A stretch of DNA of 64,000 nucleotides, taken from the NCBI GenBank assembly GCA_031253955.1, contig JAIRVJ010000010.1, positions 1-64,000 on the forward strand. The letters run 5' to 3'. How positions within the stretch are numbered: position 1 is the stretch's first letter; every line of letters starts with the position of its first letter. Below the pieces are notes generated by a model that saw nothing but the letters and a program-made list of their open reading frames with translations, had not been told where the DNA came from and did no database searches. Both the position numbers and the translations under genes were made by a program. This stretch comes from Burkholderiaceae bacterium (GTDB taxonomy: Bacteria; Pseudomonadota; Gammaproteobacteria; Burkholderiales; Burkholderiaceae_C). Of this stretch, positions 1-64,000 are shown one piece after another.

Positions 1-174
1 CAAATCAAGGCATTGCGCGCCCGGTTGCGCCTGTCCCAGACTGTGATGGCCGATGTGCTGGGGGCCAGCCCATCGACCGTGCGCAAGTGGGAAGCTGGCG
101 ACAAACGGCCCAGCGGCCCCTCGCGCCGCTTGCTTGATATTCTTGACCGTAAGGGTATTGAGGCGCTGGTTTGA
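1..174 (+). CDS. XRE-family HTH antitoxin-like protein, C-terminal part (5' end outside window)
   Basis: The frame is open from base 1 to a TGA at 172-174 and encodes the last 57 residues of a small helix-turn-helix protein. The segment LSQTVMADVLGASPSTVRKW is a typical HTH, and the tail after it (GDKRPSGPSRRLL) matches the NadS/HigA type of antitoxin paired with RelE-like toxins. The partner gene would lie to the left and cannot be seen. Role inferred from family only: DNA-binding antitoxin and autorepressor. Confidence 0.65.
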   Translation, partial: QIKALRARLRLSQTVMADVLGASPSTVRKWEAGDKRPSGPSRRLLDILDRKGIEALV

Positions 175-312
175 GGTAGTGCTACAGTATTAGTAGCATG
201 AATCACTTTTCCACAGAATTTGGGGATGACCCTGTGGGCAAGGCTGTTGGCAATCCGGATCGGCGCTATAACGGGGCTGGGATTTAAACAGTTCGGCTAA
301 AGCATCATCATA

Positions 313-1215
313 CTACGTCACCTGTGATACTAGAGACAAGTCATTCAAGATGGCGCGAGCGATGGTTCTGACTGTGGTAGCGATCCTTAATTCGGCCTCT
401 ATCTTGTGAAGCAACCAGCGCGTAGTCTCTATATCGTTGCCGATAGCCTGATGGTCATTTGGGGTCAAGGCTTGGACTGTCCGGGGAGGCTGTAGAAGGT
501 ACATGACGGGACGTGCGTTTGGGAACGCTTCCCTGGCAAGAGTAACGGCCCTCATCCCTTGGCTGAGAGATGCATTGCGGTGATAGTCCGTTTTGTACCA
601 AGCGGATGATATTGTTCCGTAAATATGCCGACCGTCGTTAACAGCCCCTGCGATCTGTATGTCCATCTGCACATTGACGCTATCGCGCTGGGCCGTGACA
701 GGCTGACGCTGCCAAAAGGGTGGATACTCTCGTTGGGCCAGATGAAGATGTCTGCTGATGATGTTCCTTACTTGAGTCCTGACAGGCCGTGTAGCGTACT
801 GGTGGTCTTCGCGATCCACCCTATCTGTAATTTGGTGCCGCCCAAGTGGAACCATACGCAAAAACAGGTCATTTACAATTGATTCCGCCGAGTCCCCCCG
901 AATGAACTTCTCAGGCCCGAATCCAATATTCCATCCCACAGGAAGTGACGATTGGGTTTCCAGCGCGTGCCGGGCTTGGTCAAGCAAAAAGTGTGCATTG
1001 CTGACCGCGTCTTCGTCGTAAAAGCAACCTAGGCCAGTTATGGCCGCGCTAGTGACCAACTGTTCAATTGCTTGGCCATCGTCGCTTCGGAACAGTACCC
1101 CTACGTTAATCCACTCCTGTGCGGCCAAGTCCAGGCAAAGGCGTACCACACGCCATTTGCCAGTGATGCCTGTGGCAGGTGAAATGGCCGCAGTAGCGGT
1201 TAATAGTTCCAACAT
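313..1215 (-). CDS. DUF3037-like protein downstream of a HipA-like kinase
   Basis: A 300-residue protein. An upstream TTG at 1236 is possible, but the ATG at 1213-1215 lies one base after the kinase stop codon and is the natural start. The N-terminal stretch WRVVRLCLDLAAQEWINVGV resembles the start of DUF3037, whose members read '..NVGVvlf..'. No membrane segment, signal peptide or catalytic motif is evident. DUF3037 proteins are often encoded beside HipA-like (HipA_2) kinases, which supports the call. Function unknown; it could be the kinase's partner, substrate or antidote. Third gene of an operon headed by the phage repressor. Confidence 0.55.
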   Translation of the reverse strand: MLELLTATAAISPATGITGKWRVVRLCLDLAAQEWINVGVLFRSDDGQAIEQLVTSAAITGLGCFYDEDAVSNAHFLLDQARHALETQSSLPVGWNIGFGPEKFIRGDSAESIVNDLFLRMVPLGRHQITDRVDREDHQYATRPVRTQVRNIISRHLHLAQREYPPFWQRQPVTAQRDSVNVQMDIQIAGAVNDGRHIYGTISSAWYKTDYHRNASLSQGMRAVTLAREAFPNARPVMYLLQPPRTVQALTPNDHQAIGNDIETTRWLLHKIEAELRIATTVRTIARAILNDLSLVSQVT

Positions 1216-1216
1216 G

Positions 1217-2110
1217 TCATTCGAATAACAACCCAAAGCGTTTGGTCAACAGTGGCCTGATCTGGTCCGGCTGTTGGCGACTGTACAAAAAATGCAACCA
1301 TCGTGCGCTACGTCCAGGCAGTAGTTGGCTGCACCAGTATGAAATTTCAAACAACGTGCGTTGCATCTCTAATTGTGCACTGTCGATAAATTTTACACAG
1401 TTGTCAAGAGCTGGGCAGGAAACGCTGGGCGATGTGCGCTGCTGCGAGAGGTAAGCGTTTTGATGAAGCAAATTCTGGAATTGCTCGCTGGCAAGGTTTT
1501 CAAGTTGGCCATCTGCCCAATAGTCTGGGTACGGCTGCCCTTTCCGATGTAGTAGCAATCCGTGATCAATCAGAACGAAGTCTCGCTGTGCTCTGCGCAC
1601 CAAGTTAAAGCAGTGCCTGTCCGGGTTGGCAACGGCCTCATCAAAAGCAATAGTGTCATCGCAACGTGGCCAAGCACTCTGCTCAGCGACAAGGTCACCT
1701 GTGTTGAATACGCCGCGCGCCGCCGTGTTGGATACTGCTTGAGTCACGAAGCATAAGATTCGACCGTGGGCATCTGGCGTTGGCAGCGAAGTGGGACCGG
1801 TATATGGCGGCAACTCAGGGCAGTTGATCTGGGTGAAAAAAGCGCGCTCCGGGACCGGCAAGCCAGATGCGCGCGCCAATAGCCAGCCTGTTACCTCGTT
1901 GAGAATAAAGGTGGATTGAATTTCATCGCCATATGAGAAGGGCTTGGCGTAACCGTCGAACAGTCCCTCTTCAGAACAGAATCTGGCATGAAGGACAGGA
2001 TTAACGTTGCCATCGCGCCCGTGTGTCCAGTCGTAAGGGGTAATGAACTGCTCTGGCCGAAACAGTTTGACCGCCATATGCTTGGATTGGTAGGCAATCG
2101 GGGCCATCAT
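1217..2110 (-). CDS. HipA-like (HipA_2 type) kinase
   Basis: A 297-residue protein. The N-terminal half has a nucleotide-binding-lobe look (MAVKLF near residue 12; later NEVTGWLLARASGLPVPE, as in HipA-type kinases). The catalytic loop is recognisable as FDEAVANPDRHCFNLV, followed by FVLIDHG as the metal-binding DFG equivalent, so the expected Asp, Asn and Asp residues are kept. It lacks the HipA N-terminal subdomain, as in the short HipA_2 group. Its ATG overlaps the repressor's TGA as ATGA, so translation is coupled. Known HipA kinases phosphorylate translation components; the substrate here is unknown. Confidence 0.72.
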   Translation of the reverse strand: MMAPIAYQSKHMAVKLFRPEQFITPYDWTHGRDGNVNPVLHARFCSEEGLFDGYAKPFSYGDEIQSTFILNEVTGWLLARASGLPVPERAFFTQINCPELPPYTGPTSLPTPDAHGRILCFVTQAVSNTAARGVFNTGDLVAEQSAWPRCDDTIAFDEAVANPDRHCFNLVRRAQRDFVLIDHGLLLHRKGQPYPDYWADGQLENLASEQFQNLLHQNAYLSQQRTSPSVSCPALDNCVKFIDSAQLEMQRTLFEISYWCSQLLPGRSARWLHFLYSRQQPDQIRPLLTKRFGLLFE

Positions 2111-2646
2111 GCTCGATTGATGCTTGTTTTACTGTGAAGCAAAGGCACGAAATCCGACGTCTCCACGGCCAGTTTTAGAAGCGCTTTGGGTTGAGCCAGC
2201 GCCGCCAGCACACGCGCCTTGGCTTGGGCGCTGTCCGGCGCTACCGCCAGGATCGCCAAGTCTTTAGCCAAGCCTTCCCTGGCTTGCTGCGGTTGCGCGG
2301 CAATCGCGCCAATGAGGGCGTCCAGGCATCCCGTGATCGGCAGCAAATCGGGGTGACTTTCGAGGTCGATGGGTTCGGGCGCTGGCTTGACAAATTTTGG
2401 GCCAACACCCGTTGCGATCCATAGCGAAGCATACCCGTTGCCCGATCTTAGTCGGTTGCACGCTTCAATACTGGCCGCTTGCAGTCGATTGGCGACCGCA
2501 ATCTTACCAATGCCCTTGATCGGCTTTGACCCTTTGCCAATCCACTGATAGACGGCAGACTTGCTGATCTCAGCAATTTTTGATACCTGAACAACATCCC
2601 ACTGACACGTCTGCATCAGTTCTGTAATTCGTTCCTGTAGAGACAT
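2107..2646 (-). CDS. CI-like phage repressor (HTH)
   Basis: I start this at the ATG of MSLQERITELM (179 residues); a longer TTG-initiated form to 2691 would run into the promoter facing the other way. The N-terminal HTH reads KIAEISKSAVYQWIGKG. The sentence-like end YASLWIATGVGPK is typical of CI-type repressors of lambdoid and P22-like phages. An extra stretch, ASIEACNRLRSGNG, separates the two and looks like a small insertion. No S24 peptidase motif (SAM...K) is visible, so induction may not be by RecA-stimulated self-cleavage. It lies back to back with a cro remnant, as expected of an immunity switch. Confidence 0.75.
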   Translation of the reverse strand: MSLQERITELMQTCQWDVVQVSKIAEISKSAVYQWIGKGSKPIKGIGKIAVANRLQAASIEACNRLRSGNGYASLWIATGVGPKFVKPAPEPIDLESHPDLLPITGCLDALIGAIAAQPQQAREGLAKDLAILAVAPDSAQAKARVLAALAQPKALLKLAVETSDFVPLLHSKTSINRA

Positions 2647-2684
2647 CATGTAAGCCAGCTTAATGCCAAGTTTAATAAGTACGA

Positions 2685-2713
2685 TTGACAATAATAATAA
2701 GAATGCTTATAAT
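2685..2713 (+). promoter_or_regulatory. PR-like sigma70 promoter and operator region of the immunity switch
   Basis: TTGACA at 2685-2690 and TATAAT at 2708-2713 are both perfect consensus, with an exact 17-bp spacer, pointing into cro. Transcription would begin near 2720, at or just before the cro ATG. The imperfect inverted repeat TGCTTA...TATGCA (about 2704-2722) is a candidate operator half-site pair. Repressor transcription starts leftward from the same interval. Confidence 0.85.
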
Positions 2714-2718
2714 GAAGT

Positions 2719-2806
2719 ATGCACATGAAAAAGTCAGCAGCCATAAATCTCCTCGGCGGGACGGTCTCCGAGGCTGCTCGTGCAATCAAGAACATCACGC
2801 CTGACG
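2719..2806 (+). pseudogene. cro: cro, 5' remnant cut by a deletion
   Basis: The first 29 or so codons (from ATG 2719 or 2725) read KKSAAINLLGGTVSEAARAI, close to the N-terminus of P22-like Cro proteins (KKSDAI.LLGGT...A.AIGIT...VSQW). Just after ITPDA the expected recognition helix stops and terminase sequence begins in a different frame. The reading frame runs on to 3039 as nonsense. The truncated product lacks the DNA-recognition helix and should not work as Cro. Confidence 0.75.
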
Positions 2807-4000
2807 CGCCGCACCGCCGAGGAGCTTGCCTTCGGCCACAACGGGGCGAGCATCCGCGTGGCCACCAGTATGCGCGGAGGCACGATTCACCGCCTGCACG
2901 TCAGCGAGATGGGCAAGATCGGCGCGCGCTTTCCAGAAAAAGCGCGGGAGATTGTGACCGGCTCGATCCCAGCCGTGCCCGAAGGTGGCATCGTGATTGT
3001 GGAATCGACCGCCGAGGGCGCGTCAGGCCGGTTCTATGAAATGGTCAAGCGCGCCAAGGATATGGCCGATGCGCGCCGTCCGCTGACCACGCGAGACTGG
3101 CGGCTGCATTTTTTTGCCTGGTGGGAAGCGCCGGAATACCGGCTTGACCCGCAGGGTGTGCTCGTCACCGACGCCGACCACGCTTACTTCACCGATCTGC
3201 AAGCGCGGCTGCACATCACGTTGGACGAGCGGCAGCGCGCCTGGTATGCCGCCACGCTGGGCGGGGCCGACTTTGCCGGGGAGCGCCCGCTGATGTGGCA
3301 GGAGTACCCCAGCGACGCCGATGAGCCGTTCCGCGTGCCGCGCGAGGGGTGCTACTACACGGCGCAACTGTCGCAGGCGCGGCAAGAGGAGCGCATCGTC
3401 AAGAGCATTCCGGTCGAGCCGGGCGTGCCGGTGAACACGTTCTGGGACATTGGGTCCAACGACAACACGGCGATTTGGCTGCATCAGCGGGTGGGGGTGG
3501 AGGAACGGTTCGTGGGTTTTCACAAGGCCAGTGGCGAGCCGCTGGCGTATTTCGTGAAGTGGCTGCTCGATCGGGGGATGATTTATGGCCGTCACTTTCT
3601 GCCGCATGACGCGGCGGCGCAGCGGCAGGGCACGGCGGCGGACCGCAACCTGAGCGTGCGCGATATGCTGCAAGAGCTGTTGCCGGGCCACCGTTTCGAG
3701 ATTGTGGAGCGCATCGCCTGGGTGCTCGATGGCATTCAGCAAACGCGGCAGGCATTGGCCTCGTGCTGGTTCGACGAAGCCAAGTGCGCCGAGGGCCTGC
3801 GCGATCTGGACAACTACCGCAAGGCGTGGGACGAGCGGCGCGGCACGTGGCGCGATGCACCATTTCACGGGCCGGAGAGCGATGCCGCCGATGCGTTCCG
3901 GCAATTCGGGCAGGCGCGCGCCAGCGGGCTGCTCTCCGGCGCTGGGGCAAGCGCGGCGCGGCGCCCGCGCCGCCGGCGCGTGTCGCCGTGGGCAGTATGA
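2807..4000 (+). pseudogene. Terminase large subunit, C-terminal part (5' deleted)
   Basis: The frame is open from 2780, but terminase similarity begins near TRRTAEELAF. It keeps the end of the ATPase domain (GTIHRLHVSEMGKIGARFPEKAREI is terminase-typical; GGIVIVESTAEG follows) and the whole RNase-H-like nuclease with NTFWDIGSNDNTA and a final SDAADAFRQF. The Walker A half of the motor is missing. With about 398 residues left of a usual 480-550, it cannot power packaging. The frame is +1 relative to cro, so no in-frame fusion is made. Confidence 0.8.
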
Positions 4001-4001
4001 C

Positions 4002-4024
4002 TTTCGTTCCCACTATGCGCCAAT
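4002..4024 (+). repeat. Prophage repeat TTTCGTTCCCACTATGC, copy 1
   Basis: The 17-bp core TTTCGTTCCCACTATGC occurs four times in the prophage, always in this orientation. This copy follows the terminase stop codon directly and precedes the acetyltransferase start. It shares the extension GCGCCAAT with copy 3. Confidence 0.85.
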
Positions 4025-4031
4025 GGCGCGC

Positions 4032-4469
4032 ATGGCTGGCAAGTTGACCGTGGATTTCGAGCGCGTGGCGCGCTTTGCGCTGCCGCGCACGGGTGCGGCG
4101 TTGTGCATGGGAATGCGCGCAATCGGTTACGAGCGTGACGGCAAGGTCGTAGCCGGGTTTCTGTTTGATCTGTACGACGGCCAAAACATCTGGGCGCACG
4201 TGGCGCTGGAGTCGCCGCACGATCTGCCGCGCGCTTTGCTGGGCGCGATGCTGCGCTATATCTTCGTGGTGTGCGGTTGTCAGCGGGCCTGGGCGCGTGT
4301 ATGCGAGGACAACGTGCGCAGCGCCCGTTTCGTGGAGCGGCTTGGCGCGCATTGCGTGGCCCTCCTGCCGGGGGCTGACGGCGACAGCAACGTGCTGATT
4401 TACCGGCTGCTCAAGAGCGGATTGCGCGCCCCATACCGTGGTTTTTTGAGGAGCACCGCACATGGGTAA
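4032..4469 (+). CDS. GNAT-like acetyltransferase, phage
   Basis: A 145-residue protein starting MAGKLTVDFE (an in-frame ATG at 4023 is an alternative). The pattern is that of a degenerate GNAT fold: a strand-rich N-half, then VCEDNVRSARFVERLGAH, which matches the end of the acetyl-CoA-binding motif (N..A.r..e..G). GNAT genes at this place, right after terL, are common in podovirus-type prophages. Substrate unknown. It overlaps the next gene by 8 bp. Confidence 0.6.
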   Translation: MAGKLTVDFERVARFALPRTGAALCMGMRAIGYERDGKVVAGFLFDLYDGQNIWAHVALESPHDLPRALLGAMLRYIFVVCGCQRAWARVCEDNVRSARFVERLGAHCVALLPGADGDSNVLIYRLLKSGLRAPYRGFLRSTAHG

Positions 4470-5250
4470 AGACAATTCCGCGCCCGCGCCCGATCCGGCG
4501 CTGGTGGCCGCGCAGGTTCACAGCCTGGGGATTCAGGACGACGCGATCAGCCGCATGATGGCGATGAGCGAGGATCTGGCGCCGCTGCAACGCACGCAGT
4601 TGCAGCAGGCGATCGACCAGTCGGGCCAGCTTTGGACGCAGTCGCAGGAAGACCGGCAGTTCGCGCTGGGCCAGCGCGACAAGCTGGCAGGCATTCAGGA
4701 CAGGATTGTTCAGGATGCGCAAAGGTTCAACACCGAGGACGAAGCCAATAAGCTGGCGGCGCAGGCCACGGGGGATGTGAATCAGCAGTTTTCCAACGCC
4801 GCCGATCAGCAGACCAGGGCGTTGCAGCGCACGGGGGTCAACCCCAACGACGGGCGCTATGCCGCAATGGGCAGCCAGATGGCCGCCGCGCAAGGGCTGG
4901 CGCTGGCAGGCGCAGCGGGCAAGGCGCGCGATACGGCGCGGCAGGAAGGCTGGCAATTGACGGATCGCGCCAACAACGCGCTGGCCGGCTACCCGGCGAT
5001 GACGATGCAGGGGCAGACCGCTGGGCTGAACACGATGGGCGCGGGCATGGGGGCGGTCAATGCCGGGGTGGGCGGGATGCTTTCGCCATTTCAAGCGATT
5101 GGCTCGGCAGCCGGGCAGATGGGCAGCAACGCCACCAGCATGTACGGCACGCAGGCCAACGCCTACGCGCAAGGGCAGGCCGCCAATGGCGCGGCATGGG
5201 GCGGGCTGGGGTCGGCTGTCGGCGGGATTGGCATGGCGATAGCGATATGA
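4462..5250 (+). CDS. Phage structural or ejection protein (unknown)
   Basis: A 262-residue protein, polar and glutamine-rich over its first 150 residues (predicted helical), then Gly/Ala/Met-rich to the end, finishing in a hydrophobic stretch GSAVGGIGMAIAI. This design, a helical body with a glycine-rich hydrophobic tail, is seen in internal virion or DNA-ejection proteins of podoviruses. The position between terL and portal agrees. No specific family recognised. Its TGA overlaps the next ATG (ATGA). Confidence 0.5.
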   Translation: MGKDNSAPAPDPALVAAQVHSLGIQDDAISRMMAMSEDLAPLQRTQLQQAIDQSGQLWTQSQEDRQFALGQRDKLAGIQDRIVQDAQRFNTEDEANKLAAQATGDVNQQFSNAADQQTRALQRTGVNPNDGRYAAMGSQMAAAQGLALAGAAGKARDTARQEGWQLTDRANNALAGYPAMTMQGQTAGLNTMGAGMGAVNAGVGGMLSPFQAIGSAAGQMGSNATSMYGTQANAYAQGQAANGAAWGGLGSAVGGIGMAIAI

Positions 5251-5993
5251 CGGACGGCGCGGCGGACCTTTTTGGGCGCCACGAGCGGGTGGCGTTTCAG
5301 CTATCGGGCGGACGCGATTCGGTGGCGGCGCTGCATGTGCTGCGCCGGTGTCTGCCGCGGATGACGGTGTATTTCACGGACAGCGGCGACGTGTGGCCGG
5401 AAACGCTGGTGGTGCTCCACATGCTGGAGCAGCGGTTCGGGTTCCGGGCCGTGCGTATTCAATCCGACGCACCAGGATGGCGTGCGCGGCATGGCGATCC
5501 CACGGACGTATTGCCGGTTTGCGCCACGCCGCTGGGCCAGATGGTGAGCGGCTGCCCCACGCGCCTGTGCACCCGCTACGAATGCTGCTGGAACAACCTG
5601 ATGCTGCCAATGCACCAGCGGATGCTGGCCGATGGCATCACCTGCATCGTGCGCGGTGTGCGGCACGGCGATTACCAAACCCACCCCGTGCGCAGCGGCC
5701 AGGAGGACGGCGGTATCCAGGCGTACTACCCGATCTGGGACTGGGACGAACCGCAGGTGGATGCCTATCTGGAGGAACACGCTCTGCCGCGCGCGCCGTG
5801 GTACGAGCAAGGGGCGCGCCACGGCAGCGACTGCCTGACTTGCACCGCCTGGTGGGACGACGGGCGGCAGGCTTACATGCGCCGCCATCACCCGCAGGCG
5901 TGGCAAGCGTTGCGCGTCAGGCTCTCTGCCATCAGGCAGGCGCTGGCTGGCGATCTGGCGCTGCTGGAAGAACAGTTGGCCTCAAGAGGTTGA
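5247..5993 (+). CDS. PAPS-reductase-like (PP-loop ATP pyrophosphatase fold) phage protein
   Basis: A 248-residue protein. The PP-loop is clear: FQLSGGRDSVAALHVL near residue 16, followed by YFTDSGDVWPET. Later CPTRLCTRYECCW and HGSDCLTCTAWW give Cys clusters that could bind zinc or an iron-sulfur centre. The PAPS reductase/DndC superfamily adenylates or reduces sulfur compounds. Phages of this type often carry such a gene amid structural genes; its role there is unsettled (sulfur or nucleic-acid modification are both possible). ATGA overlap with the preceding gene implies coexpression. Confidence 0.75.
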   Translation: MTDGAADLFGRHERVAFQLSGGRDSVAALHVLRRCLPRMTVYFTDSGDVWPETLVVLHMLEQRFGFRAVRIQSDAPGWRARHGDPTDVLPVCATPLGQMVSGCPTRLCTRYECCWNNLMLPMHQRMLADGITCIVRGVRHGDYQTHPVRSGQEDGGIQAYYPIWDWDEPQVDAYLEEHALPRAPWYEQGARHGSDCLTCTAWWDDGRQAYMRRHHPQAWQALRVRLSAIRQALAGDLALLEEQLASRG

Positions 5994-6029
5994 GTGTTTT
6001 GTGTTGGCACGAGGAAAATACCTGTTTTA

Positions 6030-6109
6030 ATAGCTGACTTCCAGTGTTTTTACTGATTTCAAGACTCTTTCATATATATAAATCATTAAACACTTCGGCA
6101 GCTAGCTAT
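6030..6109. repeat. 80-bp ATAGCT palindromic element, copy A (inside prophage)
   Basis: Exactly 80 bp from ATAGCT to AGCTAT, AT-rich, capable of folding end to end. It lies 36 bp after the PAPS-reductase-like stop codon. Four chromosomal copies have the same length and ends (42487, 49302, 52687, 54719). The remaining interval 5994-6190 holds only this and repeat copy 2. Confidence 0.85.
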
Positions 6110-6156
6110 TAAAAGTCAAGCATAAGAAGTGGCGTTTTCCACGCCAAACGCTCAAC

Positions 6157-6183
6157 GGTTTTCGTTCCCACTATGCCACGCTC
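6157..6183 (+). repeat. Prophage repeat TTTCGTTCCCACTATGC, copy 2
   Basis: Core preceded by GG and followed by CACGCTC; this extension is shared with copy 4 and not with copies 1 and 3. The ATG inside the repeat (6173) is an in-frame possible start for the next gene. Confidence 0.85.
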
Positions 6184-6190
6184 TGCGGTC

Positions 6191-6604
6191 ATGAGCGTGA
6201 CCATCCACACGGCCCAGGCGCACGCGGTGCGCGTGCTGGGCGACTTCACATTGATGCTGACCTGGGTCAACGGCGAGCGGGCGATTGTGCTGCTGCCCAC
6301 GCACCGGCGGCGCGCGCCGTGGTTCGTGGTGTGCGAATCGGCGGCGTGGCGCTACGCGGACGACCCGCGCTATCTGGCGCGGCAAAGCGTCAAAGCCTGT
6401 GAAGTGCTGGATATGCCGGGGCAGGCGGCGCGCATCGGCGGGCTGATTTTCGACCACCTGACGGATTTGCGCCGGATGCCACCCGAACCGCCGCCGGGCC
6501 AAGGGGTGCTGCTGGGCGAGGCCGTGGTGCGCGCGGGCGGGCAGATGGCCGGCGGCCACGAGGTGCGCTGCGAACCGCAATCCGGGATCACTTTTGGAGC
6601 TTGA
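6191..6604 (+). CDS. Phage protein of unknown function upstream of portal
   Basis: A 137-residue protein starting MSVTIHTAQA; the in-frame ATG at 6173 inside the repeat would add six residues. No good Shine-Dalgarno sequence precedes either. No recognisable domain or membrane segment. Its stop codon overlaps the upstream end of the portal frame, so it belongs to the late operon. Possibly a small head or portal accessory protein, on position only. Confidence 0.5.
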   Translation: MSVTIHTAQAHAVRVLGDFTLMLTWVNGERAIVLLPTHRRRAPWFVVCESAAWRYADDPRYLARQSVKACEVLDMPGQAARIGGLIFDHLTDLRRMPPEPPPGQGVLLGEAVVRAGGQMAGGHEVRCEPQSGITFGA

Positions 6605-9039
6605 GGGCTGTGGCCGCCATCTTTTCTTGCGTCAACCACCAAGCGCCCGGCGACGGGCTGTTCCGTGACGCCGGCGGCGAGCCTGCCGATCCGCCGCAGC
6701 ACCCGATGGACGGCGACGCCATGCGCGCGCTGCACCGCCGGCTGCTGACGTGGCTGAACACCGAGCGCCAGTTGCAGGCGGCAAACCGGCTGGACATGGC
6801 CATTGACGCCGACATGTACGACAACCGCCAATGGATGCCCGAAGACGCCGAGGAAGTGCGCTCGCGCAACCAGGCGCCGTTGGTTTACAACGAAGTGGCA
6901 CCGATGGTGGACTGGCTGATCGGCACCGAGCGGCGCACGCGCATCGATTCTTCCGTGCTGCCGCGCACCGAGGACGACGTGGCGCTGGCGGACGTGAAGA
7001 CCAAGGTCATGAAATACATGGCCGACGTCAACCGCGCCGAGTACGTGCGCTCGACGGCGTTTGCCGAGGCCGTCAAGTGCGGCCTGAGCTGGATCGACGA
7101 CGGCATCCGCGACGATGCCAGCAAGGAGCCGGTGTACAAGCAGCACGAAAGCTGGCGTAATGTGCTGCACGACAGCCGGGCCATTCGCGCGCCCGATCTG
7201 TCGGGCTGCCGCTATCTGCTGCGCTGGCGCGATGTCGATCTGGACGTGGCGCTGGCGATGTTCCCGCAACGCGCGGCGCTGCTGGAGCGCGCCGCCAGCG
7301 ACTATTTGACGGTGGCCGTGCACGATGCCGAGCGCGCCGGCTGGGGCGGCCCCATGCCGCAAGAGGGCGGCGAATCGGCGCGGCTGCGCTACCTCGGTTC
7401 GTCGGGCATGTTCGAGGGCGTGGGCGATTTGCACAGCCGCCGCATCGTGCGCATTTACGAGTGCCAGTACCGCGATCCGGTGACGGTGCAGACGCTCGAA
7501 TCGGGGCCGCTGGCGGGCGCGGCGCTCACGCCGTTCGACCCGGTGGCGTTGCAGGCGGCGCAGCAAGATCAGGGCGCGGGCATCGTGGACAAAACCGCGC
7601 TGCGGATGCACGTGGCGGTGTTCGTGGAGGCCGGGATGCTGGCGGCCAGCCTGGCGCCGTGGCGGCACAACGATTTCAGCCTGACGCCGGTGTGGTGCTA
7701 CCGGCGCTCCAGCGACGGCATGCCCTACGGCGTGATCCGGCGCGTGCGCGACGTGCAGATGGATTTGAACAAGCGCGCGTCCAAGGCGTCGTTTCTGTAC
7801 AACACAAACCAGATCATCGCCGACGAAGACGCCACCGACGATTGGGAGAACCTGCGCGAAGAAGCCGCCGATCCGCACGGCATTCTTATCAAGAAAAAAG
7901 GCGCGGAACTGGCGCTGCGGCGCGACTCCGAGGGCGCGCAAGCCCAGTTGAACATGATGCAACTGGACGCCGCGGCGATCCAGAAAAGCGCGGGCGTGGC
8001 CGACGAGAACCTGGGCCGGCAAACCAACGCCGTCAGCGGCGAGGCGATCAAGGCGCGGCAGTTGCAGGGCAGCGTGGTCACCACCGAGTTGTTCGACAAC
8101 CTGCGCCTGTCCACGCGCGTGAGCGGGCAAAAAGAGTTATCGCTGATCGAGCAGTTCATGACGCAAGAGCGCGTGATCCGCCTGACGGGTAACCGGGGCC
8201 AGTTGCAGTGGGCCAGGATCAACCGGCCGCAAGTGCTGCCCGACGGCTCGGTGCGCTACCTGGACGACATCACCGCCAGCCAGGCCGATTTCGTGGTCAG
8301 TGAGCAGGACTATTCAGGCACGTTGCGGCAGGTCATGTTCGAGCAGCTAAGCAAACTGGCCGCAGGCCAGCCGCCGGCGCTGGCGCTGCGGCTGATGACG
8401 ATGGCCTTCAACTACTCCGACCTGCCCAATCACGAGGCCATCGCGCAGGAGTTTCGCGCCATCACCGGCGAGCCGGATCCCAACCAGCCGCCCACGGACG
8501 GGCAGCAGCAGGCGATGGCCGCGCAACAGGCCCAGCAGATGCAGGCCGTGCAGATGCAGGCGCAGCAGGGGCAACTGGCGCTGGCCGAAACGCAGGCCAA
8601 GGTGCGCGAGATCAACGCCCGCGCCGCCGAACTGGAAGCCAAAACCGCCGCCGCGCAATCGCAAGGCCAACTGGCGCAAGGTCAGGCCGCCGCCGTGCAG
8701 GACGCGGTGATGCAGGTCAGGCTGCAAGCCAGCGCCCAGATCGAACGCCTGCAAGCGCAACTGGCGCACACGCAAGGCGAGATGGCTGCCATGCGCGCGC
8801 GCGCCGACGACCGGGTGCAGGCCGCGCGCATCGCCGCCGCCGCCAGCGTGCGCGTGGCCGAGTTGCGGCTGGCCTCCACCGCGCAGATGGACGAGATTGG
8901 CCGGCGCATCGACGAAATCGCCGGGCGGGTGGATGCGCTCACGAACGTTGCGCCGCTGGCGCCAGAAATTTCCCCAGCCCCGCCCGCCGACGGCGCGGCG
9001 GTTCTTGATCCACTGCCACCACCCAAGGAGAGCGCATGA
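6601..9039 (+). CDS. Portal protein, P22-like
   Basis: 812 residues from a TTG at 6601; GTG at 6610 has better spacing from GGAG at 6596, so the start is uncertain. The block EVAPMVDWLIGTERRTRID, then LLRWRDVDLDVA and MPYGVIRRVRDVQMDLNKRAS, matches P22-type portal proteins, which form the dodecameric DNA gate at one capsid vertex. From about residue 620 on the chain is Gln/Ala-rich coiled coil (QQAQQMQAVQMQAQQGQ), a long C-terminal barrel-like extension. Overlaps the scaffold gene by four bases. Confidence 0.85.
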   Translation: MRAVAAIFSCVNHQAPGDGLFRDAGGEPADPPQHPMDGDAMRALHRRLLTWLNTERQLQAANRLDMAIDADMYDNRQWMPEDAEEVRSRNQAPLVYNEVAPMVDWLIGTERRTRIDSSVLPRTEDDVALADVKTKVMKYMADVNRAEYVRSTAFAEAVKCGLSWIDDGIRDDASKEPVYKQHESWRNVLHDSRAIRAPDLSGCRYLLRWRDVDLDVALAMFPQRAALLERAASDYLTVAVHDAERAGWGGPMPQEGGESARLRYLGSSGMFEGVGDLHSRRIVRIYECQYRDPVTVQTLESGPLAGAALTPFDPVALQAAQQDQGAGIVDKTALRMHVAVFVEAGMLAASLAPWRHNDFSLTPVWCYRRSSDGMPYGVIRRVRDVQMDLNKRASKASFLYNTNQIIADEDATDDWENLREEAADPHGILIKKKGAELALRRDSEGAQAQLNMMQLDAAAIQKSAGVADENLGRQTNAVSGEAIKARQLQGSVVTTELFDNLRLSTRVSGQKELSLIEQFMTQERVIRLTGNRGQLQWARINRPQVLPDGSVRYLDDITASQADFVVSEQDYSGTLRQVMFEQLSKLAAGQPPALALRLMTMAFNYSDLPNHEAIAQEFRAITGEPDPNQPPTDGQQQAMAAQQAQQMQAVQMQAQQGQLALAETQAKVREINARAAELEAKTAAAQSQGQLAQGQAAAVQDAVMQVRLQASAQIERLQAQLAHTQGEMAAMRARADDRVQAARIAAAASVRVAELRLASTAQMDEIGRRIDEIAGRVDALTNVAPLAPEISPAPPADGAAVLDPLPPPKESA

Positions 9040-10130
9040 GTGCCACCGAAAACCAACCCGTCACGCCCCAGACTGGCGCGCCGCCGCAAGAGGCCGCGCC
9101 GCATCTGGATTTGCTTACCGACGCCGAGCGCGCCGCGCTGGCGCTGGAATTGACCGCCGAGGACGGCGAAGGACAGCCCATCGAGGACGGCGAAGAAGAC
9201 GAAGACGGCGCGCAAGGCGAGACTGCCGCTGCCGAACCCGCGCCCAAACCCGCTCCCGTTCCCGCCGCCGCTGAAACCGCTGCCGCCACGGATGCGCCGG
9301 ATGGCAAGGAGGCCGCCGAAATAGCCGCTCCCGCCGCGCTGTCCGAACCCGCACCGGGCGATCCGGCCCCGGCGCAGCCCGCGCCCGTCCCGCGCGCTAC
9401 CGCCGCGCAGCTTCCCGCAGCGGCTTTCAGCTACGAGCTGCCTGCCGATTACCCGGAGCGGGTCAAGGCGCTGGAAGGCAAATTCCTCGATCTGGATCAG
9501 AAGCTGGAAGAAGGCGCGATCGACCAGCAGGACTACAACAAGCAGTTGCGCACGCTCACGCGCGAGCAGTCGGTGCTGGAGAACCTTTCCAGCCGCGCCG
9601 AGATCGCCCGCGACATGGCAAGTCAGGCGCAGGTGCAATTGGTGCGCAACGAGGGCGCGCTGTGGGGCCAGGCCGTGCAGACGCTGGTGTCAGAAATAAA
9701 AGGGCAGGAGGGCGCGCCCGATTACACCGCCGACGCCCGGCTGGCGCAGGCGCTGGGCAAGCAGGTGGAAACGCTGATGGTCGAGCGCGGGCTGGACCCC
9801 GCCCAGCCGGCGCAGGGCAAGCTCGATTTGCTGCGGCAGGCGCACCGCGTGCTGATGTTCATGAAAACCGGGAAGGCGCCCGGCCAGGCTGACGCCAAGC
9901 CGGATGCGCAAGCGGCGGCGCAGGCGATCAAGACAGCGGCGCAGGCGCGCACGCCCGATTTGTCCAGGGCGGCCAAGAGCATTGCCCAGCTTCCGGCAGC
10001 CGATAACGGCGCCGATGGCGGCGAGTTCGCCGACCTGGACAAGCTCAAGGGCGAGAAGCTGGAAACGGCGCTGGAAAAACTGCGGCGCGCCAGCCCGGCG
10101 GCCTACGAGCGTTACCTGTCCGAGGTGTGA
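9036..10130 (+). CDS. Capsid scaffolding protein
   Basis: 364 residues, acidic and Pro/Ala-rich for the first 130, then helical with coiled-coil character (LEGKFLDLDQKLEEGAID...LRTLTREQSVLENLSS). The C-terminal end is charged. Such composition, and the place between portal and major capsid protein, are those of phage scaffolds, which guide procapsid assembly and leave before packaging. No protease gene is seen nearby. Confidence 0.7.
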   Translation: MSATENQPVTPQTGAPPQEAAPHLDLLTDAERAALALELTAEDGEGQPIEDGEEDEDGAQGETAAAEPAPKPAPVPAAAETAAATDAPDGKEAAEIAAPAALSEPAPGDPAPAQPAPVPRATAAQLPAAAFSYELPADYPERVKALEGKFLDLDQKLEEGAIDQQDYNKQLRTLTREQSVLENLSSRAEIARDMASQAQVQLVRNEGALWGQAVQTLVSEIKGQEGAPDYTADARLAQALGKQVETLMVERGLDPAQPAQGKLDLLRQAHRVLMFMKTGKAPGQADAKPDAQAAAQAIKTAAQARTPDLSRAAKSIAQLPAADNGADGGEFADLDKLKGEKLETALEKLRRASPAAYERYLSEV

Positions 10131-10137
10131 CGGCGGC

Positions 10138-10356
10138 ATGGCGCTGACGCTGGATTTGCTGCCGGGCGAGCTGCTGGAAATCGGCCATTGCGTCACGGTG
10201 CAGGTGGTCAGGAAAGCCGGGCGCATGGCGCGTCTTGAGGTGCGCGCGCCGCCCGGCATACCGATCGTGCGCAGGCCGCCGCAAACCGGGCGCGAGCCGC
10301 TTGCGGTTTTCGTTCCCACTATGCGCCAATCGGGTTGCAGTCAGGCGGGCAAGTAA
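10138..10356 (+). CDS. CsrA/RsmA-like small protein, phage-encoded
   Basis: A 72-residue protein, 7 bp after the scaffold stop. Its first 48 residues follow CsrA: LPGELLEIGHCVTVQVV matches the '.GE.L.IG..VTV.V.' strand pattern, and APPGIPIVRRP matches 'AP..V.VHRE'. CsrA binds GGA motifs in mRNA leaders as a dimer. The two arginines R6/R7 of E. coli CsrA fall on Leu-Leu here, while the C-terminal arginine is kept, so RNA binding may be altered. The last 20 residues are encoded by repeat copy 3 and following bases, and look appended. Confidence 0.65.
   Translation: MALTLDLLPGELLEIGHCVTVQVVRKAGRMARLEVRAPPGIPIVRRPPQTGREPLAVFVPTMRQSGCSQAGK
10305..10330 (+). repeat. Prophage repeat TTTCGTTCCCACTATGC, copy 3
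   Basis: Same core, preceded by GGT and followed by GCCAAT as in copy 1. Here it is read through as FVPTMRQ near the end of the CsrA-like protein and lies about 100 bp before the capsid gene. Confidence 0.85.
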
Positions 10357-10431
10357 CCGGTCTGGCTTTCAAGGGAAGGTGAGCGCAGGAGTGCCGCCGA
10401 GGTCATTGCCATCCATGGAAAGGACACTCAC

Positions 10432-11565
10432 ATGGCACGCACCGTGATCGGGGTCAACGCCCCCAATGCAGTCAAGCGTTATAGCGCCGCTCTTTGGCTG
10501 GATGTCAGTCAGAAGGCGTATTGGGGCCAGAAGTTTTTCGGCAAGGGCGACAGGTCACAAATGCCGATTCAGATTCTCACGGATCTGGAAAGCGACGCTG
10601 GCGAGGAGGTCAAGTACGACCTGTTGATGGAATTGCGCATGGAGCCGATTGTCGGCGACGATGTGCTGGAAGGCAAGGAAGAACCCTTGCGCTTTTACAC
10701 CGATAGTGTGTACATCGACCAGATGCGCTGCGGCGTGAACACGGGCGGACGCATGACGCGCAAGCGCACGCTGCACGATCTGCGGCAGAAATCCAAACTC
10801 TCGCAGGGCAACTGGTGGGCGCGGTTCATGGACGAACTGTGCTTCATTTACATGTCCGGCGCGCGCGGCGTCAACGAGAACTTCATCCTCAACAAGAAGC
10901 TGGCGCAGATCATGGGCATCAACCCGATCTCGCAACCGGACGCCGAGCATCATTTCTTCGGCAAGGCCGCCACTGATTTCTCCAACCTGGCGCCCACCGA
11001 CACGATGAGCCTGTCGGCCATTGACCGCATGATTACCCGCGCGGGAACGCAGGGCGGCGGCGCGACCGATATTCCGGTGCTGCAACCCACGCGCTGGGAC
11101 GGCGGCGGCGATGAAAACTACGTGCTGGTAATGCACCCGTGGCAGGAGCAGGCGCTGCGCAACGAGGCGGGTGACAACACCTGGCTGAGTTGGAACAAGG
11201 CGCTGACCACGGCGGTGGGCAACAAGTCGCCCATCTTCTCCAACAGCCTGGGCATGTACCGCAATGTGGTGCTGCACAGCCACCGCAACGTGATCCGTTT
11301 CAACAACGCCGGGGCGACGCAAGACGTTCCCGCGGCGCGGGCTTTGTTCATGGGGGCGCAAGCCGGGGTGATTGCGTTTGGTTCGCCGGGCACCGGCAAT
11401 CGAATCCAGTGGTACGAGGACATGGACGACCGGGGCAATCAGGTCGTGATTACGTCCGGTTCCATCTTCGGCATCAAGAAAGCCACCTTCAACATCAATG
11501 GCAAGAAGCAGGACATGGGCGTGTTCGCCCTGGACACCGCCGCAGCCGAGCCGGTTGCGGTCTGA
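10432..11565 (+). CDS. Major capsid protein, N4-gp56 (DUF4043) family
   Basis: A 377-residue protein preceded by a good ribosome-binding site (GGAAAGGA, 8 bases before ATG). The sequence WLDVSQKAYWGQKFFG, the MPIQILTDLESDAGEEVKYDL block and LVMHPWQEQAL are characteristic of the N4-gp56/DUF4043 major capsid family, with the HK97 fold. Predicted to form the capsid shell. It is followed closely by a possible decoration protein. Confidence 0.85.
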   Translation: MARTVIGVNAPNAVKRYSAALWLDVSQKAYWGQKFFGKGDRSQMPIQILTDLESDAGEEVKYDLLMELRMEPIVGDDVLEGKEEPLRFYTDSVYIDQMRCGVNTGGRMTRKRTLHDLRQKSKLSQGNWWARFMDELCFIYMSGARGVNENFILNKKLAQIMGINPISQPDAEHHFFGKAATDFSNLAPTDTMSLSAIDRMITRAGTQGGGATDIPVLQPTRWDGGGDENYVLVMHPWQEQALRNEAGDNTWLSWNKALTTAVGNKSPIFSNSLGMYRNVVLHSHRNVIRFNNAGATQDVPAARALFMGAQAGVIAFGSPGTGNRIQWYEDMDDRGNQVVITSGSIFGIKKATFNINGKKQDMGVFALDTAAAEPVAV

Positions 11566-11588
11566 CGGTACGACGAAAGGAAACCATT

Positions 11589-12041
11589 ATGTTTAAACAG
11601 CAAAACGACACCATCGCGGGCCGCGCGCCAGTTCCCACCGCCGATGACGTCGCCCTGGTGGCGCCGCGCTTCGTGCAGGAATGCGCGGCCAGCGACAGCG
11701 CCTCCGGCAATGTGGGCGTGATCGGCATCTTGCCGGCTGGTTGCACGCCGGCGCTGCCGCTGATCGTGGACAGCACGGGGCTGGGCGGCGCGGCGGCGCT
11801 GAGCATCGGCCTGCTCAACGCTGGCGGCACGGATTTGTCCGCCGACGCGAGCGATGGCGGCGGCCCGTGGGCCGCTGACGTGGCCGTGGGGGCGGCGGGC
11901 GCGGCGCAAATTGCGCCCACTGCCGCGCTGCTGGCGGTGCAAAAGACCGGCCATGACCGGCTGATCGCCGTCAAGTTCACCGCCGCCGGCAGTGCCGCCG
12001 GAACGCTGGGCCTGACGGTGGCCTACCGCAGTCCCGTTTGA
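11589..12041 (+). CDS. Possible capsid decoration or head protein
   Basis: 150 residues with an AAAGGA ribosome-binding site. Small, Ala/Gly-rich and apparently all-beta (alternating hydrophobic strands such as ALPLIVDSTG and LIAVKFTAAGS), without known motifs. Placed straight after the capsid gene and before a strong terminator, as decoration proteins often are. The function is inferred from position only. Confidence 0.5.
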   Translation: MFKQQNDTIAGRAPVPTADDVALVAPRFVQECAASDSASGNVGVIGILPAGCTPALPLIVDSTGLGGAAALSIGLLNAGGTDLSADASDGGGPWAADVAVGAAGAAQIAPTAALLAVQKTGHDRLIAVKFTAAGSAAGTLGLTVAYRSPV

Positions 12042-12066
12042 CTCCATCCGGGTATCACCTGGTTGA

Positions 12067-12102
12067 CCCGGCTGCGAGTCTCCTGGCAGCCGGGCTTTTT
12101 TT
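12067..12102 (+). terminator. Rho-independent terminator after the capsid genes
   Basis: A perfect 9-bp stem (CCCGGCTGC at 12067-12075 with GCAGCCGGG at 12086-12094) is followed by C and seven T. It would cut down transcription after the capsid pair and make capsid protein more abundant than later products. Confidence 0.85.
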
Positions 12103-12115
12103 CGAGGAAATCTCC

Positions 12116-12376
12116 ATGAAACTCATTTGCTCCATCAAGCCGCGCGCCGATGGCACGGTGCTGGTACAAGGCGACGGCAAAACCTGGACCTTCAACCCCA
12201 CGGGTGAGGGCGAAACCGCCGCCGACGTGCCCGATGCGCTGGCCGAAAAACTTCTGACCACCGGCAATTTCTACCCGGCGGGCAAGGCCGACGCCGCGCC
12301 AACGGCCAAGCCGCCTGCCGCCAGCAAAACCGCCTCCGCGCCAGCGGCCAAGCCGTCCGCCCACAAGGCCGCCTGA
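12116..12376 (+). CDS. Small phage head/tail-region protein of unknown function
   Basis: 86 residues starting MKLICSIKPRADGTVLV, with AGGA eight bases before the ATG. The first 55 residues look like one compact beta domain (VLVQGDGKTWTFN); the last 30 are a Lys/Ala/Pro-rich tail. This shape recurs in small proteins of podovirus head modules. No function assigned. Confidence 0.55.
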   Translation: MKLICSIKPRADGTVLVQGDGKTWTFNPTGEGETAADVPDALAEKLLTTGNFYPAGKADAAPTAKPPAASKTASAPAAKPSAHKAA

Positions 12377-12386
12377 CTGACCGTCC

Positions 12387-12992
12387 ATGCGCACCGCCTT
12401 CGACCTCGCCGCCGACCTGCTCCCGGTGCTGCCGGGCGTGCCGCAGCCGCGCCTGGAGCGGGCGCTGCTGCGCGCGGCGCAAGAGCTGTGCCGCACCAGC
12501 CGCTGCTGGACGGTGTGGACGGATCCGGTCACAGTGGCCGGCAGCGGCGAGTACGACGTGGAGTTGCCGCCTGGTGCACAGGTGGCAGTAGTCGAGCGCA
12601 TGACGGTCGATGGCCGCCCGCGCCCGATGCTGCCGTTTTCGTTCACGCGCCGTGCGCCCGATGACATGCCGGGCGCGCATGTGGTGCCGGGCCGCCTGAC
12701 GTTTCAGGTGACGGATGGCATCCATGATGGCGCGCAGATTCGCTTTCGGGTGGCGCTGGCGCCATACGACAAGGCGCAAGGCGTGGACGAGGCAGTGTTC
12801 GATCCTCACAGCAGCGTGCTGGCCGCCGGCATCTGCGCGCTGCTGCTGGCCGATCCGGGCCAGCCGTGGAGCAATCCCGGTCTGGCGCAGGTTTATGCCG
12901 CGCAATTTTCCAGCGGCGTGGCGCGCGCGCGGCTCGCGGCCTGGCGCGGCATGACCGATTCAGCGCCGCGCCCGCGCATCACCTGGTGTTGA
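12387..12992 (+). CDS. Phage head-tail adaptor-like protein
   Basis: 201 residues. The helical opening FDLAADLLPVLPGVPQPRLERALLRAAQELCRTSRCW (given in part: residues 4-40) and the beta block after it (GEYDVELPPGAQVAVVERM) are the layout of gp4/gp6-like adaptor proteins that sit under the portal. Place in the gene order, after capsid and before tail genes, agrees. Family not identified with certainty. Confidence 0.5.
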   Translation: MRTAFDLAADLLPVLPGVPQPRLERALLRAAQELCRTSRCWTVWTDPVTVAGSGEYDVELPPGAQVAVVERMTVDGRPRPMLPFSFTRRAPDDMPGAHVVPGRLTFQVTDGIHDGAQIRFRVALAPYDKAQGVDEAVFDPHSSVLAAGICALLLADPGQPWSNPGLAQVYAAQFSSGVARARLAAWRGMTDSAPRPRITWC

Positions 12993-12994
12993 AC

Positions 12995-13624
12995 ATGGAC
13001 GCACTCACGCTCATCAACGCCGTGGCGGTCGAGTTGCAGGACGCCGAGCGCGTGCGCTGGACGCTGCTGGAACTGGCCGGCTACGTCAACGACGGCCAAC
13101 GCTTCATCCTGACCAAGGTTCCCACGGCGACAGCCGATGAGCGCACGCTCGCGTTGGTTGCCGGCGTGGAGCAGGCCGTTCCCAAAGACTGTTTCGCGCT
13201 GCTGGATATGCCGCGCAACGCCGATGACCGGCAGACGGCGATCCGGCAGGTGGCGCGCGCGGCGCTGGATGCGTCGGCGCCCGGCTGGGCTGGCGGGAAC
13301 CAGAAAAATGCCGTGATCCACTTCATCCAGGACCCGCGCCAGCCGTGGCGCTTCGACGTGTACCCGCCGGTGACCGGTGGCGTGCCGGTGGTGGCGCTGC
13401 TGGCCGTCAAGCCCGTGCTGATCGGCGAGGACGGTAAGGGCGCCATCACGCTGCGGCACGAATACATCGAGGCGCTGCGCCACTACCTGCTGTACCGCGC
13501 CTGGAGCAAGGACGCCGAATACGGCGCCAACGCGCAGCTTGCCGCGGCGCATTACCAGGCGCTAGCCGACGCGCTGGGCATCGCCCCGGCGCGGCCTGCA
13601 ACGGCAAACGATCCCACTACCTGA
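12995..13624 (+). CDS. Phage tail/adaptor protein, DUF6682-like
   Basis: 209 residues from ATG 12995, two bases after the preceding stop codon. It has LINAVAVELQDAERVRWT near the start and ALRHYLLYRAWSKDAEYGAN near the end, a pattern seen in the DUF6682 group of podovirus structural proteins, usually paired with the preceding adaptor gene. Predicted mixed alpha/beta, soluble. The precise place in the virion is unknown. Confidence 0.55.
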   Translation: MDALTLINAVAVELQDAERVRWTLLELAGYVNDGQRFILTKVPTATADERTLALVAGVEQAVPKDCFALLDMPRNADDRQTAIRQVARAALDASAPGWAGGNQKNAVIHFIQDPRQPWRFDVYPPVTGGVPVVALLAVKPVLIGEDGKGAITLRHEYIEALRHYLLYRAWSKDAEYGANAQLAAAHYQALADALGIAPARPATANDPTT

Positions 13625-13644
13625 CCACCACAGAGGAAACCATC

Positions 13645-14079
13645 ATGGCCGCCAAATCAACCACCCTCAGCACCTCGGTGCTCAACCTGTTGCTCAACGG
13701 AGTTGCGATCCCGGCGCTGGCTGGCAACGCCGCGGCGTCTCCTGCGGCCCAGTTGTATGTGGCGCTGCACACCGCCGATCCGGGCGCGGGCGGCAATCAA
13801 ACGGGCAGCGAGGTCGGCTACACGGGTTATGCGCGCGTGCCGGTAGTGCGTGATGGCACGGGCTGGAGCGTGGCCGACGGCGTGGCGACCCTGGTCAACG
13901 ACGCGCCGTTTGCCAAGTGCGCCGATGCCATCAACGTTACGGCCACGCATTGCAGCTTTGGGCTGGCCGCCGCCGGGGCGGGAACGCTGCTGTACCGGGC
14001 GGCGCTGACGCCGGTCCTGCCGATCCAGAACGGCACCGCGCCGGTGCTGGAAAAAGGCACAACGATTTCTGAAAGCTGA
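13645..14079 (+). CDS. Phage tail fibre-like protein (short)
   Basis: 144 residues. STSVLNLLLNGVAIPALA followed by LYVALHTADPG and EVGYTGYARVPVVR is a pattern found in short proteins annotated as phage tail fibre or baseplate proteins across Burkholderiales prophages. Good ribosome-binding site (GAGGAAA). Its TGA overlaps the next ATG (TGATG). Confidence 0.6.
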   Translation: MAAKSTTLSTSVLNLLLNGVAIPALAGNAAASPAAQLYVALHTADPGAGGNQTGSEVGYTGYARVPVVRDGTGWSVADGVATLVNDAPFAKCADAINVTATHCSFGLAAAGAGTLLYRAALTPVLPIQNGTAPVLEKGTTISES

Positions 14080-14843
14080 TGGTGCAGACTTTTGGCGAAC
14101 TGGCCGCACTTGAGATTGCCGCCGCGGAAATTGCCGCGGGCGGAGATGACCGGCAGCGCGCGAGCGCGCATGGGCAAGGCGATTGCAGCGCCGCAGGGCG
14201 CGCGGCATGGCGATTTCGCGGCGTGGGCTGCTGCGCGGGCCAGGCGGGCGCCGCTGCTGGCGCCCGGGCGTTGCGGATCAGCCGCGCTGGCGGCGCCGGT
14301 GCGTCGGCGGCGGATGCCAGCGCCGGTTGGGTGAATGCGGCCCTGGCGCGGGCGGACGGACGCGGCGACGCACAGGCGCGCGCTCGTGGGCTGCAACGGG
14401 CGAGGGGCGCGGCGCAGGGCGATTCCGCTGCCGTGGGCGCAGTATTGAGAGGCTCGGTGGCGGCGGCGGCAGGTGAGAGCAAGTGTCTGGCGCGCGGCTG
14501 CGCCGTTCAGGCGGCGGCGGCTGGGGCGGTCGGTTATGCCTCGTTCGATGCCCGCTCGGCCCGGTCGGTTTACGCCCGTGCGTGGGCGGCGGCAGATGCC
14601 ATGGCCGATGCGCGCGCCGTGCTGGGCCGCTTGGCGCGCGCCGATGGTTTTGGTTTTGGCCTGACCGATGCGCGCGCATGGTGGGCGCAAGAAGCGGTGG
14701 GCGGCACGCAGGGCCAGGCGCAAATGCTGGCCGCCGCCAAGCTGCTGTGGATCACCCTTCCTTCGGCCCTGGACATCGTGATCCGGCCCGAGGAAATGCG
14801 CGGCGTGATGCGCCCAGAAGAAACACGGAGCGTGGTGCGATGA
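14079..14843 (+). CDS. Ala/Gly/Arg-rich phage protein, unknown
   Basis: 254 residues of low complexity, rich in Ala, Gly and Arg, with repeated short AAA/GAA blocks and a few cysteines. Several other frames are open here because of the base composition. I accept this one because its start overlaps the previous stop (TGATG) and its stop overlaps the next start (ATGA), as in the rest of the operon. No domain recognised. The last 70 residues (LGRLARADGFGFGLTDARAW onward) are less biased. Confidence 0.5.
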   Translation: MVQTFGELAALEIAAAEIAAGGDDRQRASAHGQGDCSAAGRAAWRFRGVGCCAGQAGAAAGARALRISRAGGAGASAADASAGWVNAALARADGRGDAQARARGLQRARGAAQGDSAAVGAVLRGSVAAAAGESKCLARGCAVQAAAAGAVGYASFDARSARSVYARAWAAADAMADARAVLGRLARADGFGFGLTDARAWWAQEAVGGTQGQAQMLAAAKLLWITLPSALDIVIRPEEMRGVMRPEETRSVVR

Positions 14844-15130
14844 AGCTGGCCACTTATACCCAACAGCCGGTCGAGGTCAAGGACTACGACATCGACTACC
14901 GCGAGTGGCTGGCACCGATGGGCGACCGCATCGCGTCGGTGACGCACAGCATCCGCAATGCGCCCGACGGCGCGCTGCTGGTGGACAGCAGCACCTTCAG
15001 CATCGACCATGTGAAGCTGTGGGTGCGCGGCGGCACGGACGGCGCCCGCTACGAGGTGGAAGTGACCGTGACCACCGAGGGCGGGCGCACCGATCAAAGC
15101 GAACTGGTGTTCAAGGTGAAGGAAATTTGA
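14840..15130 (+). CDS. Phage fibre-tail adaptor-like protein
   Basis: 96 residues. It has a beta-rich composition: YDIDYREWLAPMGDRIASV then VKLWVRGGTDGARYEVEV and DQSELVFKVKE. These strings are those of small adaptor proteins with an Ig-like or beta-sandwich fold, common upstream of tail fibre genes ('TDG..Y.V.v.v.T..GR..e.e..v.v'). Role inferred. Confidence 0.6.
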   Translation: MKLATYTQQPVEVKDYDIDYREWLAPMGDRIASVTHSIRNAPDGALLVDSSTFSIDHVKLWVRGGTDGARYEVEVTVTTEGGRTDQSELVFKVKEI

Positions 15131-15131
15131 C

Positions 15132-15692
15132 ATGCCCCAGCGATTTGCGAATGCGGCGCGCGCCACGCTTGCGGCAGGTATCGGCGGCTCCGATACAACG
15201 CTTGCGCTGGAAGCCGGGACGGGCGCGCTGTTTCCACCGGCAGGCATGAGCATCAACGGTGACAACGACTGGTGGCTGCTCACGCTGCAAGATCAGGCGG
15301 GCATCGAGATCGTCAAGGTCACGGACCACGCGGCGGGAGCGGACACGCTCACGGTGGAACGCGGTCAGCAGGGCACGCCGGCGCGCGCCTTTGCCGCCGG
15401 CACGGTGGCCGGGCTGCGCATCACGGCGGCGGACGCCAAGGCGTGGGCCGGCACGGCAGAGCGTCTGACCGAACCCTCCGGCGCCACCGTCAGCTACGAC
15501 CCGGCCACTGGCAACGTGAGCCAGGTCACCCGGATAGTGAATGGCGCGCCGATGACCACTTCTTACATCTACGCAGGCGGCAGCCTGAGCCAAACCCAGA
15601 CCGTCTATCAAGGGGCGCTGCGCACAGTCAGTTACAGCTATGACGCCGCCGGGCGCAACACCGGCTACACGGCCACGGAGGAAACACTATGA
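15132..15692 (+). CDS. Phage tail fibre N-terminal-type protein
   Basis: 186 residues starting one base after the preceding stop. The first 110 residues (RATLAAGIGGSDTTLALEAG ... TVERGQQGTPARAFAAGT ... R.TAADAKAW) form a beta module that is frequent at the start of podovirus tail fibres. The second half (GATVSYDPATGNVSQVTRI) is a YD-like beta hairpin repeat. Probably a fibre shaft or attachment subunit. Overlaps the next gene by four bases. Confidence 0.55.
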   Translation: MPQRFANAARATLAAGIGGSDTTLALEAGTGALFPPAGMSINGDNDWWLLTLQDQAGIEIVKVTDHAAGADTLTVERGQQGTPARAFAAGTVAGLRITAADAKAWAGTAERLTEPSGATVSYDPATGNVSQVTRIVNGAPMTTSYIYAGGSLSQTQTVYQGALRTVSYSYDAAGRNTGYTATEETL

Positions 15693-16402
15693 GCGACGAA
15701 CTCAACCCGGTCATTTACGGCGAGGTGCGCCAGGGGCGTGCGGATGTCGCGGGCCTGCCGCGCAAGCGGTGCGTGAAGGAGTTCCTGACCAGTGGCACCT
15801 TCACGCCATCCACCCGGCTGCTGGCCTTGGGCGGCGCTGTGCGCGCGCGCGTGATTGGCGGCGGCGGCGGCGGCGGCAATGGCGGCGGCGGCGGCATGAA
15901 CAACGACTACACGGGTGGTGGTGGCGGCGGCGGCGGCGGCCGCGGATCGGATGTCATGCTGACGGTAGTCGTCACGGAGGCGGTGAGCGTTGTCATCGGC
16001 GCTGGCGGCGCTGCTGGCGCCGCAGGGGGAAACACAGCGTTCGGCAACCTTGCCACGGCCACAGGCGGAACCCCTGGGTTAGTTGGCGGGTGGTCCAACC
16101 TTAAGAGTTCTGGTGTTTACGCGCAAGGGGGCGTTGGCGGTAACCGCGGCGGAGTGGATGGGGGAATCACAAATTCAGTATATGGCGCCGTGGGTGGCCA
16201 TGGCGGGCATGCGTACTTCAACGGTGGCAACGGCGGCAACAGCGGCACCAGCAGCAGCGGCGGCAGCAACGGCGGCAATGCGGTGCCCAATAGCGGCGCG
16301 GGCGGCGGCGGCGGCGGCGGCGGCAATGGCGCCGCCAACACCACGGGCGGCTCTGGCGGTTCTGGCGGCTCTGGCCGCGTGATCGTTGAATGGTGGGAAT
16401 GA
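15689..16402 (+). CDS. Glycine-rich tail adhesin (receptor-binding tip candidate)
   Basis: 237 residues. Residues 1-55 are an ordinary beta domain (KEFLTSGTFTPSTRLLALGG), then come several long glycine tracts (eight or nine Gly in a row) separated by short polar spacers with Asn, Tyr, His and Ser, ending GRVIVEWWE. This is the architecture of glycine-rich adhesins with packed polyglycine-II helices, whose exposed loops choose the host receptor. The opening also occurs in phage 'glycine-rich domain' proteins. Repeats of this kind are liable to recombination. Confidence 0.65.
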   Translation: MSDELNPVIYGEVRQGRADVAGLPRKRCVKEFLTSGTFTPSTRLLALGGAVRARVIGGGGGGGNGGGGGMNNDYTGGGGGGGGGRGSDVMLTVVVTEAVSVVIGAGGAAGAAGGNTAFGNLATATGGTPGLVGGWSNLKSSGVYAQGGVGGNRGGVDGGITNSVYGAVGGHGGHAYFNGGNGGNSGTSSSGGSNGGNAVPNSGAGGGGGGGGNGAANTTGGSGGSGGSGRVIVEWWE

Positions 16403-16415
16403 GGGGAGAGCAGCC

Positions 16416-16670
16416 ATGAAATACGCACTCATCAACGGCGGCGCGGTGGTCAACGTGATCGAGGCAGAAGCGGGGTTTGCCGCCACGCTCACGGGCTATG
16501 ACGCCGTGATCGCATCCAACGAAGCGGGCATCGGCTGGACGTGGGATGGCGCCCAGTTTGCTCCACCGCCCGCGCCGCCACAAGCAGATCCGCCACCACC
16601 CACGCAGGAAGAGCTGTTGCGCCAATCGGCCAATGAGTTCCTGCTTGGAATCGTGGAGGGCATCAAATGA
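16416..16670 (+). CDS. Small tail-fibre-associated protein
   Basis: 84 residues from ATG 16416. MKYALINGGAVVNVI followed by AVIASNEAGIGWTWDGAQF and then a Pro-rich linker is the form of small proteins placed right after fibre genes ('YA.i..g.V.NvI.wDG'), some of which act in fibre assembly. Function inferred. Four-base overlap with the next gene. Confidence 0.6.
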   Translation: MKYALINGGAVVNVIEAEAGFAATLTGYDAVIASNEAGIGWTWDGAQFAPPPAPPQADPPPPTQEELLRQSANEFLLGIVEGIK

Positions 16671-16930
16671 ACGACCGGGAACTTGGCGCGCTATTTGCCG
16701 CCGCGATCCAGCTAATTATTAAGCGCGTGTCGCTTGACGACAGCGAGCGCGTTTCCATTGCCGAATTCCACGAGGCGTGGCAGCCCAAAGCGTATGGCGC
16801 TTCGGAATACGTGCGCCATGGCGAAACGGACGCAGGGCGCGCGCAACTGTGGATGTCCACCCGCAGCGTGGCGGCCAGCGCCCCCGCGCCCGATATGCCG
16901 GCCTCGCCGCAGAACTGGAGGAGGCTGTGA
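16667..16930 (+). CDS. Small phage protein of unknown function
   Basis: 87 residues, soluble, with FHEAWQPKAYGASEYVRHGE in the middle, resembling the short carbohydrate-binding-like motif (W.p..Y..Gd.V.y.G) found in phage fibre accessory proteins. Its TGA overlaps the next ATG. No firm assignment. Confidence 0.5.
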   Translation: MNDRELGALFAAAIQLIIKRVSLDDSERVSIAEFHEAWQPKAYGASEYVRHGETDAGRAQLWMSTRSVAASAPAPDMPASPQNWRRL

Positions 16931-17712
16931 TGATCTGCCTTTATTTGACGTTTGCCGCGCTGCTGCTGATAGCGGCGCTGGCGCTGTCGGGTATTTTGTG
17001 GGCGCAGGCCGCCGGGCGGGTGGATGTGGCCTTGCGCGTGAACGCGCTGGATATTTCCCAAGAGCACAAGCAGGCGGCTCTTGATTACTTCGAGCGCGTG
17101 AGCGGCCAGGTCTCGCTGTGGCGCACGCTGCGCGATCACCTCATCGCTCCGTTCGTGCTGTTCTTCGCGCTGCGCCGCCTGCCGTGGGAAGCCGATGATC
17201 TGCCCGACGCGCTGGCGTACTGGCGCAACAACGTCAGCATCAACGGCGACGGCTGGGGCTGGCGCGATGAAGCGGGCTTCTGGCATCAGTGCTCGCAAGA
17301 ACCCACGCCGCCAGGCATGACGGCGCTGCCCTACACCGATCCGGCTTACGGCGGCGATGCGTATTACGCGCCGGGGCATCACCCGCGCAGTTGGTACGCG
17401 CGCTGGGTTTGGCTGGCGTTGCGCAATGTCGCCAGCAAGCGGCCGCAAGACGCCGGGCCGCTAGTCGAGACTCGCCCCGTGCTGCTGGCCGGAGCGCCGC
17501 TGGACGATGCGCCCGGTTTCGCGCTGTACTGGAACGGCAAGGACGGCCAGGATGCCGCTTACCAGTGGCACGCGATGGACAACTGGGGGCCGCTGGTGAT
17601 GTACACGAACGTGGGCGCGAAACTGGGCGTGCCGTATGCGTGGCCGGAAACGATGCCATGCCGCGCCATGCTGATCGCCACCTGGCGGGCTTTCAAGGGG
17701 GGAAACTCATGA
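16930..17712 (+). CDS. Membrane-anchored phage protein (DUF7338-like)
   Basis: 260 residues. One strong N-terminal membrane segment (LYLTFAALLLIAALALSGIL), then a helical linker and a Trp/Tyr-rich soluble domain (WRNNVSINGDGWGWRD, YYAPGHHPRSWYARWVWLALRN, VPYAWPET). The Trp-rich domain is found in phage proteins of the DUF7338 group, usually near lysis genes; function not known. It overlaps its neighbours by one and four bases. Confidence 0.5.
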   Translation: MICLYLTFAALLLIAALALSGILWAQAAGRVDVALRVNALDISQEHKQAALDYFERVSGQVSLWRTLRDHLIAPFVLFFALRRLPWEADDLPDALAYWRNNVSINGDGWGWRDEAGFWHQCSQEPTPPGMTALPYTDPAYGGDAYYAPGHHPRSWYARWVWLALRNVASKRPQDAGPLVETRPVLLAGAPLDDAPGFALYWNGKDGQDAAYQWHAMDNWGPLVMYTNVGAKLGVPYAWPETMPCRAMLIATWRAFKGGNS

Positions 17713-18212
17713 ATCACCCGCGCCACGATCAACCCTACATAAGCTGGCAGCGCCGCAGCGCGTATGCCTTTGCCGCGTACATGCTGGCCGCCAGCATGTA
17801 CGACACGGCCAGCGCCGGGCTGTTTTCTCCGCACTCGCTGCGCTACGCCGCCGCCGCGCTGACGGGGATGCGCGAGTGGCTTTCGGGGGGCTACGCACTG
17901 TGCATGGCAGCCATGCTGCCGTTCATCGCGGCGCTGCGGCGCCCCTGCCCGCCGCCGCGCTGGACGGCGCGGCTGATGTGCGCGGCGTGCTTTGCGGCGG
18001 CGCTCATGTGGGTGGGCCAGACGTTTGCCGAACGCCATGTGGAGCTTGACCTGCTGCGCGCGCAGTACCTGCGCCAGGCGGTGCAGGCCATCGGCTTCAT
18101 GCTGCTGGTGGGCGCGCACGTGAACGCCCGCAAGTTCGCCGAGCGCGGGCTGGATCGGCGCAGCGCCGGCCCCCGCGAGTCCAACCGGGTGCCGCTGCAA
18201 TCGCTGGGATGA
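17709..18212 (+). CDS. Phage membrane protein, four predicted segments
   Basis: 167 residues with hydrophobic stretches near residues 20-38, 55-75, 92-110 and 125-143. Basic C-terminal tail. It lies directly upstream of the holin-like gene in an unbroken chain of overlapping genes and could be a second holin or an antiholin. No family recognised. Confidence 0.5.
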   Translation: MNHPRHDQPYISWQRRSAYAFAAYMLAASMYDTASAGLFSPHSLRYAAAALTGMREWLSGGYALCMAAMLPFIAALRRPCPPPRWTARLMCAACFAAALMWVGQTFAERHVELDLLRAQYLRQAVQAIGFMLLVGAHVNARKFAERGLDRRSAGPRESNRVPLQSLG

Positions 18213-18787
18213 GCATGACCAAAACACTCACGGCGCACGGGCGCGCCCTCGTTTTATGCTCCTGGCTGGCCGCGCTCTCGTACAGCCTGCCGGCTGCCGC
18301 GCAGGGCATTGCCGCCGCCCGTCTGTCCGACGGGTTGAAGCAATACGACCTGGCGTTTGTCGGCTGGTGCATCCTCGTGGCCGTTATCGGCGGCTTTGGG
18401 CGCACGGTGCTCACGCTGCTTTCGCCCGACGTGGCGGTACTGAGCGTGCTGCGCGAGGCGTGGCGCGATCTGCTGATCGCCGCGCTGGCTGGCGCTGCCG
18501 CCGCCGTCATCCTGTACGCCATTCATTCGACGGGGGTCAACCTGCCGGTGCCAGTGGATGTGCTGATTTTGGCAGCCAGCGGCTGGGCGCGCATGGGCTT
18601 TTTCGTGTGGGCAGGCGATGGCGCGCGCATTCTGGCTGACCGGGGCGTGCAGTGGGCGGCTAACAAGTTCGGCGGCAGGCCGCCCTATGGCGAGCTTTAC
18701 CCCGGCCCACGCTGGGACAACACCCACATTCCCCAGCCCGCGCCGCCGTCGCCCTCGCGTGTCGATAACCCGGACCAGATGCCATGA
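18209..18787 (+). CDS. Holin (probable)
   Basis: 192 residues. N-terminal signal-like segment (VLCSWLAALSYSLPAAAQG), then membrane segments at LAFVGWCILVAVIGGFG, LLIAALAGAAAAVILYAI and VDVLILAASGWARMGFFVWA, and a polar Pro-rich C-terminus. Size, topology and position immediately before the lysozyme gene fit an LydA-like phage holin, which forms lesions in the inner membrane to time lysis. The stop overlaps the lysozyme start by four bases. Confidence 0.65.
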   Translation: MSMTKTLTAHGRALVLCSWLAALSYSLPAAAQGIAAARLSDGLKQYDLAFVGWCILVAVIGGFGRTVLTLLSPDVAVLSVLREAWRDLLIAALAGAAAAVILYAIHSTGVNLPVPVDVLILAASGWARMGFFVWAGDGARILADRGVQWAANKFGGRPPYGELYPGPRWDNTHIPQPAPPSPSRVDNPDQMP

Positions 18788-19251
18788 AAGTGCTCTTGAC
18801 CTTGAGCCAGCAGGGGCTGGACCTCATCAAGCAATTCGAGGGCTTTCGCGCCGCACCATACCTGGATGCCGTGGGCATTCCCACCATCGGCTACGGCGCC
18901 ACCTACTACCCCGGCGGGGCGCGCGTGCGCATGACCGATCCGCCGATGACCGAAGCGCACGCCAGCCTCTTGCTCGAAAGCATGGTGCACCGTTTCGCCG
19001 ACGCCATCAACGGCTGCGTGCAGGCGCCGCTGACGCAGCCGCAGTTCGATGCGCTGGTGTGCTGGGCCTACAACGTCGGCATCGAGGCGGCGCGCCACTC
19101 CACACTGGTGCGCCTGCTCAACGAGGGCGACTGCGCCGCCGCCGCCGATCAGTTTCTGCGCTGGAACCGCGCCGGCGGGCGCGAACTGGCGGGCCTGACG
19201 CGCCGGCGCGAGGCCGAGCGGGGGCTGTTTTTGAGCGAGGCGGCGCCATGA
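18784..19251 (+). CDS. Endolysin, GH24 lysozyme
   Basis: 155 residues. The T4-lysozyme/lambda-like catalytic triad is present as E19 in KQFEGFR, D28 in PYLDAVG and T34 in PTIGYG, with the normal E-8-D-5-T spacing. It hydrolyses the MurNAc-GlcNAc bond of peptidoglycan. There is no signal or SAR segment, so release needs the holin. ATGA overlap to the spanin gene. Confidence 0.92.
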   Translation: MKVLLTLSQQGLDLIKQFEGFRAAPYLDAVGIPTIGYGATYYPGGARVRMTDPPMTEAHASLLLESMVHRFADAINGCVQAPLTQPQFDALVCWAYNVGIEAARHSTLVRLLNEGDCAAAADQFLRWNRAGGRELAGLTRRREAERGLFLSEAAP

Positions 19252-19904
19252 ACTTGCTGGGCTGGCTGGTTCCATCCTGGGCCATCGCCCTGGCCGCTGC
19301 CCTTGCGGGCGCGGCGCTGGGCGGCGGGGTGCAGCAGTTGCGCATCGCCAGCTTGCAAACCGAACACGCGCAGTACCGCGAGAAGCAGGCGCTGGCGCTG
19401 GCCGCCGCCGAGAAAGCCGCTCGCCTGGCCCAGGAGGATTTGCAAATCACCCGCAACCAGTTGACCGGCACGGTGGCCGGTATCGACCAGCGAATGACGA
19501 AAGCCAGAGAAGATGCTGCCAAGGAAACTGAAACTCGCCTGCGCGGCATGGCCGCTGGCGCTGTGCGCGTGCGCTACGTCGCCGCCTCCTGCCCCAACCC
19601 CGGTGGTGCTGTGCCCGCCGCTGCCGCTTCCCCCGGCCTGGCTGATGCAGCGGGAATCGACCTCGCTCCAGAGGCTGGACAAGATGTTCAGCTTCTCCGG
19701 CAGTCCCTTGCCGACGACGCCATCCAGATCGGCGGCTTCAAGCAATACGCCCGCGCCGTCGCCGACTACAACCGGGCGGTGACGGGCCGGACCGTCACGT
19801 CTGCGCCGGTTTTCCCTCTCCCCGGCCCTCTCCCGCAAGCGGGAGAGGGGGTCAACAGTCCTCCCGCCGGCGCGGGAGGAGGAGATGGACATGGCGGTCA
19901 TTGA
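19248..19904 (+). CDS. Rz: Rz-like inner-membrane spanin subunit
   Basis: 218 residues, with an N-terminal membrane anchor (SWAIALAAALAGAALGGG) and a long periplasmic coiled coil (residues about 30-110). With Rz1 it would bridge both membranes and fuse them in the last step of lysis. The final 30 residues (FPLPGPLPQAGEG and on) are encoded by a chromosome-type CTCTCCCGC hairpin repeat, so the original C-terminus may have been changed by its insertion. Confidence 0.8.
   Translation: MNLLGWLVPSWAIALAAALAGAALGGGVQQLRIASLQTEHAQYREKQALALAAAEKAARLAQEDLQITRNQLTGTVAGIDQRMTKAREDAAKETETRLRGMAAGAVRVRYVAASCPNPGGAVPAAAASPGLADAAGIDLAPEAGQDVQLLRQSLADDAIQIGGFKQYARAVADYNRAVTGRTVTSAPVFPLPGPLPQAGEGVNSPPAGAGGGDGHGGH
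19513..19782 (+). CDS. Rz1: Rz1-like outer-membrane spanin lipoprotein, nested in Rz
   Basis: 89 residues in the frame shifted against Rz and wholly inside it. It begins with basic residues and a hydrophobic stretch ending in the lipobox LCA|C (Cys20), followed by the proline-rich segment SPPPAPTPVVLCPPLPLPP, both hallmarks of Rz1. After processing it would be a short lipoprotein facing the periplasm. Confidence 0.85.
   Translation: MLPRKLKLACAAWPLALCACATSPPPAPTPVVLCPPLPLPPAWLMQRESTSLQRLDKMFSFSGSPLPTTPSRSAASSNTPAPSPTTTGR
19826..19849. repeat. CTCTCCCGC-type hairpin repeat inside Rz
   Basis: The perfect palindrome CCCTCTCCCGC-AA-GCGGGAGAGGG. The same family occurs in this window at 40560, 42880, 43257-43370 and 50268 on the bacterial side, so this looks like host REP DNA that moved into the prophage. 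Confidence 0.8.
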
Positions 19905-22560
19905 CATTCAGCAGTTCGTCGGTATCGCGCCGCGCGTGCCGCCGCGCGACATGGGGGCCGCTTGCGCGCAGGCGTGCGGCAACCTGCTGGCCACGGCGAT
20001 GGAATTCCGCCCGCTGCAAGAGGACGCGCCGGCGCGCTCCGATCCGGCGTTTGCCGCAGCGCGCACGCTGTACCGCCTCTCGCGCGATGCCCAGGGCAAC
20101 TATCTGGAGGACGATGCCGCCGGCTGGATCGTGGCGCCCGATGCGCGCAGTTACGCCAAGGGCGATTTGCACGACGACGCGACCGAGCGCACCTATTTCA
20201 CGTTCGATGACGGCACGCAAGCAGCGCGCGTGATTGACGCCACGGGCGAGAACCGGCTGCTGGGCGTGCCCGCGCCGGTATCGGTCGCGGTGACGGTGAA
20301 CCAGGGCCATTCGTTCACGCTGGACGATGCGCTCACGTGGGTGTCGGCCACGCTGATTCCGGCCATCGTGCAGGCGCTCAAAGCCTCCAGCACGGAGTAC
20401 CACATCTATCACGGCGCGCCGGTGGCCGGCGCCGATGCCATGTATTGCCTGACGTGGTGGGCCGAGGACGGCGGCTATGGCGTGGCCGGTGTGCCCGCCG
20501 ATCAGGCAGGGGCGCTGCGCGACCCCAGTCTGGCTGGGTTCCAGCAGGGCGGCCAGTGGGTGGTTCCGATCCTGTGTTTTCCGAAATGGGGCGTGGTGGA
20601 TACGGACAAGCTGACTGCCGCGTTGCAGGCCATCGAAGTGCCAAAGGCCGTGGGCGAGGACGGCGCGGGCGGCGGCGCCACTTCGTTCACCGGGGATCAG
20701 GCGCGCACGCTGGCGGGCAAGCTGGCGGCGCTGTTCGATCCTGGCGGCGCTTCTATTGCCAATTTGCGCCAGCAGATGACGGCAGCCGTCAAGGATTTCT
20801 GCGCGGCCATCAGCGCGGCGGCCTCCAGCGCGGGCGCAAGCGATCCGGCGCCGGAGGTTCAGCCGCCCCAAAAGCCCTCGGTGGGCGGCGTGTTCATGTA
20901 TATCCATCCCGACAGCGACTATGGCGAGGGGCTGACACTCACATGGAATAACGGCTACCGGGGCATGATCCAGCAGCAGTACCCGCTCGCGTCCAACCCG
21001 CTCATGCCGCAGTACCTCGCCGAGGGGGACAAAAACAACGCGCTTCACCAAAATACCTTGTGTTACGAATGGTGGCTGTATGAACGGCAACTCGATGAAT
21101 ACAACGCTGCGCAAAACGCCGGCGCCAAGCAAGACGGCCAGAACGCGCAGGAGGCGGCGGCGCTGGTGGCGCGCCTAGCGCAAGACAAGGCGCAAGCGGC
21201 CAGCGTGTACGACCAGATTTGCGGCGAGTACCAGCGCCGCGTGGCTGGCATCACCGATCTGGTGACGGGCCTCATCAACGGCCAGAGCCTGCTGGGCGAG
21301 GGCGGCCTGATCGCCGTGGACGCCGACCGGATCATCGACACGCGCTTTTACATCGCCACCTACGTGACCGACTGGGGCTGGGAGAGCGCGCCTTCGCCCA
21401 TCAGCGCCATGCTGGAAGTCAGCCAGTACGACACGGTGACGGTGCAGGTGCCCAAGCCGCCAGAGGATCGGCAGGTTCTCAAGTGGCGCATCTACCGCAG
21501 CAACGTGGGCACGCAGGATGCGGCCTACCAGTTTGCTGCGGATGCGCTGGCGGCCGACGGGCTGTCGCTCACCGACCAGGTCAAGGGCCAGGCGCTGGGC
21601 GAGGTCTGCCCGACCTTCGGTTGGGCCGAGCCGCCCTATCGCATGGACAACGCCAGCAGCCAGCAGGTCAAGCCGCCCAAGGGGGACGACCCGCACCTGC
21701 GCGGCCTGGTGGCGATGCCCAACGGGATTTTGGCCGGGTTCATCGACAACTACGTGGCCTTTTGCGACCCGTACCACCCGTATGCCTGGCCCATCGAATA
21801 CCAGATCACCACCGAGGCGCCCATCGTCGGGCTGGGGGTGTTCGGCCAATCGCTTTTTGTGGGCACGCGCGGGCATCCTTATGTCATTAGCGGCGCCGAT
21901 TCGGCCAGCATGAGCGCCGTCAAGCTGCCGCAACTGCTGCCGTGCGTGGCCGCGCGCAGCATCGCCGGGGTGGGCGAGGGGGTGATCTATGCCAGCCATG
22001 ACGGGCTGGTGCTGGTCTCCACCGCCGGGGCGCAACTGCTCACCGACGCCTACTACGCGCGCGAGGACTGGCTGGCCCTTGCGCCGCAGACGATCCGCGC
22101 CATCGAGTACGAGGGGGTGTACTACTTCTGGGCGGGCGATGGCGTTTGCCGGGCGCTGGACTTTAGGGCCAAAAAGCTGGTGACGGTAGATTTGCCGCAC
22201 GCCACGGCGCTGCGGCGCGACGAGTTGACGGACGCGCTGTTTGCGGTGCGCGGCCCGCACGTGGTGCGCTGCTTTGCCCAGGGCCGGCGCACCGGGCGCT
22301 GGAAAAGCGGCGTGCAGACGTTCCAGAAACAGGCTCCGCTAGCGTGGGGCGTGGTGCTGGGCGATCAATCCCAGGCGCAGCCGGCCACCCTGCGCTGGTG
22401 GGGCGATGGCAAGCTGCTCGTTGAAAAGCAGGTCACGGGCATCGCGCCGTTTCGCCTGCCGGCGGGCCGCCCGCTGGAGCACGAGGTGGAGATTGAGTCC
22501 GCTGCGCGCATCACGCGCGTGCAACTGGCCAGCAGCACGGCGGAATTGCAGGGCATCTGA
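19885..22560 (+). CDS. Phage tail hub/stabilisation protein (large)
   Basis: 891 residues from ATG 19885 (a second ATG at 19891 has better spacing from GGAGGAGG). The chain is beta-rich with DIQQFVGIAPRVPPR at the start, and PYRMDNASSQQVKPPKGDD, GLVAMPNGILAGFIDNYVAFCDPYHPYAWP and VGTRGHPYVISG later. The last block is characteristic of large podovirus tail proteins that close the tail tube. A central helical part (residues about 240-480) interrupts this. Role inferred from family resemblance and position. Confidence 0.65.
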   Translation: MDMAVIDIQQFVGIAPRVPPRDMGAACAQACGNLLATAMEFRPLQEDAPARSDPAFAAARTLYRLSRDAQGNYLEDDAAGWIVAPDARSYAKGDLHDDATERTYFTFDDGTQAARVIDATGENRLLGVPAPVSVAVTVNQGHSFTLDDALTWVSATLIPAIVQALKASSTEYHIYHGAPVAGADAMYCLTWWAEDGGYGVAGVPADQAGALRDPSLAGFQQGGQWVVPILCFPKWGVVDTDKLTAALQAIEVPKAVGEDGAGGGATSFTGDQARTLAGKLAALFDPGGASIANLRQQMTAAVKDFCAAISAAASSAGASDPAPEVQPPQKPSVGGVFMYIHPDSDYGEGLTLTWNNGYRGMIQQQYPLASNPLMPQYLAEGDKNNALHQNTLCYEWWLYERQLDEYNAAQNAGAKQDGQNAQEAAALVARLAQDKAQAASVYDQICGEYQRRVAGITDLVTGLINGQSLLGEGGLIAVDADRIIDTRFYIATYVTDWGWESAPSPISAMLEVSQYDTVTVQVPKPPEDRQVLKWRIYRSNVGTQDAAYQFAADALAADGLSLTDQVKGQALGEVCPTFGWAEPPYRMDNASSQQVKPPKGDDPHLRGLVAMPNGILAGFIDNYVAFCDPYHPYAWPIEYQITTEAPIVGLGVFGQSLFVGTRGHPYVISGADSASMSAVKLPQLLPCVAARSIAGVGEGVIYASHDGLVLVSTAGAQLLTDAYYAREDWLALAPQTIRAIEYEGVYYFWAGDGVCRALDFRAKKLVTVDLPHATALRRDELTDALFAVRGPHVVRCFAQGRRTGRWKSGVQTFQKQAPLAWGVVLGDQSQAQPATLRWWGDGKLLVEKQVTGIAPFRLPAGRPLEHEVEIESAARITRVQLASSTAELQGI

Positions 22561-22562
22561 AC

Positions 22563-24518
22563 ATGGCTGGCGGCACACTCACGCACATCACCGACCCGCG
22601 CGCGCGGCGCTCCGGGCGCGACACCGGCATCGCCCGGCTGCCCGCCATTGCCACGCCCAACACCGGCAACGCTCATACGGACGCGATTTTGGCGGCCATC
22701 AAGGAGCAGCTGGAAGTGCGCAACGGGGCGCGCGGCAACGATGCCGAACGGGTGGTCACGCAGCGCGAACTCAAGGATTTGCTGGATACGACCGGGCAAC
22801 TGTCCAGCCAGGTGGACGCGCTGTCCACGGCCATTGCGGGCACGGCGCAGCCGCTCACGCCCGCCGAGGCGCTGGCGCGGTTTCAGGATTTGATCCGGCG
22901 CTTGCCGCTGTACCAGGACCTGGTCAAGTCCCTCAACGACCCCAGCCGCTTTGATGCCATGCGTGCCGAGGTGCGCGAGCAACTGCTGCGCAGCCTGACG
23001 CTGGAGGCGCAAAAGCTGGGCGCGAGCATTTTGCAAACGCAGAAACAAGTTCAGGATTCCAACCTGTCGCTGGCGCTGCAAATCAGCCAGTTGACCGCCG
23101 CCGTGCAAAACGCCGCCGCCGGCGTGCGCCAGACGCAGTTTGCCACCGGCGAATTGGGGCGCGCGCAGGCGGGCCTGGTCAATCAGTTGCAAGCTTCATT
23201 GGGCAGCTACTACCAGGACGGCGGCCAAGGGCGCGCCAGCCTGGAGGAGGTATTGCTGGCCACCGCCGATCTGCTGGAGGGCTTGTCGGGCCAGTACACC
23301 ATGAAGGTGCAGGCCGGCGGGGCGCTGGCCGGCATTGGCCTGTCGGCCACCGAGAAGGACGGCGCGCCCGATTCGGCCTTCATCGTCATGGCCGACAAGT
23401 TCGCCATCGTCGCGCCCGATTACGCGGGCGGGCTGACCAACCTGCCGGCGGCCAGCAGCATCCCGTTCGGGGTGGATGCGCACGGCATTTACATGAATAG
23501 CAACGTGTACCTGTCGGGCACGATGCGCATTCAGGGCGGAGACAAGACGCTGATCGACGGACTGCGCGGCTCGCTGCAACTGAACGCGGGCAGCGGCGCG
23601 TGGAGCGACGTGGCGGCCAGCCAGAAAGTCTGGACGGCGCTGGGTAACCCCGGAGCGCCCGTGGGCACGGCGCACCTGGTGATCGGCGACATGGTGACCC
23701 TCGGCAACGTCACGCGCTACTGGAATGGTAGCGCGTGGTCTAACCCAGGCATGGTAATTACCGGAGATTTGCTGGTAGACGGCACGGTGGCTGCGCCCAA
23801 GATCAACACCAATGGGCTGACGATCCGGGATGCCAACGGCAATGTGATTTTGAACGCCGGGGCCGGGCTGAATTTGCAAAACAGGCTGCCGGGCCTGGGG
23901 GCGCTGGCCACGCAGAGCGCGGCAGTGATCGGCTCAACGGTCAAGTTTCCGGACGGCACGGTGATGAACACCGCCGATTTTGTCAACCGGCTGCAAAAGA
24001 TCGATCCCGGCACCATCGGCACGTTCATTTCGACGGCTGCCATCGGCGCAGCCTACATCGGCAACGCAGCCATCGGCACCGCCCATATCCAGAACGCGGC
24101 GGTGGACACGCTGCGCATCGCGGGGGGGTCGGTGACGTCGGTGGCGGTATCGTCCGGCGCGCCTAACCTGACAATCGTTCAGGGCAGCCCTGCCGTGGTG
24201 GGCAGCATACCGTGGACTTACGTTGCCGGCTCCACCGGATGTCTGCTTTCCGCGTTCGTTTCCTGTAACTGCGACACGGGAAATGTATCGGCGATCCAGA
24301 TGAACATCCGCATGTCCGCACCGGGCGGTTACACCACGGTTGGCTCGTCGGTTATTTCCCTGGATGGTTCGTGGGCGCGTGTCAGCGTCGGTTTTGGTTT
24401 CGCCAACCCCACTGGCAACGTCACTTTCGATCTGCAATTGGTCGTTCCGGGATCGGGAGGTGGTGGCCCGGCGCATATCGGCCAGTTCTATCTGATGGCG
24501 ATGGGGGCCAAGCGATGA
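22563..24518 (+). CDS. Tail tip protein with lambda J-like (DUF1983) C-terminal module
   Basis: 651 residues, two bases after the preceding gene. The N-terminal half is helical (SSQVDALSTAIAG, LRSLTLEAQKLGASI). Then comes GQYTMKVQAGGALAGIGLS, with DSAFIVMADKFAIVAPDYAG, the conserved core of DUF1983 found at the C-terminus of siphovirus J/tip proteins, followed by a GIYMNSNVYLSGTMRIQGG collagen-free beta region. The far end has a jelly-roll-like carbohydrate-binding look. Likely to take part in host recognition. Confidence 0.75.
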   Translation: MAGGTLTHITDPRARRSGRDTGIARLPAIATPNTGNAHTDAILAAIKEQLEVRNGARGNDAERVVTQRELKDLLDTTGQLSSQVDALSTAIAGTAQPLTPAEALARFQDLIRRLPLYQDLVKSLNDPSRFDAMRAEVREQLLRSLTLEAQKLGASILQTQKQVQDSNLSLALQISQLTAAVQNAAAGVRQTQFATGELGRAQAGLVNQLQASLGSYYQDGGQGRASLEEVLLATADLLEGLSGQYTMKVQAGGALAGIGLSATEKDGAPDSAFIVMADKFAIVAPDYAGGLTNLPAASSIPFGVDAHGIYMNSNVYLSGTMRIQGGDKTLIDGLRGSLQLNAGSGAWSDVAASQKVWTALGNPGAPVGTAHLVIGDMVTLGNVTRYWNGSAWSNPGMVITGDLLVDGTVAAPKINTNGLTIRDANGNVILNAGAGLNLQNRLPGLGALATQSAAVIGSTVKFPDGTVMNTADFVNRLQKIDPGTIGTFISTAAIGAAYIGNAAIGTAHIQNAAVDTLRIAGGSVTSVAVSSGAPNLTIVQGSPAVVGSIPWTYVAGSTGCLLSAFVSCNCDTGNVSAIQMNIRMSAPGGYTTVGSSVISLDGSWARVSVGFGFANPTGNVTFDLQLVVPGSGGGGPAHIGQFYLMAMGAKR

Positions 24519-24952
24519 AGCACTACGTTTTGGTGAAAGAAACCGGGGAAGTGGTTTCCTCTTGCGTTTCGTCCGAAGGACTGCCGCCGCCGGAGATGGT
24601 TCCGCCCGGCTTGTGCGCGGTGGAAGTGGCCGGGATGGTCGATACCGCCAGCGTGCGCTTTGACGGGCAATCGGTGACGCCGCTGCCGCCACGCCCCAGC
24701 GAACATCACCGCTTCGACCACGCTGCGCTGAAGTGGAAGCTGGACATGGGCCGTGCCATAAACGCCATGCGCGAGCGGCGCAACCGCTTGCTGGCCGCCA
24801 GCGATCCGGTGGTGTTGCGCGCTGTCGAAACCGGCCAGGGCGTGCCGCAAGAGTGGACACGCTACCGCCAAGCGCTGCGCGATCTGCCCGCCGCCGTGAC
24901 GGATGAAGCGTCGCTGCTGACCGCGCCGTGGCCCGCCGCGCCTACAGCTTGA
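24515..24952 (+). CDS. Phage tail assembly chaperone-like protein
   Basis: 145 residues, overlapping the preceding stop as ATGA. A short beta N-terminal domain is followed by INAMRERRNRLLAASDPVVL and EWTRYRQALRDLPAAV, the pattern 'R..LL..sD......W..YRqALRdlp' of tail assembly chaperone/DUF4376-like proteins. Usually acts in folding or trimerising the fibre encoded just upstream. Confidence 0.7.
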   Translation: MKHYVLVKETGEVVSSCVSSEGLPPPEMVPPGLCAVEVAGMVDTASVRFDGQSVTPLPPRPSEHHRFDHAALKWKLDMGRAINAMRERRNRLLAASDPVVLRAVETGQGVPQEWTRYRQALRDLPAAVTDEASLLTAPWPAAPTA

Positions 24953-25169
24953 CGATGGCGGCGATCACGCCCACGGCCACCACCAGCATGGCGCCGAGCT
25001 TGATGGTCATGCGCAGTTCAAGTTCCCGCAGGTCGGACTTGGTAACCAGATTGGCCGAGTCCGTGGAATCGCGCACGGCGGCGGCCATCGCCTCGGCTTG
25101 CCGCGCGTTCACGCCAGCGGCTTCCAGCGTCTTGACGAATTTGAGCGTATCGAAGGTGACGGCGTTCAT
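24942..25169 (-). CDS. DUF1640 / CCDC90-like small coiled-coil membrane protein
   Basis: 75 residues, the only leftward gene inside the late operon. FDTLKFVKTLEAAGVNARQAEAMA, then VTKSDLRELELRMTIKLG and a C-terminal membrane segment (AMLVVAVGVIAAIVKL), are typical of bacterial DUF1640 proteins. Start chosen at MNAVTF; a longer frame to 25229 would run through repeat copy 4. Its end overlaps the chaperone gene by 11 bp. Function of the family in bacteria unknown; probably an independently acquired gene. Confidence 0.8.
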   Translation of the reverse strand: MNAVTFDTLKFVKTLEAAGVNARQAEAMAAAVRDSTDSANLVTKSDLRELELRMTIKLGAMLVVAVGVIAAIVKL

Positions 25170-25195
25170 GCGCGGCAGTTTAGCAAAACTTCGCC

Positions 25196-25221
25196 GGTTT
25201 TTCGTTCCCACTATGCCACCC
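25196..25221 (+). repeat. Prophage repeat TTTCGTTCCCACTATGC, copy 4
   Basis: Core preceded by GGTT and followed by CACCCTC as in copy 2. It sits between the DUF1640 gene (leftward) and the next late gene (rightward), about 30 bp before the latter's start. Confidence 0.85.
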
Positions 25222-25251
25222 TCTCGCATCTTCTGATGTGCGAGGTGCGGT

Positions 25252-26949
25252 ATGAGTATTCCGGTTATTTCGTTGCTGGCGGGGCTGGGACACGGCGGGC
25301 TGGATCAATGGAAATTGAACAGACAGTGGGAGAAAGACGATGCCGTTGCCAAGGCGATGGAGAGTTTCCTCAATCCTGACAAGTCCAAGAACGACGCCGC
25401 ACAGCCGTCTCCCGCACAGGCGGACGCAGGCGGCGGTTCGGCGCAGCCGTCCATCTGGCAGCAGATGGGCTTCAATCCGGGACAGTCTCCGCAGCCGCAG
25501 CCCAACTCCGCCGCGCAGGTGGGCAATTACGGGGCGCAAACCAATATTCCGGTTCCCACGCCGTCGGAGCTGATACCGCAATCGCAGCAGCAGGCCGCGC
25601 CGCCGGCACAGGGCGATGGGGCGGGACAGGCGGGCGTGCCCGTTTCTCCAAAATCGGTCGTGCGATTGCCTTTGCCGTGGGACGATCCGGCGCCCGGGGC
25701 GGCCCCGGAACCTTGGTATGGCTCGCTCGTGAGGGCGGCGACAGGCATGGGCGGCGCCGGCGGCCAGTCTCCCGCGCCAGCGCCCGCCGTGGCCGGGCAG
25801 GCGGCGCAACCGCTGCCGGCCTCCATGGGCGATGGCAGCGCCAGCGTGGCCGGGCAAGGCTATGGCCTGCTTTCCGATATCGATGCGCGCAGTTCCCGGG
25901 AGGTGGAACAGGCAAAAAAGCTCGCTATCGCCTTGGCCCGCTCTGGTAACAATGGCGCGGCGATAGCGATGTACAAGCAGGCCCAGGACAAAAAGTACGC
26001 CGTCGAAGACCTGAAGTACGGTATGAGGATTGCCAACGATCCCACGGGCGAGGAGGCGCAAAAACTCTACAAGCTCATTGACGATTCCAAAATTCCCGGC
26101 ACCACTCTCGTTACCGATCCCAAGACGGGGGTCGTCACGCTGCAACTGCAACAGCCCGACGGCGCCAGCAAGGCCATTGCGCTCAGTGGCAAGAATGCCA
26201 TGTACCTGGGCGTGGCGTACAACAGGCTTCAGCGCGGCGACATCGGGGGCTTGACGGATCTGTACAACATCGACAAGGACGTGGTCTCGCACGCCGTGGC
26301 GGGCTACCAGTTCAATGCGCATCTGGCGCAACTCAACAACAGCGCCGCCAACATCAATTCCAACATCGACTACCGCAACCAGCGCGTGGCTATTGATGAC
26401 CGGCGCTACGACGTGCAGGAGCGCCGGATCGATGCGCAACAACAAAAACTCGATACCAAAGACGCGCAAGAAAACGAGCGCCACAGTGCCGCCGCCGCAC
26501 TGGTGCAAGACCCCACCAATCCCGCGCTGCAAGCCAGGTACGCAGCGGCAGGCGGCAGCTTGGCCGACTTGGGGCGCCTGAACGGGGGCGATGGCAACAA
26601 GCCGATGGAAGTCAAGCTGGCCGATGCTTTCCTGCAAGCCGGGATTGCCCCAGACAAGAAATCGGCCATACAGATGGCGATGAATCACAAGGATGACTCT
26701 CCCGACAAGGTGCGCCAGCAGCTTTATCTGGAGCAGCAGAAATTGGGGCTGCCCCACAAGGAGGCCGCGAAAAACACAGATGCCGCGATGCTCTACCTGT
26801 TTCCGCGCTCCAATGCCGCTCCTGCCGCTGGCGGTGCCGCCAGCGGCTCAGTGGGGCCGTCAAAAGCCCAGCTTGAAGTCGGGCAGGTGTACCAGACCGT
26901 CAAAGGCCCGGCGCGCTGGAACGGGAAAATGTTCGAGGCCGTCCAATGA
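25252..26949 (+). CDS. Phage virion/ejection-associated protein (unknown)
   Basis: 565 residues. The N-terminal 190 are Gln/Pro/Ala/Gly-rich and probably disordered. The middle is helical with many Asn/Gln (FNAHLAQLNNSAANINSNID, then RRYDVQERRIDAQQQKLDTK as a coiled coil). The C-terminus is a small beta domain (VGQVYQTVKGPARWNGKMF). It overlaps the giant polyvalent gene by four bases, which suggests joint entry into the virion. No known family recognised. Confidence 0.55.
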   Translation: MSIPVISLLAGLGHGGLDQWKLNRQWEKDDAVAKAMESFLNPDKSKNDAAQPSPAQADAGGGSAQPSIWQQMGFNPGQSPQPQPNSAAQVGNYGAQTNIPVPTPSELIPQSQQQAAPPAQGDGAGQAGVPVSPKSVVRLPLPWDDPAPGAAPEPWYGSLVRAATGMGGAGGQSPAPAPAVAGQAAQPLPASMGDGSASVAGQGYGLLSDIDARSSREVEQAKKLAIALARSGNNGAAIAMYKQAQDKKYAVEDLKYGMRIANDPTGEEAQKLYKLIDDSKIPGTTLVTDPKTGVVTLQLQQPDGASKAIALSGKNAMYLGVAYNRLQRGDIGGLTDLYNIDKDVVSHAVAGYQFNAHLAQLNNSAANINSNIDYRNQRVAIDDRRYDVQERRIDAQQQKLDTKDAQENERHSAAAALVQDPTNPALQARYAAAGGSLADLGRLNGGDGNKPMEVKLADAFLQAGIAPDKKSAIQMAMNHKDDSPDKVRQQLYLEQQKLGLPHKEAAKNTDAAMLYLFPRSNAAPAAGGAASGSVGPSKAQLEVGQVYQTVKGPARWNGKMFEAVQ

Positions 26950-29900
26950 GCGCGGAACTGTTCAGCTACGAGGAAGCGTTTCCGTCTCAGCCTGAACAGT
27001 CTCAATCCGGCACGTTCAGCTACGAGGAAGCGTTTCCAACACCGGCATCCGATACCCAGGTTGTAACCCCGCTGCCGGACGTTCCGCCCACGCCGCGCCA
27101 GCGCGCTTATGACTGGATTGCCAGCGTCACCGGCGCTCCCAATTACGAGCAGGTGCGCAAGGCGGCCAATGACGCCGAGGCCACCGCGATTCTGGCCGGG
27201 CGCTCAGGCGCTGCGGCGCCTGAACCTGACATCACGCCGCAGCAGATCGAAGACGCGCGCCGGATCATCGCCAGCGGCGGTTTTGAAACCACGCCCGGCG
27301 GCGCGGTCATGGGCGCCGGCAAGCATTCCGTGGCGGCGGCCAAGAACCTGCTTCGGCGAGCGGCGCTTGCGCAGATCCAAGCCGTTCAGCTTGCCGGCAA
27401 TCAGGCGTGGGAGCAATCCCGGCAGTCCATAGGCGGCGTGTCGCAGATGCCGCAGATGTTTGCAGAGAACATGTTCAGGTCAGCCACCGGCGGTATTGTT
27501 TCTCCTGTCATCCCCACCACGCCTCATTCACCGCAGGCCGATATTGCCGGGGGATTGGGTGATTTAACCGGTTTTGTTGCAGTCCCGGCGAAGGCCGCCG
27601 CCGGGGTGATCGGTGCAACTCCTGCCGCAAAGTTTCTTGCTCCGGCTGCGGGAGACACCTTTGCCGCCAGCCTTGCGAAAAATATTGCCAGCCAGTCGGC
27701 CACGCTGGGGCTGGCCAGCGCCATGAAGGAAAGCGGCAGCGCCGCGCTGGACTCGACATCGGCGGGCGAAGCGGCTAGCAGGGTGGGGCAGGCAGCTCTT
27801 GGCGGCCTTGAAATGGGCGCTGAATTTGGCCTGGCTGGATCGCTCTTGCCCAAGAACAACCTGGCGCAATGGGCAGGGCGCGCCGCCGCGGTGAGCGCCG
27901 CTCAGGATGCAATCCACGGCGCCACGCCTTGGGATGACCGTCCTCTCCACGAAAAGGTGTTCGATTACGGCGCCAACATCTTTTTCACCAGGCACGGCGA
28001 TGGGCGAATCTCGCCGGCAGCGCGACCGGACATGACTCTCCGGCCACAGCCGGATGCCGTCAAGGCCGAAGGCCAGGCGCTGAAAGATGTGCGCGATGCC
28101 TCGCCCGAAACACCCAAGCCGCAGGAGCCGAAGGCAGAAGATCGTGCGCCAGAGCGCGATTCTGAACCGGATCGAGAGTCCGGCAAGGCTGCCGTGCCTG
28201 GCAATTTCGACTACGGCCAATACACCCGCTACCGCCGCGCGCTGGAAGCAGGCGGGAAGCCCAATCCCAACAGCAGCGCCCTAGGGCCGGATCAGTTCAT
28301 CGCCGGCACGTGGGAAAGGCTGGTCGCCAAATACGAACCGGCGTTGAGCGAGTATTTGTCGCGCGAGGAGTTGCTGGCGCTGCGCACCGATCCGGCCATA
28401 AGCACGGAAATGGTGGCGCATCTGGATCGGGAAAACGCCGCCGCGCTGCGCACCGAAGGCGTGCCGGTGAGCAACGAAACGCTGTACGCGGCGCACCACT
28501 TCGGGGCCAGCAAGTCCGCCCAGTTTTACCGGGCAGCCGCCGATACGCCCACCGAGAGTATTTTCAGCAAGAAAGTGCTTGACGCCAACCCGTACCTGAA
28601 AGGAAAAACCAAAGCGCAGGTGCTGGACAACTGGCGCACGCGGGCGGGCCAGGCGGGCGCGGATGCGCCAGCCGGTGATTTGGCCGATGCGCGCGCCGCG
28701 CCCGAAGCGCCACGCGGACCAGGCGCGCAAGAGGTGCGAGGCGAGGCACGCGGCGCGGGACCGGACGCGGATTTGGGCAGTGAGGCCACCGCCCCCGAAG
28801 CGCGGGACGATCCGTTGCTGGCCCAAGCCCGGGACGAATGGGCCGCACCCGGAGATGAAGCCGGGGCGCCCACGCCGGACGCCGCCCAGGCGGGCCAGCC
28901 GCAAGCCGATGCCGTTTCACGGGAAACCGCCCCGGCTGCCGATTCCAAGTTCCCCGCGGAACGGCAAAACCCACAGCAAAATATTCCAAAAATTATTCCA
29001 GAGGCCGCGCCCGCCAGCAGCCCGGTACAGGCTGCGCTGGGGCGCATCGCCGATGGCGAGCGGGTGCGCGACGTGCTGGCGGGTTTGCCCGACGAGCAGG
29101 CGCGCATGGCGGCCAACGCGATGGGGCGCGACTTTGCCAATACCGCCAAGGCGCAAAACATCGCCCAAAGAATGGCGCAATTGCCGGGCGAGAAACTGGC
29201 CGAGCGGGCGCGTGGCGCTATGGAAAATGTAGCGCAGAAAAGCGCGGCCAAGCTCTCCGAACACCAGCAACCAAGCGCGCCAGCGGCCAACGCGCCGGAG
29301 CACGTGGGTGCGCCACCAGCGCGCCCGGCCAGTGCGGTGGACGGGCATTTGGGCCAGGACAGTGTGGCGCTAGCCGATGGCGGCCAGCCCTTTGCCACGC
29401 GCGAGCAGGCGGCGCAGGCCAAGCGCCTGCAACCGGCCATGCGGGTGGTGCGTGTTGATGGCGGCTGGGCGCTGGCTGACAAGACGCCGGCGCAACTGGC
29501 CGCGCAAGCCAAGGCCGCCAAGCGGCTCGCCGTGGCGCGCACGGGCAAGGCCGATCAGCCGATTGCCGCGCACGAGTTCATCGCCGGTGAAGGGGGCCTG
29601 GCCCGCGCCGTCTCCCACGATCTGGGAGTCGAGGGCAATCCGCGCATCGGCAACCGGTGGCTATACGCTGGCGCTGGCAAGGGCATGACGCTGGAGCGGG
29701 CCACTGAAAAGCTGCACCAGGCCGGCTACATCGGCGAGCACGATCAGAACGCGGCACTGGAGGTCATTCGCGGCAGCCTGTCGCATCCGCGATACACGCC
29801 CGAAGGCTGGCAGCAACTGGCCGAAGCCGAAGGGAAAACGCGCTTCGAGGATCATCTGGCCGCCCGGCAAGAGGAAATGGGCGACCAGGAGCTTGCGCGC

Positions 29901-32900
29901 GAGCAGGCTTTGGAGGATCATACGGATGCGCTTGGCGACGAGATCGCCGCCGAACATGTTTCCGATGAATATGGCGCACTTGAAAAAGCCGATATTCCTT
30001 GGGATGAGCCGGAAAGCAATACCAGCCGCGAGGACGCGATGCGCGCCCTTGGGTTTACCGAACAGGAAATTCAAGATGACATTGCCAAACGATCCAGCCA
30101 GACGCAAAAAGATAGCGGAATACGTGGGCGCGCTGATGGCGATGGAACCAGAGCATCGGAAAGCCTTCGCACGCCGCCGGCTGACCGAAATGGGCCGTCC
30201 GATTCCGCCTCACCTGATGCCCGGCAAGCAGGCGACGCAGAGCTAACCAGCTACTCCGAATCCGATCTGCGCCAGCGCGAGCAGCAGCGCCAGACCGATG
30301 AGGCGCTGCAACAGCGCCAACTCAAAGACGACGAACAGCGCGCACAGGCCGACGCTGGGCGCGCCAGCTTTACCCTGACCGGCAGCGACCGGCCCTTTGA
30401 CGCAGCCGCCGCGCGCGGGCAGACGGCGCTGTTTTCGCGGCGGCGTGTCCAAGGGCTTCCCGGCGATCTTGGCAAGCGCACGATAGAACCGGTTTCTCTG
30501 TCGCTGCAAGGCTGGGACGGCACGCGCTCGCAGCTACGTGAACTTGCCACGGGCTGGTACAGCAGGGAACTGCAAGGCCGCAGCGTTCACAACGACGATA
30601 TGAATGTGGACGTGCATTTCACGTCCGAGGGCAAGAACACGGCATTTGCCACATCGGGCAATCTGCGCGATGGCTGGCGCTCCGAGATGGTCAGGGCGTT
30701 GCCTGATCTGGTCAAGCGTGCGGTGAAGGTGGGAGATTCAATGCCTGATAAGCGTAGGCAGAATGACACCAAAGCGTTTCACACCCTGGTCGCGCCGCTC
30801 AATGTCGGAGACCGGTTACTGTCAGCCAAAATCACCTTGCGCGAGGCGCTTCAGGACTTCCCTGGGAAGCATCACAAGTTCTATGACATTGCTGCGCTAG
30901 AAATAGATGACGGTCCTGGACTATCTGGGGCCGCTACCAGCGGAAATTCCGCTGATCCGTTACACCCGACTGGATCAAGACCGTCACATATAAGTGTACA
31001 ACATCTCGTGTCGGCGATCAATAGCGCCGACGTGCGCTTCAGCTTCGCTGGTCGACAGGCACAAACGGCTGATCAACATGCTTTGAGCAAGGCGCGACAA
31101 ATGATCGCGGTGGGCGAGGATCCCGCTGATGTTCTGAAAAAAACAGGCTGGCACCAAGGTGCGGATGGGGCATGGCGGTTTGAGATCAGCGACGACGACG
31201 CAGAGCCAACCGACAAATTTGGTTTGTTGCTTGGCGGGTTTAGCAAAAGCGCCAGGACATACGGTTACAGCCTGCCGAATGTGCTCCATCACCCAAAGCT
31301 GTTTGCCGCATATCCTGAACTGAAGAATTACCGCGTATATGTTAAAAATTTGAGCGGTAGAGCACGCGCCGCAATAAACCTTGATGACCAGAAAATCTTC
31401 ATCGATAAGGAAAATCGGATTGGCGTAGCATTTTCTGATCTGCTACACGAAATCCAGCACGGTATCCAGAATATCGAAGGGTTTGCTACAGGGGGGGATG
31501 CTGGGAACATCGCCATTGTTCAAAATGCCGCTCGTTCATCCATCCCTGAATTGCGCGCCAATGTGCGCGAGGCGCAGCGCGTCTATGCCGATGCGGTTGA
31601 CATGGGCTACCCGGACAACACGGCGGCAGAGCGCAAGGCCGCACTGGACAAGGCGACGGCGGAACTTGCCGCCAACGAAAAGCTGGCAAACGCTGGCGAT
31701 CCATACGACCAATACCGCCGCCTTGCCGGTGAGGTAGAAGCCCGCAACACCCAAACCCGCCAGCTCATGGCGGATGCCGAGCGGCGCGGCACTCACCCCA
31801 ACGACACGGCAGACGTCCAGGCCCCTGATGTGATTGTGACCTTCAACGGAAAAGACGCCGCCAGCGCACCACCGCCGGCCAATGCGCGTGATACAGACGT
31901 CGGGCGCGGCGGCGGCCTGCCGCCAGAGGCCGTTCAAGCCCACGCGGACGCCATCCGCGCCAAGTGGAAAAACGCCCCGCAAATCGAGGTGGTCAAAAAC
32001 CTCGATGATCCGCGCATCCCGCCAGCCGTGCGCGCCGAGGAAGCGCGCCAGCGGTCGCAGGGGGCCAGCGGCGATGTGGAAGGGTTCTTCCACGATGGCA
32101 AGGTGTATCTGCTGGCCGACCATCTGCAATCTGCGGCGGACGTGGCGCGCGTGGTGTTGCACGAAAGCATCGGGCACTACGGGCTGCACGGGGTGTTCGG
32201 CGAGAAGCTGGGCGCGGTGCTCGATCAACTGGCCTGGCAGCGCCGGGGCGAGTTGGCGGCCAAGGCGCGCGAGTACGGACTTGTTCCTGACCACGTAGCC
32301 AAGGATGCCTTGCCCGGCAAGGTCTATGACGCGATGGACAAAACCAGCCGCCGCCTGGCCGCCGAGGAGATGCTGGCGGAACTGGCGGTGAAGCAGCCGC
32401 AGCTTGGTTTTGTGAGGCGGGCGGTGGCGGCCATCCGAAGCTGGCTGCGCGAGAACTTGCCGGGGTTCGGCAAGCTGGCGCTGTCCGACGACGAGATCAT
32501 CCGCGACGTGCTGCTGCCGGCCAGGCGGTTTGTGCAGGAAGGTCGCGTTTCAAACGCCACCCTGGATGGCGATTCGATTTTCAGCCGCGCGCCCAATACC
32601 AAGGCAAGGTATGAGGCGCGCATTGATGAGTTGTACGCTGGCGGGAAACCAAGTCTGCAAGGTGTGCGCATCCTCGACCGCTCCGACATGCTTGGGATGC
32701 TTGGGATCAGCGATGGCCCGGTACACCTGGTGGAAAGCAAAGTGGAGCAGGGGCGTTTCAACCACGCTCTGACGGCAAAAGATTGGAAGAAGGTTCCCGA
32801 ATGGCTGGACAACCCAGCGGCTGTTTTTGACTCTGACACAAAGGCCGGGCGGCTGGTGTTCGTTGCGCCTGAGTTGGTGCGTGGTTCGCCGGTGCGGATG

Positions 32901-35744
32901 ATTGTTGATCCGCGTTCTGACGGACAAGGCGTGAACTTGCTCATCAACGCCTACGATGCGGAGAAAAATCCTTTTGTGCGGTGGGAGCGCGATGGCCTGT
33001 TGCGTTATTTTGATCGCCAAAAGGCTGCCCCTGTCACCGGGTCGTTCCAGCCGCAATTGGCTGGGCTGCCCGGCAAACAGGGGCATGGCAAGATTCTAAC
33101 CGAAAAGAATCTCACCGGATGGCGTAACGCCAACGCCAAACCAGTTGAGTCTAGTGCTGATGCTGGCGTGTCTGGCGTAGGCGAGAACACCCTGCCCAAA
33201 GACCCCGGCGTGCGCTTCAAGCGTATCGAAACCGAAGAGGTTTCATCACCGCGCGCTCCGGGCGAATCCCACGAGGCATGGCAGCGCCGCCTGATGAAGG
33301 AGGGCCAGAGGGCGATGCGCTCGGCCGTCAGGCAGGAAGCCATTGCGCAGCGCGACATTGGACGCGGCCTGCTGCGCGCCATGTGGGCCAAGCGCGAGCG
33401 GATGATGGAGCGCGCCCAATCGGCTTTCCGCGATGCCACGCGCTACTTTGACAAGAATGGGGAAAAGGCCAATCTTGAAGCCATCGACCAGTACGAAACG
33501 GGCGGAGCCAAGGCGGTAACCGACCCCACGGCCCGGCTGTTTTTTGCCGCGATGGACGGCGGGTTCGAGCAGCATGTCAGGCGCATTCAGGAACTTGACC
33601 CGGATGCGATGCAGCACCTGATCGAGCATTACTTTCCGCACCTGTGGGAAGACCCGACGAAGGCGGCGGCATGGTATCAGGGCGTCATGGCAAAACGGCC
33701 CTTGCGGGGGGATCGTTCCTTCCTCAAGCAACGCACCCACGCCACGATCAAGGAAGGCATGGCAACGGGCTTGAAACCCATCAGCGCCAACCCGGTCGAT
33801 CACGTGCTGGGCAAGATCGCCCAGATGGACAAGTTCATCACCTTCCTGGAGATGCGCAATGACCTCAAGGAGCGTGGCTGGCTGAAGCAGATGCGCGCGG
33901 GCGAGCGCGTGCCGGCTGGCTTTGCCAGGGTGGAAGACCCGGCATTCCAGATCGCCGGCGGCCTGCAAGGGTACTTCGCGGTGCCGGAGATGATCGCCAG
34001 GGACATCAACAATTACCTCTCGCCCAGCCTGTACCGTTTCGCTGGCTTCAAGGCATTTCGCGTGGTGCAGAACCTGATGATGTCGGCGCGGCTGGGCTGG
34101 TCGGCGTTCCACGCGGGGTTTACCACGCTGGACAATCTGGTGACGCATTTCGACGTGGGCGCGCGCCGCCTGCTGGACGGCGATGTGGACGGCGGCCTGA
34201 AAACGCTGGCCGGATCGCTGATGACGCCCTTCACATCGCCGTATGAAGGCGGGCGGCTCAACAAGATGTGGATGGGCAAGCTCAAGGCCGACCCCGGCAC
34301 CGCCGCGATTCTGGATGCGCTGGAGCAGGGCGGCGCGCGGATGCGTATGCACGCCAGCGAGTGGAACAACGGGCTGGCACAAATGCGCAGGGCCATCGAC
34401 CAGGGCAGCAAGAGCGGCATGGCCCGCAACATCCTGCCGGCGGTGGGCGAACTTTCAAGCTGGGTGATTCACCAGAAGCTGGTGCCGGCCCAAAAAATGA
34501 GCGCCCGCGTGCTGCTGATGAAGTACGCACTGGACAGCGTGGCGGGAAAACTGGGCCACCAGCGCGGCGACTATGCCGGCATTCTCAGTGATATGCACCC
34601 GGACGCCCTCCGGCAGATTGCCACCCGCGTGGTGGACACGGTGGACAACCGGCTGGGGCAGATGACCTACGACAACCAGTTCTGGAACAAGACGGCGCGC
34701 GAACTGGCACAGGTAGCCATCGGCGCCGTGGGCTGGCAGGTGGGCACGCTGCGCACGGTCACGGGGGCTTTGCGCGACATCAAGAACATCGGGATGCACA
34801 CGCCCGAAAAGCTGCTGGCGCCGCTGGACAAGGCGGGCAAGCTGACGGGCGAGGAACTGCCCCGCACGGCCAACCTGAGCTACTTCCTGAGCCTGGCGCT
34901 GACGATTGGCGGCTTGGGCGCAGTGACGCAATACTTGCTGACCGGCAAAGGGCCGGAGGAATTGAAGGATTACGTTTTCCCCAAGACGGGCCGCAAAAAC
35001 CCCGATGGCTCCGACGAGCGCATCTCCTTTCCCACCTACTTGATGGATCATTACAAGCTGGGGGCGCACCCGATTCAGACGGTAAGCCACAAGATACATC
35101 CTGTTTTCAGCGTGTTTCTGGATACCCTGACCAACAAGGACTTCTACGGCAACAAGGTGCGCGACGAAGATGCTCCGTGGGCCAAGCAGGCCGCGCAGGT
35201 GGGCAAGTACCTTGCCGAAGGATTCCTGCCGTATTCCGCCAAGAATTACATGGAAATGGACAAGACGGGAACCGGAGCGGCGGTGAAAGCGGCATCGTTC
35301 TTTGGCATCGCCAAGGCGCCGGCATCCGTGTCGCGTACCGACTTCCAGGCGTTTGTCGCCGAGCACGGCCACAGCGGCAGCGCCATGACGCCAGACCAGG
35401 CTGAAAACAGCCAGGCGCGGCGCGACGCCATTGTTGCCATGCGCCGCGGCGAAGCAGCCGACCTGTCCGGCTTTGCGCCAGCGCAGCAGCGCAGAATGCG
35501 CGCCGAGGCGCAAAAAGACCCGACCGTTGTCCGCTTCGACCGGCTGTCTCTGACCGACAAACTGCGCGCCTGGGACAGGGCCACAGACGATGAACGCCAG
35601 AGGTACAAACTAAAGGCGCTGATCTTGCGCTCGAATGCCCACTCTTTTGCCAATCTGCCGGTCAATGACAAGGATGCAGTTCGAGCCAAGGTCAATGAGG
35701 TGAGAAGGTGGGGTGGCCCAACGGTACTTGCGGAATCGGATTGA
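26946..35744 (+). CDS. Giant polyvalent protein (LPD38-type) with peptidoglycan and protease-like domains
   Basis: 2932 residues. The N-terminus carries the heptad SYEEAFP twice (residues about 7 and 25). Near residue 446, GPDQFIAGTWERLVAKYEP resembles phage-type transglycosylase domains. Residues about 1184-1320 look like an LPD3-type domain. LLHEIQHGIQ (H1501, E1502, H1505) is a zincin-like HExxH motif, and VVLHESIGHYGL follows at 1739. Residues about 1888-2020 resemble the PBECR-type nuclease-like domains of polyvalent proteins. From about 2100 to the end is the LPD38 region with a membrane segment (LSLALTIGGLGAVTQYLL). Such proteins are packaged and injected with the DNA. Domain names beyond LPD38 are tentative. 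Confidence 0.75.
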   Translation: MSAELFSYEEAFPSQPEQSQSGTFSYEEAFPTPASDTQVVTPLPDVPPTPRQRAYDWIASVTGAPNYEQVRKAANDAEATAILAGRSGAAAPEPDITPQQIEDARRIIASGGFETTPGGAVMGAGKHSVAAAKNLLRRAALAQIQAVQLAGNQAWEQSRQSIGGVSQMPQMFAENMFRSATGGIVSPVIPTTPHSPQADIAGGLGDLTGFVAVPAKAAAGVIGATPAAKFLAPAAGDTFAASLAKNIASQSATLGLASAMKESGSAALDSTSAGEAASRVGQAALGGLEMGAEFGLAGSLLPKNNLAQWAGRAAAVSAAQDAIHGATPWDDRPLHEKVFDYGANIFFTRHGDGRISPAARPDMTLRPQPDAVKAEGQALKDVRDASPETPKPQEPKAEDRAPERDSEPDRESGKAAVPGNFDYGQYTRYRRALEAGGKPNPNSSALGPDQFIAGTWERLVAKYEPALSEYLSREELLALRTDPAISTEMVAHLDRENAAALRTEGVPVSNETLYAAHHFGASKSAQFYRAAADTPTESIFSKKVLDANPYLKGKTKAQVLDNWRTRAGQAGADAPAGDLADARAAPEAPRGPGAQEVRGEARGAGPDADLGSEATAPEARDDPLLAQARDEWAAPGDEAGAPTPDAAQAGQPQADAVSRETAPAADSKFPAERQNPQQNIPKIIPEAAPASSPVQAALGRIADGERVRDVLAGLPDEQARMAANAMGRDFANTAKAQNIAQRMAQLPGEKLAERARGAMENVAQKSAAKLSEHQQPSAPAANAPEHVGAPPARPASAVDGHLGQDSVALADGGQPFATREQAAQAKRLQPAMRVVRVDGGWALADKTPAQLAAQAKAAKRLAVARTGKADQPIAAHEFIAGEGGLARAVSHDLGVEGNPRIGNRWLYAGAGKGMTLERATEKLHQAGYIGEHDQNAALEVIRGSLSHPRYTPEGWQQLAEAEGKTRFEDHLAARQEEMGDQELAREQALEDHTDALGDEIAAEHVSDEYGALEKADIPWDEPESNTSREDAMRALGFTEQEIQDDIAKRSSQTQKDSGIRGRADGDGTRASESLRTPPADRNGPSDSASPDARQAGDAELTSYSESDLRQREQQRQTDEALQQRQLKDDEQRAQADAGRASFTLTGSDRPFDAAAARGQTALFSRRRVQGLPGDLGKRTIEPVSLSLQGWDGTRSQLRELATGWYSRELQGRSVHNDDMNVDVHFTSEGKNTAFATSGNLRDGWRSEMVRALPDLVKRAVKVGDSMPDKRRQNDTKAFHTLVAPLNVGDRLLSAKITLREALQDFPGKHHKFYDIAALEIDDGPGLSGAATSGNSADPLHPTGSRPSHISVQHLVSAINSADVRFSFAGRQAQTADQHALSKARQMIAVGEDPADVLKKTGWHQGADGAWRFEISDDDAEPTDKFGLLLGGFSKSARTYGYSLPNVLHHPKLFAAYPELKNYRVYVKNLSGRARAAINLDDQKIFIDKENRIGVAFSDLLHEIQHGIQNIEGFATGGDAGNIAIVQNAARSSIPELRANVREAQRVYADAVDMGYPDNTAAERKAALDKATAELAANEKLANAGDPYDQYRRLAGEVEARNTQTRQLMADAERRGTHPNDTADVQAPDVIVTFNGKDAASAPPPANARDTDVGRGGGLPPEAVQAHADAIRAKWKNAPQIEVVKNLDDPRIPPAVRAEEARQRSQGASGDVEGFFHDGKVYLLADHLQSAADVARVVLHESIGHYGLHGVFGEKLGAVLDQLAWQRRGELAAKAREYGLVPDHVAKDALPGKVYDAMDKTSRRLAAEEMLAELAVKQPQLGFVRRAVAAIRSWLRENLPGFGKLALSDDEIIRDVLLPARRFVQEGRVSNATLDGDSIFSRAPNTKARYEARIDELYAGGKPSLQGVRILDRSDMLGMLGISDGPVHLVESKVEQGRFNHALTAKDWKKVPEWLDNPAAVFDSDTKAGRLVFVAPELVRGSPVRMIVDPRSDGQGVNLLINAYDAEKNPFVRWERDGLLRYFDRQKAAPVTGSFQPQLAGLPGKQGHGKILTEKNLTGWRNANAKPVESSADAGVSGVGENTLPKDPGVRFKRIETEEVSSPRAPGESHEAWQRRLMKEGQRAMRSAVRQEAIAQRDIGRGLLRAMWAKRERMMERAQSAFRDATRYFDKNGEKANLEAIDQYETGGAKAVTDPTARLFFAAMDGGFEQHVRRIQELDPDAMQHLIEHYFPHLWEDPTKAAAWYQGVMAKRPLRGDRSFLKQRTHATIKEGMATGLKPISANPVDHVLGKIAQMDKFITFLEMRNDLKERGWLKQMRAGERVPAGFARVEDPAFQIAGGLQGYFAVPEMIARDINNYLSPSLYRFAGFKAFRVVQNLMMSARLGWSAFHAGFTTLDNLVTHFDVGARRLLDGDVDGGLKTLAGSLMTPFTSPYEGGRLNKMWMGKLKADPGTAAILDALEQGGARMRMHASEWNNGLAQMRRAIDQGSKSGMARNILPAVGELSSWVIHQKLVPAQKMSARVLLMKYALDSVAGKLGHQRGDYAGILSDMHPDALRQIATRVVDTVDNRLGQMTYDNQFWNKTARELAQVAIGAVGWQVGTLRTVTGALRDIKNIGMHTPEKLLAPLDKAGKLTGEELPRTANLSYFLSLALTIGGLGAVTQYLLTGKGPEELKDYVFPKTGRKNPDGSDERISFPTYLMDHYKLGAHPIQTVSHKIHPVFSVFLDTLTNKDFYGNKVRDEDAPWAKQAAQVGKYLAEGFLPYSAKNYMEMDKTGTGAAVKAASFFGIAKAPASVSRTDFQAFVAEHGHSGSAMTPDQAENSQARRDAIVAMRRGEAADLSGFAPAQQRRMRAEAQKDPTVVRFDRLSLTDKLRAWDRATDDERQRYKLKALILRSNAHSFANLPVNDKDAVRAKVNEVRRWGGPTVLAESD

Positions 35745-35824
35745 GATGTGAGCGGCGAAGAACGCTAGGCAGCAGAAGGTGGCTGGGGAGTTGCGAGGGA
35801 GGGTGAATCCGTAGCAGCGGGCGC

Positions 35825-35846
35825 AAAAAAGCCGCCCGTGGGCGGC
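35825..35846 (-). terminator. Terminator of the KilA-N gene
   Basis: On the minus strand GCCGCCC and GGGCGGC form a 7-bp stem followed by six T, 22 bp after the KilA-N stop codon. The stretch 35745-35824 on the other side, after the giant gene, shows no gene and no rightward T-tract terminator. Confidence 0.8.
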
Positions 35847-35867
35847 TGGGGGGTGATGGTGCTGGCG

Positions 35868-36692
35868 TTAGGCTGCTTTATGTAGCTTCTTGTAGAAGAC
35901 TCTCTTGTTGGCGGCTGATTTGGCACTCGGCTTGACGTATCCGATCAGCATGATCTTGTTAAGCGCGATCAATGCGCCAGGGTCACGATCTTTGAAGTAC
36001 TTCGGCGCGTGGTTAGGAAACCAGTCCACGGCCAGCATGGTTGAAAAGTCCCCAAGATACTCAACGGGGTAGAGCTTTGCCGAAACAACACGACCATCCG
36101 GGAATTCGTGCTCGTATGTTGGCAGTTCGTCTGTGTTGAAGTTTTTCTTGTCCTTGAGGTATTTGCAAAACATGCGGCCATGCGCTATGTCGGGCATCAT
36201 GTTTTCCGGCAGTTGGTAGCCTTGCGCTTCCATCGGGGCAACCAGCCGATTGGTCATCTCCTGCAAAACAGAGAACCAACCATTGGGCACCTTGTGGTAA
36301 TTGAGCATGTGGCGCCGTAGGTGATAGGGCAGCTTGGCAGGCTGCTCTTTCCCGGACATCCAATCGAACACCCATTTGGACACCATGACGGCGAACTGTG
36401 GCGAAAGCCACTGTGCGAGATGAATGGCAACTTGTGGATGAACCCATGTGCCTTGCGCCACGTTGGAGCCTCTAAGTGATTGAATTAATTGGGATATGGG
36501 AATTCCCACATCTGGTTCCAAGGCATCCAAGAACTCTTGTGTTGACTTGAGGCGAGTGTAGTCCGCCATCAACTTGCCGGCAGCCTTGCACATGGCCGTC
36601 GCGTTGATGTATCCATCTGATGTGCGTTGCTCAACGACGGAATTCTGCACGTGGTGCGCGATGAACGGAAGGGATAGTTGATGCGTCGGCAT
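35868..36692 (-). CDS. KilA-N domain protein
   Basis: 274 residues with AAAGGAG nine bases before the ATG. The KilA-N domain covers about residues 15-115: GYINATAMCKAAGKLMADY, then GTWVHPQVAIHLAQWLSPQF and VMVSKWVFDWMSG. This DNA-binding domain occurs in phage antirepressors and lethal genes such as P1 kilA. The C-terminal 150 residues are unlike the common ANT or ORF6C partners and are unassigned. Divergent from a strong rightward promoter 47 bp upstream of its start. Confidence 0.85.
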   Translation of the reverse strand: MPTHQLSLPFIAHHVQNSVVEQRTSDGYINATAMCKAAGKLMADYTRLKSTQEFLDALEPDVGIPISQLIQSLRGSNVAQGTWVHPQVAIHLAQWLSPQFAVMVSKWVFDWMSGKEQPAKLPYHLRRHMLNYHKVPNGWFSVLQEMTNRLVAPMEAQGYQLPENMMPDIAHGRMFCKYLKDKKNFNTDELPTYEHEFPDGRVVSAKLYPVEYLGDFSTMLAVDWFPNHAPKYFKDRDPGALIALNKIMLIGYVKPSAKSAANKRVFYKKLHKAA

Positions 36693-36738
36693 GGATTGCT
36701 CCTTTGTTGTGCCTCCGCGTCATGTTGTGCAACAACGC

Positions 36739-36767
36739 TTGACACCAGTGTTTTGCGTTGCTACACT
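36739..36767 (+). promoter_or_regulatory. Sigma70 promoter of a short rightward transcript
   Basis: TTGACA at 36739-36744, exactly 17 bp, then TACACT at 36762-36767. Just upstream, GTTGTGCAAC is an imperfect palindrome that could be an operator shared with the KilA-N promoter. Predicted start about 36774. Confidence 0.75.
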
Positions 36768-36773
36768 TCATGA

Positions 36774-36872
36774 CGCGCTTTGAAAAAGTACAGACAGGTT
36801 CCCCGTCAAGAGATTGTCTGCACGCCATACCAAAGTGAAGGCCGCCGCCATCTTTGCGCGGCGGTTTTTTTT
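36774..36872 (+). ncRNA. Predicted phage small RNA, about 99 nt
   Basis: Bounded by the promoter at 36739-36767 and a rho-independent terminator at 36842-36872 (stem CCGCCGC/GCGGCGG, then eight T). The only reading frame in it is 22 codons (ATG 36770 to TGA 36838), and its ATG lies upstream of the predicted start, so translation is doubtful. An internal hairpin is possible at 36793-36822 (CAGACAGG...). Target unknown; divergence from kilA suggests regulation of the lytic switch or of host mRNA. Confidence 0.55.
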
Positions 36873-37013
36873 GGTCCCGATATTTTACTCGGTTCCTGTC
36901 AAAAATACCAGTGGTTAAGTTAGGCTTTCCTGCGCTTCACCTCCCCACCTCACGCCCCGCCCCCACCGGCTCTGCCAGTGCGCCAAATAGTGAGCGCGGC
37001 ACGCGCTTAATGA
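36873..37013. other. Non-coding gap between small RNA terminator and beta-helix gene
   Basis: No convincing frame, promoter or repeat. Contains only a C-rich stretch (CCCCACCTCACGCCCCGCCCCC). Confidence 0.5.
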
Positions 37014-37457
37014 TTACTTGTCGACGCTCCAAGACGATATATGCCCGCCGGTGATGTTTGCATCGCCTTCAATCGCTACATGGTCGCCGATGGTGGCGTT
37101 GCCGCCGATGCGCGCACGGGTGCCAATCCGCGCATGGCCGCAGACCAAGGTATCGCCATTGACCGTGGCATGGCCGTAGATCACGGCATCGCAGGTGATC
37201 CAGGCATCGTCGCTGACGCTGGCATGGTCGCCGACGATGGCGGCGTCCAGAATGCGCGCGTTGCCGCTGACCTTGGCATGGCCGCCAACCCAGGCGATGT
37301 CATCGTGCGGCAAGTTGCCCTCGTGCTCGATATAGCCGCCCAGGTCGCCGGGCTTGACGCCGTGCTGCTCGATTGCAACCAGCGCGCGAATGCGCTTGAG
37401 CGTGCGCCCAGGTTTGATCACAATCTCGTCTCCGGGAACAAATTCGTACTTGTTCAT
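37014..37457 (-). CDS. Left-handed beta-helix (hexapeptide-like) phage protein
   Basis: 147 residues. After a short leader (EFVPGDEIVIKPGRTLKRIRAL) and GVKPGDLGGYIEHEGNL, the rest is a run of short 'A.V.gnA.i' repeats (AKVSGNARILDAAIVGDHAS and so on), a left-handed beta-helix. Similar proteins occur near integrase genes of many prophages and are related to YdcK-like proteins. No acetyl-CoA-transferase active site can be pointed out. Function unknown. Confidence 0.75.
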   Translation of the reverse strand: MNKYEFVPGDEIVIKPGRTLKRIRALVAIEQHGVKPGDLGGYIEHEGNLPHDDIAWVGGHAKVSGNARILDAAIVGDHASVSDDAWITCDAVIYGHATVNGDTLVCGHARIGTRARIGGNATIGDHVAIEGDANITGGHISSWSVDK

Positions 37458-37481
37458 TGGCTTTTTCCTTGCGGCGGCGCC

Positions 37482-38486
37482 TCAAAGCTTGTCCGCCAGC
37501 GCCTGCGCGCTGGGGTTGACATAGACAAGCGCGTGTCTTGGATCGCGCCAGCCGAACACGCGGCAAAACTCCGGGAACGAAAGCTTTCCAGGTTGTCCCA
37601 CAGTTGCGCCGATGCGCGTGGCCGCAGTGTGGCGGGCGTCGTGAAATGTGAAACCGCCCTGCCCTGCCTGCTGGCGTGCTTTGCGAAACAGCGCGTCCCT
37701 CGTGCCGGAATTGACCAAGAACACCACACGCTCATCGACGCTGCGCAGCTTTTCGATCAGGCGGGCCGACTTGCGGGATAGGGGCACATCCCTGGCATCG
37801 CCGTTTTTCGTAACGGGCAGCGTGACCCACTTGGGATGCACTCTGTCCCACGTCAGTCCGGTAATCTCGCTGGCCCTCATCCCCGTCCGCAGTGCGAGCA
37901 TAAAGGCGTAGCCGACCTGCGCCGTGAGCGTGAGCGGTGGTTTCCCTGGATGGTAGCCAAGCTGGCGTAGCATGGCCTTTATCTCGGCTCTGGAAATGAC
38001 GCGCTCGCGGTGTTTTGGCTCCGGCGGGCGGCGCACGTCGGCAAGCTGGCTGCGGGCGATCCAGCGCCATTCTTTGACGGCGTGCGAGAGTACGGAGCCA
38101 AGCACGCTCATTTCGCGCAGTACGGCCCCGGCGCTCACGCTTTTTAGCCTGGCATCGCGCCAGCGGATCAGGTGATCTGGCAGCAGGCGAGCCAGCGGCT
38201 GGGCGCACGGCAGATCGGGGTGGCGTAGCATGTGGCTGATGCAAATAGCTTCCCACCTGCCGCTTTTGTGCATTGGCGAGACTTCCTCGCGGAACTTGTT
38301 CAGCGCGTCGCCCAGCGTTTTGACTTCGCCGCCGCGCTGGTTGGCGATGGCCTTCAATTCCAGTTTGCGCCGGGCCTGCCATTCATCGGCTTCGCGCCGC
38401 GTAGCGAACGTAGCAGACTCGCGCACGTCGCCGACCTTGAACTGTACACCCCACACGCCATTGGCGCGTTTGACAGGCTTTCCCAT
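37482..38486 (-). CDS. int: Tyrosine-recombinase integrase
   Basis: 334 residues from MGKPVKRANG (upstream in-frame ATG at 38612 reaches into the repeat region by the tRNA and is less likely). N-terminal arm-binding-like region, then a catalytic domain with the expected residues: Arg in LRTGMRASEITGLTW, the HDARHTAATR box (H-x-x-R-H), and the C-terminal H-x(n)-Y in RDPRHALVYVNPS. It would recombine attP with tRNA-Asn, whose 3' end lies 131 bp upstream of its start. Confidence 0.9.
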   Translation of the reverse strand: MGKPVKRANGVWGVQFKVGDVRESATFATRREADEWQARRKLELKAIANQRGGEVKTLGDALNKFREEVSPMHKSGRWEAICISHMLRHPDLPCAQPLARLLPDHLIRWRDARLKSVSAGAVLREMSVLGSVLSHAVKEWRWIARSQLADVRRPPEPKHRERVISRAEIKAMLRQLGYHPGKPPLTLTAQVGYAFMLALRTGMRASEITGLTWDRVHPKWVTLPVTKNGDARDVPLSRKSARLIEKLRSVDERVVFLVNSGTRDALFRKARQQAGQGGFTFHDARHTAATRIGATVGQPGKLSFPEFCRVFGWRDPRHALVYVNPSAQALADKL

Positions 38487-38616
38487 TGGGCTTTCCGTCG
38501 GTAATTTTTTGGGCCAACGTTTGCACGCAGGCAGTGAAAACGGACGAAAAAATACCGCCCGCAGGCGATATCTTAGAGGGAAATTGCACTTTATTTCACT
38601 GTCAAAGTGCAAACAT

Positions 38617-38692
38617 TGGCTCCCCGACCTGGGCTCGAACCAGGGACCTACGGATTAACAGTCCGGCGCTCTACCGACTGAGCTATCGGGGA
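38617..38692 (-). tRNA. tRNA-Asn (GTT)
   Basis: 76 nt including an encoded CCA. The acceptor TCCCCGA pairs with TCGGGGA, with discriminator G; anticodon loop CTGTTAA gives GTT; the T-arm contains GGTTCGAGCC. The 3' end faces the integrase, so it is the likely prophage insertion site, with attR in this tRNA gene. Confidence 0.95.
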
Positions 38693-38766
38693 ACAAGCTT
38701 TATATTTTAGCATGAACTGTCCGCTGCGCCCAGCGCCGGGTGCGATTCAAAGTGATGTGCCCACCT

Positions 38767-38858
38767 CGTCATTTCCGCGGAGGCGGGAATCCAGGCGGCG
38801 TATCCATCTTCCGGCGATAACCACGGCCCACTGGATTCCCGCCTCCGCGGGAATGACG
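38767..38858. repeat. CGTCATTCCCGC-type inverted-repeat element
   Basis: Two 28-bp arms, nearly perfectly complementary: CGTCATTTCCGCGGAGGCGG... at 38767 and its mirror ending ...GCGGGAATGACG at 38858. Each arm is itself palindromic. Same family at 40378-40491 and 55419-55500. Lies in the 250-bp gap between tRNA-Asn and maf, which has no gene. Confidence 0.85.
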
Positions 38859-38946
38859 AAGGAAAGGTCGTGGCTTGAACATCACTTTAAATCGCACCCC
38901 CCAGCGCCTCATCACGCACAGCTCGTGGCCGTAGGACAATCGCCCC

Positions 38947-39528
38947 ATGCCACGCCGTCTGATTCTTGCCTCCACGTCGCGTTACCGGCGTGAGTTGCTG
39001 GCGCGTTTGCGCGTTCCTTTCGACGCGGTCGCGCCCGAGGTCGATGAAGCGCCGTTGCCAAGCGAAGCGCCGCGCGCGCTGGCCGAGCGGCTGGCGCTGG
39101 CCAAGGCGCGGGTGGTGGCGGCGCGCTACCCGGATGCCATCGTGATCGGTTCCGATCAGGTGGCCGATCTGGACGGCGCGGCCCTGGGCAAACCCGGCAC
39201 GCACGCGCGCGCCGCCGCGCAGCTTGCGCGCATGAGCGGGCGGCGCGTGGTCTTTCAGACTGCCGTCGCGGTGGTGTGCCAGGCCACGGGTTATCTGGGG
39301 CAGGAGCTGACCGCCGTCGAAGTGAAATTCCGCCTGCTTGCCTTGGATGAGATCGAACGCTACCTGCGCGCCGAGCAGCCCTACGACTGCGCGGGCAGCG
39401 CCAAGAGCGAGGGGGTAGGCATCGCGCTGCTGGATGCGATCCACAGCGACGATCCCACGGCGCTGATCGGCCTGCCGCTCATCCGCACCGCCCGCCTGCT
39501 GCGCGCCGCCGGCGTGCTCATCCCATGA
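38947..39528 (+). CDS. Maf family nucleotide pyrophosphatase (YceF-type)
   Basis: 193 residues, the usual length. Starts RLILASTSRYRRELLARL, the Maf signature, with APEVDE and the catalytic Asp in VIGSDQVADLDG. YceF-type enzymes remove m7GTP and related modified nucleotides. Its stop is overlapped by the methyltransferase start, so the two are cotranscribed. Confidence 0.9.
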   Translation: MPRRLILASTSRYRRELLARLRVPFDAVAPEVDEAPLPSEAPRALAERLALAKARVVAARYPDAIVIGSDQVADLDGAALGKPGTHARAAAQLARMSGRRVVFQTAVAVVCQATGYLGQELTAVEVKFRLLALDEIERYLRAEQPYDCAGSAKSEGVGIALLDAIHSDDPTALIGLPLIRTARLLRAAGVLIP

Positions 39529-40295
39529 AGGCTACGCTATATCTGGTTCCCACGCCGCTGGATCACGGCTGCCAGCAGCTCACGCCGCTGGCTGACGTGC
39601 TGCCCCAGGGCGCCATTGCCATCGCCGCGCGCCTGACGCACTGGATTTGCGAAAACGCCAAAAGCTGCCGCGCCTTCCTCAAGCGCGTGGACGCCACACA
39701 GCCGCTGGCCGCGCCAGTGCAGGCACAAAAGATCCACGAGCTGCCGCGCGCCGCGCACAAAAAGGGCGATCATGGGAGCTTCAATTTCGATCCCCAGCCG
39801 CTGATCGCCGCCGCCCAGGCCAGGCACGACGTAGGGCTGATCAGCGAAGCGGGCATGCCGGCGGTGGCCGACCCCGGCAGTTCGGTCGTGCGCGCCGCGC
39901 ACGAGTTGGGCATGGCGGTCGTGCCGCTGGTTGGCCCAGCTTCCATTTTGTTGGCGCTGGCCGCCAGCGGGTTGAACGGCCAGAACTTCGCCTTCACCGG
40001 CTACCTGCCGCAAGAAGCCGCCGCGCGCAGCGCCCGCATCCGCGAACTGGAGGCGCTGGCGCAAAAAACGGGGCAGACCCAGCTTTTCATCGAAACGCCC
40101 TACCGCAACGCCGCGCTGTGGCAGGCGCTGCTGCAAACGCTTGGCCCGCAAACGCACCTTGCGGTACACAGCGGCCTGACGCTGGCCGCGCAACACAGCC
40201 GCATGGCGAGCGTGGCCGATTGGCGCGCCATACCGCAGCAAGCAGCATGGCGGCAGGCGCTGGCGCTGCCGACCCTGTTTGCCATCGGCAAGTGA
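39525..40295 (+). CDS. SAM-dependent methyltransferase, RsmI-like (tetrapyrrole methylase fold)
   Basis: 256 residues. ATLYLVPTPLDHGCQ at the start, LISEAGMPAVADPGSSVVRAAH in the middle and LVGPASILLALAASGLNGQNFAFTGYLP are those of the RsmI family, in which RsmI 2'-O-methylates C1402 of 16S rRNA. This copy is the paralogue common beside maf in Burkholderiales rather than the rsmI near the diaA/yraN genes. The substrate is uncertain. Confidence 0.8.
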   Translation: MKATLYLVPTPLDHGCQQLTPLADVLPQGAIAIAARLTHWICENAKSCRAFLKRVDATQPLAAPVQAQKIHELPRAAHKKGDHGSFNFDPQPLIAAAQARHDVGLISEAGMPAVADPGSSVVRAAHELGMAVVPLVGPASILLALAASGLNGQNFAFTGYLPQEAAARSARIRELEALAQKTGQTQLFIETPYRNAALWQALLQTLGPQTHLAVHSGLTLAAQHSRMASVADWRAIPQQAAWRQALALPTLFAIGK

Positions 40296-40377
40296 GCGTG
40301 GTTTTCTCCCTTCCCCCCGCCCTATCCAAGAACCTCTCCGAAGAGCAGGTTGTTTCTGGTAATTTGGATATATGCCT

Positions 40378-40491
40378 CGTCATTCCCGCGAAGTTCCACG
40401 TCATGCCCGCGCAGGCGGGAACTGACAGGGAATCCATGGGCGTCATCTCGAAGCCAACGCTTTCTGGATTCCCGCCTTCGCGGGAATGACG
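40378..40491. repeat. CGTCATTCCCGC-type inverted-repeat element, enlarged copy
   Basis: 114 bp from CGTCATTCCCGCG to CGCGGGAATGACG. The left arm seems to hold two partial copies in tandem (ATTCCCGCGAAGTTCC then ATGCCCGCGCAGGCGG). A CTCTCCCGC hairpin follows at about 40560-40580. The rest of 40296-40597 has no gene. Confidence 0.85.
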
Positions 40492-40597
40492 AAGGAAAAG
40501 TTGTTTCGCGCACGGTGGCCGGTTCCAAGGCGCAAGCCGGCAGCGCCGCGCTGCACCAGTCTCTCCCGCAAGCGGGAGATGGAAAAGCCATACACGC

Positions 40598-41554
40598 TCA
40601 CCGCATCTGCGGCATCTCCCGCAGCGCCCCGACCGCGCCCTGCCCCAGCGCCACCCCAAGGCGTTTTGCCAGGCGGTCGATCGCGTTGGCCTTATTGGTG
40701 TAGTCCACCACTTTTTCGGCCTTGACCACGTCCCGCGCTACCGAGCCGAGGCTGCCGTAGGCGTCGGCCAGGCCCAGGTCGATGGCCTGCTCGCCGGTCC
40801 AGAACAGGCCGCTGAAAATTTCCGGCATCTCTTTCAGCCGCTCGCCCCGGCCTTTTTTCACCACGTCGATGAACTGGCGGTGAATCTGGTCGAGCATGGC
40901 TTGCGCGAAGCGCTTTTGCTCCGCGGTCATCGGGCTGAAGGGGTCCAGAAAACCCTTGTTCTGCCCTGCGATGAGCAGGCGCCGTTCCACGCCGAGCTTG
41001 TCCAGCGTATCGACAAAGCCGAAGCCGTTCATCAGCACGCCGATGCTGCCCACCAGGCTGGCCTTGTCCACGTAGATTTTGTCGGCGGCGGCGGCGATGT
41101 AGTAAGCGCCGGAAGCGCAGGTGTCTTCCACCACGGCGTACACCGGCTTGTCGTACTTTTTGCGCAGGCGGGCAATTTCGTCGTTGATGATGCCGGCTTG
41201 CACCGGGCTGCCGCCGGGCGAGTTAATCAGCAGCACCAGCGCCTTGGCGTCCTTGTCCTCCATTGCTTCGCGCAGCGCGGGCAGCACGAATTCGGCGCTG
41301 GCGTCGGCGCCCTTGGCGATTTCGCCCTTGATTTCCACCACCGCCGTATGCGCACCGCGCGCCGGCCCGCCCGCCAGCCGCCCCGAAAACAGCGCCAGCA
41401 CCACCACGCCCAGTAGCGCCAGCAGCAGCAGCTTTCGCAGCAACCCCCAGCGGCGCGCGGCGCGCTGCTCGCGCACCTGGGCCAGCAGCAGCTTTTCAAT
41501 CACCGCGCGTTCCCACGGAACCCCGGCCAGCGTCTTGTTTGCTTCGATTTCCAT
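40598..41554 (-). CDS. Signal peptide peptidase SppA-like S49 serine protease
   Basis: 318 residues. One N-terminal membrane anchor (LLRKLLLLALLGVVVLALF), then a periplasmic S49 domain. LLINSPGGSPVQAG and the catalytic Ser in CASGAYYIAAAADKIYVD are clear; the following Lys is in the expected helix. Degrades membrane-embedded signal peptides in characterised relatives. Short form (about half of E. coli SppA). Between the RsmI-like and HAD genes on the opposite strand. Confidence 0.88.
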   Translation of the reverse strand: MEIEANKTLAGVPWERAVIEKLLLAQVREQRAARRWGLLRKLLLLALLGVVVLALFSGRLAGGPARGAHTAVVEIKGEIAKGADASAEFVLPALREAMEDKDAKALVLLINSPGGSPVQAGIINDEIARLRKKYDKPVYAVVEDTCASGAYYIAAAADKIYVDKASLVGSIGVLMNGFGFVDTLDKLGVERRLLIAGQNKGFLDPFSPMTAEQKRFAQAMLDQIHRQFIDVVKKGRGERLKEMPEIFSGLFWTGEQAIDLGLADAYGSLGSVARDVVKAEKVVDYTNKANAIDRLAKRLGVALGQGAVGALREMPQMR

Positions 41555-41600
41555 AGCTTCGTTTCCTTGTATTATCTTGGTTATTTCAGTTATTTCAAAA

Positions 41601-42269
41601 TCATCCGTGCTCGATCAGCCAGGCGTGCAATTCGTCCACCGAATGCGCCACCGCCAGCGGGCGGTAAGCGTCAAAGCTCTCGTGCGGGTGCGCGCCGTAG
41701 CTCACGCCCACGCTGGCGCAGCCGGCGTTTTGCGCCATTTCCAGATCGTGCGTGGTGTCGCCAATCATCAGCGTGCGGGCGGGCGGCACGGCAAATTGCG
41801 CCATCAACTCGTGCAGCATCAGCGGGTTGGGCTTGCCCGCCGTCTCGTCGGCGGTGCGCGTGCCGTCGAACAGGCCGTGCAGCTCGCGTGCAGCCAGCAG
41901 ATCGTCCAGCCCGCGGCGGCTTTTGCCGGTAGCCACCGCCAGCAAGCGCCCGCGCGCGCGCAAGTCCGCCAGCATGGGCAGCACGCCCGCAAACAGGCTC
42001 ACCTCGTGCTGCCGCGCAAAGTAATGGTGGCGGTATCGGGCGGCCAGCTCGGCGTATTTTTGCGGCGGCACGTCTGGCGCGGCGCGCGCCAGCGCCGGCG
42101 TGAGCGCCATGCCGATCACGTAAGCGGCCTGCTCGCGCGTGGGCCGCGCGCCGCCCACGTCCAGCACCGCCTGCTGAATGCAGCCGGCGATGATGGCGGT
42201 GGAATCGAACAGCGTGCCGTCCCAATCGAAACAGATCAGGTCAAAGCGCCGGGCGTTGGTGTTGGACAT
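41601..42269 (-). CDS. HAD-superfamily phosphatase (phosphoglycolate phosphatase-like)
   Basis: 222 residues. Motif I is DLICFDWDGTLFDS, the cap domain follows, motif II is VATGKSR, motif III the Lys in AGKPNP, and motif IV MIGDTTHDLEMA. All catalytic residues present. A cytoplasmic HAD-IA phosphatase of Gph/YieH type; this position next to rluC is common in Burkholderiales. Substrate not certain. Confidence 0.88.
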   Translation of the reverse strand: MSNTNARRFDLICFDWDGTLFDSTAIIAGCIQQAVLDVGGARPTREQAAYVIGMALTPALARAAPDVPPQKYAELAARYRHHYFARQHEVSLFAGVLPMLADLRARGRLLAVATGKSRRGLDDLLAARELHGLFDGTRTADETAGKPNPLMLHELMAQFAVPPARTLMIGDTTHDLEMAQNAGCASVGVSYGAHPHESFDAYRPLAVAHSVDELHAWLIEHG

Positions 42270-42852
42270 GCGGGAACCGGGGCGCGCTCATGCCAATGCG
42301 CTTGCCGGTCTGGAAAAAAGAGGGAGAGGCGTATCGTAAGCAATAAACGGGTAATTTGTTCGGCGTTAGCCGGAAGCGCAGGAGCCTGCGCAACGCCAGC
42401 TCTGGCGCAGCCCTGTTTTTGGGCGCAGCTCAAGCCTCCATCTCAACCTTCTTCCAAAAGGAGAAAGAGAAAATGCTTAATTTTTAATAGCTATCAGCCA
42501 ATGTATTTTATGAATTTGTGACGGTTTTATATAACAAATTTATATTATATATTGGCAGGTAGCTATGAAAATAGTAATTTCACTGTTCCGCCAATGCCCG
42601 CCCGAATCGCCGCCCCATGTCGGCGCAGTTGCCGATGCGCCGCGCGGTTGCAAAAGCGCGATCCTCGGATGCGGCTGCCGCATGTCCGCGTTTTGGATTC
42701 GTCATTCCCGCCAAGGCGCATGGAATCCGGCTTAACGATAACTCGCTGGCGCAGCCTTGCTTTTGCTCCTTCCCCCGCGTGCAGGGGAAGAGCCTGCCCC
42801 CGCGAAGACGGGGGTTGAGATGGGGGCCGGCGGCGTATTGCAACCACGGCGT
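42270..42852. other. Gene-free interval rich in repeats (583 bp)
   Basis: Between the HAD gene and rluC there is no convincing frame. It holds the 80-bp element B (42487-42566), half of a CGTCATTCCCGC element at about 42700-42730 and G/C hairpins at 42771-42830 of the CTCTCCCGC kind. Promoter of the HAD gene should lie near 42280-42350. Confidence 0.7.
42487..42566. repeat. 80-bp ATAGCT palindromic element, copy B
   Basis: Exactly 80 bp between ATAGCT and AGCTAT, with long complementary arms (ATAGCT, GCC, AATGTAT pairing with ATATATT, then a second arm ATGAATTTGT pairing with ACAAATTTAT). Confidence 0.88.
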
Positions 42853-43977
42853 TTATTGCAGCGCCGTGCACCCCCACCCCAGCCCTCCCCCGCTCGCGGG
42901 GGAGGGAGTAAGAAACGGCAGCAAATCAGGCGGCGGGGGAGCGGTGAGTTCGAGCGTTTGGCCGCTGGCCGGGTGCACAAGACGCAACCGCCAGGCATGG
43001 AGAAACATGCGTTTGAGGCCCTGTTTTTGCAGCGCCTTGTTGCGCGCGAAATCGCCGTATTTGTCGTCGCCCGCGATGGGGTGGCCCTGAGCGGCCAGGT
43101 GCACGCGGATCTGGTGCGTGCGGCCGGTTTTGATGGTGACGGCCAGCAGTGTGGTTTCAGGCAAACGCTCCAATACCTTGACGAGCGTGACGGCGCGCTG
43201 GCCCGCCGGGTCGTCGGGGTGGGCCACGCGCACACGACGCTCGCCTTCGCGATGGCCCTCTCCCCAACCCTCTCCCGCACGCGGGAGAGAGAGTGGTTTT
43301 TTGCCCTCTTCCGCAAGCGGAAGAGAGGGGTGTTTTTTTCCGTCTTCCATGCGCGGGAGAGGGAGTGGTTTTTTGAGCAGGTAGCGCGCCAGCGGCGCGT
43401 CGATCACTTTCAGGTTGTCAGGCCACACGCCGAGCGCCAGCGCGAGGTAGGTTTTGCCCACGCGCCGCTCGCGCAGCTGGCGCTGCACGTCTTTGAGTGC
43501 GCCGGGTTTTTTGGCGATGAGCAGCACGCCGCTGGTTTCGCGGTCGAGCCGGTGCGCAAGTTCCAGAAAGCGCGCTTGCGGTCGCGCCTGGCGCAATTGC
43601 TCGATCACGCCAAAGCTGACCCCCGATCCGCCGTGTACCGCGACGCCTGCCGGTTTGTCGATGGCCAGCAGGTGCTCGTCCTCCAGCAGGATGGGAAATT
43701 CGCGGGCCGGCGCTGGCAGCTCGGCCTTGCGCGCCGCCGCGTCCGGCAAGCGCAGCGGCGGCACGCGCACCTGGTCGCCTTCGGCCAGCCTGGTATCGGC
43801 GGCAGCGCGGCCCTTGTTCACGCGCACCTGGCCGTCGCGAATGATGCGGTAGATGTGCGTCTTGGGCACGCCCTTGAGGTGGCGCAGCAGAAAGTTGTCC
43901 AGCCGCTGGCCGGCGCTTTCTTCTTCCACCACAATCCGGCTGGCGGTTGGAGCGCTTATAATGCTGTTTGCTGGCAT
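42853..43977 (-). CDS. rluC: 23S rRNA pseudouridine synthase RluC with repeat-derived insertion
   Basis: 374 residues instead of the usual 310-325. S4 domain at residues 15-75 (RLDNFLLRHLKGVPKTHIYR). Catalytic Asp in AHRLDRETSG, then IKTGRTHQIRVHL. After DAPLARYLLKK, about 40 residues (PLPLPRMEDGKKHPSLPLAE and following) come from three CTCTCCCGC hairpins inserted in frame. The final 19 residues (TPSPASGGGLGWG...) are also repeat-derived. Known role: pseudouridines 955, 2504 and 2580 of 23S rRNA. Divergent from rne. Confidence 0.88.
   Translation of the reverse strand: MPANSIISAPTASRIVVEEESAGQRLDNFLLRHLKGVPKTHIYRIIRDGQVRVNKGRAAADTRLAEGDQVRVPPLRLPDAAARKAELPAPAREFPILLEDEHLLAIDKPAGVAVHGGSGVSFGVIEQLRQARPQARFLELAHRLDRETSGVLLIAKKPGALKDVQRQLRERRVGKTYLALALGVWPDNLKVIDAPLARYLLKKPLPLPRMEDGKKHPSLPLAEEGKKPLSLPRAGEGWGEGHREGERRVRVAHPDDPAGQRAVTLVKVLERLPETTLLAVTIKTGRTHQIRVHLAAQGHPIAGDDKYGDFARNKALQKQGLKRMFLHAWRLRLVHPASGQTLELTAPPPPDLLPFLTPSPASGGGLGWGCTALQ
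43251..43372. repeat. Three CTCTCCCGC-type hairpins inside rluC
   Basis: Three successive palindromes: CTCTCCCGCACGCGGGAGAG, CTCTTCCGCAAGCGGAAGAG and a decayed third, spaced by T-rich linkers. In the rluC frame all are read as sense codons and the total keeps the frame. Confidence 0.85.
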
Positions 43978-44513
43978 CTGGCCGTAAGTGGTTGAATTTG
44001 AAATGGAAGTTGCTGTCCGCGTGAGAAGCGGGAAGTTTATTCCACAGCCCCAAGCGCTCCGCCGGCAACCAAGTCGATGCCCAAACCCCAGGCCATGCCG
44101 GGGCCAGGCCGACGCGATGAAACACTGAAACCACGGAATACCCCAAGGCTGGCAGGCCGCCCCTGACGCGGCGCGCCTGCAAGCCGGATCGAAGCGAGAA
44201 CAACGCGATGCTAATGGCGCTGATCATGACTCTGGGACGCTGGCTGCGGCTGACGTTCTCGGAGCTTTTTTTGCCGCCAGCGCCCGCCCATCAAGCGCCG
44301 CAAGCTATATTTTGGATAGCGCACGCGCCCCAGGCATCGCTCGCCCTCATCCACGCGCCCCCGCCTGACCCAGGCCGCTGAAAGCCCCGCGCTTTTCAGC
44401 GGCCCGCCAGTCGCATCCGGCCATTCCATCCGTTTTTCATCGCGCCGTCCGAAGCATCGGTGGCTTCCTTGCCGGAAGCCGTTGACTGTTTTTGAGAAAA
44501 GGAATAACGCATC
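43978..44513. other. rluC-rne intergenic region with the long rne leader
   Basis: 536 bp, no gene. A TATAAT at 43957-43962, at the 5' end of rluC on the plus strand, is a good candidate -10 for rne; its -35 is poor. This would give an mRNA leader of about 540 nt. In E. coli the rne leader of about 360 nt lets RNase E control its own mRNA; a similar use here is an inference. A T-tract after GGAGC at 44262 follows a weak hairpin. Confidence 0.5.
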
Positions 44514-47270
44514 ATGAAACGGATGCTGATTAACGCCACGCAGACGGAAGAACGCCGCCTGGCGATTGTGGACGGACAAAAACTGCTCGATTACGAAATC
44601 GAGATCGAAGGGCGCGAGCAGCGCAAGGGCAACATTTACAAGGCCGTGGTCACGCGCGTGGAGCCGTCGCTGGAAGCGTGCTTTGTCGATTACGGCGAAG
44701 AGCGCCATGGCTTTTTGCCGTTCAAGGAAATCTCGCGCCAGTACTTCGCCGAGGGCGTTTCAGCCAGCCAGGCGCGCATCAACGATGCGATCAAGGAAGG
44801 GCAGGAACTGCTGGTGCAGGTGGAAAAAGAAGAGCGCGGCAACAAGGGCGCGGCGCTGACCACCTTCATCAGTCTGGCGGGCCGCTACGTGGTGCTCATG
44901 CCCAACAACCCGCGCGGCGGCGGCGTGAGCCGGCGCATCGAGGGTGAGGACCGCGCCGAGCTGAGAGAAGCAATGGACCAGCTCGACTACCCCAAGGGCA
45001 TGAGCATCATCGCGCGCACCGCCGGCATCGGCCGCGCGGCGCCCGAATTGCAGTGGGACCTGAACTACCTGCTCAAACTGTGGGACGCCATCGACGGCGC
45101 GGCCAAGGCGGGCAAGGGGGCGTTTCTGATCTATCAGGAAAGCAACCTGGTGATCCGCGCCATCCGCGACTACTTCAACAGCGACATCGGCGACATCCTG
45201 ATCGACACCGACGACGTGTACGAGCAGGCGCACCAGTTCATCAGCCACGTGATGCCCGAACACGCCCCGCGCGTGAAGCGCTACCGCGACAACGCGCCGC
45301 TGTTCTCGCGCTTTCAGATCGAGCACCAGATCGAAAGCGCTTACAGCCGCACCGTCACGCTGCCATCGGGCGGGGCTGTCGTGATCGACCACGCCGAGGC
45401 GCTGGTGGCCGTGGACGTGAATTCCGCGCGCGCCATCAAGGGCGGCGACATCGAAGAAACCGCCACCCGCACCAACCTGGAAGCCGCCGACGAGGTGGCG
45501 CGCCAGATGCGCCTGCGCGACTTGGGCGGCCTGATCGTGATCGACTTCATCGACATGGAGGAAGCCAAGAACCGCCGCGAGGTGGAAAACCGCCTGCGCG
45601 AGGCGCTGCGGCAAGACCGCGCGCGCGTGCAGTTCGGCTCCATCAGCAAGTTCGGCCTGCTGGAGATGAGCCGCCAGCGCCTGAAACCCGCCCTGAGCGA
45701 AGGCGCCTCCATCGCCTGCCCGCGCTGCGGCGGATCGGGCCACGTGCGCGACACCGAATCGAGCGCGCTGCAAATTTTGCGCATCATTCAGGAAGAGTCC
45801 ATGAAGGACAACACCGCCGCCGTCAACGTGCAGGTGCCGGTGGAAGTGGCCAGCTTCCTGCTCAACGAAAAGCGCCCCGAAATCGCCAAGATCGAGCTCA
45901 AGCAGCGCGTCAACGTCACCCTCGTGCCCAACAAGACGCTGGAAACGCCGCACTACAAACTGGAACGCCTCAAACACGACGACCCGCGCGTGGACGAGAT
46001 CGAAAGCAGCTACAAACTGGCCGAGAAATTTGAAGACCCGACCACCGTCACCCGCCGCTCGCAAGAACCCACCAACCGGCAGACACCCATCATCAAGGGC
46101 GTGCTGCCCGACGCGCCCGCGCCGCAAAGCGCGCCCAAGCCTGCACCCGCGCCTGTGCCTATGTCTGTGCCTGTGCCCAAACCCACGCCCGCATGGGCTG
46201 CTGCCGCGCCAGCCGGCGGCGGCTTCATGGGCTGGCTCAAAGGCCTGTTCGGCGCGGCGCCCGCACCCGCCGTCACCGCGCCGCCGCACGCGCCCGCCCC
46301 ACGGCAAGCCGCCGAACCGGGCGGCAACCGCCGGCGCGGCGGCCAGAACCGCCGGCGCGAACGTGACGGCGCAGGCAGCGGCGAGATAGCCGACGCGCAG
46401 CGCGCCAACTCCGCTGCCAAGCGCCCGCGCCGCCCCGAGCGCACGGATGCAAGCGCCGCCAGCGAAAACGCGGCGCAAGACCAGCGCCAAGCCCGGGACG
46501 GCAGAACGCCTGATGGCGAGAGCGCCGAAAATCAGCGCAACGCCCGCAACCGGCGCGGCGGACGCAACCGGCGCGGCGGCGACCGCCCGGAGCGCGCCGA
46601 ACACGGCTTGAGCGCCGACCAACCCGGTGACGCCGCGCTGCGGCGCGGCGAGGATGAAGCGCCGCCGGCATTCGCCGATACCCTGCCCGACGATCCAGGC
46701 GCGCCCCGCCGCGAACGCCGCCCGCGCGAACGTGGCGAGCGTGAACGGCGCGAGCGCACTGAATCCACCGAATCCACCGGCGCCGCAGCAGCAGAACAGA
46801 CCGTGCCGACCCCGGTGACGGACATTGCGCGCACGCCCGAAACCGCGCCTGCTGAAACCGCCACTGCTCCGCGCTCCTACTTCAATCGCGGCTCCCACGC
46901 GGCCCCGCCGCCTGCGCCCGCCGCCGCGGATGACGCGCCCAGCGCCACCCCTGCCGCCCCAATGCCGCCGCCGTCCGCCCCCGCCGCGCAGCCGGCCCAG
47001 CGCCCCCGCCCGCCCGCCATCGGCCATTTCGAGCTGCCGGTGCAGGAACTGGCGCAACTGGCCGGCGCGGCGGGCCTGCAATGGGTGAACTCCGACCCCG
47101 GCAAAATCGCTACAGCGCAAGTGGCCATCGCTGCCGAACCCAAGCCGGCGCACATCCCGCGTGAGCGCCCCCCTCTGGCTGCGCAGGACGATCGGCCGCT
47201 GGTTCTGGTCGAAACCCGCAAGGACTTGCGCGGCGCGCCCCTGCCCTTTGAGCAGGCCGGGTCTCAATAG
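44514..47270 (+). CDS. rne: Ribonuclease E
   Basis: 918 residues. S1 domain at about 35-120, sensor and RNase-H-like regions, then the DNase-I-like catalytic core with AVDVNS near 300 and IVIDFIDM near 342, giving the two metal-binding aspartates. Zn-link CPRCGGSGH near 402 for tetramerisation. From about 530 to the end, a Pro/Ala/Arg-rich disordered scaffold with arginine-rich RNA-binding segments ([27 protein letters not shown]). Endonuclease for mRNA decay and rRNA/tRNA processing, at the inner membrane. Confidence 0.97.
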
Positions 47271-47305
47271 AGGTATATTTACTCCTTTCCCGTAACTCGG
47301 AAACC

Positions 47306-48199
47306 ATGACACGCTCCACGGTCCTGATCGTCACGCCCGAGCAGACCCGCAGCCTCGAAATCGACGTCCGGTGGCTGTGCTGGCTGCGCCCGGCGCTGAT
47401 TGGGCTTACGGTTTCCACCGTGACGCTGGGTGCCGCTTTGTGGATGGTCGCTACGCGCTATCTGAGCGAGCATGAAAGCAGCGCGCGGCAAGTGGCCGAT
47501 TTACAGCGGCAAGTGACCGACCTGCGCAATTTCACCTCCGACGAAATCAACGCCAAGCTGGCAGCGCTGCACAAGTCCGAGCAGATGGTCAACGACGTGG
47601 CCCAGTACCTGAAAGCGCGCGGCATCGACGTTCAGCCGGTCTCCGTCGCGCCGCGCAAGGGTATGCCCAACCCGGCCGCCGGCGGCGTGCCGCTGCCCAT
47701 CAGCAGCATCGGCAAGTCCGTGCCGTACACCGGCAGCTTCGCCCACGACACCGAAAACCTGCTGCAGGCGCTGCAAGGCACGCCGCTGGGCGCGCCGCAC
47801 GGCGGTTCGTTAAGCTCGCGCTTCGGCATGCGCCCAAACCCGTTCACAGGCCGCGGCGCGGAGCTGCACGGAGGCCTGGATTTCAAGGGCGACGTTGGCG
47901 ATCCGGTGCATTGCACCGCCAACGGCAAGGTCGTCTTGGCCAAACGCCAAAAAAGCGGTTACGGCAACATGGTGGAAGTGGTGCACGAGAACGGTTACGT
48001 GACGGTTTACGCCCACCTCTCGCGCATCGACGTCCGGCCCGGCCAGCAGGTGCATGCCGGCGACGTGCTCGGCGCGCTCGGCTCTAGCGGCCGCTCCACC
48101 GGCCCGCACCTGCACTATGAAGTGCAGCACGATGCTTGGCGCCTGGATCCGGAAACCTTCCTGAGCCTGACTTCCGCCGCGCCCGCAGCGGCCCGTTAA
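47306..48199 (+). CDS. M23-family peptidoglycan metallopeptidase
   Basis: 297 residues. N-terminal membrane segment (PALIGLTVSTVTLGAALWMV), a coiled coil (SARQVADLQRQVTDLRNF) and a C-terminal LytM domain with LHGGLDFKGDVGDPV, VYAHLS and STGPHLHYEV, so the zinc ligands H, D, H and H are kept. Predicted active periplasmic endopeptidase. Followed 22 bp later by a bactofilin gene, the pairing known from cell-shape systems. Confidence 0.92.
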   Translation: MTRSTVLIVTPEQTRSLEIDVRWLCWLRPALIGLTVSTVTLGAALWMVATRYLSEHESSARQVADLQRQVTDLRNFTSDEINAKLAALHKSEQMVNDVAQYLKARGIDVQPVSVAPRKGMPNPAAGGVPLPISSIGKSVPYTGSFAHDTENLLQALQGTPLGAPHGGSLSSRFGMRPNPFTGRGAELHGGLDFKGDVGDPVHCTANGKVVLAKRQKSGYGNMVEVVHENGYVTVYAHLSRIDVRPGQQVHAGDVLGALGSSGRSTGPHLHYEVQHDAWRLDPETFLSLTSAAPAAAR

Positions 48200-48221
48200 A
48201 CCACCGCTTTCGCATCCCGCC

Positions 48222-48629
48222 ATGTTCAGCAGCCACAAGGACAAACTCGCCTCGGCGCCGGCCAACCGGCAAATCGACACCGTGATCGCGCAGCATTGCA
48301 AAATTGAAGGCAATCTGAACAGCGAAAACTCGATCAAGGTGGACGGTGTCATTCTCGGCGCGCTGCGCTGCCAAGGACGCGCCATCATCGGCGAAACCGG
48401 GCTAGTCAAGGGCGACGTGCACAGCGCCGACCTGCTGGTCGTCGGCAAGCTGGAAGGCAACGTGTTCGCCGAAAACTTGCACCTGCACGCCAGCGCCTGC
48501 ATCACCGGCGACATCAGCACCCAAAACCTGCAAGTGGACCAGGGCGCCCGCTACAGCGGCACCGTCACCATGCGCGACCAGGCCAGCGCCGCCGCTCCGC
48601 CCGCCGCGGCAGGCAACGGCATCGGCTGA
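48222..48629 (+). CDS. Bactofilin
   Basis: 135 residues. The central DUF583 domain consists of short beta-helix repeats: IEGNLNSENSIKVDGVILGAL, then VKGDVHSADLLVVGKLEGNV. Both ends are short and disordered, as in the family. Polymerises without nucleotide into membrane-bound filaments; with M23 enzymes it positions wall remodelling. Confidence 0.93.
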   Translation: MFSSHKDKLASAPANRQIDTVIAQHCKIEGNLNSENSIKVDGVILGALRCQGRAIIGETGLVKGDVHSADLLVVGKLEGNVFAENLHLHASACITGDISTQNLQVDQGARYSGTVTMRDQASAAAPPAAAGNGIG

Positions 48630-48715
48630 TTTCCCCTACACTTTTGGTGAGCGTCGGCAGTGCGCGCCGCGCGGGGTTTTGCCCTTTTCATTTCTCAAAC
48701 CACAGGAGTTCATCC

Positions 48716-49285
48716 ATGTCCCTCATCAACACCCAGGTGCAGCCCTTCAAGGCCATGGCTTTCCGCAACGGCGAGTTCGTGGAAGTCACCGACAAACAGC
48801 TTGCCGACGGCAAACACTGGTCGGTCGTGTTCTTCATGCCCGCGGCTTTCACCTTCAACTGCCCGACTGAAATCGAAGACGCCGCCGAGCACTACGCCGA
48901 GTTCCAGAAACTGGGCGCCGAGGTGTACGGCGTCACCACCGACACGCACTTCACCCACAAGATGTGGCACGAAACCTCCCATGCCGTCGGCAAAGCCAAG
49001 TTCTATCTGGTGGGCGACCCCACCCACCAGCTCACCCGCGCGTTTGACGTGCATATCGAAGAAGCGGGGCTGGCGCTGCGCGGCACCTTCGTCATCAACC
49101 CGCAAGGGGTCATCAAAACGATGGAAGTGCACTCCAACGAAATTGCCCGCGACATGGCCGAAACCCTGCGCAAGCTCGAAGCCGCCAAATACACCGCCGA
49201 GCACCAGGGCGAAGTCTGCCCCGCCCGGTGGAAAAAAGGCGCTAAAACCATCAAGCCCTCGCTGGAACTGGTCGGCAAGATTTGA
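48716..49285 (+). CDS. ahpC: Peroxiredoxin AhpC
   Basis: 189 residues with CAGGAG before the ATG. Peroxidatic Cys49 in FTFNCPTE and resolving Cys168 in GEVCPARW; typical 2-Cys Prx length. Reduces hydroperoxides; needs AhpF or thioredoxin, neither of which is adjacent. Stands alone and ends at a terminator 116 bp after the stop codon, with an 80-bp element in between. Confidence 0.93.
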   Translation: MSLINTQVQPFKAMAFRNGEFVEVTDKQLADGKHWSVVFFMPAAFTFNCPTEIEDAAEHYAEFQKLGAEVYGVTTDTHFTHKMWHETSHAVGKAKFYLVGDPTHQLTRAFDVHIEEAGLALRGTFVINPQGVIKTMEVHSNEIARDMAETLRKLEAAKYTAEHQGEVCPARWKKGAKTIKPSLELVGKI

Positions 49286-49301
49286 AGATGCTTCTTGTTT
49301 G

Positions 49302-49381
49302 ATAGCTGGTTGCCTTGTTACAGTATGATTTTCAGATAAAAAAGTATCTGAAAATTATATGGTCCGCTGGCAGTTAACTAT
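49302..49381. repeat. 80-bp ATAGCT palindromic element, copy C
   Basis: Exactly 80 bp. Its inner arms ATTTTCAGATA and TATCTGAAAAT form an 11-bp perfect stem, different in sequence from the other copies. It begins 16 bp after the ahpC stop codon. Confidence 0.88.
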
Positions 49382-49400
49382 GAGTTTTGAAGTATGCAGA

Positions 49401-49429
49401 AACGCGGGCGTCTCGCCCGCGTTTTTTTT
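49401..49429 (+). terminator. Terminator after ahpC
   Basis: AACGCGGGCG-TCT-CGCCCGCGTT followed by T8, a strong rho-independent terminator. The stem also ends in A residues on the left. Confidence 0.9.
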
Positions 49430-49477
49430 CGGCACCGATGACCATCGGCACACCGGGCAGAAAAGGAATCCGCGTCC

Positions 49478-50260
49478 ATGAAGATCGCCACCTGGAACGT
49501 CAACTCGCTAGCCGTGCGGCTGCAACATGTGCTGGATTGGCTGGCGGCCCATCCGGTCGATCTGCTGTGTCTGCAAGAGCTGAAGATGAGCGGGGAGAAG
49601 TTTCCGCACGAGGCGCTGCGCGCGGCGGGTTACGAGGCCGCCATATTCGGGCAAAAAACTTACAACGGCGTGGCGATTCTGGGCCGCCAGCCGGTGCGCG
49701 AGGTGCTGCGCAACATTCCCGGTTTTGCCGATGAAAATGCGCGCGTGATCGCCGCCAGCGTGGACGCGCCGGGGGGACTGCTGCGCGTGGTCAACGGCTA
49801 TTTCGTCAACGGCCAGGCGCCGGGCACGGACAAGTTCGAATACAAGCTCGGCTGGCTGCGCGCCCTGCGCGACTGGCTGCGCGAGGAACTGGCGGCGCAC
49901 CCGCGCTTGGTGTTGCTGGGCGATTTCAACATCGTGCCGCAAGACCGCGACAGCTTCGACCCCGTGGGGCTGGCCGGCACCATCTTGCACACCGACGAGG
50001 AGCGTGGGCACTTCCGGCAGCTTTTGAAGTTGGGCCTGCTGGACGCCTTCCGCCTGTTCGAGCAGCCCGCGCAGAGTTTTTCGTGGTGGGATTACCGGAT
50101 GCTGAGCTTTCAGAGAAACCGGGGGCTGCGCATCGACCACATTCTGGTGAGCCAGCCGCTGGCCGCGCAAGTGGCCACCTGCGCCATCGACCGCGCCCCG
50201 CGCAAGTGGGACAAACCCAGCGACCACGCACCGGTGGTGCTGGAGTTGAAGGAACGTTGA
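49478..50260 (+). CDS. xthA: Exodeoxyribonuclease III
   Basis: 260 residues. KIATWNVNSLAVR at the start; metal-binding Glu in LCLQELKM; GDFNIVPQDRD; and the catalytic end RIDHILVS and PSDHAPVV. All standard for the AP endonuclease family of base-excision repair. A CTCTCCCGC hairpin follows at 50268-50290. Confidence 0.95.
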   Translation: MKIATWNVNSLAVRLQHVLDWLAAHPVDLLCLQELKMSGEKFPHEALRAAGYEAAIFGQKTYNGVAILGRQPVREVLRNIPGFADENARVIAASVDAPGGLLRVVNGYFVNGQAPGTDKFEYKLGWLRALRDWLREELAAHPRLVLLGDFNIVPQDRDSFDPVGLAGTILHTDEERGHFRQLLKLGLLDAFRLFEQPAQSFSWWDYRMLSFQRNRGLRIDHILVSQPLAAQVATCAIDRAPRKWDKPSDHAPVVLELKER

Positions 50261-50303
50261 CCTTTTCCCCTCTCCCGCACGCGGGAGAAGAGAAAAACCG
50301 CGC

Positions 50304-50452
50304 TAGAGCGGTTTTGGTTCAAATGCTGACACCTCTATGGGTGGCAGGCGCTGCTTTGTAGGGGCGAAAGATTTTTCGCCCCTGCAACCGGCGGCTTTCT
50401 TCCTCCTATCCACGGAAGAAAAAGTGTCAGCAACTAAACCAAAACCGCTCTA
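50304..50452. mobile_element. MITE-like element with 29-bp inverted repeats
   Basis: 149 bp. Ends TAGAGCGGTTTTGGTT...TGCTGACAC (50304-50332) and its inverse at 50424-50452, identical except for four positions. In the centre is the palindrome GTAGGGGCGAAA/TTTTTCGCCCCT (50358-50385), also found in the element at 52500. The right end supplies the stop codon TAG of the neighbouring DUF4124 gene. No target duplication seen; no coding frame. Confidence 0.75.
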
Positions 50453-50944
50453 TGGTTTCGGCGCAAGCCGCGCAAGCTCGCGCTTGATGCCGTCGATGTC
50501 GGCCTGGTTGCGGTCGATGGAGGTTTTCATCTCGGCCACGCGGTCGAGGTACTTCTGGTAGTTCTGCGCCTCGCCACCGATTTTTTCGGGCTGGCCGTTG
50601 TTGTAGGCGGCCAGCAGTTCGGTCTGCCGCGCTTCGGCCCGTTTGAGTTCGCTTTCCAGAATGAGGCGCGCATCGGCGTCACGCTGGCGCTGCTCGGATG
50701 AATCGACGCGCGGTTGCCCCGGCGCGCTGGCCCCGGAGTCGGTGGAAGACGCGCCGGAACGGCCCGGCGCGGGCGTGTAGCCGTGAATAACGGTGACGTT
50801 GCCGCCTTCCACCACCTTGCAGTCCGCGCCCTTTGGCGGGCGGTTGGTGTACTCCGAGCCGCAACGGTAAATCTTGTCTTGCGCCGCGACCGGCAGCGCG
50901 AGCGCCGCGCCGAGCAACGCAAAAAGAATGGCTCGAGTTTTCAT
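50450..50944 (-). CDS. DUF4124-domain periplasmic protein
   Basis: 164 residues starting MKTRAILFALLGAALALPVAAQ, a signal peptide cut after AAQ. DUF4124 follows: DKIYRCGSEYTNRPPKGADC. Then a Pro/Ser/Gly linker and a coiled coil (ESELKRAEARQTELLAAYNN ... MKTSIDRNQADIDGI). Family of unknown function, often encoded next to glnA in betaproteobacteria. The last codon and stop lie at the end of the MITE-like element. Confidence 0.88.
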   Translation of the reverse strand: MKTRAILFALLGAALALPVAAQDKIYRCGSEYTNRPPKGADCKVVEGGNVTVIHGYTPAPGRSGASSTDSGASAPGQPRVDSSEQRQRDADARLILESELKRAEARQTELLAAYNNGQPEKIGGEAQNYQKYLDRVAEMKTSIDRNQADIDGIKRELARLAPKP

Positions 50945-50978
50945 GGGCATCTGGATTTCTGGCTGGGCCGAGTACATC

Positions 50979-52394
50979 TTACAGGGAGTAGTACATGTCG
51001 TACTCGACCGGGTTGACCTGCACGCGCACGCGGTTGACTTCGGTCATCTTCAGGTCGATATAGGCGTCGAGCATGGTATCGGAGAACACGCCTGCCTTGG
51101 TGAGGAAGGCGCGGTCCTTGTCCAGTTCTTGCAGCGCCTGATCCAGGCTATGGCAGACGGTGGGGATAAGCCGGTCTTCTTCGGGCGGCAGGTGGTACAG
51201 GTCTTTGCTGGCGGCTTCGCCGGGGTGGATTTTGTTTTCGATGCCGTCCAGCCCCGCCATCAGCAGCGCGGCAAAGCACAGATACGGATTGGTCATCGGA
51301 TCGGGAAAGCGCGCCTCGATGCGGCGGGCCTTGTCGCCGGCCACGTGCGGAATGCGGATGGAGGCCGAGCGGTTGTGGCGCGAATACGCGAGCTTGACCG
51401 GCGCCTCGAAGTGCGGCACCAGCCGCTTGTAGCTGTTGGTGGTGGGGTTGGTGATGGCGTTGAGCGCCCGCGCGTGTTTGATGATGCCGCCGATGTAGTA
51501 CAGCGCCAGCTCCGACAGCCCCGCGTAGCCCTTACCCGCAAACAGGTTCTTGCCGCCCTTCCAGATCGACTGGTGCACGTGCATGCCGCTGCCGTTGTCG
51601 CCGTGGTAGGGCTTGGGCATGAAGGTGGCCGTTTTGCCGTAGGAATCGGCCACGTTCCACACCACGTATTTCAAGCGCTGCGTCCAGTCGGCGCGCTCCA
51701 CCAGCGTGGAATACCGGGTGCCGATTTCCATCTGGCCCGCGCCAGCCACCTCGTGGTGAAACACTTCCACCGGAATGCCCAGCGATTCCAGAATCAGCAC
51801 CATTTCGGCGCGCATGTTGTGCGTGGAATCGACCGGCGGCACCGGAAAGTAGCCGCCCTTGTTAGCGGGCCGGTGGCCGCGGTTGCCGCCTTCGAGCTTG
51901 GCGCCGCTGTTCCAGGGCGCCTCGTACTCATCGATTTTGTAGAAGGTATGGCCCGGCTCGGTGCTCCAGCGCGCGCTGTCGAACACGAAGAATTCCGGCT
52001 CGGGGCCGAAGTAGGCGGCGTCGCCGATGCCGCTGGCTTTCAGATACGCCTCGGCGCGCCGGGCGATGGAGCGCGGGTCGCGGTCATACGCCTTGCCCTC
52101 ACCCGGCTCCAGCACGTCGCAGGTGAGCACCAGGGTAGGTTCGTCGTAGAACGGATCAAGGAAGGCGCTGGCCGGGTCGGGCAGCAGCAGCATGTCGGAC
52201 GCCTCGATGCCCTTCCAGCCCGCGAACGATGAACCGTCGAACGGATGGCCGTCGTTGAACTTGTCCTCGTCGAAAGCGGAAATCGGCACCGTCACATGCT
52301 GCTCTTTGCCGCGAGTATCGGTGAAACGGAAATCGACGAACTTGCATTCGTTTTCCTTCACCATTTTCATCACGTCTGCCACGTTCTTTGCCAT
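50979..52394 (-). CDS. glnA: Glutamine synthetase type I
   Basis: 471 residues from [10 protein letters not shown]; the frame is open 11 codons further. [22 protein letters not shown], then [15 protein letters not shown] and the ATP-binding region [16 protein letters not shown] are canonical. The adenylylation site Tyr is about residue 400 in [10 protein letters not shown], so control by GlnE is expected. Condenses glutamate and ammonia. No NtrC site can be asserted; the upstream region has a MITE. Confidence 0.97.
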
Positions 52395-52499
52395 CGGGCC
52401 ACTCCTGCTTGCTTGGGTTGAGTCCATGTTCCCGGCCAGCCAGCGCGGGAAAACTTCTTAATTTAACCGATTGATGCACAACATGCGCGCCGCATCCGG

Positions 52500-52658
52500 C
52501 AGGGCGATCGCATCTAAATTCCATTCAGATCAACCCGTTGAATTTCGACGCGACAGATGACTCCCGTACCTTCGTAGGGGCGAAAATTTTTTCGCCCCTA
52601 CATCCGTGCTCCATCGCCAACTTGTTGATTCTTAAGAAATTTAGATGCGATCGCCCTG
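52500..52658. mobile_element. MITE with 21-bp perfect inverted repeats and 10-bp target duplication
   Basis: 159 bp from CAGGGCGATCGCATCTAAAT (with one more T) to its exact inverse. Flanked on both sides by CCGCATCCGG (52490-52499 and 52659-52668), the duplicated target. In the middle, GTAGGGGCGAAAA/TTTTTTCGCCCCTAC. No coding capacity. Ends starting CAGGG and duplications of 8-10 bp are known from the ISAs1 family, which may supply the transposase (inference). Lies 106 bp upstream of glnA. Confidence 0.88.
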
Positions 52659-52686
52659 CCGCATCCGGTTGTGCGCTATTGTTTGC

Positions 52687-52766
52687 ATAGCTTTATGCCA
52701 ATAATTAACATGTATTTAATATATAAAAGTGCATAAAATACATGAATTTAACTGGGAGATAGCTAT
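52687..52766. repeat. 80-bp ATAGCT palindromic element, copy D
   Basis: Exactly 80 bp. Arms CATGTATTT and AAATACATG pair perfectly, with ATAGCT/AGCTAT at the ends. It lies 18 bp beyond the stop codon of the CinA-like gene. Confidence 0.88.
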
Positions 52767-52784
52767 GAATTTTGAACAGAACGG

Positions 52785-53642
52785 TCAAATGTCCCGCACC
52801 AGTTCCGGCCCGTAGCGCAGGTTCATCGGAGCGAGCCGCTGGCGCAGATCCTGGTAGGCGAGCGGGACGGCATCGGATGGCCCCTTCACGCCCAACTCGA
52901 TATGGAGGCCGTATTGCGGATGGTCCACGCTCGGCAGGCTGAAGACCTTGACTTGCGGGTGCGCGGCTTCCACCTGCTCCATCACCGGGGTAAGCGCCGC
53001 TTCCATCGCCTGAAAGATAACGACCGATTTTTCCTGCCACGCCCGGCGGCGAAAATGCGCGCTGCAATACGTATCGAGCGCCCAGCCCATCATCGGCCAG
53101 GCCATGACCGGGAAACCGGGTACGAAGTGCACGCCGCCGCCCGCCGGCCCAAGCACCGAGAAGCCGGGAATTTTGTTGTAGGGGTTGGGAATGATGCGCG
53201 CGCCTTCGGGGAACAGACCCATTTGCAGGCGCTGCACGTTGTCGGCGCGCTCCGGTTCGTAGGGCAGGCCCTTGTCGCGCGCCATGTCGCGCATTCGCTC
53301 CTGGATCAGCGCCTTGGCCTGCGGGTGCAGCGCCAGCGGCACGCCCAGCGCGGCGGCGGCGCACTGGCGCGTGTGGTCGTCGGGCGTGGCGCCGATGCCG
53401 CCGCAGCTCACTGCCACGCCGCCGCCGGCCAACGCACGGTCAAAGGCGCGCCGCAACACGGTGGTGATGCGCGCCGGGTCGTCGCCCACGTATTCGGCCC
53501 AGGCCAGTTGCAGGCCGCGTTCGCCCAGCAGTTCGATCCACTTGGGCAGATGCTTGTCGGCGCGCTTGCCGGAAAGAATTTCGTCGCCGATCACGATCAG
53601 GCCGAAGGCCGGCGGCGCGGCGCGGCTTTCTTCAGCGGGCAT
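52785..53642 (-). CDS. CinA-like molybdopterin-binding (MoCF) domain protein
   Basis: 285 residues. FGLIVIGDEILSGKRADKHL, then VSCGGIGATPDDHTRQ and GFSVLGPAGGGVHFVPGFPVM are those of the MoCF/MPT-binding domain in CinA. The nicotinamide-nucleotide amidase domain of full CinA is absent. In characterised relatives the domain is a pyrophosphatase acting on ADP-ribose-like molecules. Stand-alone forms are common in betaproteobacteria. Confidence 0.82.
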   Translation of the reverse strand: MPAEESRAAPPAFGLIVIGDEILSGKRADKHLPKWIELLGERGLQLAWAEYVGDDPARITTVLRRAFDRALAGGGVAVSCGGIGATPDDHTRQCAAAALGVPLALHPQAKALIQERMRDMARDKGLPYEPERADNVQRLQMGLFPEGARIIPNPYNKIPGFSVLGPAGGGVHFVPGFPVMAWPMMGWALDTYCSAHFRRRAWQEKSVVIFQAMEAALTPVMEQVEAAHPQVKVFSLPSVDHPQYGLHIELGVKGPSDAVPLAYQDLRQRLAPMNLRYGPELVRDI

Positions 53643-53940
53643 CGGCGGGCCTCCCCGGGCAAATCTGGCGCAGGTCTTTCATCGGCGCGAGCATAAGCGA
53701 GGTTGGGCGCTGGGGGCGTTAGGCGTTTTTTTTCGCCATCCCACTGTCAAGGCGGAAACTTGGCGGGAATAACGAAGGAAGACAGGCTCCACACCAAACG
53801 CCAAACATTCCACCTCAATGTGTGACATATTTCACGCAATGGGCGAATTTGTCAGGCTGGCCTTGACGAAAGCAGGCGTGCCTGCATTTTTTGAATTATA
53901 TTAACCAGGCTATGTGTATCAAAACGCAATCGGTTTGATC
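53643..53940. other. Intergenic region upstream of the DUF2726 gene
   Basis: 298 bp, no frame of note. T-rich end (GCATTTTTTGAATTATATTAACC at 53883-53905) may hold the promoter of the following gene, but -35/-10 spacing is poor. GCGTTTTTTTTCGCC at about 53723 is a weak hairpin. Confidence 0.4.
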
Positions 53941-54681
53941 ATGACTGACATTTCGATACTTGCCGGGTTGTTGGTTGCCCTGGTGTTCGTGATGGGTCTG
54001 GCGCTATGGGTGCGCAAGCGGCCGCGCAGAAGTCAAAGGCGCACGCACGAGAGCGCAAGCACACAGCACCCGCTCGAAATTCCCGACCACTGGCTGTTCT
54101 CCCGGCGCCGCATCACCAACGCCGCCGAGCACGAAATGTGGCGCCAGTTGCGCCAGATGTTTCCCAGCCATCAGGTGATGGTCAAGCTACCCATTGCGCG
54201 CTTTCTTATGACGCGCGATCCCGAACAGGCGCGCGCCTGGGCGCGCAAGCTCTCCAGGGTGTATTGCACCTGCACAGTCTGCACTGAGGAGGGGCACGTT
54301 ATCGGCTGCGTGGACATGGCCGGCCCCGCCGGCTTGCCGCAAGGCAACCTTCAGATCAAGCAATCGCTGCTGGCGCAGTGCGGCATCAGCTACCGGTACG
54401 TGACGCAAGGCCAGCAGATTGATCCCGATTCCCTGCGCGCCGATTTCCTCGGCCTGGAGCGCGCCAGCATGCAAAGCGAATCCGGCGTGGAAAAGCCGCC
54501 GCTTTCCAACTCCCAACTGGTCCAACAGGCGCGCGACCGCCTGCACGAAACCCTGGACCGCAGCCGGGGCGACCGTCACAGCGTCCAGGAAGAACTGGAA
54601 AATCCGCCCTCCGACATCATGATCAGCACGTCGTTTCTCACACCCCTGGAAAGCCGCCGCGCGGGGCTGGATGTGATCTGA
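53941..54681 (+). CDS. Membrane-anchored DUF2726 protein
   Basis: 246 residues from ATG 53941 (a GTG 27 bases upstream is open). One N-terminal membrane helix (ILAGLLVALVFVMGLALWV), basic linker, then the DUF2726 domain: NAAEHEMWRQLRQMFPSHQV ... KLPIARFL ... CTVCTEEGHVIGCVDMAG ... IKQSLLAQCGISYRYV. The fold is related to restriction-endonuclease-like nucleases. The C-terminal 60 residues are polar. Function unknown. Confidence 0.75.
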   Translation: MTDISILAGLLVALVFVMGLALWVRKRPRRSQRRTHESASTQHPLEIPDHWLFSRRRITNAAEHEMWRQLRQMFPSHQVMVKLPIARFLMTRDPEQARAWARKLSRVYCTCTVCTEEGHVIGCVDMAGPAGLPQGNLQIKQSLLAQCGISYRYVTQGQQIDPDSLRADFLGLERASMQSESGVEKPPLSNSQLVQQARDRLHETLDRSRGDRHSVQEELENPPSDIMISTSFLTPLESRRAGLDVI

Positions 54682-54718
54682 CAAGTTGAGCGCCGCTCCA
54701 AGACAAAATCCTGAATTG

Positions 54719-54798
54719 ATAGCTCACTGCCAAGGAGTAATATGTATTTATGATAAAAAATATCCGTAAATACATGTAACACCTTTGAATGCAGCTAT
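54719..54798. repeat. 80-bp ATAGCT palindromic element, copy E
   Basis: Exactly 80 bp. Arms ATGTATTTA and TAAATACAT pair perfectly in the same register as the other four copies. Fills the gap between the convergent DUF2726 and orn genes. Confidence 0.88.
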
Positions 54799-54803
54799 GA
54801 ATT

Positions 54804-55388
54804 TTATATTCGCATGAACTCCCGCCGATAGTGCAGCAGCTCGTCGATAGATTCGTGCACGTCGGCCAGCGCTGTGTGCGATTGCTGCTTCTTGAACGCC
54901 TCCATCACCTGCGGCCGCCAGCGCCGCGCCAGTTCCTTGAGTGTGCTCACGTCGATGCCGCGGTAGTGGAACAACGCTTCCAGCCGGGGCATGTACTTCA
55001 GCAGAAAACGCCGGTCCTGCCCGATGGTGTTGCCGCACATGGGTGAAGCGCCCTTGCTCACGTACTGGCGCATGAAGGCGATGAGCTGCTCCTGCGCTTC
55101 GTCCTCGCCCAGGGTTGACGCGCGCACCTTCTCTGTCAGGCCGGTTTTGCCGTGCGTGCTCTGGTTCCAGGCGTCCATGCGGGCCAGTTGCTCGTCGCTT
55201 TGGTGAATGACGAGCACCGGGCCATCCACCCGCTGCGCCAGATCGGGGCTGGTGGCGACGATAGCGACTTCGAGCAGCCGGTCCACCTCTGGATCCAGCC
55301 CGGTCATTTCGCAGTCGATCCAAATCAGATTCAGATCGTTTTTTTCGAGCGCCGCCGGCGGCGTGCAGGGGGTGCAGGTATCGGTCAT
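54804..55388 (-). CDS. orn: Oligoribonuclease
   Basis: 194 residues from [10 protein letters not shown]. DEDDh exonuclease motifs: [31 protein letters not shown], and [15 protein letters not shown] with the catalytic His and Asp. Degrades 2-5-nt RNAs and pGpG, and so ends c-di-GMP breakdown. Standard length. Confidence 0.95.
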
Positions 55389-55418
55389 GCGGGCGATTGT
55401 CGCAAAGCATGAAATTCC

Positions 55419-55500
55419 CGTCATTCCCGCGCAGGCGGTAATCCATAGGCGTTGCCTGAAAAACAGCGTGGTTTGGATTCCCGCCTGCGCGGGAATGACG
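55419..55500. repeat. CGTCATTCCCGC-type inverted-repeat element
   Basis: 82 bp: CGTCATTCCCGCGCAGGCGG... at the left and its inverse ending GCGCGGGAATGACG at 55500. Lies between the divergent orn and M48 genes and may separate their promoters. Confidence 0.85.
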
Positions 55501-55576
55501 AAAGGGAAGCCAGATTCCCACGCCCACCGCCGGGCAACCTACACTTGGGCCAACGCTCGCACCCCAACCCTTCGCC

Positions 55577-56869
55577 TTGACTGCTCCATTTTCCCCCGCC
55601 CTGCTCGTCAGCCTGATCTTTGGCGCATCCGTGCTGGCCGCCTTGCTGCTCAAATTCTGGCTGGCCTCGCGCCAGATGCGCGCGGTGGCGCGGCATCGCG
55701 CCGCCGTGCCGGCCCGGTTTGCCCACGCGGTCACGCTGCAAGCGCACCAGCGCGCCGCCGATTACACCGCCGCCAAATTGCGCCTGGGCCTGCTGGAGCA
55801 GGCCTTTGCCGCCGCCGTGCTGCTGGGCTGGACGCTGCTGGGCGGGCTGGACGCGCTCAATGGTGTGCTGCTGGCGGCCATCGGCGCGAGCCACCCGCTC
55901 GCGCAGCCGCTGGCGCTGCTGGCGGCTTTTGCGCTGATCGGCGCGCTGCTCGATCTGCCGTTTTCGCTGTACCAGACCTTCGCGCTGGAACAGCGCTTTG
56001 GCTTCAACAAAATGACCCTGCGCCTGTGGCTGGCCGATCTGTTCAAAAGCGTGCTGCTGGGCGCAATCATCGGCCTGCCGCTGGCCACGCTGGTGCTGTG
56101 GCTGATGGAAGCCGCCAGCCCCCGCTGGTGGCTGTGGACCTGGGGCGCGTGGATGGCCTTCAGCCTGCTCATGATGCTGATCTACCCGACGCTTATCGCC
56201 CCGCTGTTCAACAAGTTCCAGCCGCTGGCCGACCCTGCGCTTGCGCAGCGCATCGCCGCGCTGCTGGCGCGTTGCGGCTTTGCAGCCAAGGGTGTGTTCG
56301 TGATGGACGGCAGCCGCCGCAGCGCGCACGCCAACGCCTATTTCACCGGCCTGGGCGCGTCCCGGCGGGTGGTGCTGTTCGACACCCTGCTGACGCAACT
56401 CGACGCCCCGGAGATCGAAGCCGTGCTCGCGCACGAGCTGGGCCACTTCAAGCGCCGCCACATCGCCAAGCGCATTACCCTCGTCTTCGCCCTCAGCCTG
56501 GCCGCGCTGGCGCTGCTCGGCTGGCTGGCGCGGCAAGACTGGTTTTATCTGGGCCTGGGCGTCACGCCCAACCTGCCCGCGTCTGTCGGCGGCGGCGTGC
56601 CCAATCACGCGCTGACGCTGCTGCTGTTCCTGCTGGCCGCGCCGGTGTTCGGCTTTTTTCTCTCGCCGCTCACAGCCCACCTGTCGCGCCAGCACGAGTT
56701 CGAGGCCGACGCCTACGCCGCCCGCCACGCCAGCGCGCCAGACCTGGCCGGCGCGCTGCTCAAGCTCCACCAAGACAACGCCAACACCCTCACGCCCGAC
56801 CCGGTTTACGTGCGCTTTTACTACTCGCACCCGACTGTTGGCGAGCGCATCGGGCGGCTGGGTATGTGA
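55577..56869 (+). CDS. M48-family integral-membrane metalloprotease (Ste24/CaaX-type)
   Basis: 430 residues from a TTG at 55577; no better start is visible downstream before the first membrane helix. About seven hydrophobic segments. Zinc site HELGH in EAVLAHELGHFKRRH and the third ligand in QHEFEADAYA. FALEQRFGFNKMTLRLW is typical of Ste24 homologues. Probably cleaves membrane or lipoprotein substrates at the inner membrane. Confidence 0.9.
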   Translation: MTAPFSPALLVSLIFGASVLAALLLKFWLASRQMRAVARHRAAVPARFAHAVTLQAHQRAADYTAAKLRLGLLEQAFAAAVLLGWTLLGGLDALNGVLLAAIGASHPLAQPLALLAAFALIGALLDLPFSLYQTFALEQRFGFNKMTLRLWLADLFKSVLLGAIIGLPLATLVLWLMEAASPRWWLWTWGAWMAFSLLMMLIYPTLIAPLFNKFQPLADPALAQRIAALLARCGFAAKGVFVMDGSRRSAHANAYFTGLGASRRVVLFDTLLTQLDAPEIEAVLAHELGHFKRRHIAKRITLVFALSLAALALLGWLARQDWFYLGLGVTPNLPASVGGGVPNHALTLLLFLLAAPVFGFFLSPLTAHLSRQHEFEADAYAARHASAPDLAGALLKLHQDNANTLTPDPVYVRFYYSHPTVGERIGRLGM

Positions 56870-56904
56870 TAACATGTTGGTACAAAACGCTGGAAAGCCC
56901 CATC

Positions 56905-57159
56905 ATGCCTCGCACCGCACCGCCTCGCACCTTCGTCACGCGCCAGTTCCGGGCCGGCAATTCGCCCGCCGTGCGCATTCCCGTGCACATGGCTTTCCCG
57001 CACGAAACGGAATTGGTCGTCGTCAGGGAAGGCGACAAGATCGTAGTCGCGCCCAAAGAAAAAACCCTGGGCGACCTGCCGAAGCTGTTCCATGCCCTTG
57101 ACCCCTGCTTCGCCGGCGGACGGCAGGAATTCGAGGACGCGGAAAGAGACTGGTCATGA
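56905..57159 (+). CDS. VapB-type antitoxin (AbrB/SpoVT fold)
   Basis: 84 residues. FVTRQFRAGNSPAVRIPVHM and TELVVVREGDKIVVAP form the swapped-hairpin DNA-binding domain; the C-terminal arm (FEDAERDW) would block the toxin's active site. Its stop codon overlaps the VapC start (ATGA). Confidence 0.9.
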   Translation: MPRTAPPRTFVTRQFRAGNSPAVRIPVHMAFPHETELVVVREGDKIVVAPKEKTLGDLPKLFHALDPCFAGGRQEFEDAERDWS

Positions 57160-57545
57160 GATACATGCTCGACACCAACATATGTATCTACCTGATCAAA
57201 AAACACCCGCCCGAAATCGCCGCCAAGTTCAACGGCTACAGGAAAGGCGAAATCCTCATCAGTTCCATCACGTGGGCTGAACTTTGTTGCGGCATCACGA
57301 AAGACGGTTTCGGTGTGGCCGAGCGGCTTTTGTCCCTGCTTGAGGTAGCGCCCTTCGGCGTCGAACAGGGCCGCATTTACGGCGAGCTGACAGAACTTTG
57401 GCCCAACAGAAAAAGAACCCTGAACCGAATGATCGCCGCCCATGCCCTATCGCTGGCGGCCACCCTGGTCACGAACAACACGGCGGATTTCGAGACTTAT
57501 GCGCCGCAGGGCCTTGCCATCGAGAACTGGGTCGGGAGGGCCTGA
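57156..57545 (+). CDS. VapC-type PIN toxin with a lost catalytic Asp
   Basis: 129 residues. D6 in MLDTNICIYLI and E42 in ITWAELCCG are kept, and TNNTADF near 106-112 too. The conserved 'PNDxxIAAHA' box, however, reads TLNRMIAAHA, with Arg91 where the third acidic residue should be. The bases at 57425-57433 spell Pro-Asn-Asp in another frame, which suggests two compensating indels. Family role: Mg-dependent RNase against initiator tRNA or rRNA. This one may be inactive. Confidence 0.85.
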   Translation: MRYMLDTNICIYLIKKHPPEIAAKFNGYRKGEILISSITWAELCCGITKDGFGVAERLLSLLEVAPFGVEQGRIYGELTELWPNRKRTLNRMIAAHALSLAATLVTNNTADFETYAPQGLAIENWVGRA

Positions 57546-57585
57546 TGCAGACGCTGGTGTTGTTCAGCTACGCGAAGGTTTTACG

Positions 57586-58539
57586 TTGAACGTGGAAACT
57601 TCTCCCGGCAACAGCGCCTTGCACGCAAAACGCTCCACGCCGGGCGCTCAACCTCAAGCGGGCCTGGTGGTAGCCAGCCACGGCCGCCATTGCGTGGTCG
57701 AAACGCCCCAGGGCCGGCAGGTGATCTGCCACCCGCGCGGGAAAAAACTCGGCGTGGCGGTGGGCGACCGTGTGTTCTGGCAGGTCAGCGCGGATGAGGG
57801 TGTGATCGAGCGCATCACCCCGCGCCGTAACCTGCTGTACCGCCAGGACGCGCTGCGCACCAAAACGCTGGCCGCCAACCTCGATCAGGCGCTGATCCTG
57901 CTGGCCGCCGAACCCGCCTGGCCCGAACACCTGCTGGCGCGCGCCCTCATCGCCTGCGAGGCCGCGCACATCGCGCCGCTGGTGGCGCTCAACAAATCCG
58001 ACCTGGCCGCACCCTTCGCCCGCGCGTGGGAGCGCCTGGCACCCTACCGCGCCATGGGCTATGCCGTGCTGCCCATCGCCGTAAAAACCGGCGACGCAAT
58101 GGCCGCGCTCACCGCCCGTCTGCAAGGCCGCGCCACACTCATCCTCGGCCCTTCGGGCGCGGGCAAAAGCACGCTCATCAACCTGCTGGCGCCCGGCGCC
58201 GCCGCGCGCACCAGCGAACTCTCGCGCGCCCTGGGCAGCGGTAAACAGACCACCACCACCACCACCTGGTACTGGCTAGACGCCGCACGCACCGGCGCGC
58301 TCATCGACTCGCCCGGTTTTCAGGAGTTCGGCCTGCATCACATCAGCCCCCGGCAACTGGCCGCGTTCATGCCCGACATCGGGCAGTACGCGGCGCAGTG
58401 CCGCTTCCACAACTGCACGCACCTGCACGAACCCGGCTGCGGCATCATCGCCGCGCTCACCGGCAACGCCATTAGCGCCAATCGCTACAAAATTTATAGC
58501 GATCTGTTCCGGCAACTGGGCGACGGGCGCGGGCGGTAA
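57586..58539 (+). CDS. rsgA: Ribosome small-subunit GTPase RsgA
   Basis: 317 residues; start TTG 57586 chosen by GAAGG eight bases upstream (GTG 57592 also possible). OB-fold first, then the circularly permuted GTPase: NKSD, then GPSGAGKST and DSPGFQEFGL, in that order, and a zinc domain (CRFHNCTHLHEPGC). Helps late 30S maturation. The start lies 41 bases after the vapC stop. Confidence 0.95.
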   Translation: MNVETSPGNSALHAKRSTPGAQPQAGLVVASHGRHCVVETPQGRQVICHPRGKKLGVAVGDRVFWQVSADEGVIERITPRRNLLYRQDALRTKTLAANLDQALILLAAEPAWPEHLLARALIACEAAHIAPLVALNKSDLAAPFARAWERLAPYRAMGYAVLPIAVKTGDAMAALTARLQGRATLILGPSGAGKSTLINLLAPGAAARTSELSRALGSGKQTTTTTTWYWLDAARTGALIDSPGFQEFGLHHISPRQLAAFMPDIGQYAAQCRFHNCTHLHEPGCGIIAALTGNAISANRYKIYSDLFRQLGDGRGR

Positions 58540-58610
58540 AAATTTTTCCCTCTCTCACTTGGGGTGGAACAAGCAGTCATGTCACCAGAGGCCATTTCAA
58601 TTACGACAGG

Positions 58611-58805
58611 TCAGCCTTGCTGTGCACTCACCGTGCCGCTGTTGGCATAAGCGGTGGTGATTTCGGCTTCGCCAGCCGAAGCCAGGTATTGCGGGTTGCT
58701 GAAGTCGGGCAGCGCCTTGAGGGCGAGCGCACCTTTTTGCTGTGGGGCTGTTTTGAAAGCAGAGGCGCTTTTTGGCTCGGCCTCGAAGTCGTGGGGGATG
58801 TTTTG
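58611..58805 (-). pseudogene. Displaced fragment of the transglutaminase-like gene
   Basis: NIPHDFEAEPKSAS and ALPDFSNPQYLASAGEAEIT match residues of the large protein at 60149-63160 (DNA blocks 58649-58805 and 62396-62550, highly similar). Beyond GEAEIT the sequence differs and soon stops. No start codon of its own, apart from an unrelated N-terminal extension. Rest of 58540-59201 has no gene. Confidence 0.8.
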
Positions 58806-58825
58806 GCAAGCGGAGAATTTTTTAA

Positions 58826-58985
58826 AGCAAAATCGGACTTTAACGCAGGTGATACAAGGATATGCAGCCACGATTACGATAGCAAGCCTGCGGCGGGCGC
58901 ACGGTGCGCGGTTGCGCTTGCTGGCCGAAGCGGGCGGGGGCATGGCTCTTCGGGCAATGCGAATTGTCATTTGAGATTGAAATTA
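58826..58985. repeat. Degenerate 150-bp direct repeat, copy 1
   Basis: Begins ...TCGGACTTTAACGCAGGTGA and ends TCATTTGAGATTG. A similar stretch is at 59658-59810. The two share order and about three-quarters of bases by eye. Short open frames inside are not convincing as genes. Confidence 0.6.
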
Positions 58986-59201
58986 TTACAGGGCAGGTTC
59001 AACCAGTCATCAAAGTCTGATAGGCATTTGCAGTTGAAAAGTGTCGCAAACACATATCAGCCTTTGGGGCGCAGCTATTGAAACAGTAGTTTTTTATCAT
59101 TTTTCCAGAAAATGTCGATTTCGTGCGCCGGTTGCCATAATCTTGTGGCAGGAATGGCTGGAATTATCATGACAACTTACGAGTGAGTGCAGATGGAACA
59201 A

Positions 59202-59564
59202 TTATAGACGGTGCCGGTTAGACCGTATACGTTTAATAGCTCTTAAAAATTTGACTGTCAAGACAACCGTCAATAAAGAAACCGCAAAGATGCAAAATCC
59301 AAAAACACTATAGAAAAATAAAGGAGAATCGATTGCTTCCACATAATGAATTGACCCAGTCCTACCGATAGGCATCTTTTTTTCAGTAAAAATAAGATAT
59401 ATTGCAAACACAAAAACAGGAAGACATATAAATACCCACGCTGGAAAAATAAACAACATCTTCACATCATATGAAATATGAAGCTCGCCTCTATGCTCCT
59501 TCATCAACAAAGTTAAACCATTCGTCAATGATTTAAATGTTTGATTTATTTTCATAATATGCAC
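59202..59564 (-). CDS. Small AT-rich membrane protein, unknown
   Basis: 120 residues (start ATG 59564; ATG 59555 also in frame). Two strong membrane segments, FIFPAWVFICLPVFVFAIYL and FFYSVFGFCIFAVSLLTVVL, with a basic C-terminal tail. GC content is far below the neighbours. No family recognised. Its position downstream of the large exported protein would suit an immunity protein, but nothing proves it. Confidence 0.55.
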   Translation of the reverse strand: MHIMKINQTFKSLTNGLTLLMKEHRGELHISYDVKMLFIFPAWVFICLPVFVFAIYLIFTEKKMPIGRTGSIHYVEAIDSPLFFYSVFGFCIFAVSLLTVVLTVKFLRAIKRIRSNRHRL

Positions 59565-59657
59565 ACCTTTCGCATAATCTTAGTGCAAACTGAGTTGATC
59601 AGCATGTCTCCAAGTATTTCAATAATAATTGATTGCGTTATATTGACAATAGGCGAG

Positions 59658-59810
59658 ATTGGACTTTAGCGCAGCTGATACAAGGGTGTGCAGCTACAAT
59701 TGCGATAGCGTGATGGCGACGGGCACACAGTGCGCGGCTGCGCCTGCTGGCTTGAGCTGGCGAGGGTGTAGCTCTTGTGGCGAGGCGAAGCGTCATTTGA
59801 GATTGATTGT
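59658..59810. repeat. Degenerate 150-bp direct repeat, copy 2
   Basis: Counterpart of 58826-58985, starting ATTGGACTTTAGCGCAGCTG. The gap 59565-59855 holds this and no gene. Confidence 0.6.
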
Positions 59811-59855
59811 GTCTGTATCCGTGGGTAATGTTGGAGTTCGCAAGCTTACTCCAAC

Positions 59856-60152
59856 CTACCGCGCTTGAAATAAATAATATCCAAGGCCAACAATAATAGC
59901 GGATAGCAATAAAATTATTTCCGATGGAAGTATATTTTTGGCAAGATACCCACATAAAAAAGGACCGCCCGCCATAAGCAACAGTCCAATTCTATTTAGC
60001 GGATGATTTTTATATAGATAAAGAAATATTCCGACACAAAAAAGTAACGTCAAAAATGAATTAACATAAATTCCCAAGTTTTCAAGAAAAAACTTGGGAA
60101 TAAGCACGGCCATTCCAATAAGAAAAAGCCCGGCAATTGATCTAAGATTCAT
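59856..60152 (-). CDS. Small membrane protein coupled to the transglutaminase-like gene
   Basis: 98 residues from the ATG at 60150-60152, overlapping the upstream stop codon (ATGA). Three membrane segments (IAGLFLIGMAVLIPKFF, FLTLLFCVGIFLYLY, IILLLSAIIVGLGYYLF). AT-rich like the end of the gene before it. Unknown family. The coupling suggests that both are needed together, such as effector and immunity or export partner. Confidence 0.65.
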   Translation of the reverse strand: MNLRSIAGLFLIGMAVLIPKFFLENLGIYVNSFLTLLFCVGIFLYLYKNHPLNRIGLLLMAGGPFLCGYLAKNILPSEIILLLSAIIVGLGYYLFQAR

Positions 60153-63100
60153 GCAGCACCCGGCAGACATTTGGAAATATCTTTATCTTGGTTTGTAAAA
60201 ACTCCAAACACTATTGCTCCTACAAGAGCCTCGATTCCAGTCTTCAATGAAGCTTTAAAACCTGCCATAACCCCAGTAAGGGCAGCTCCAATGGACCTCC
60301 CAGTATTCATGCAATCAACTTCGGTTTCAGATTGAAATACTGCCTTGGCATAAGCTATTTCAAGCATTAAAATCGCCATCATAGGAACAAGCAAAACAAT
60401 CAAAGGCGCACCAGCAGTTCCAATCACAGCAAAGAACGCCACAAGAATGGCTGCCAAAGCAGCTCCTTGAGCTATCCCAGTAAGAAATGCGAGAAAACTT
60501 CCATTTTTTCCGCCACTAATTTTATATGTGCCATCACCGGTGATAGGATCAGCAATTACATAGCCGCTTCCTTTGAATCCTGGCACAGTCAATTGGTCAG
60601 TATGCGTCGTCACCTCTTTCCCTGCCGCCAGAGCATCACTGATCTCACTCATTGCCAAGCTATCCAAGTGCAGCGCAGGCAATGCCGTGGCTTGATTCTG
60701 TTGCGTGATGGTATATATCCTCTGCCCTTGCTGCATGGCCATTGCCAAGGCTTTTGCGGTCGAGAACCCTTCGGGCTTTGTCGAGTTGTTGGGGTCAGTA
60801 AACATCATCTCCGGAACGCCACTTTCAAGCGTGGAACTCAGCATTCCGACTTGAAGCATCAGTTGCTTCGCCTTATCGCCATCTCCATTTTTGTCTTTGA
60901 TGACTTGCGCTGTCCGCACGTTCATGTACATCCCGAATGTCTCGATACCACGATTCAATCCAAACAGCGTTCGCTGGTACGGCTCATAACCGAATGTTCC
61001 TGCCATTGGGACTGACTGGTGCAAGGCTGAGGACCTCAAGCTCAGGAGCTTACTATGGGTGATATATTGAGCATAATATCCTTGCACTCCCGTTATGAAC
61101 ATGTCACCGAACAGCTTATCTCGCGTCAAAGCCGCTTTTTGTGATTGAGTTCCAGTCTCCAATATCTGTTTCGTCTGCGTAAGACTAGCTTTCAGTTGAT
61201 CAAATGTCTTCCTGGACGGATTACTCCCCACAATCCCCAGCGCCAGGTAGCTGCCCGCGATCACGCTGTCCGTCCTGTCCAGGTAGCTCTGCGTCGGTGT
61301 CTGGAAGCTGTAGCCGGTGCCAATTTCTTCTCCAAGCGCCATCGAGCTTGCCGTGAGCAGCACTTCATCATCGCGCTTGATCTCTGGGATGACCCGGATG
61401 CTCGAGGGCAAGAAGCTCGGCAACTGGCTCGGATCGGTGAGGTTCGGGGGTATCAGTGCCGCAAGCGCGTTTTCATCGGCTGTGCTGGCTGGCTTGAAAC
61501 TGATGGTGATACTGCGCTGGTTCAACTGGTACAGCGGCAGCGTTTTGCTTTGCTGGTAGCTCTGGTCGTAGGGGTCCCAGCCCAAGCCAAGAGTAACTCT
61601 TGTCCGCAGACTGTCGGGCAGTTGGGCGTAGGTGCTGCCTCTTGCAGAGTTGGGGTACGGTAATGTTCCCGCAAGGTAGGGCAGGGTTTGGGGTTTGATG
61701 GTTCGCCCGCCGATGACGTCGCCCACGGTGGGGTTGCTCATGCCGTTGATGTAGGTTTGCAGCTTTTGCTGCGCCTGCGTTTGCGCATCAGCGATGATCT
61801 GCTGGTTCAGCCCCTGCACCCAGCCTTGCTGTTCATTGACGGCGCCGCTGTGGGTGAAATTGTTGGCCAGTTGCTGGCCGTCAATGTTGGCAATGGCCTG
61901 GACATCAATGCCGCTGAGGTAGTTGTACTGTTTGGCGCTGGGATCCATCGGCACCCAGGCGTCAATGGGGTTGTTGGCCGATACGGGCCTTGCGCCCCGG
62001 CCTGGGGTGTAGGGCACGGCTGCTTCCACCCACACGTGTTCCATGCGCAGCTTGGTTACTTTGCCGCCGCTGGTGATGCCGATGATGGGGATGCCGCCCG
62101 CTGAGGCAAAGTCCCACGCGGCGTTGATGTCGGTGAAGTTGCCGGCCATGTTCAAAAATTGCTCGGCGGGCACGTCCACGGTGCCGTAGGCGTAGCGGGC
62201 TGGAATGTTGGCTGCTCTTAACAGGGCGACGGTCAATGTGGCGATGTCCATGGCGTTGCCGCGCTTGACGTCCAGCGTCATGTCCGCCGTTTGCTGGCCG
62301 CCCCAGGTGGGCTGCCATTCGACGTTGTTGCGCACCCACTCGTAGATTTGCACCGGGTTGCTGTTCAGCTCTTGCGTCTTGGCTTTGATGTCGGCGGTGA
62401 TTTCGGCTTCGCCAGCGGAAGCCAGGTATTGCGGGTTGCTGAAGTCGGGCAGCGCTTTCAGGACGGCTGCGCCTTTTTGCTGCGGGGCTGTTTTGGGGAC
62501 AAGGGCGCTTTTTGGTTCGGCCTCGAAGTCGTGGGGGATGTTGTGGCGGTTGGGCTTGAGGGTCGAAAACGGCATTTGCGCCAGGTTTTCTGGCTTTTTG
62601 AGGGGGGCCACTTCTTGCAGCCATTGGGTCAGATCGGCGCCGTCGCCGGGGGCGGACTTGAATACCAGCCCTTGGGGCGCCAGCGCTTGCAGCTTGGCGC
62701 GGAAGGTGTGGCTGCGGGTGTCGAATTGCTGTTGGAGGTTGTCCAGGCGGGCGGCGTCGCGGGGTGTGGCTTGGCGCTCGGCATCGATGCTGGCGTGGAT
62801 TGTTTCGGTCAGCGCGTCGAATCTTTCCAGAGTGGCTTGCACATTGAATTGCTTGCGCATCACGGAACCCGCGGGCGACATCAGGGTGGCGCGCACGTTG
62901 TCGATCAGCTCGGCCAATTGCCGGTCGGCGCTGGTTTGCGCACTCTTCCAGACGACGGCTTGAGCGGCGGCCTTGCGCCGCTGTTGCTGGGCGGCCTGCA
63001 CCAGCGGCGTGAGGCTGGTGTTGAGCATGGCGGCGATGACGAGGACGGATACAGCGCGCAAAAAGCGCCGGCCCATGCCGATGAACGATGGCCGGTCGAT

Positions 63101-63160
63101 GCCACCGTGGGTGAGGGGCTGGCTGGCGGCGCGGGTGGTGTGGGGAGCGGCGTGCATCAT
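60149..63160 (-). CDS. Exported transglutaminase-fold protein with membrane C-terminus
   Basis: 1003 residues. Signal peptide after MGRRF (LRAVSVLVIAAMLNTSLTPL, cut near VQA). Coiled N-domain to about 200. Transglutaminase-like domain about 250-410: RGNAMDIATLTVALLRAANI, where the catalytic Cys is replaced (GNAMD), with MEHVWVEA and DAWVPMDPS. VIADPITGDGTYKISGGKNG near 865 resembles the pre-C-terminal junction of RHS/polymorphic-toxin proteins. After it come membrane segments in AT-rich sequence. Family occurs beside RHS and CARDB genes. Confidence 0.7.
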   Translation of the reverse strand: MMHAAPHTTRAASQPLTHGGIDRPSFIGMGRRFLRAVSVLVIAAMLNTSLTPLVQAAQQQRRKAAAQAVVWKSAQTSADRQLAELIDNVRATLMSPAGSVMRKQFNVQATLERFDALTETIHASIDAERQATPRDAARLDNLQQQFDTRSHTFRAKLQALAPQGLVFKSAPGDGADLTQWLQEVAPLKKPENLAQMPFSTLKPNRHNIPHDFEAEPKSALVPKTAPQQKGAAVLKALPDFSNPQYLASAGEAEITADIKAKTQELNSNPVQIYEWVRNNVEWQPTWGGQQTADMTLDVKRGNAMDIATLTVALLRAANIPARYAYGTVDVPAEQFLNMAGNFTDINAAWDFASAGGIPIIGITSGGKVTKLRMEHVWVEAAVPYTPGRGARPVSANNPIDAWVPMDPSAKQYNYLSGIDVQAIANIDGQQLANNFTHSGAVNEQQGWVQGLNQQIIADAQTQAQQKLQTYINGMSNPTVGDVIGGRTIKPQTLPYLAGTLPYPNSARGSTYAQLPDSLRTRVTLGLGWDPYDQSYQQSKTLPLYQLNQRSITISFKPASTADENALAALIPPNLTDPSQLPSFLPSSIRVIPEIKRDDEVLLTASSMALGEEIGTGYSFQTPTQSYLDRTDSVIAGSYLALGIVGSNPSRKTFDQLKASLTQTKQILETGTQSQKAALTRDKLFGDMFITGVQGYYAQYITHSKLLSLRSSALHQSVPMAGTFGYEPYQRTLFGLNRGIETFGMYMNVRTAQVIKDKNGDGDKAKQLMLQVGMLSSTLESGVPEMMFTDPNNSTKPEGFSTAKALAMAMQQGQRIYTITQQNQATALPALHLDSLAMSEISDALAAGKEVTTHTDQLTVPGFKGSGYVIADPITGDGTYKISGGKNGSFLAFLTGIAQGAALAAILVAFFAVIGTAGAPLIVLLVPMMAILMLEIAYAKAVFQSETEVDCMNTGRSIGAALTGVMAGFKASLKTGIEALVGAIVFGVFTNQDKDISKCLPGAA

Positions 63161-63166
63161 GGATCC

Positions 63167-64000
63167 TCACCGGGTGATTTGGGTGTTTGGGGCGTTGGCG
63201 GCGCGGGTTGCCGGGCGGCGGCGCGAGCCGAGCGCGGCCAGCGCCATGAGCAAGCCCATGAGCGCCAGCGCGGGCGCGCCCAGGGCGGGAATGGGTTCAG
63301 GCGCAGTGGTCGCACTGGCGGCCACGATCTGAAAACTGTCCTGCGCCAGGGTGACTTCGGTATGGCTGTCGATTTGCGCGGCAAGCACGGCGAAGTACGT
63401 TGCGCCGGCTTGGCCCTGGGTGATCCAGGTGGTGTCGAACGGCACGCTGGCGCCCGTTGCCACGGTGGAGGTCTGGGTGAATTGGGCGGCCACACGGCCA
63501 AGATCGGGGTCGATCAGGTAAAGCGTGAGCGGCAGGTTCGCTAGATCGGCATTGCCTCGATTGGTCGCGGCGGCAGCAAGGGCTAGTGTTTCGCCCGGGT
63601 GCACCGCTTTGGGCGTCGCCGCGACCGTTCCGGTCAGGCCGAAGCCGGTGCCACGGGTCGAGCCAACTTGGTAGGTGGTTTCGGCACGGCTGACCACGCG
63701 CTGCTGCACGTCAAGCAAATCCTGCTTGACGGTGTATATGCCTGCGGGTGCGTTGAGCAGCGGCTGCTGCACCGAGAAATCGAGCTGCCCACCCGGCAGC
63801 AGTTGCGCAATCGGGTAGCCGTGCGTGAATTGCACGGCGGCGCCGGCATCGACCACCTGCACCGCAAGCGTGAGGTTGTTGAGGATGAGATTGCTCGACT
63901 GGCTCAAGGCGCGCGAGCTGATGGTGACGCGATCGCTGGGGTTGTAGGTGTAGCGATCGGTGGCGACGGTGGATGTGGCCGGGGCGGATGCGTTGCCGGG
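63167..64000 (-). CDS. Surface protein C-terminus with sorting-like tail (5' end outside window)
   Basis: The frame is open to the window edge, about 277 residues seen. Beta-sandwich-like repeats resembling CARDB (NRGNADLANLPLTLYLIDPD). The end PEPIPALGAPALALMGLLMALAALGSRRRP has the PEP/IPTL-like order: Pro motif, one hydrophobic helix, Arg cluster, as in exosortase or rhombosortase sorting signals. Precedes the transglutaminase-like gene by 6 bp, so one operon. Confidence 0.65.
   Translation of the reverse strand, partial: PGNASAPATSTVATDRYTYNPSDRVTISSRALSQSSNLILNNLTLAVQVVDAGAAVQFTHGYPIAQLLPGGQLDFSVQQPLLNAPAGIYTVKQDLLDVQQRVVSRAETTYQVGSTRGTGFGLTGTVAATPKAVHPGETLALAAAATNRGNADLANLPLTLYLIDPDLGRVAAQFTQTSTVATGASVPFDTTWITQGQAGATYFAVLAAQIDSHTEVTLAQDSFQIVAASATTAPEPIPALGAPALALMGLLMALAALGSRRRPATRAANAPNTQITR

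Follow-up and report, generated by a model that had tools for sequence, protein, structure and literature searches.

Probable recent deletion between cro and terL in a defective prophage with Lessievirus-type late genes

The Lessievirus/Bcep22-like podoviruses (BcepIL02, JC1, DC1, BcepMigl and CSP3) share a genome plan in which divergent cI and cro genes are followed by an early region and then by terL. The Lessievirus early layout comprises RecT/RecE, O-like and DnaC-like genes with terS far upstream of terL; BcepIL02 has ~17 kb between cro and terL, and its terS is likewise far from terL. The prophage described here follows the same plan and has in common with these phages a Bcep22-type TerL (54–55% amino acid identity), a P22-type portal and capsid, a PAPS-reductase-like gene and a giant polyvalent late protein. 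It differs from them in that the early region and the N-terminal half of terL are missing and in having an integrase beside a tRNA-Asn gene at its right end, and its cro and cI are unrelated in sequence to those of BcepIL02 and JC1. The Lessievirus early layout is not found, the corresponding segment being absent, and in two other relatives introduced below terS is directly upstream of terL. We file the prophage as a relative of Lessievirus and not as a member of the genus.

The window analyzed covers bases 1–64,000 of contig C87 (67,321 bases), from a 2.6 Mb draft genome in 167 contigs (Lampropedia aestuarii belongs to the same GTDB family as this genome). The late region of the prophage ends at 35744, and to its right lie the integrase and then the tRNA-Asn gene, beyond which the genes are bacterial (maf, an rsmI-like gene, sppA, rluC and rne). 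The phage genes thus include an integrase at a likely attachment site adjoining bacterial genes, while the contig does not reach the other end; a search for attL found none, the left end of the prophage falling within 2.8 kb of the contig start. The features at the right end are:

35868 to 36692, minus strand: BstA-like KilA-N protein (phrog_6287, E-value 8e-59; PADLOC BstA, E-value 2e-18)
37482 to 38486, minus strand: tyrosine integrase, right end of the prophage
38617 to 38692, minus strand: tRNA-Asn, likely attachment site, with bacterial genes beyond

BstA is an abortive infection family (PMC8585504). The BstA-like gene lies near the integrase end of the prophage and, here, not beside the repressor.

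Two sequences serve as the main points of comparison. The viral contig IMGVR_UViG_3300027891_000193 (L032) is collinear with the window from terL to 35.7 kb, apart from replaced tail, lysis and other genes, at about 80% DNA identity in the conserved parts. Unlike the window, it has a full terL (a 556-residue ORF), terS and replication genes, an S24-type CI and a different Cro. The other is a second prophage remnant in the same genome, on contig C140 (locus L009), which resembles the window prophage in its CI helix-turn-helix (HTH), Cro, operators and the middle of terL (82% DNA identity). In contrast to the window, C140 retains the early segment, encodes an S24-type CI and has a terL cut on the C-terminal side.

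At the left end of the window, a leftward cI operon faces a rightward promoter and the start of cro, which passes into terL:

313 to 1236, minus strand: gene of the cI operon with no assigned function (phrog_14695; no match in Pfam or PADLOC)
1217 to 2110, minus strand: gene overlapping cI, with no assigned function (phrog_11186; weak relatives in Moraxella phages Mcat18 and Mcat22)
2107 to 2652, minus strand: CI-type repressor with N-terminal HTH (phrog_8)
2651 to 2662: operator-like site TAAGCCAGCTTA, beside the promoter
2685 to 2713, plus strand: PR-like sigma-70 promoter, TTGACA-17-TATAAT
2698 to 2709: operator-like site TAAGAATGCTTA, inside the promoter and identical in C140
2719 to 2808, plus strand: N-terminal remnant of cro, ~28–30 codons, aligned by eye with the Cro of C140 and Cro-like ORFs beside cI in L124–L126
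2799 to 2810, plus strand: deletion junction
2801 to 4000, plus strand: C-terminal part of terL, with the second half of the ATPase and the nuclease domain (~150 residues missing)

The gene at 1217–2110 was not found in related prophages or viral contigs. A reading of the genes at 313–2110 as a HipA-like/DUF3037 pair found no support in Pfam or PADLOC and was dropped. The window CI is 52–58% identical in amino acid sequence to residues 1–83 of the C140 CI; a search for closer relatives found none in phages, weak ones in genomes and one spurious short match in viral contigs. C140 CI carries a Peptidase_S24 domain, for which the window CI has no Pfam match; the latter is therefore not expected to cleave itself upon DNA damage.

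The initial annotation placed an N-terminal Cro sequence behind a perfect promoter, and both parts are borne out. The promoter matches 12 of 12 consensus positions with a spacer of 17, and is the sole perfect one in the 64 kb (both strands, spacing 15–19 bp). The frame from 2719 reads MHMKKSAAINLLGGTVSEAARAIKNITPDA, after which likeness to Cro ends; 14 of its first 21 residues are, by eye, the same as in the full-length Cro of C140, which begins MDKSVAIELLGGSTSAAAAAIGITSAAVSQWPDQLPP and matches the Pfam family P22_Cro (E-value 7e-8). Cro-like ORFs also adjoin cI in other genomes of the family (L124–L126). The 30-residue remnant alone has no Pfam match, and the full HTH domain of P22_Cro is not present. 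The cro ATG lies ~6 bases past the −10 box (2713–2725 in the window; the same in C140), so the transcript would be nearly leaderless. TAAGnnnnCTTA has just two exact matches in the window, at 2651 and 2698, and C140 carries the same pair (L009 5771–5829) at the same 47 bp spacing, with a third, imperfect site between them. These shared sites support binding of CI to the promoter region, and the two prophages may be cross-immune through them. C140 has a further exact TAAGnnnnCTTA site at L009 9989, upstream of an ORF at 10043.

Where homology predicts that Cro should continue as VSQWP, the sequence instead enters terminase in another frame, reading LTRRTAEELAFGHNGASIRVATSMRGG. The switch, initially put near 2806, is placed by our alignments at 2799–2810, and DNA homology to terL relatives begins at 2810 in four of the five compared (L032, L033, L034 and C140). 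Within this interval, CTGACGCG (2801–2808) suits both readings, encoding PDA in the Cro frame and LTR in the TerL frame. The microhomology that had been proposed as a check is thus compatible with the joint: the breakpoints may have shared up to 8 bp, as judged from two protein alignments and not from parental DNA. In C140, the longest word common to the two breakpoint neighborhoods is 6 bp.

The terminase translation from the L at 2801 (in the frame of 2780–4000) is 80% identical to that of L032 over 399 residues, and 87% identical to that of C140 over 199. What is missing is a stretch of ~150 residues that includes the ATPase motif KARQLGFST; SEMGK and ESTAEG are kept. Among 103 related terL loci that cover the beginning of the window terL, none shows the junction, a finding that would have counted against a deletion scar. 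Four of the 103 end at a contig end; in all 99 informative relatives the frame extends at least 116 codons further upstream (median about 156). An exact 34-mer spanning the junction had no match in IMG/VR, a degenerate pattern search for the cro start gave no match, and literature searches found no paper on a junction of this type.

Alignment to L032 and C140 gives the ancestral order, cI | cro–replication initiator–resolvase–terS–terL, and thereby both breakpoints. In C140 the breakpoint positions in Cro and TerL are ~4.86 kb apart, an interval occupied by a replication initiator (phrog_16167), a RuvC-like resolvase, terS and the N-terminal part of terL with KARQLGFST; the corresponding L032 segment is ~6 kb. 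By the C140 yardstick the loss would be about 4.9 kb. The annotated loss of replication genes, the small terminase and a Walker A-like motif agrees with what both relatives carry at this position, so that genes essential for replication or packaging are gone. The claim that only the nuclease half of terL was kept, with cII-type control lost, holds for the loss of the N-terminal part; the remnant also retains the last portion of the ATPase domain, with SEMGK and ESTAEG, and no cII gene is identifiable in the relatives' counterpart of the missing segment. The N-terminal half of terL is found nowhere else in the assembly except as the divergent C140 copy, and with the L032 segment as query, C140 was the sole collinear match to the missing early segment on other contigs, other matches being small. 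Another prophage-like contig, C25, has short matches.

Downstream of the junction, the late operon had been described as intact, and from terL to 35744 it is indeed open:

4023 to 35744, plus strand: late region, including the genes below
6610–9039, plus strand: portal
9036–10130, plus strand: gene between portal and capsid
10432–11565, plus strand: capsid
18784–19251, plus strand: endolysin
19248–19904, plus strand: Rz-like spanin
19885–22560, plus strand: internal virion protein
26946–35744, plus strand: 2932-aa late polyvalent protein with LPD23, LPD3 and MuF_C domains

Genes common to the window and L032 are open, with dN/dS of 0.09–0.41 among those most alike. The remaining part of terL has a dN/dS of 0.18 against L032, and its branch shows no excess dN in comparison with L032, L033, L034 and C140. 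Because the late genes and what is left of terL are open and under normal constraint, the deletion is probably recent, though the comparison gives no date.

With the sum of this evidence, we consider it likely that a recent deletion in an integrated prophage with Lessievirus-type late genes has left a defective (cryptic) prophage. Illegitimate recombination at a common sequence of up to 8 bp (CTGACGCG), with one end inside cro and the other in the middle of terL, would have removed ~4.9 kb. Having lost the replication initiator, resolvase, terS and the first ~150 TerL residues, the element would be unable to copy or package itself. CI, with its homologous HTH and common operators, would repress the promoter that now stands directly upstream of the terL remnant and the late genes. 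Such decay by early-gene deletion is ordinary for prophages. This would be a clean case of decay by one deletion, in which an intact and a sister copy place both breakpoints. The prophage is not to be expected to yield phage, and its intact structural genes are no sign of completeness.

Misassembly is the chief concern, with the joint 2.8 kb from the contig's left end. A short cI/cro fragment of another prophage could have been joined to this late region, and the step in GC content, from 53% on the left to 66% on the right, also speaks for a chimera and against a deletion. The draft of 167 contigs with its several prophage remnants (C140 and C25 lie in the same bin) and an estimated contamination of 4.8% favor a chimera too, and the failure to find attL, or the gene at 1217–2110 in related prophages or viral contigs, counts against the deletion. 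However, no word longer than about 8 bp is shared at the joint, far below usual assembly overlaps, and in C140 this type of cI/cro and this type of terL occur together in one kind of phage. Low GC is common around phage immunity regions, which weakens the step as evidence. On balance we regard a chimera as unlikely. Recombination between two related prophages, for instance a C140-type early region with this late region, is a still poorer account. Two related remnants with overlapping terL parts and shared operators do occur in one genome, but the window cI differs from that of C140 across its whole C-terminal half, the terL genes are 18% divergent with no sequence switch seen within, and the joint does not fall at homologous positions.

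That the terminase is naturally split, its C-terminal part being an ordinary separate gene, we reject as hardly credible. PHROGs does divide this TerL into an N-side phrog_26724 and a C-side phrog_2472, but the start of the window ORF falls midway into phrog_26724, at profile position 114 of 192, and not at a family boundary, no N-terminal part other than that of C140 is found in the genome, and no relative is split at that point. We think it improbable, too, that the deletion gave a stable element kept for use, in which the CI-controlled promoter would express genes for virion and lysis proteins while neither replication nor packaging took place, and the early half in C140 and the late half in the window, overlapping in terL and sharing operators, would be co-regulated and able to complement each other or recombine.

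Returning to the deletion, it is plausible that the late genes are now driven by the promoter at 2685–2713. Nearly every gene from cro to terL in C140 and L032 lies on the same strand as cro, the exception being one small conserved counter-strand gene, an 85-residue ORF (90.6% conserved, vs 71–73% for overlapping frames). The deletion would therefore shorten a path at least as much as create one: the promoter may already have read towards the late genes that it now adjoins. On the plus strand from the promoter to 4000 there is a single weak terminator-like site, within the terL remnant, and the region is no richer in terminator matches than shuffled sequence. Of the earlier statement that the promoter is restrained only by CI, the part that stands is CI control of the promoter, to which the operator-like sites point.

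The terL of C140 is joined on its cut side to unrelated sequence (L009 186–1277 and 1–205), and no recurrence of the sequence at that contig end was found. As this cut is opposite to that in the window, the parts of terL in the two remnants are complementary and overlap. C140 also contains a 745-aa ORF (L009 6517–8754) in which an RDD membrane domain precedes stretches resembling the beginning of the 2932-aa late protein and the window gene at 9036–10130; it may be a chimera or an interference protein.
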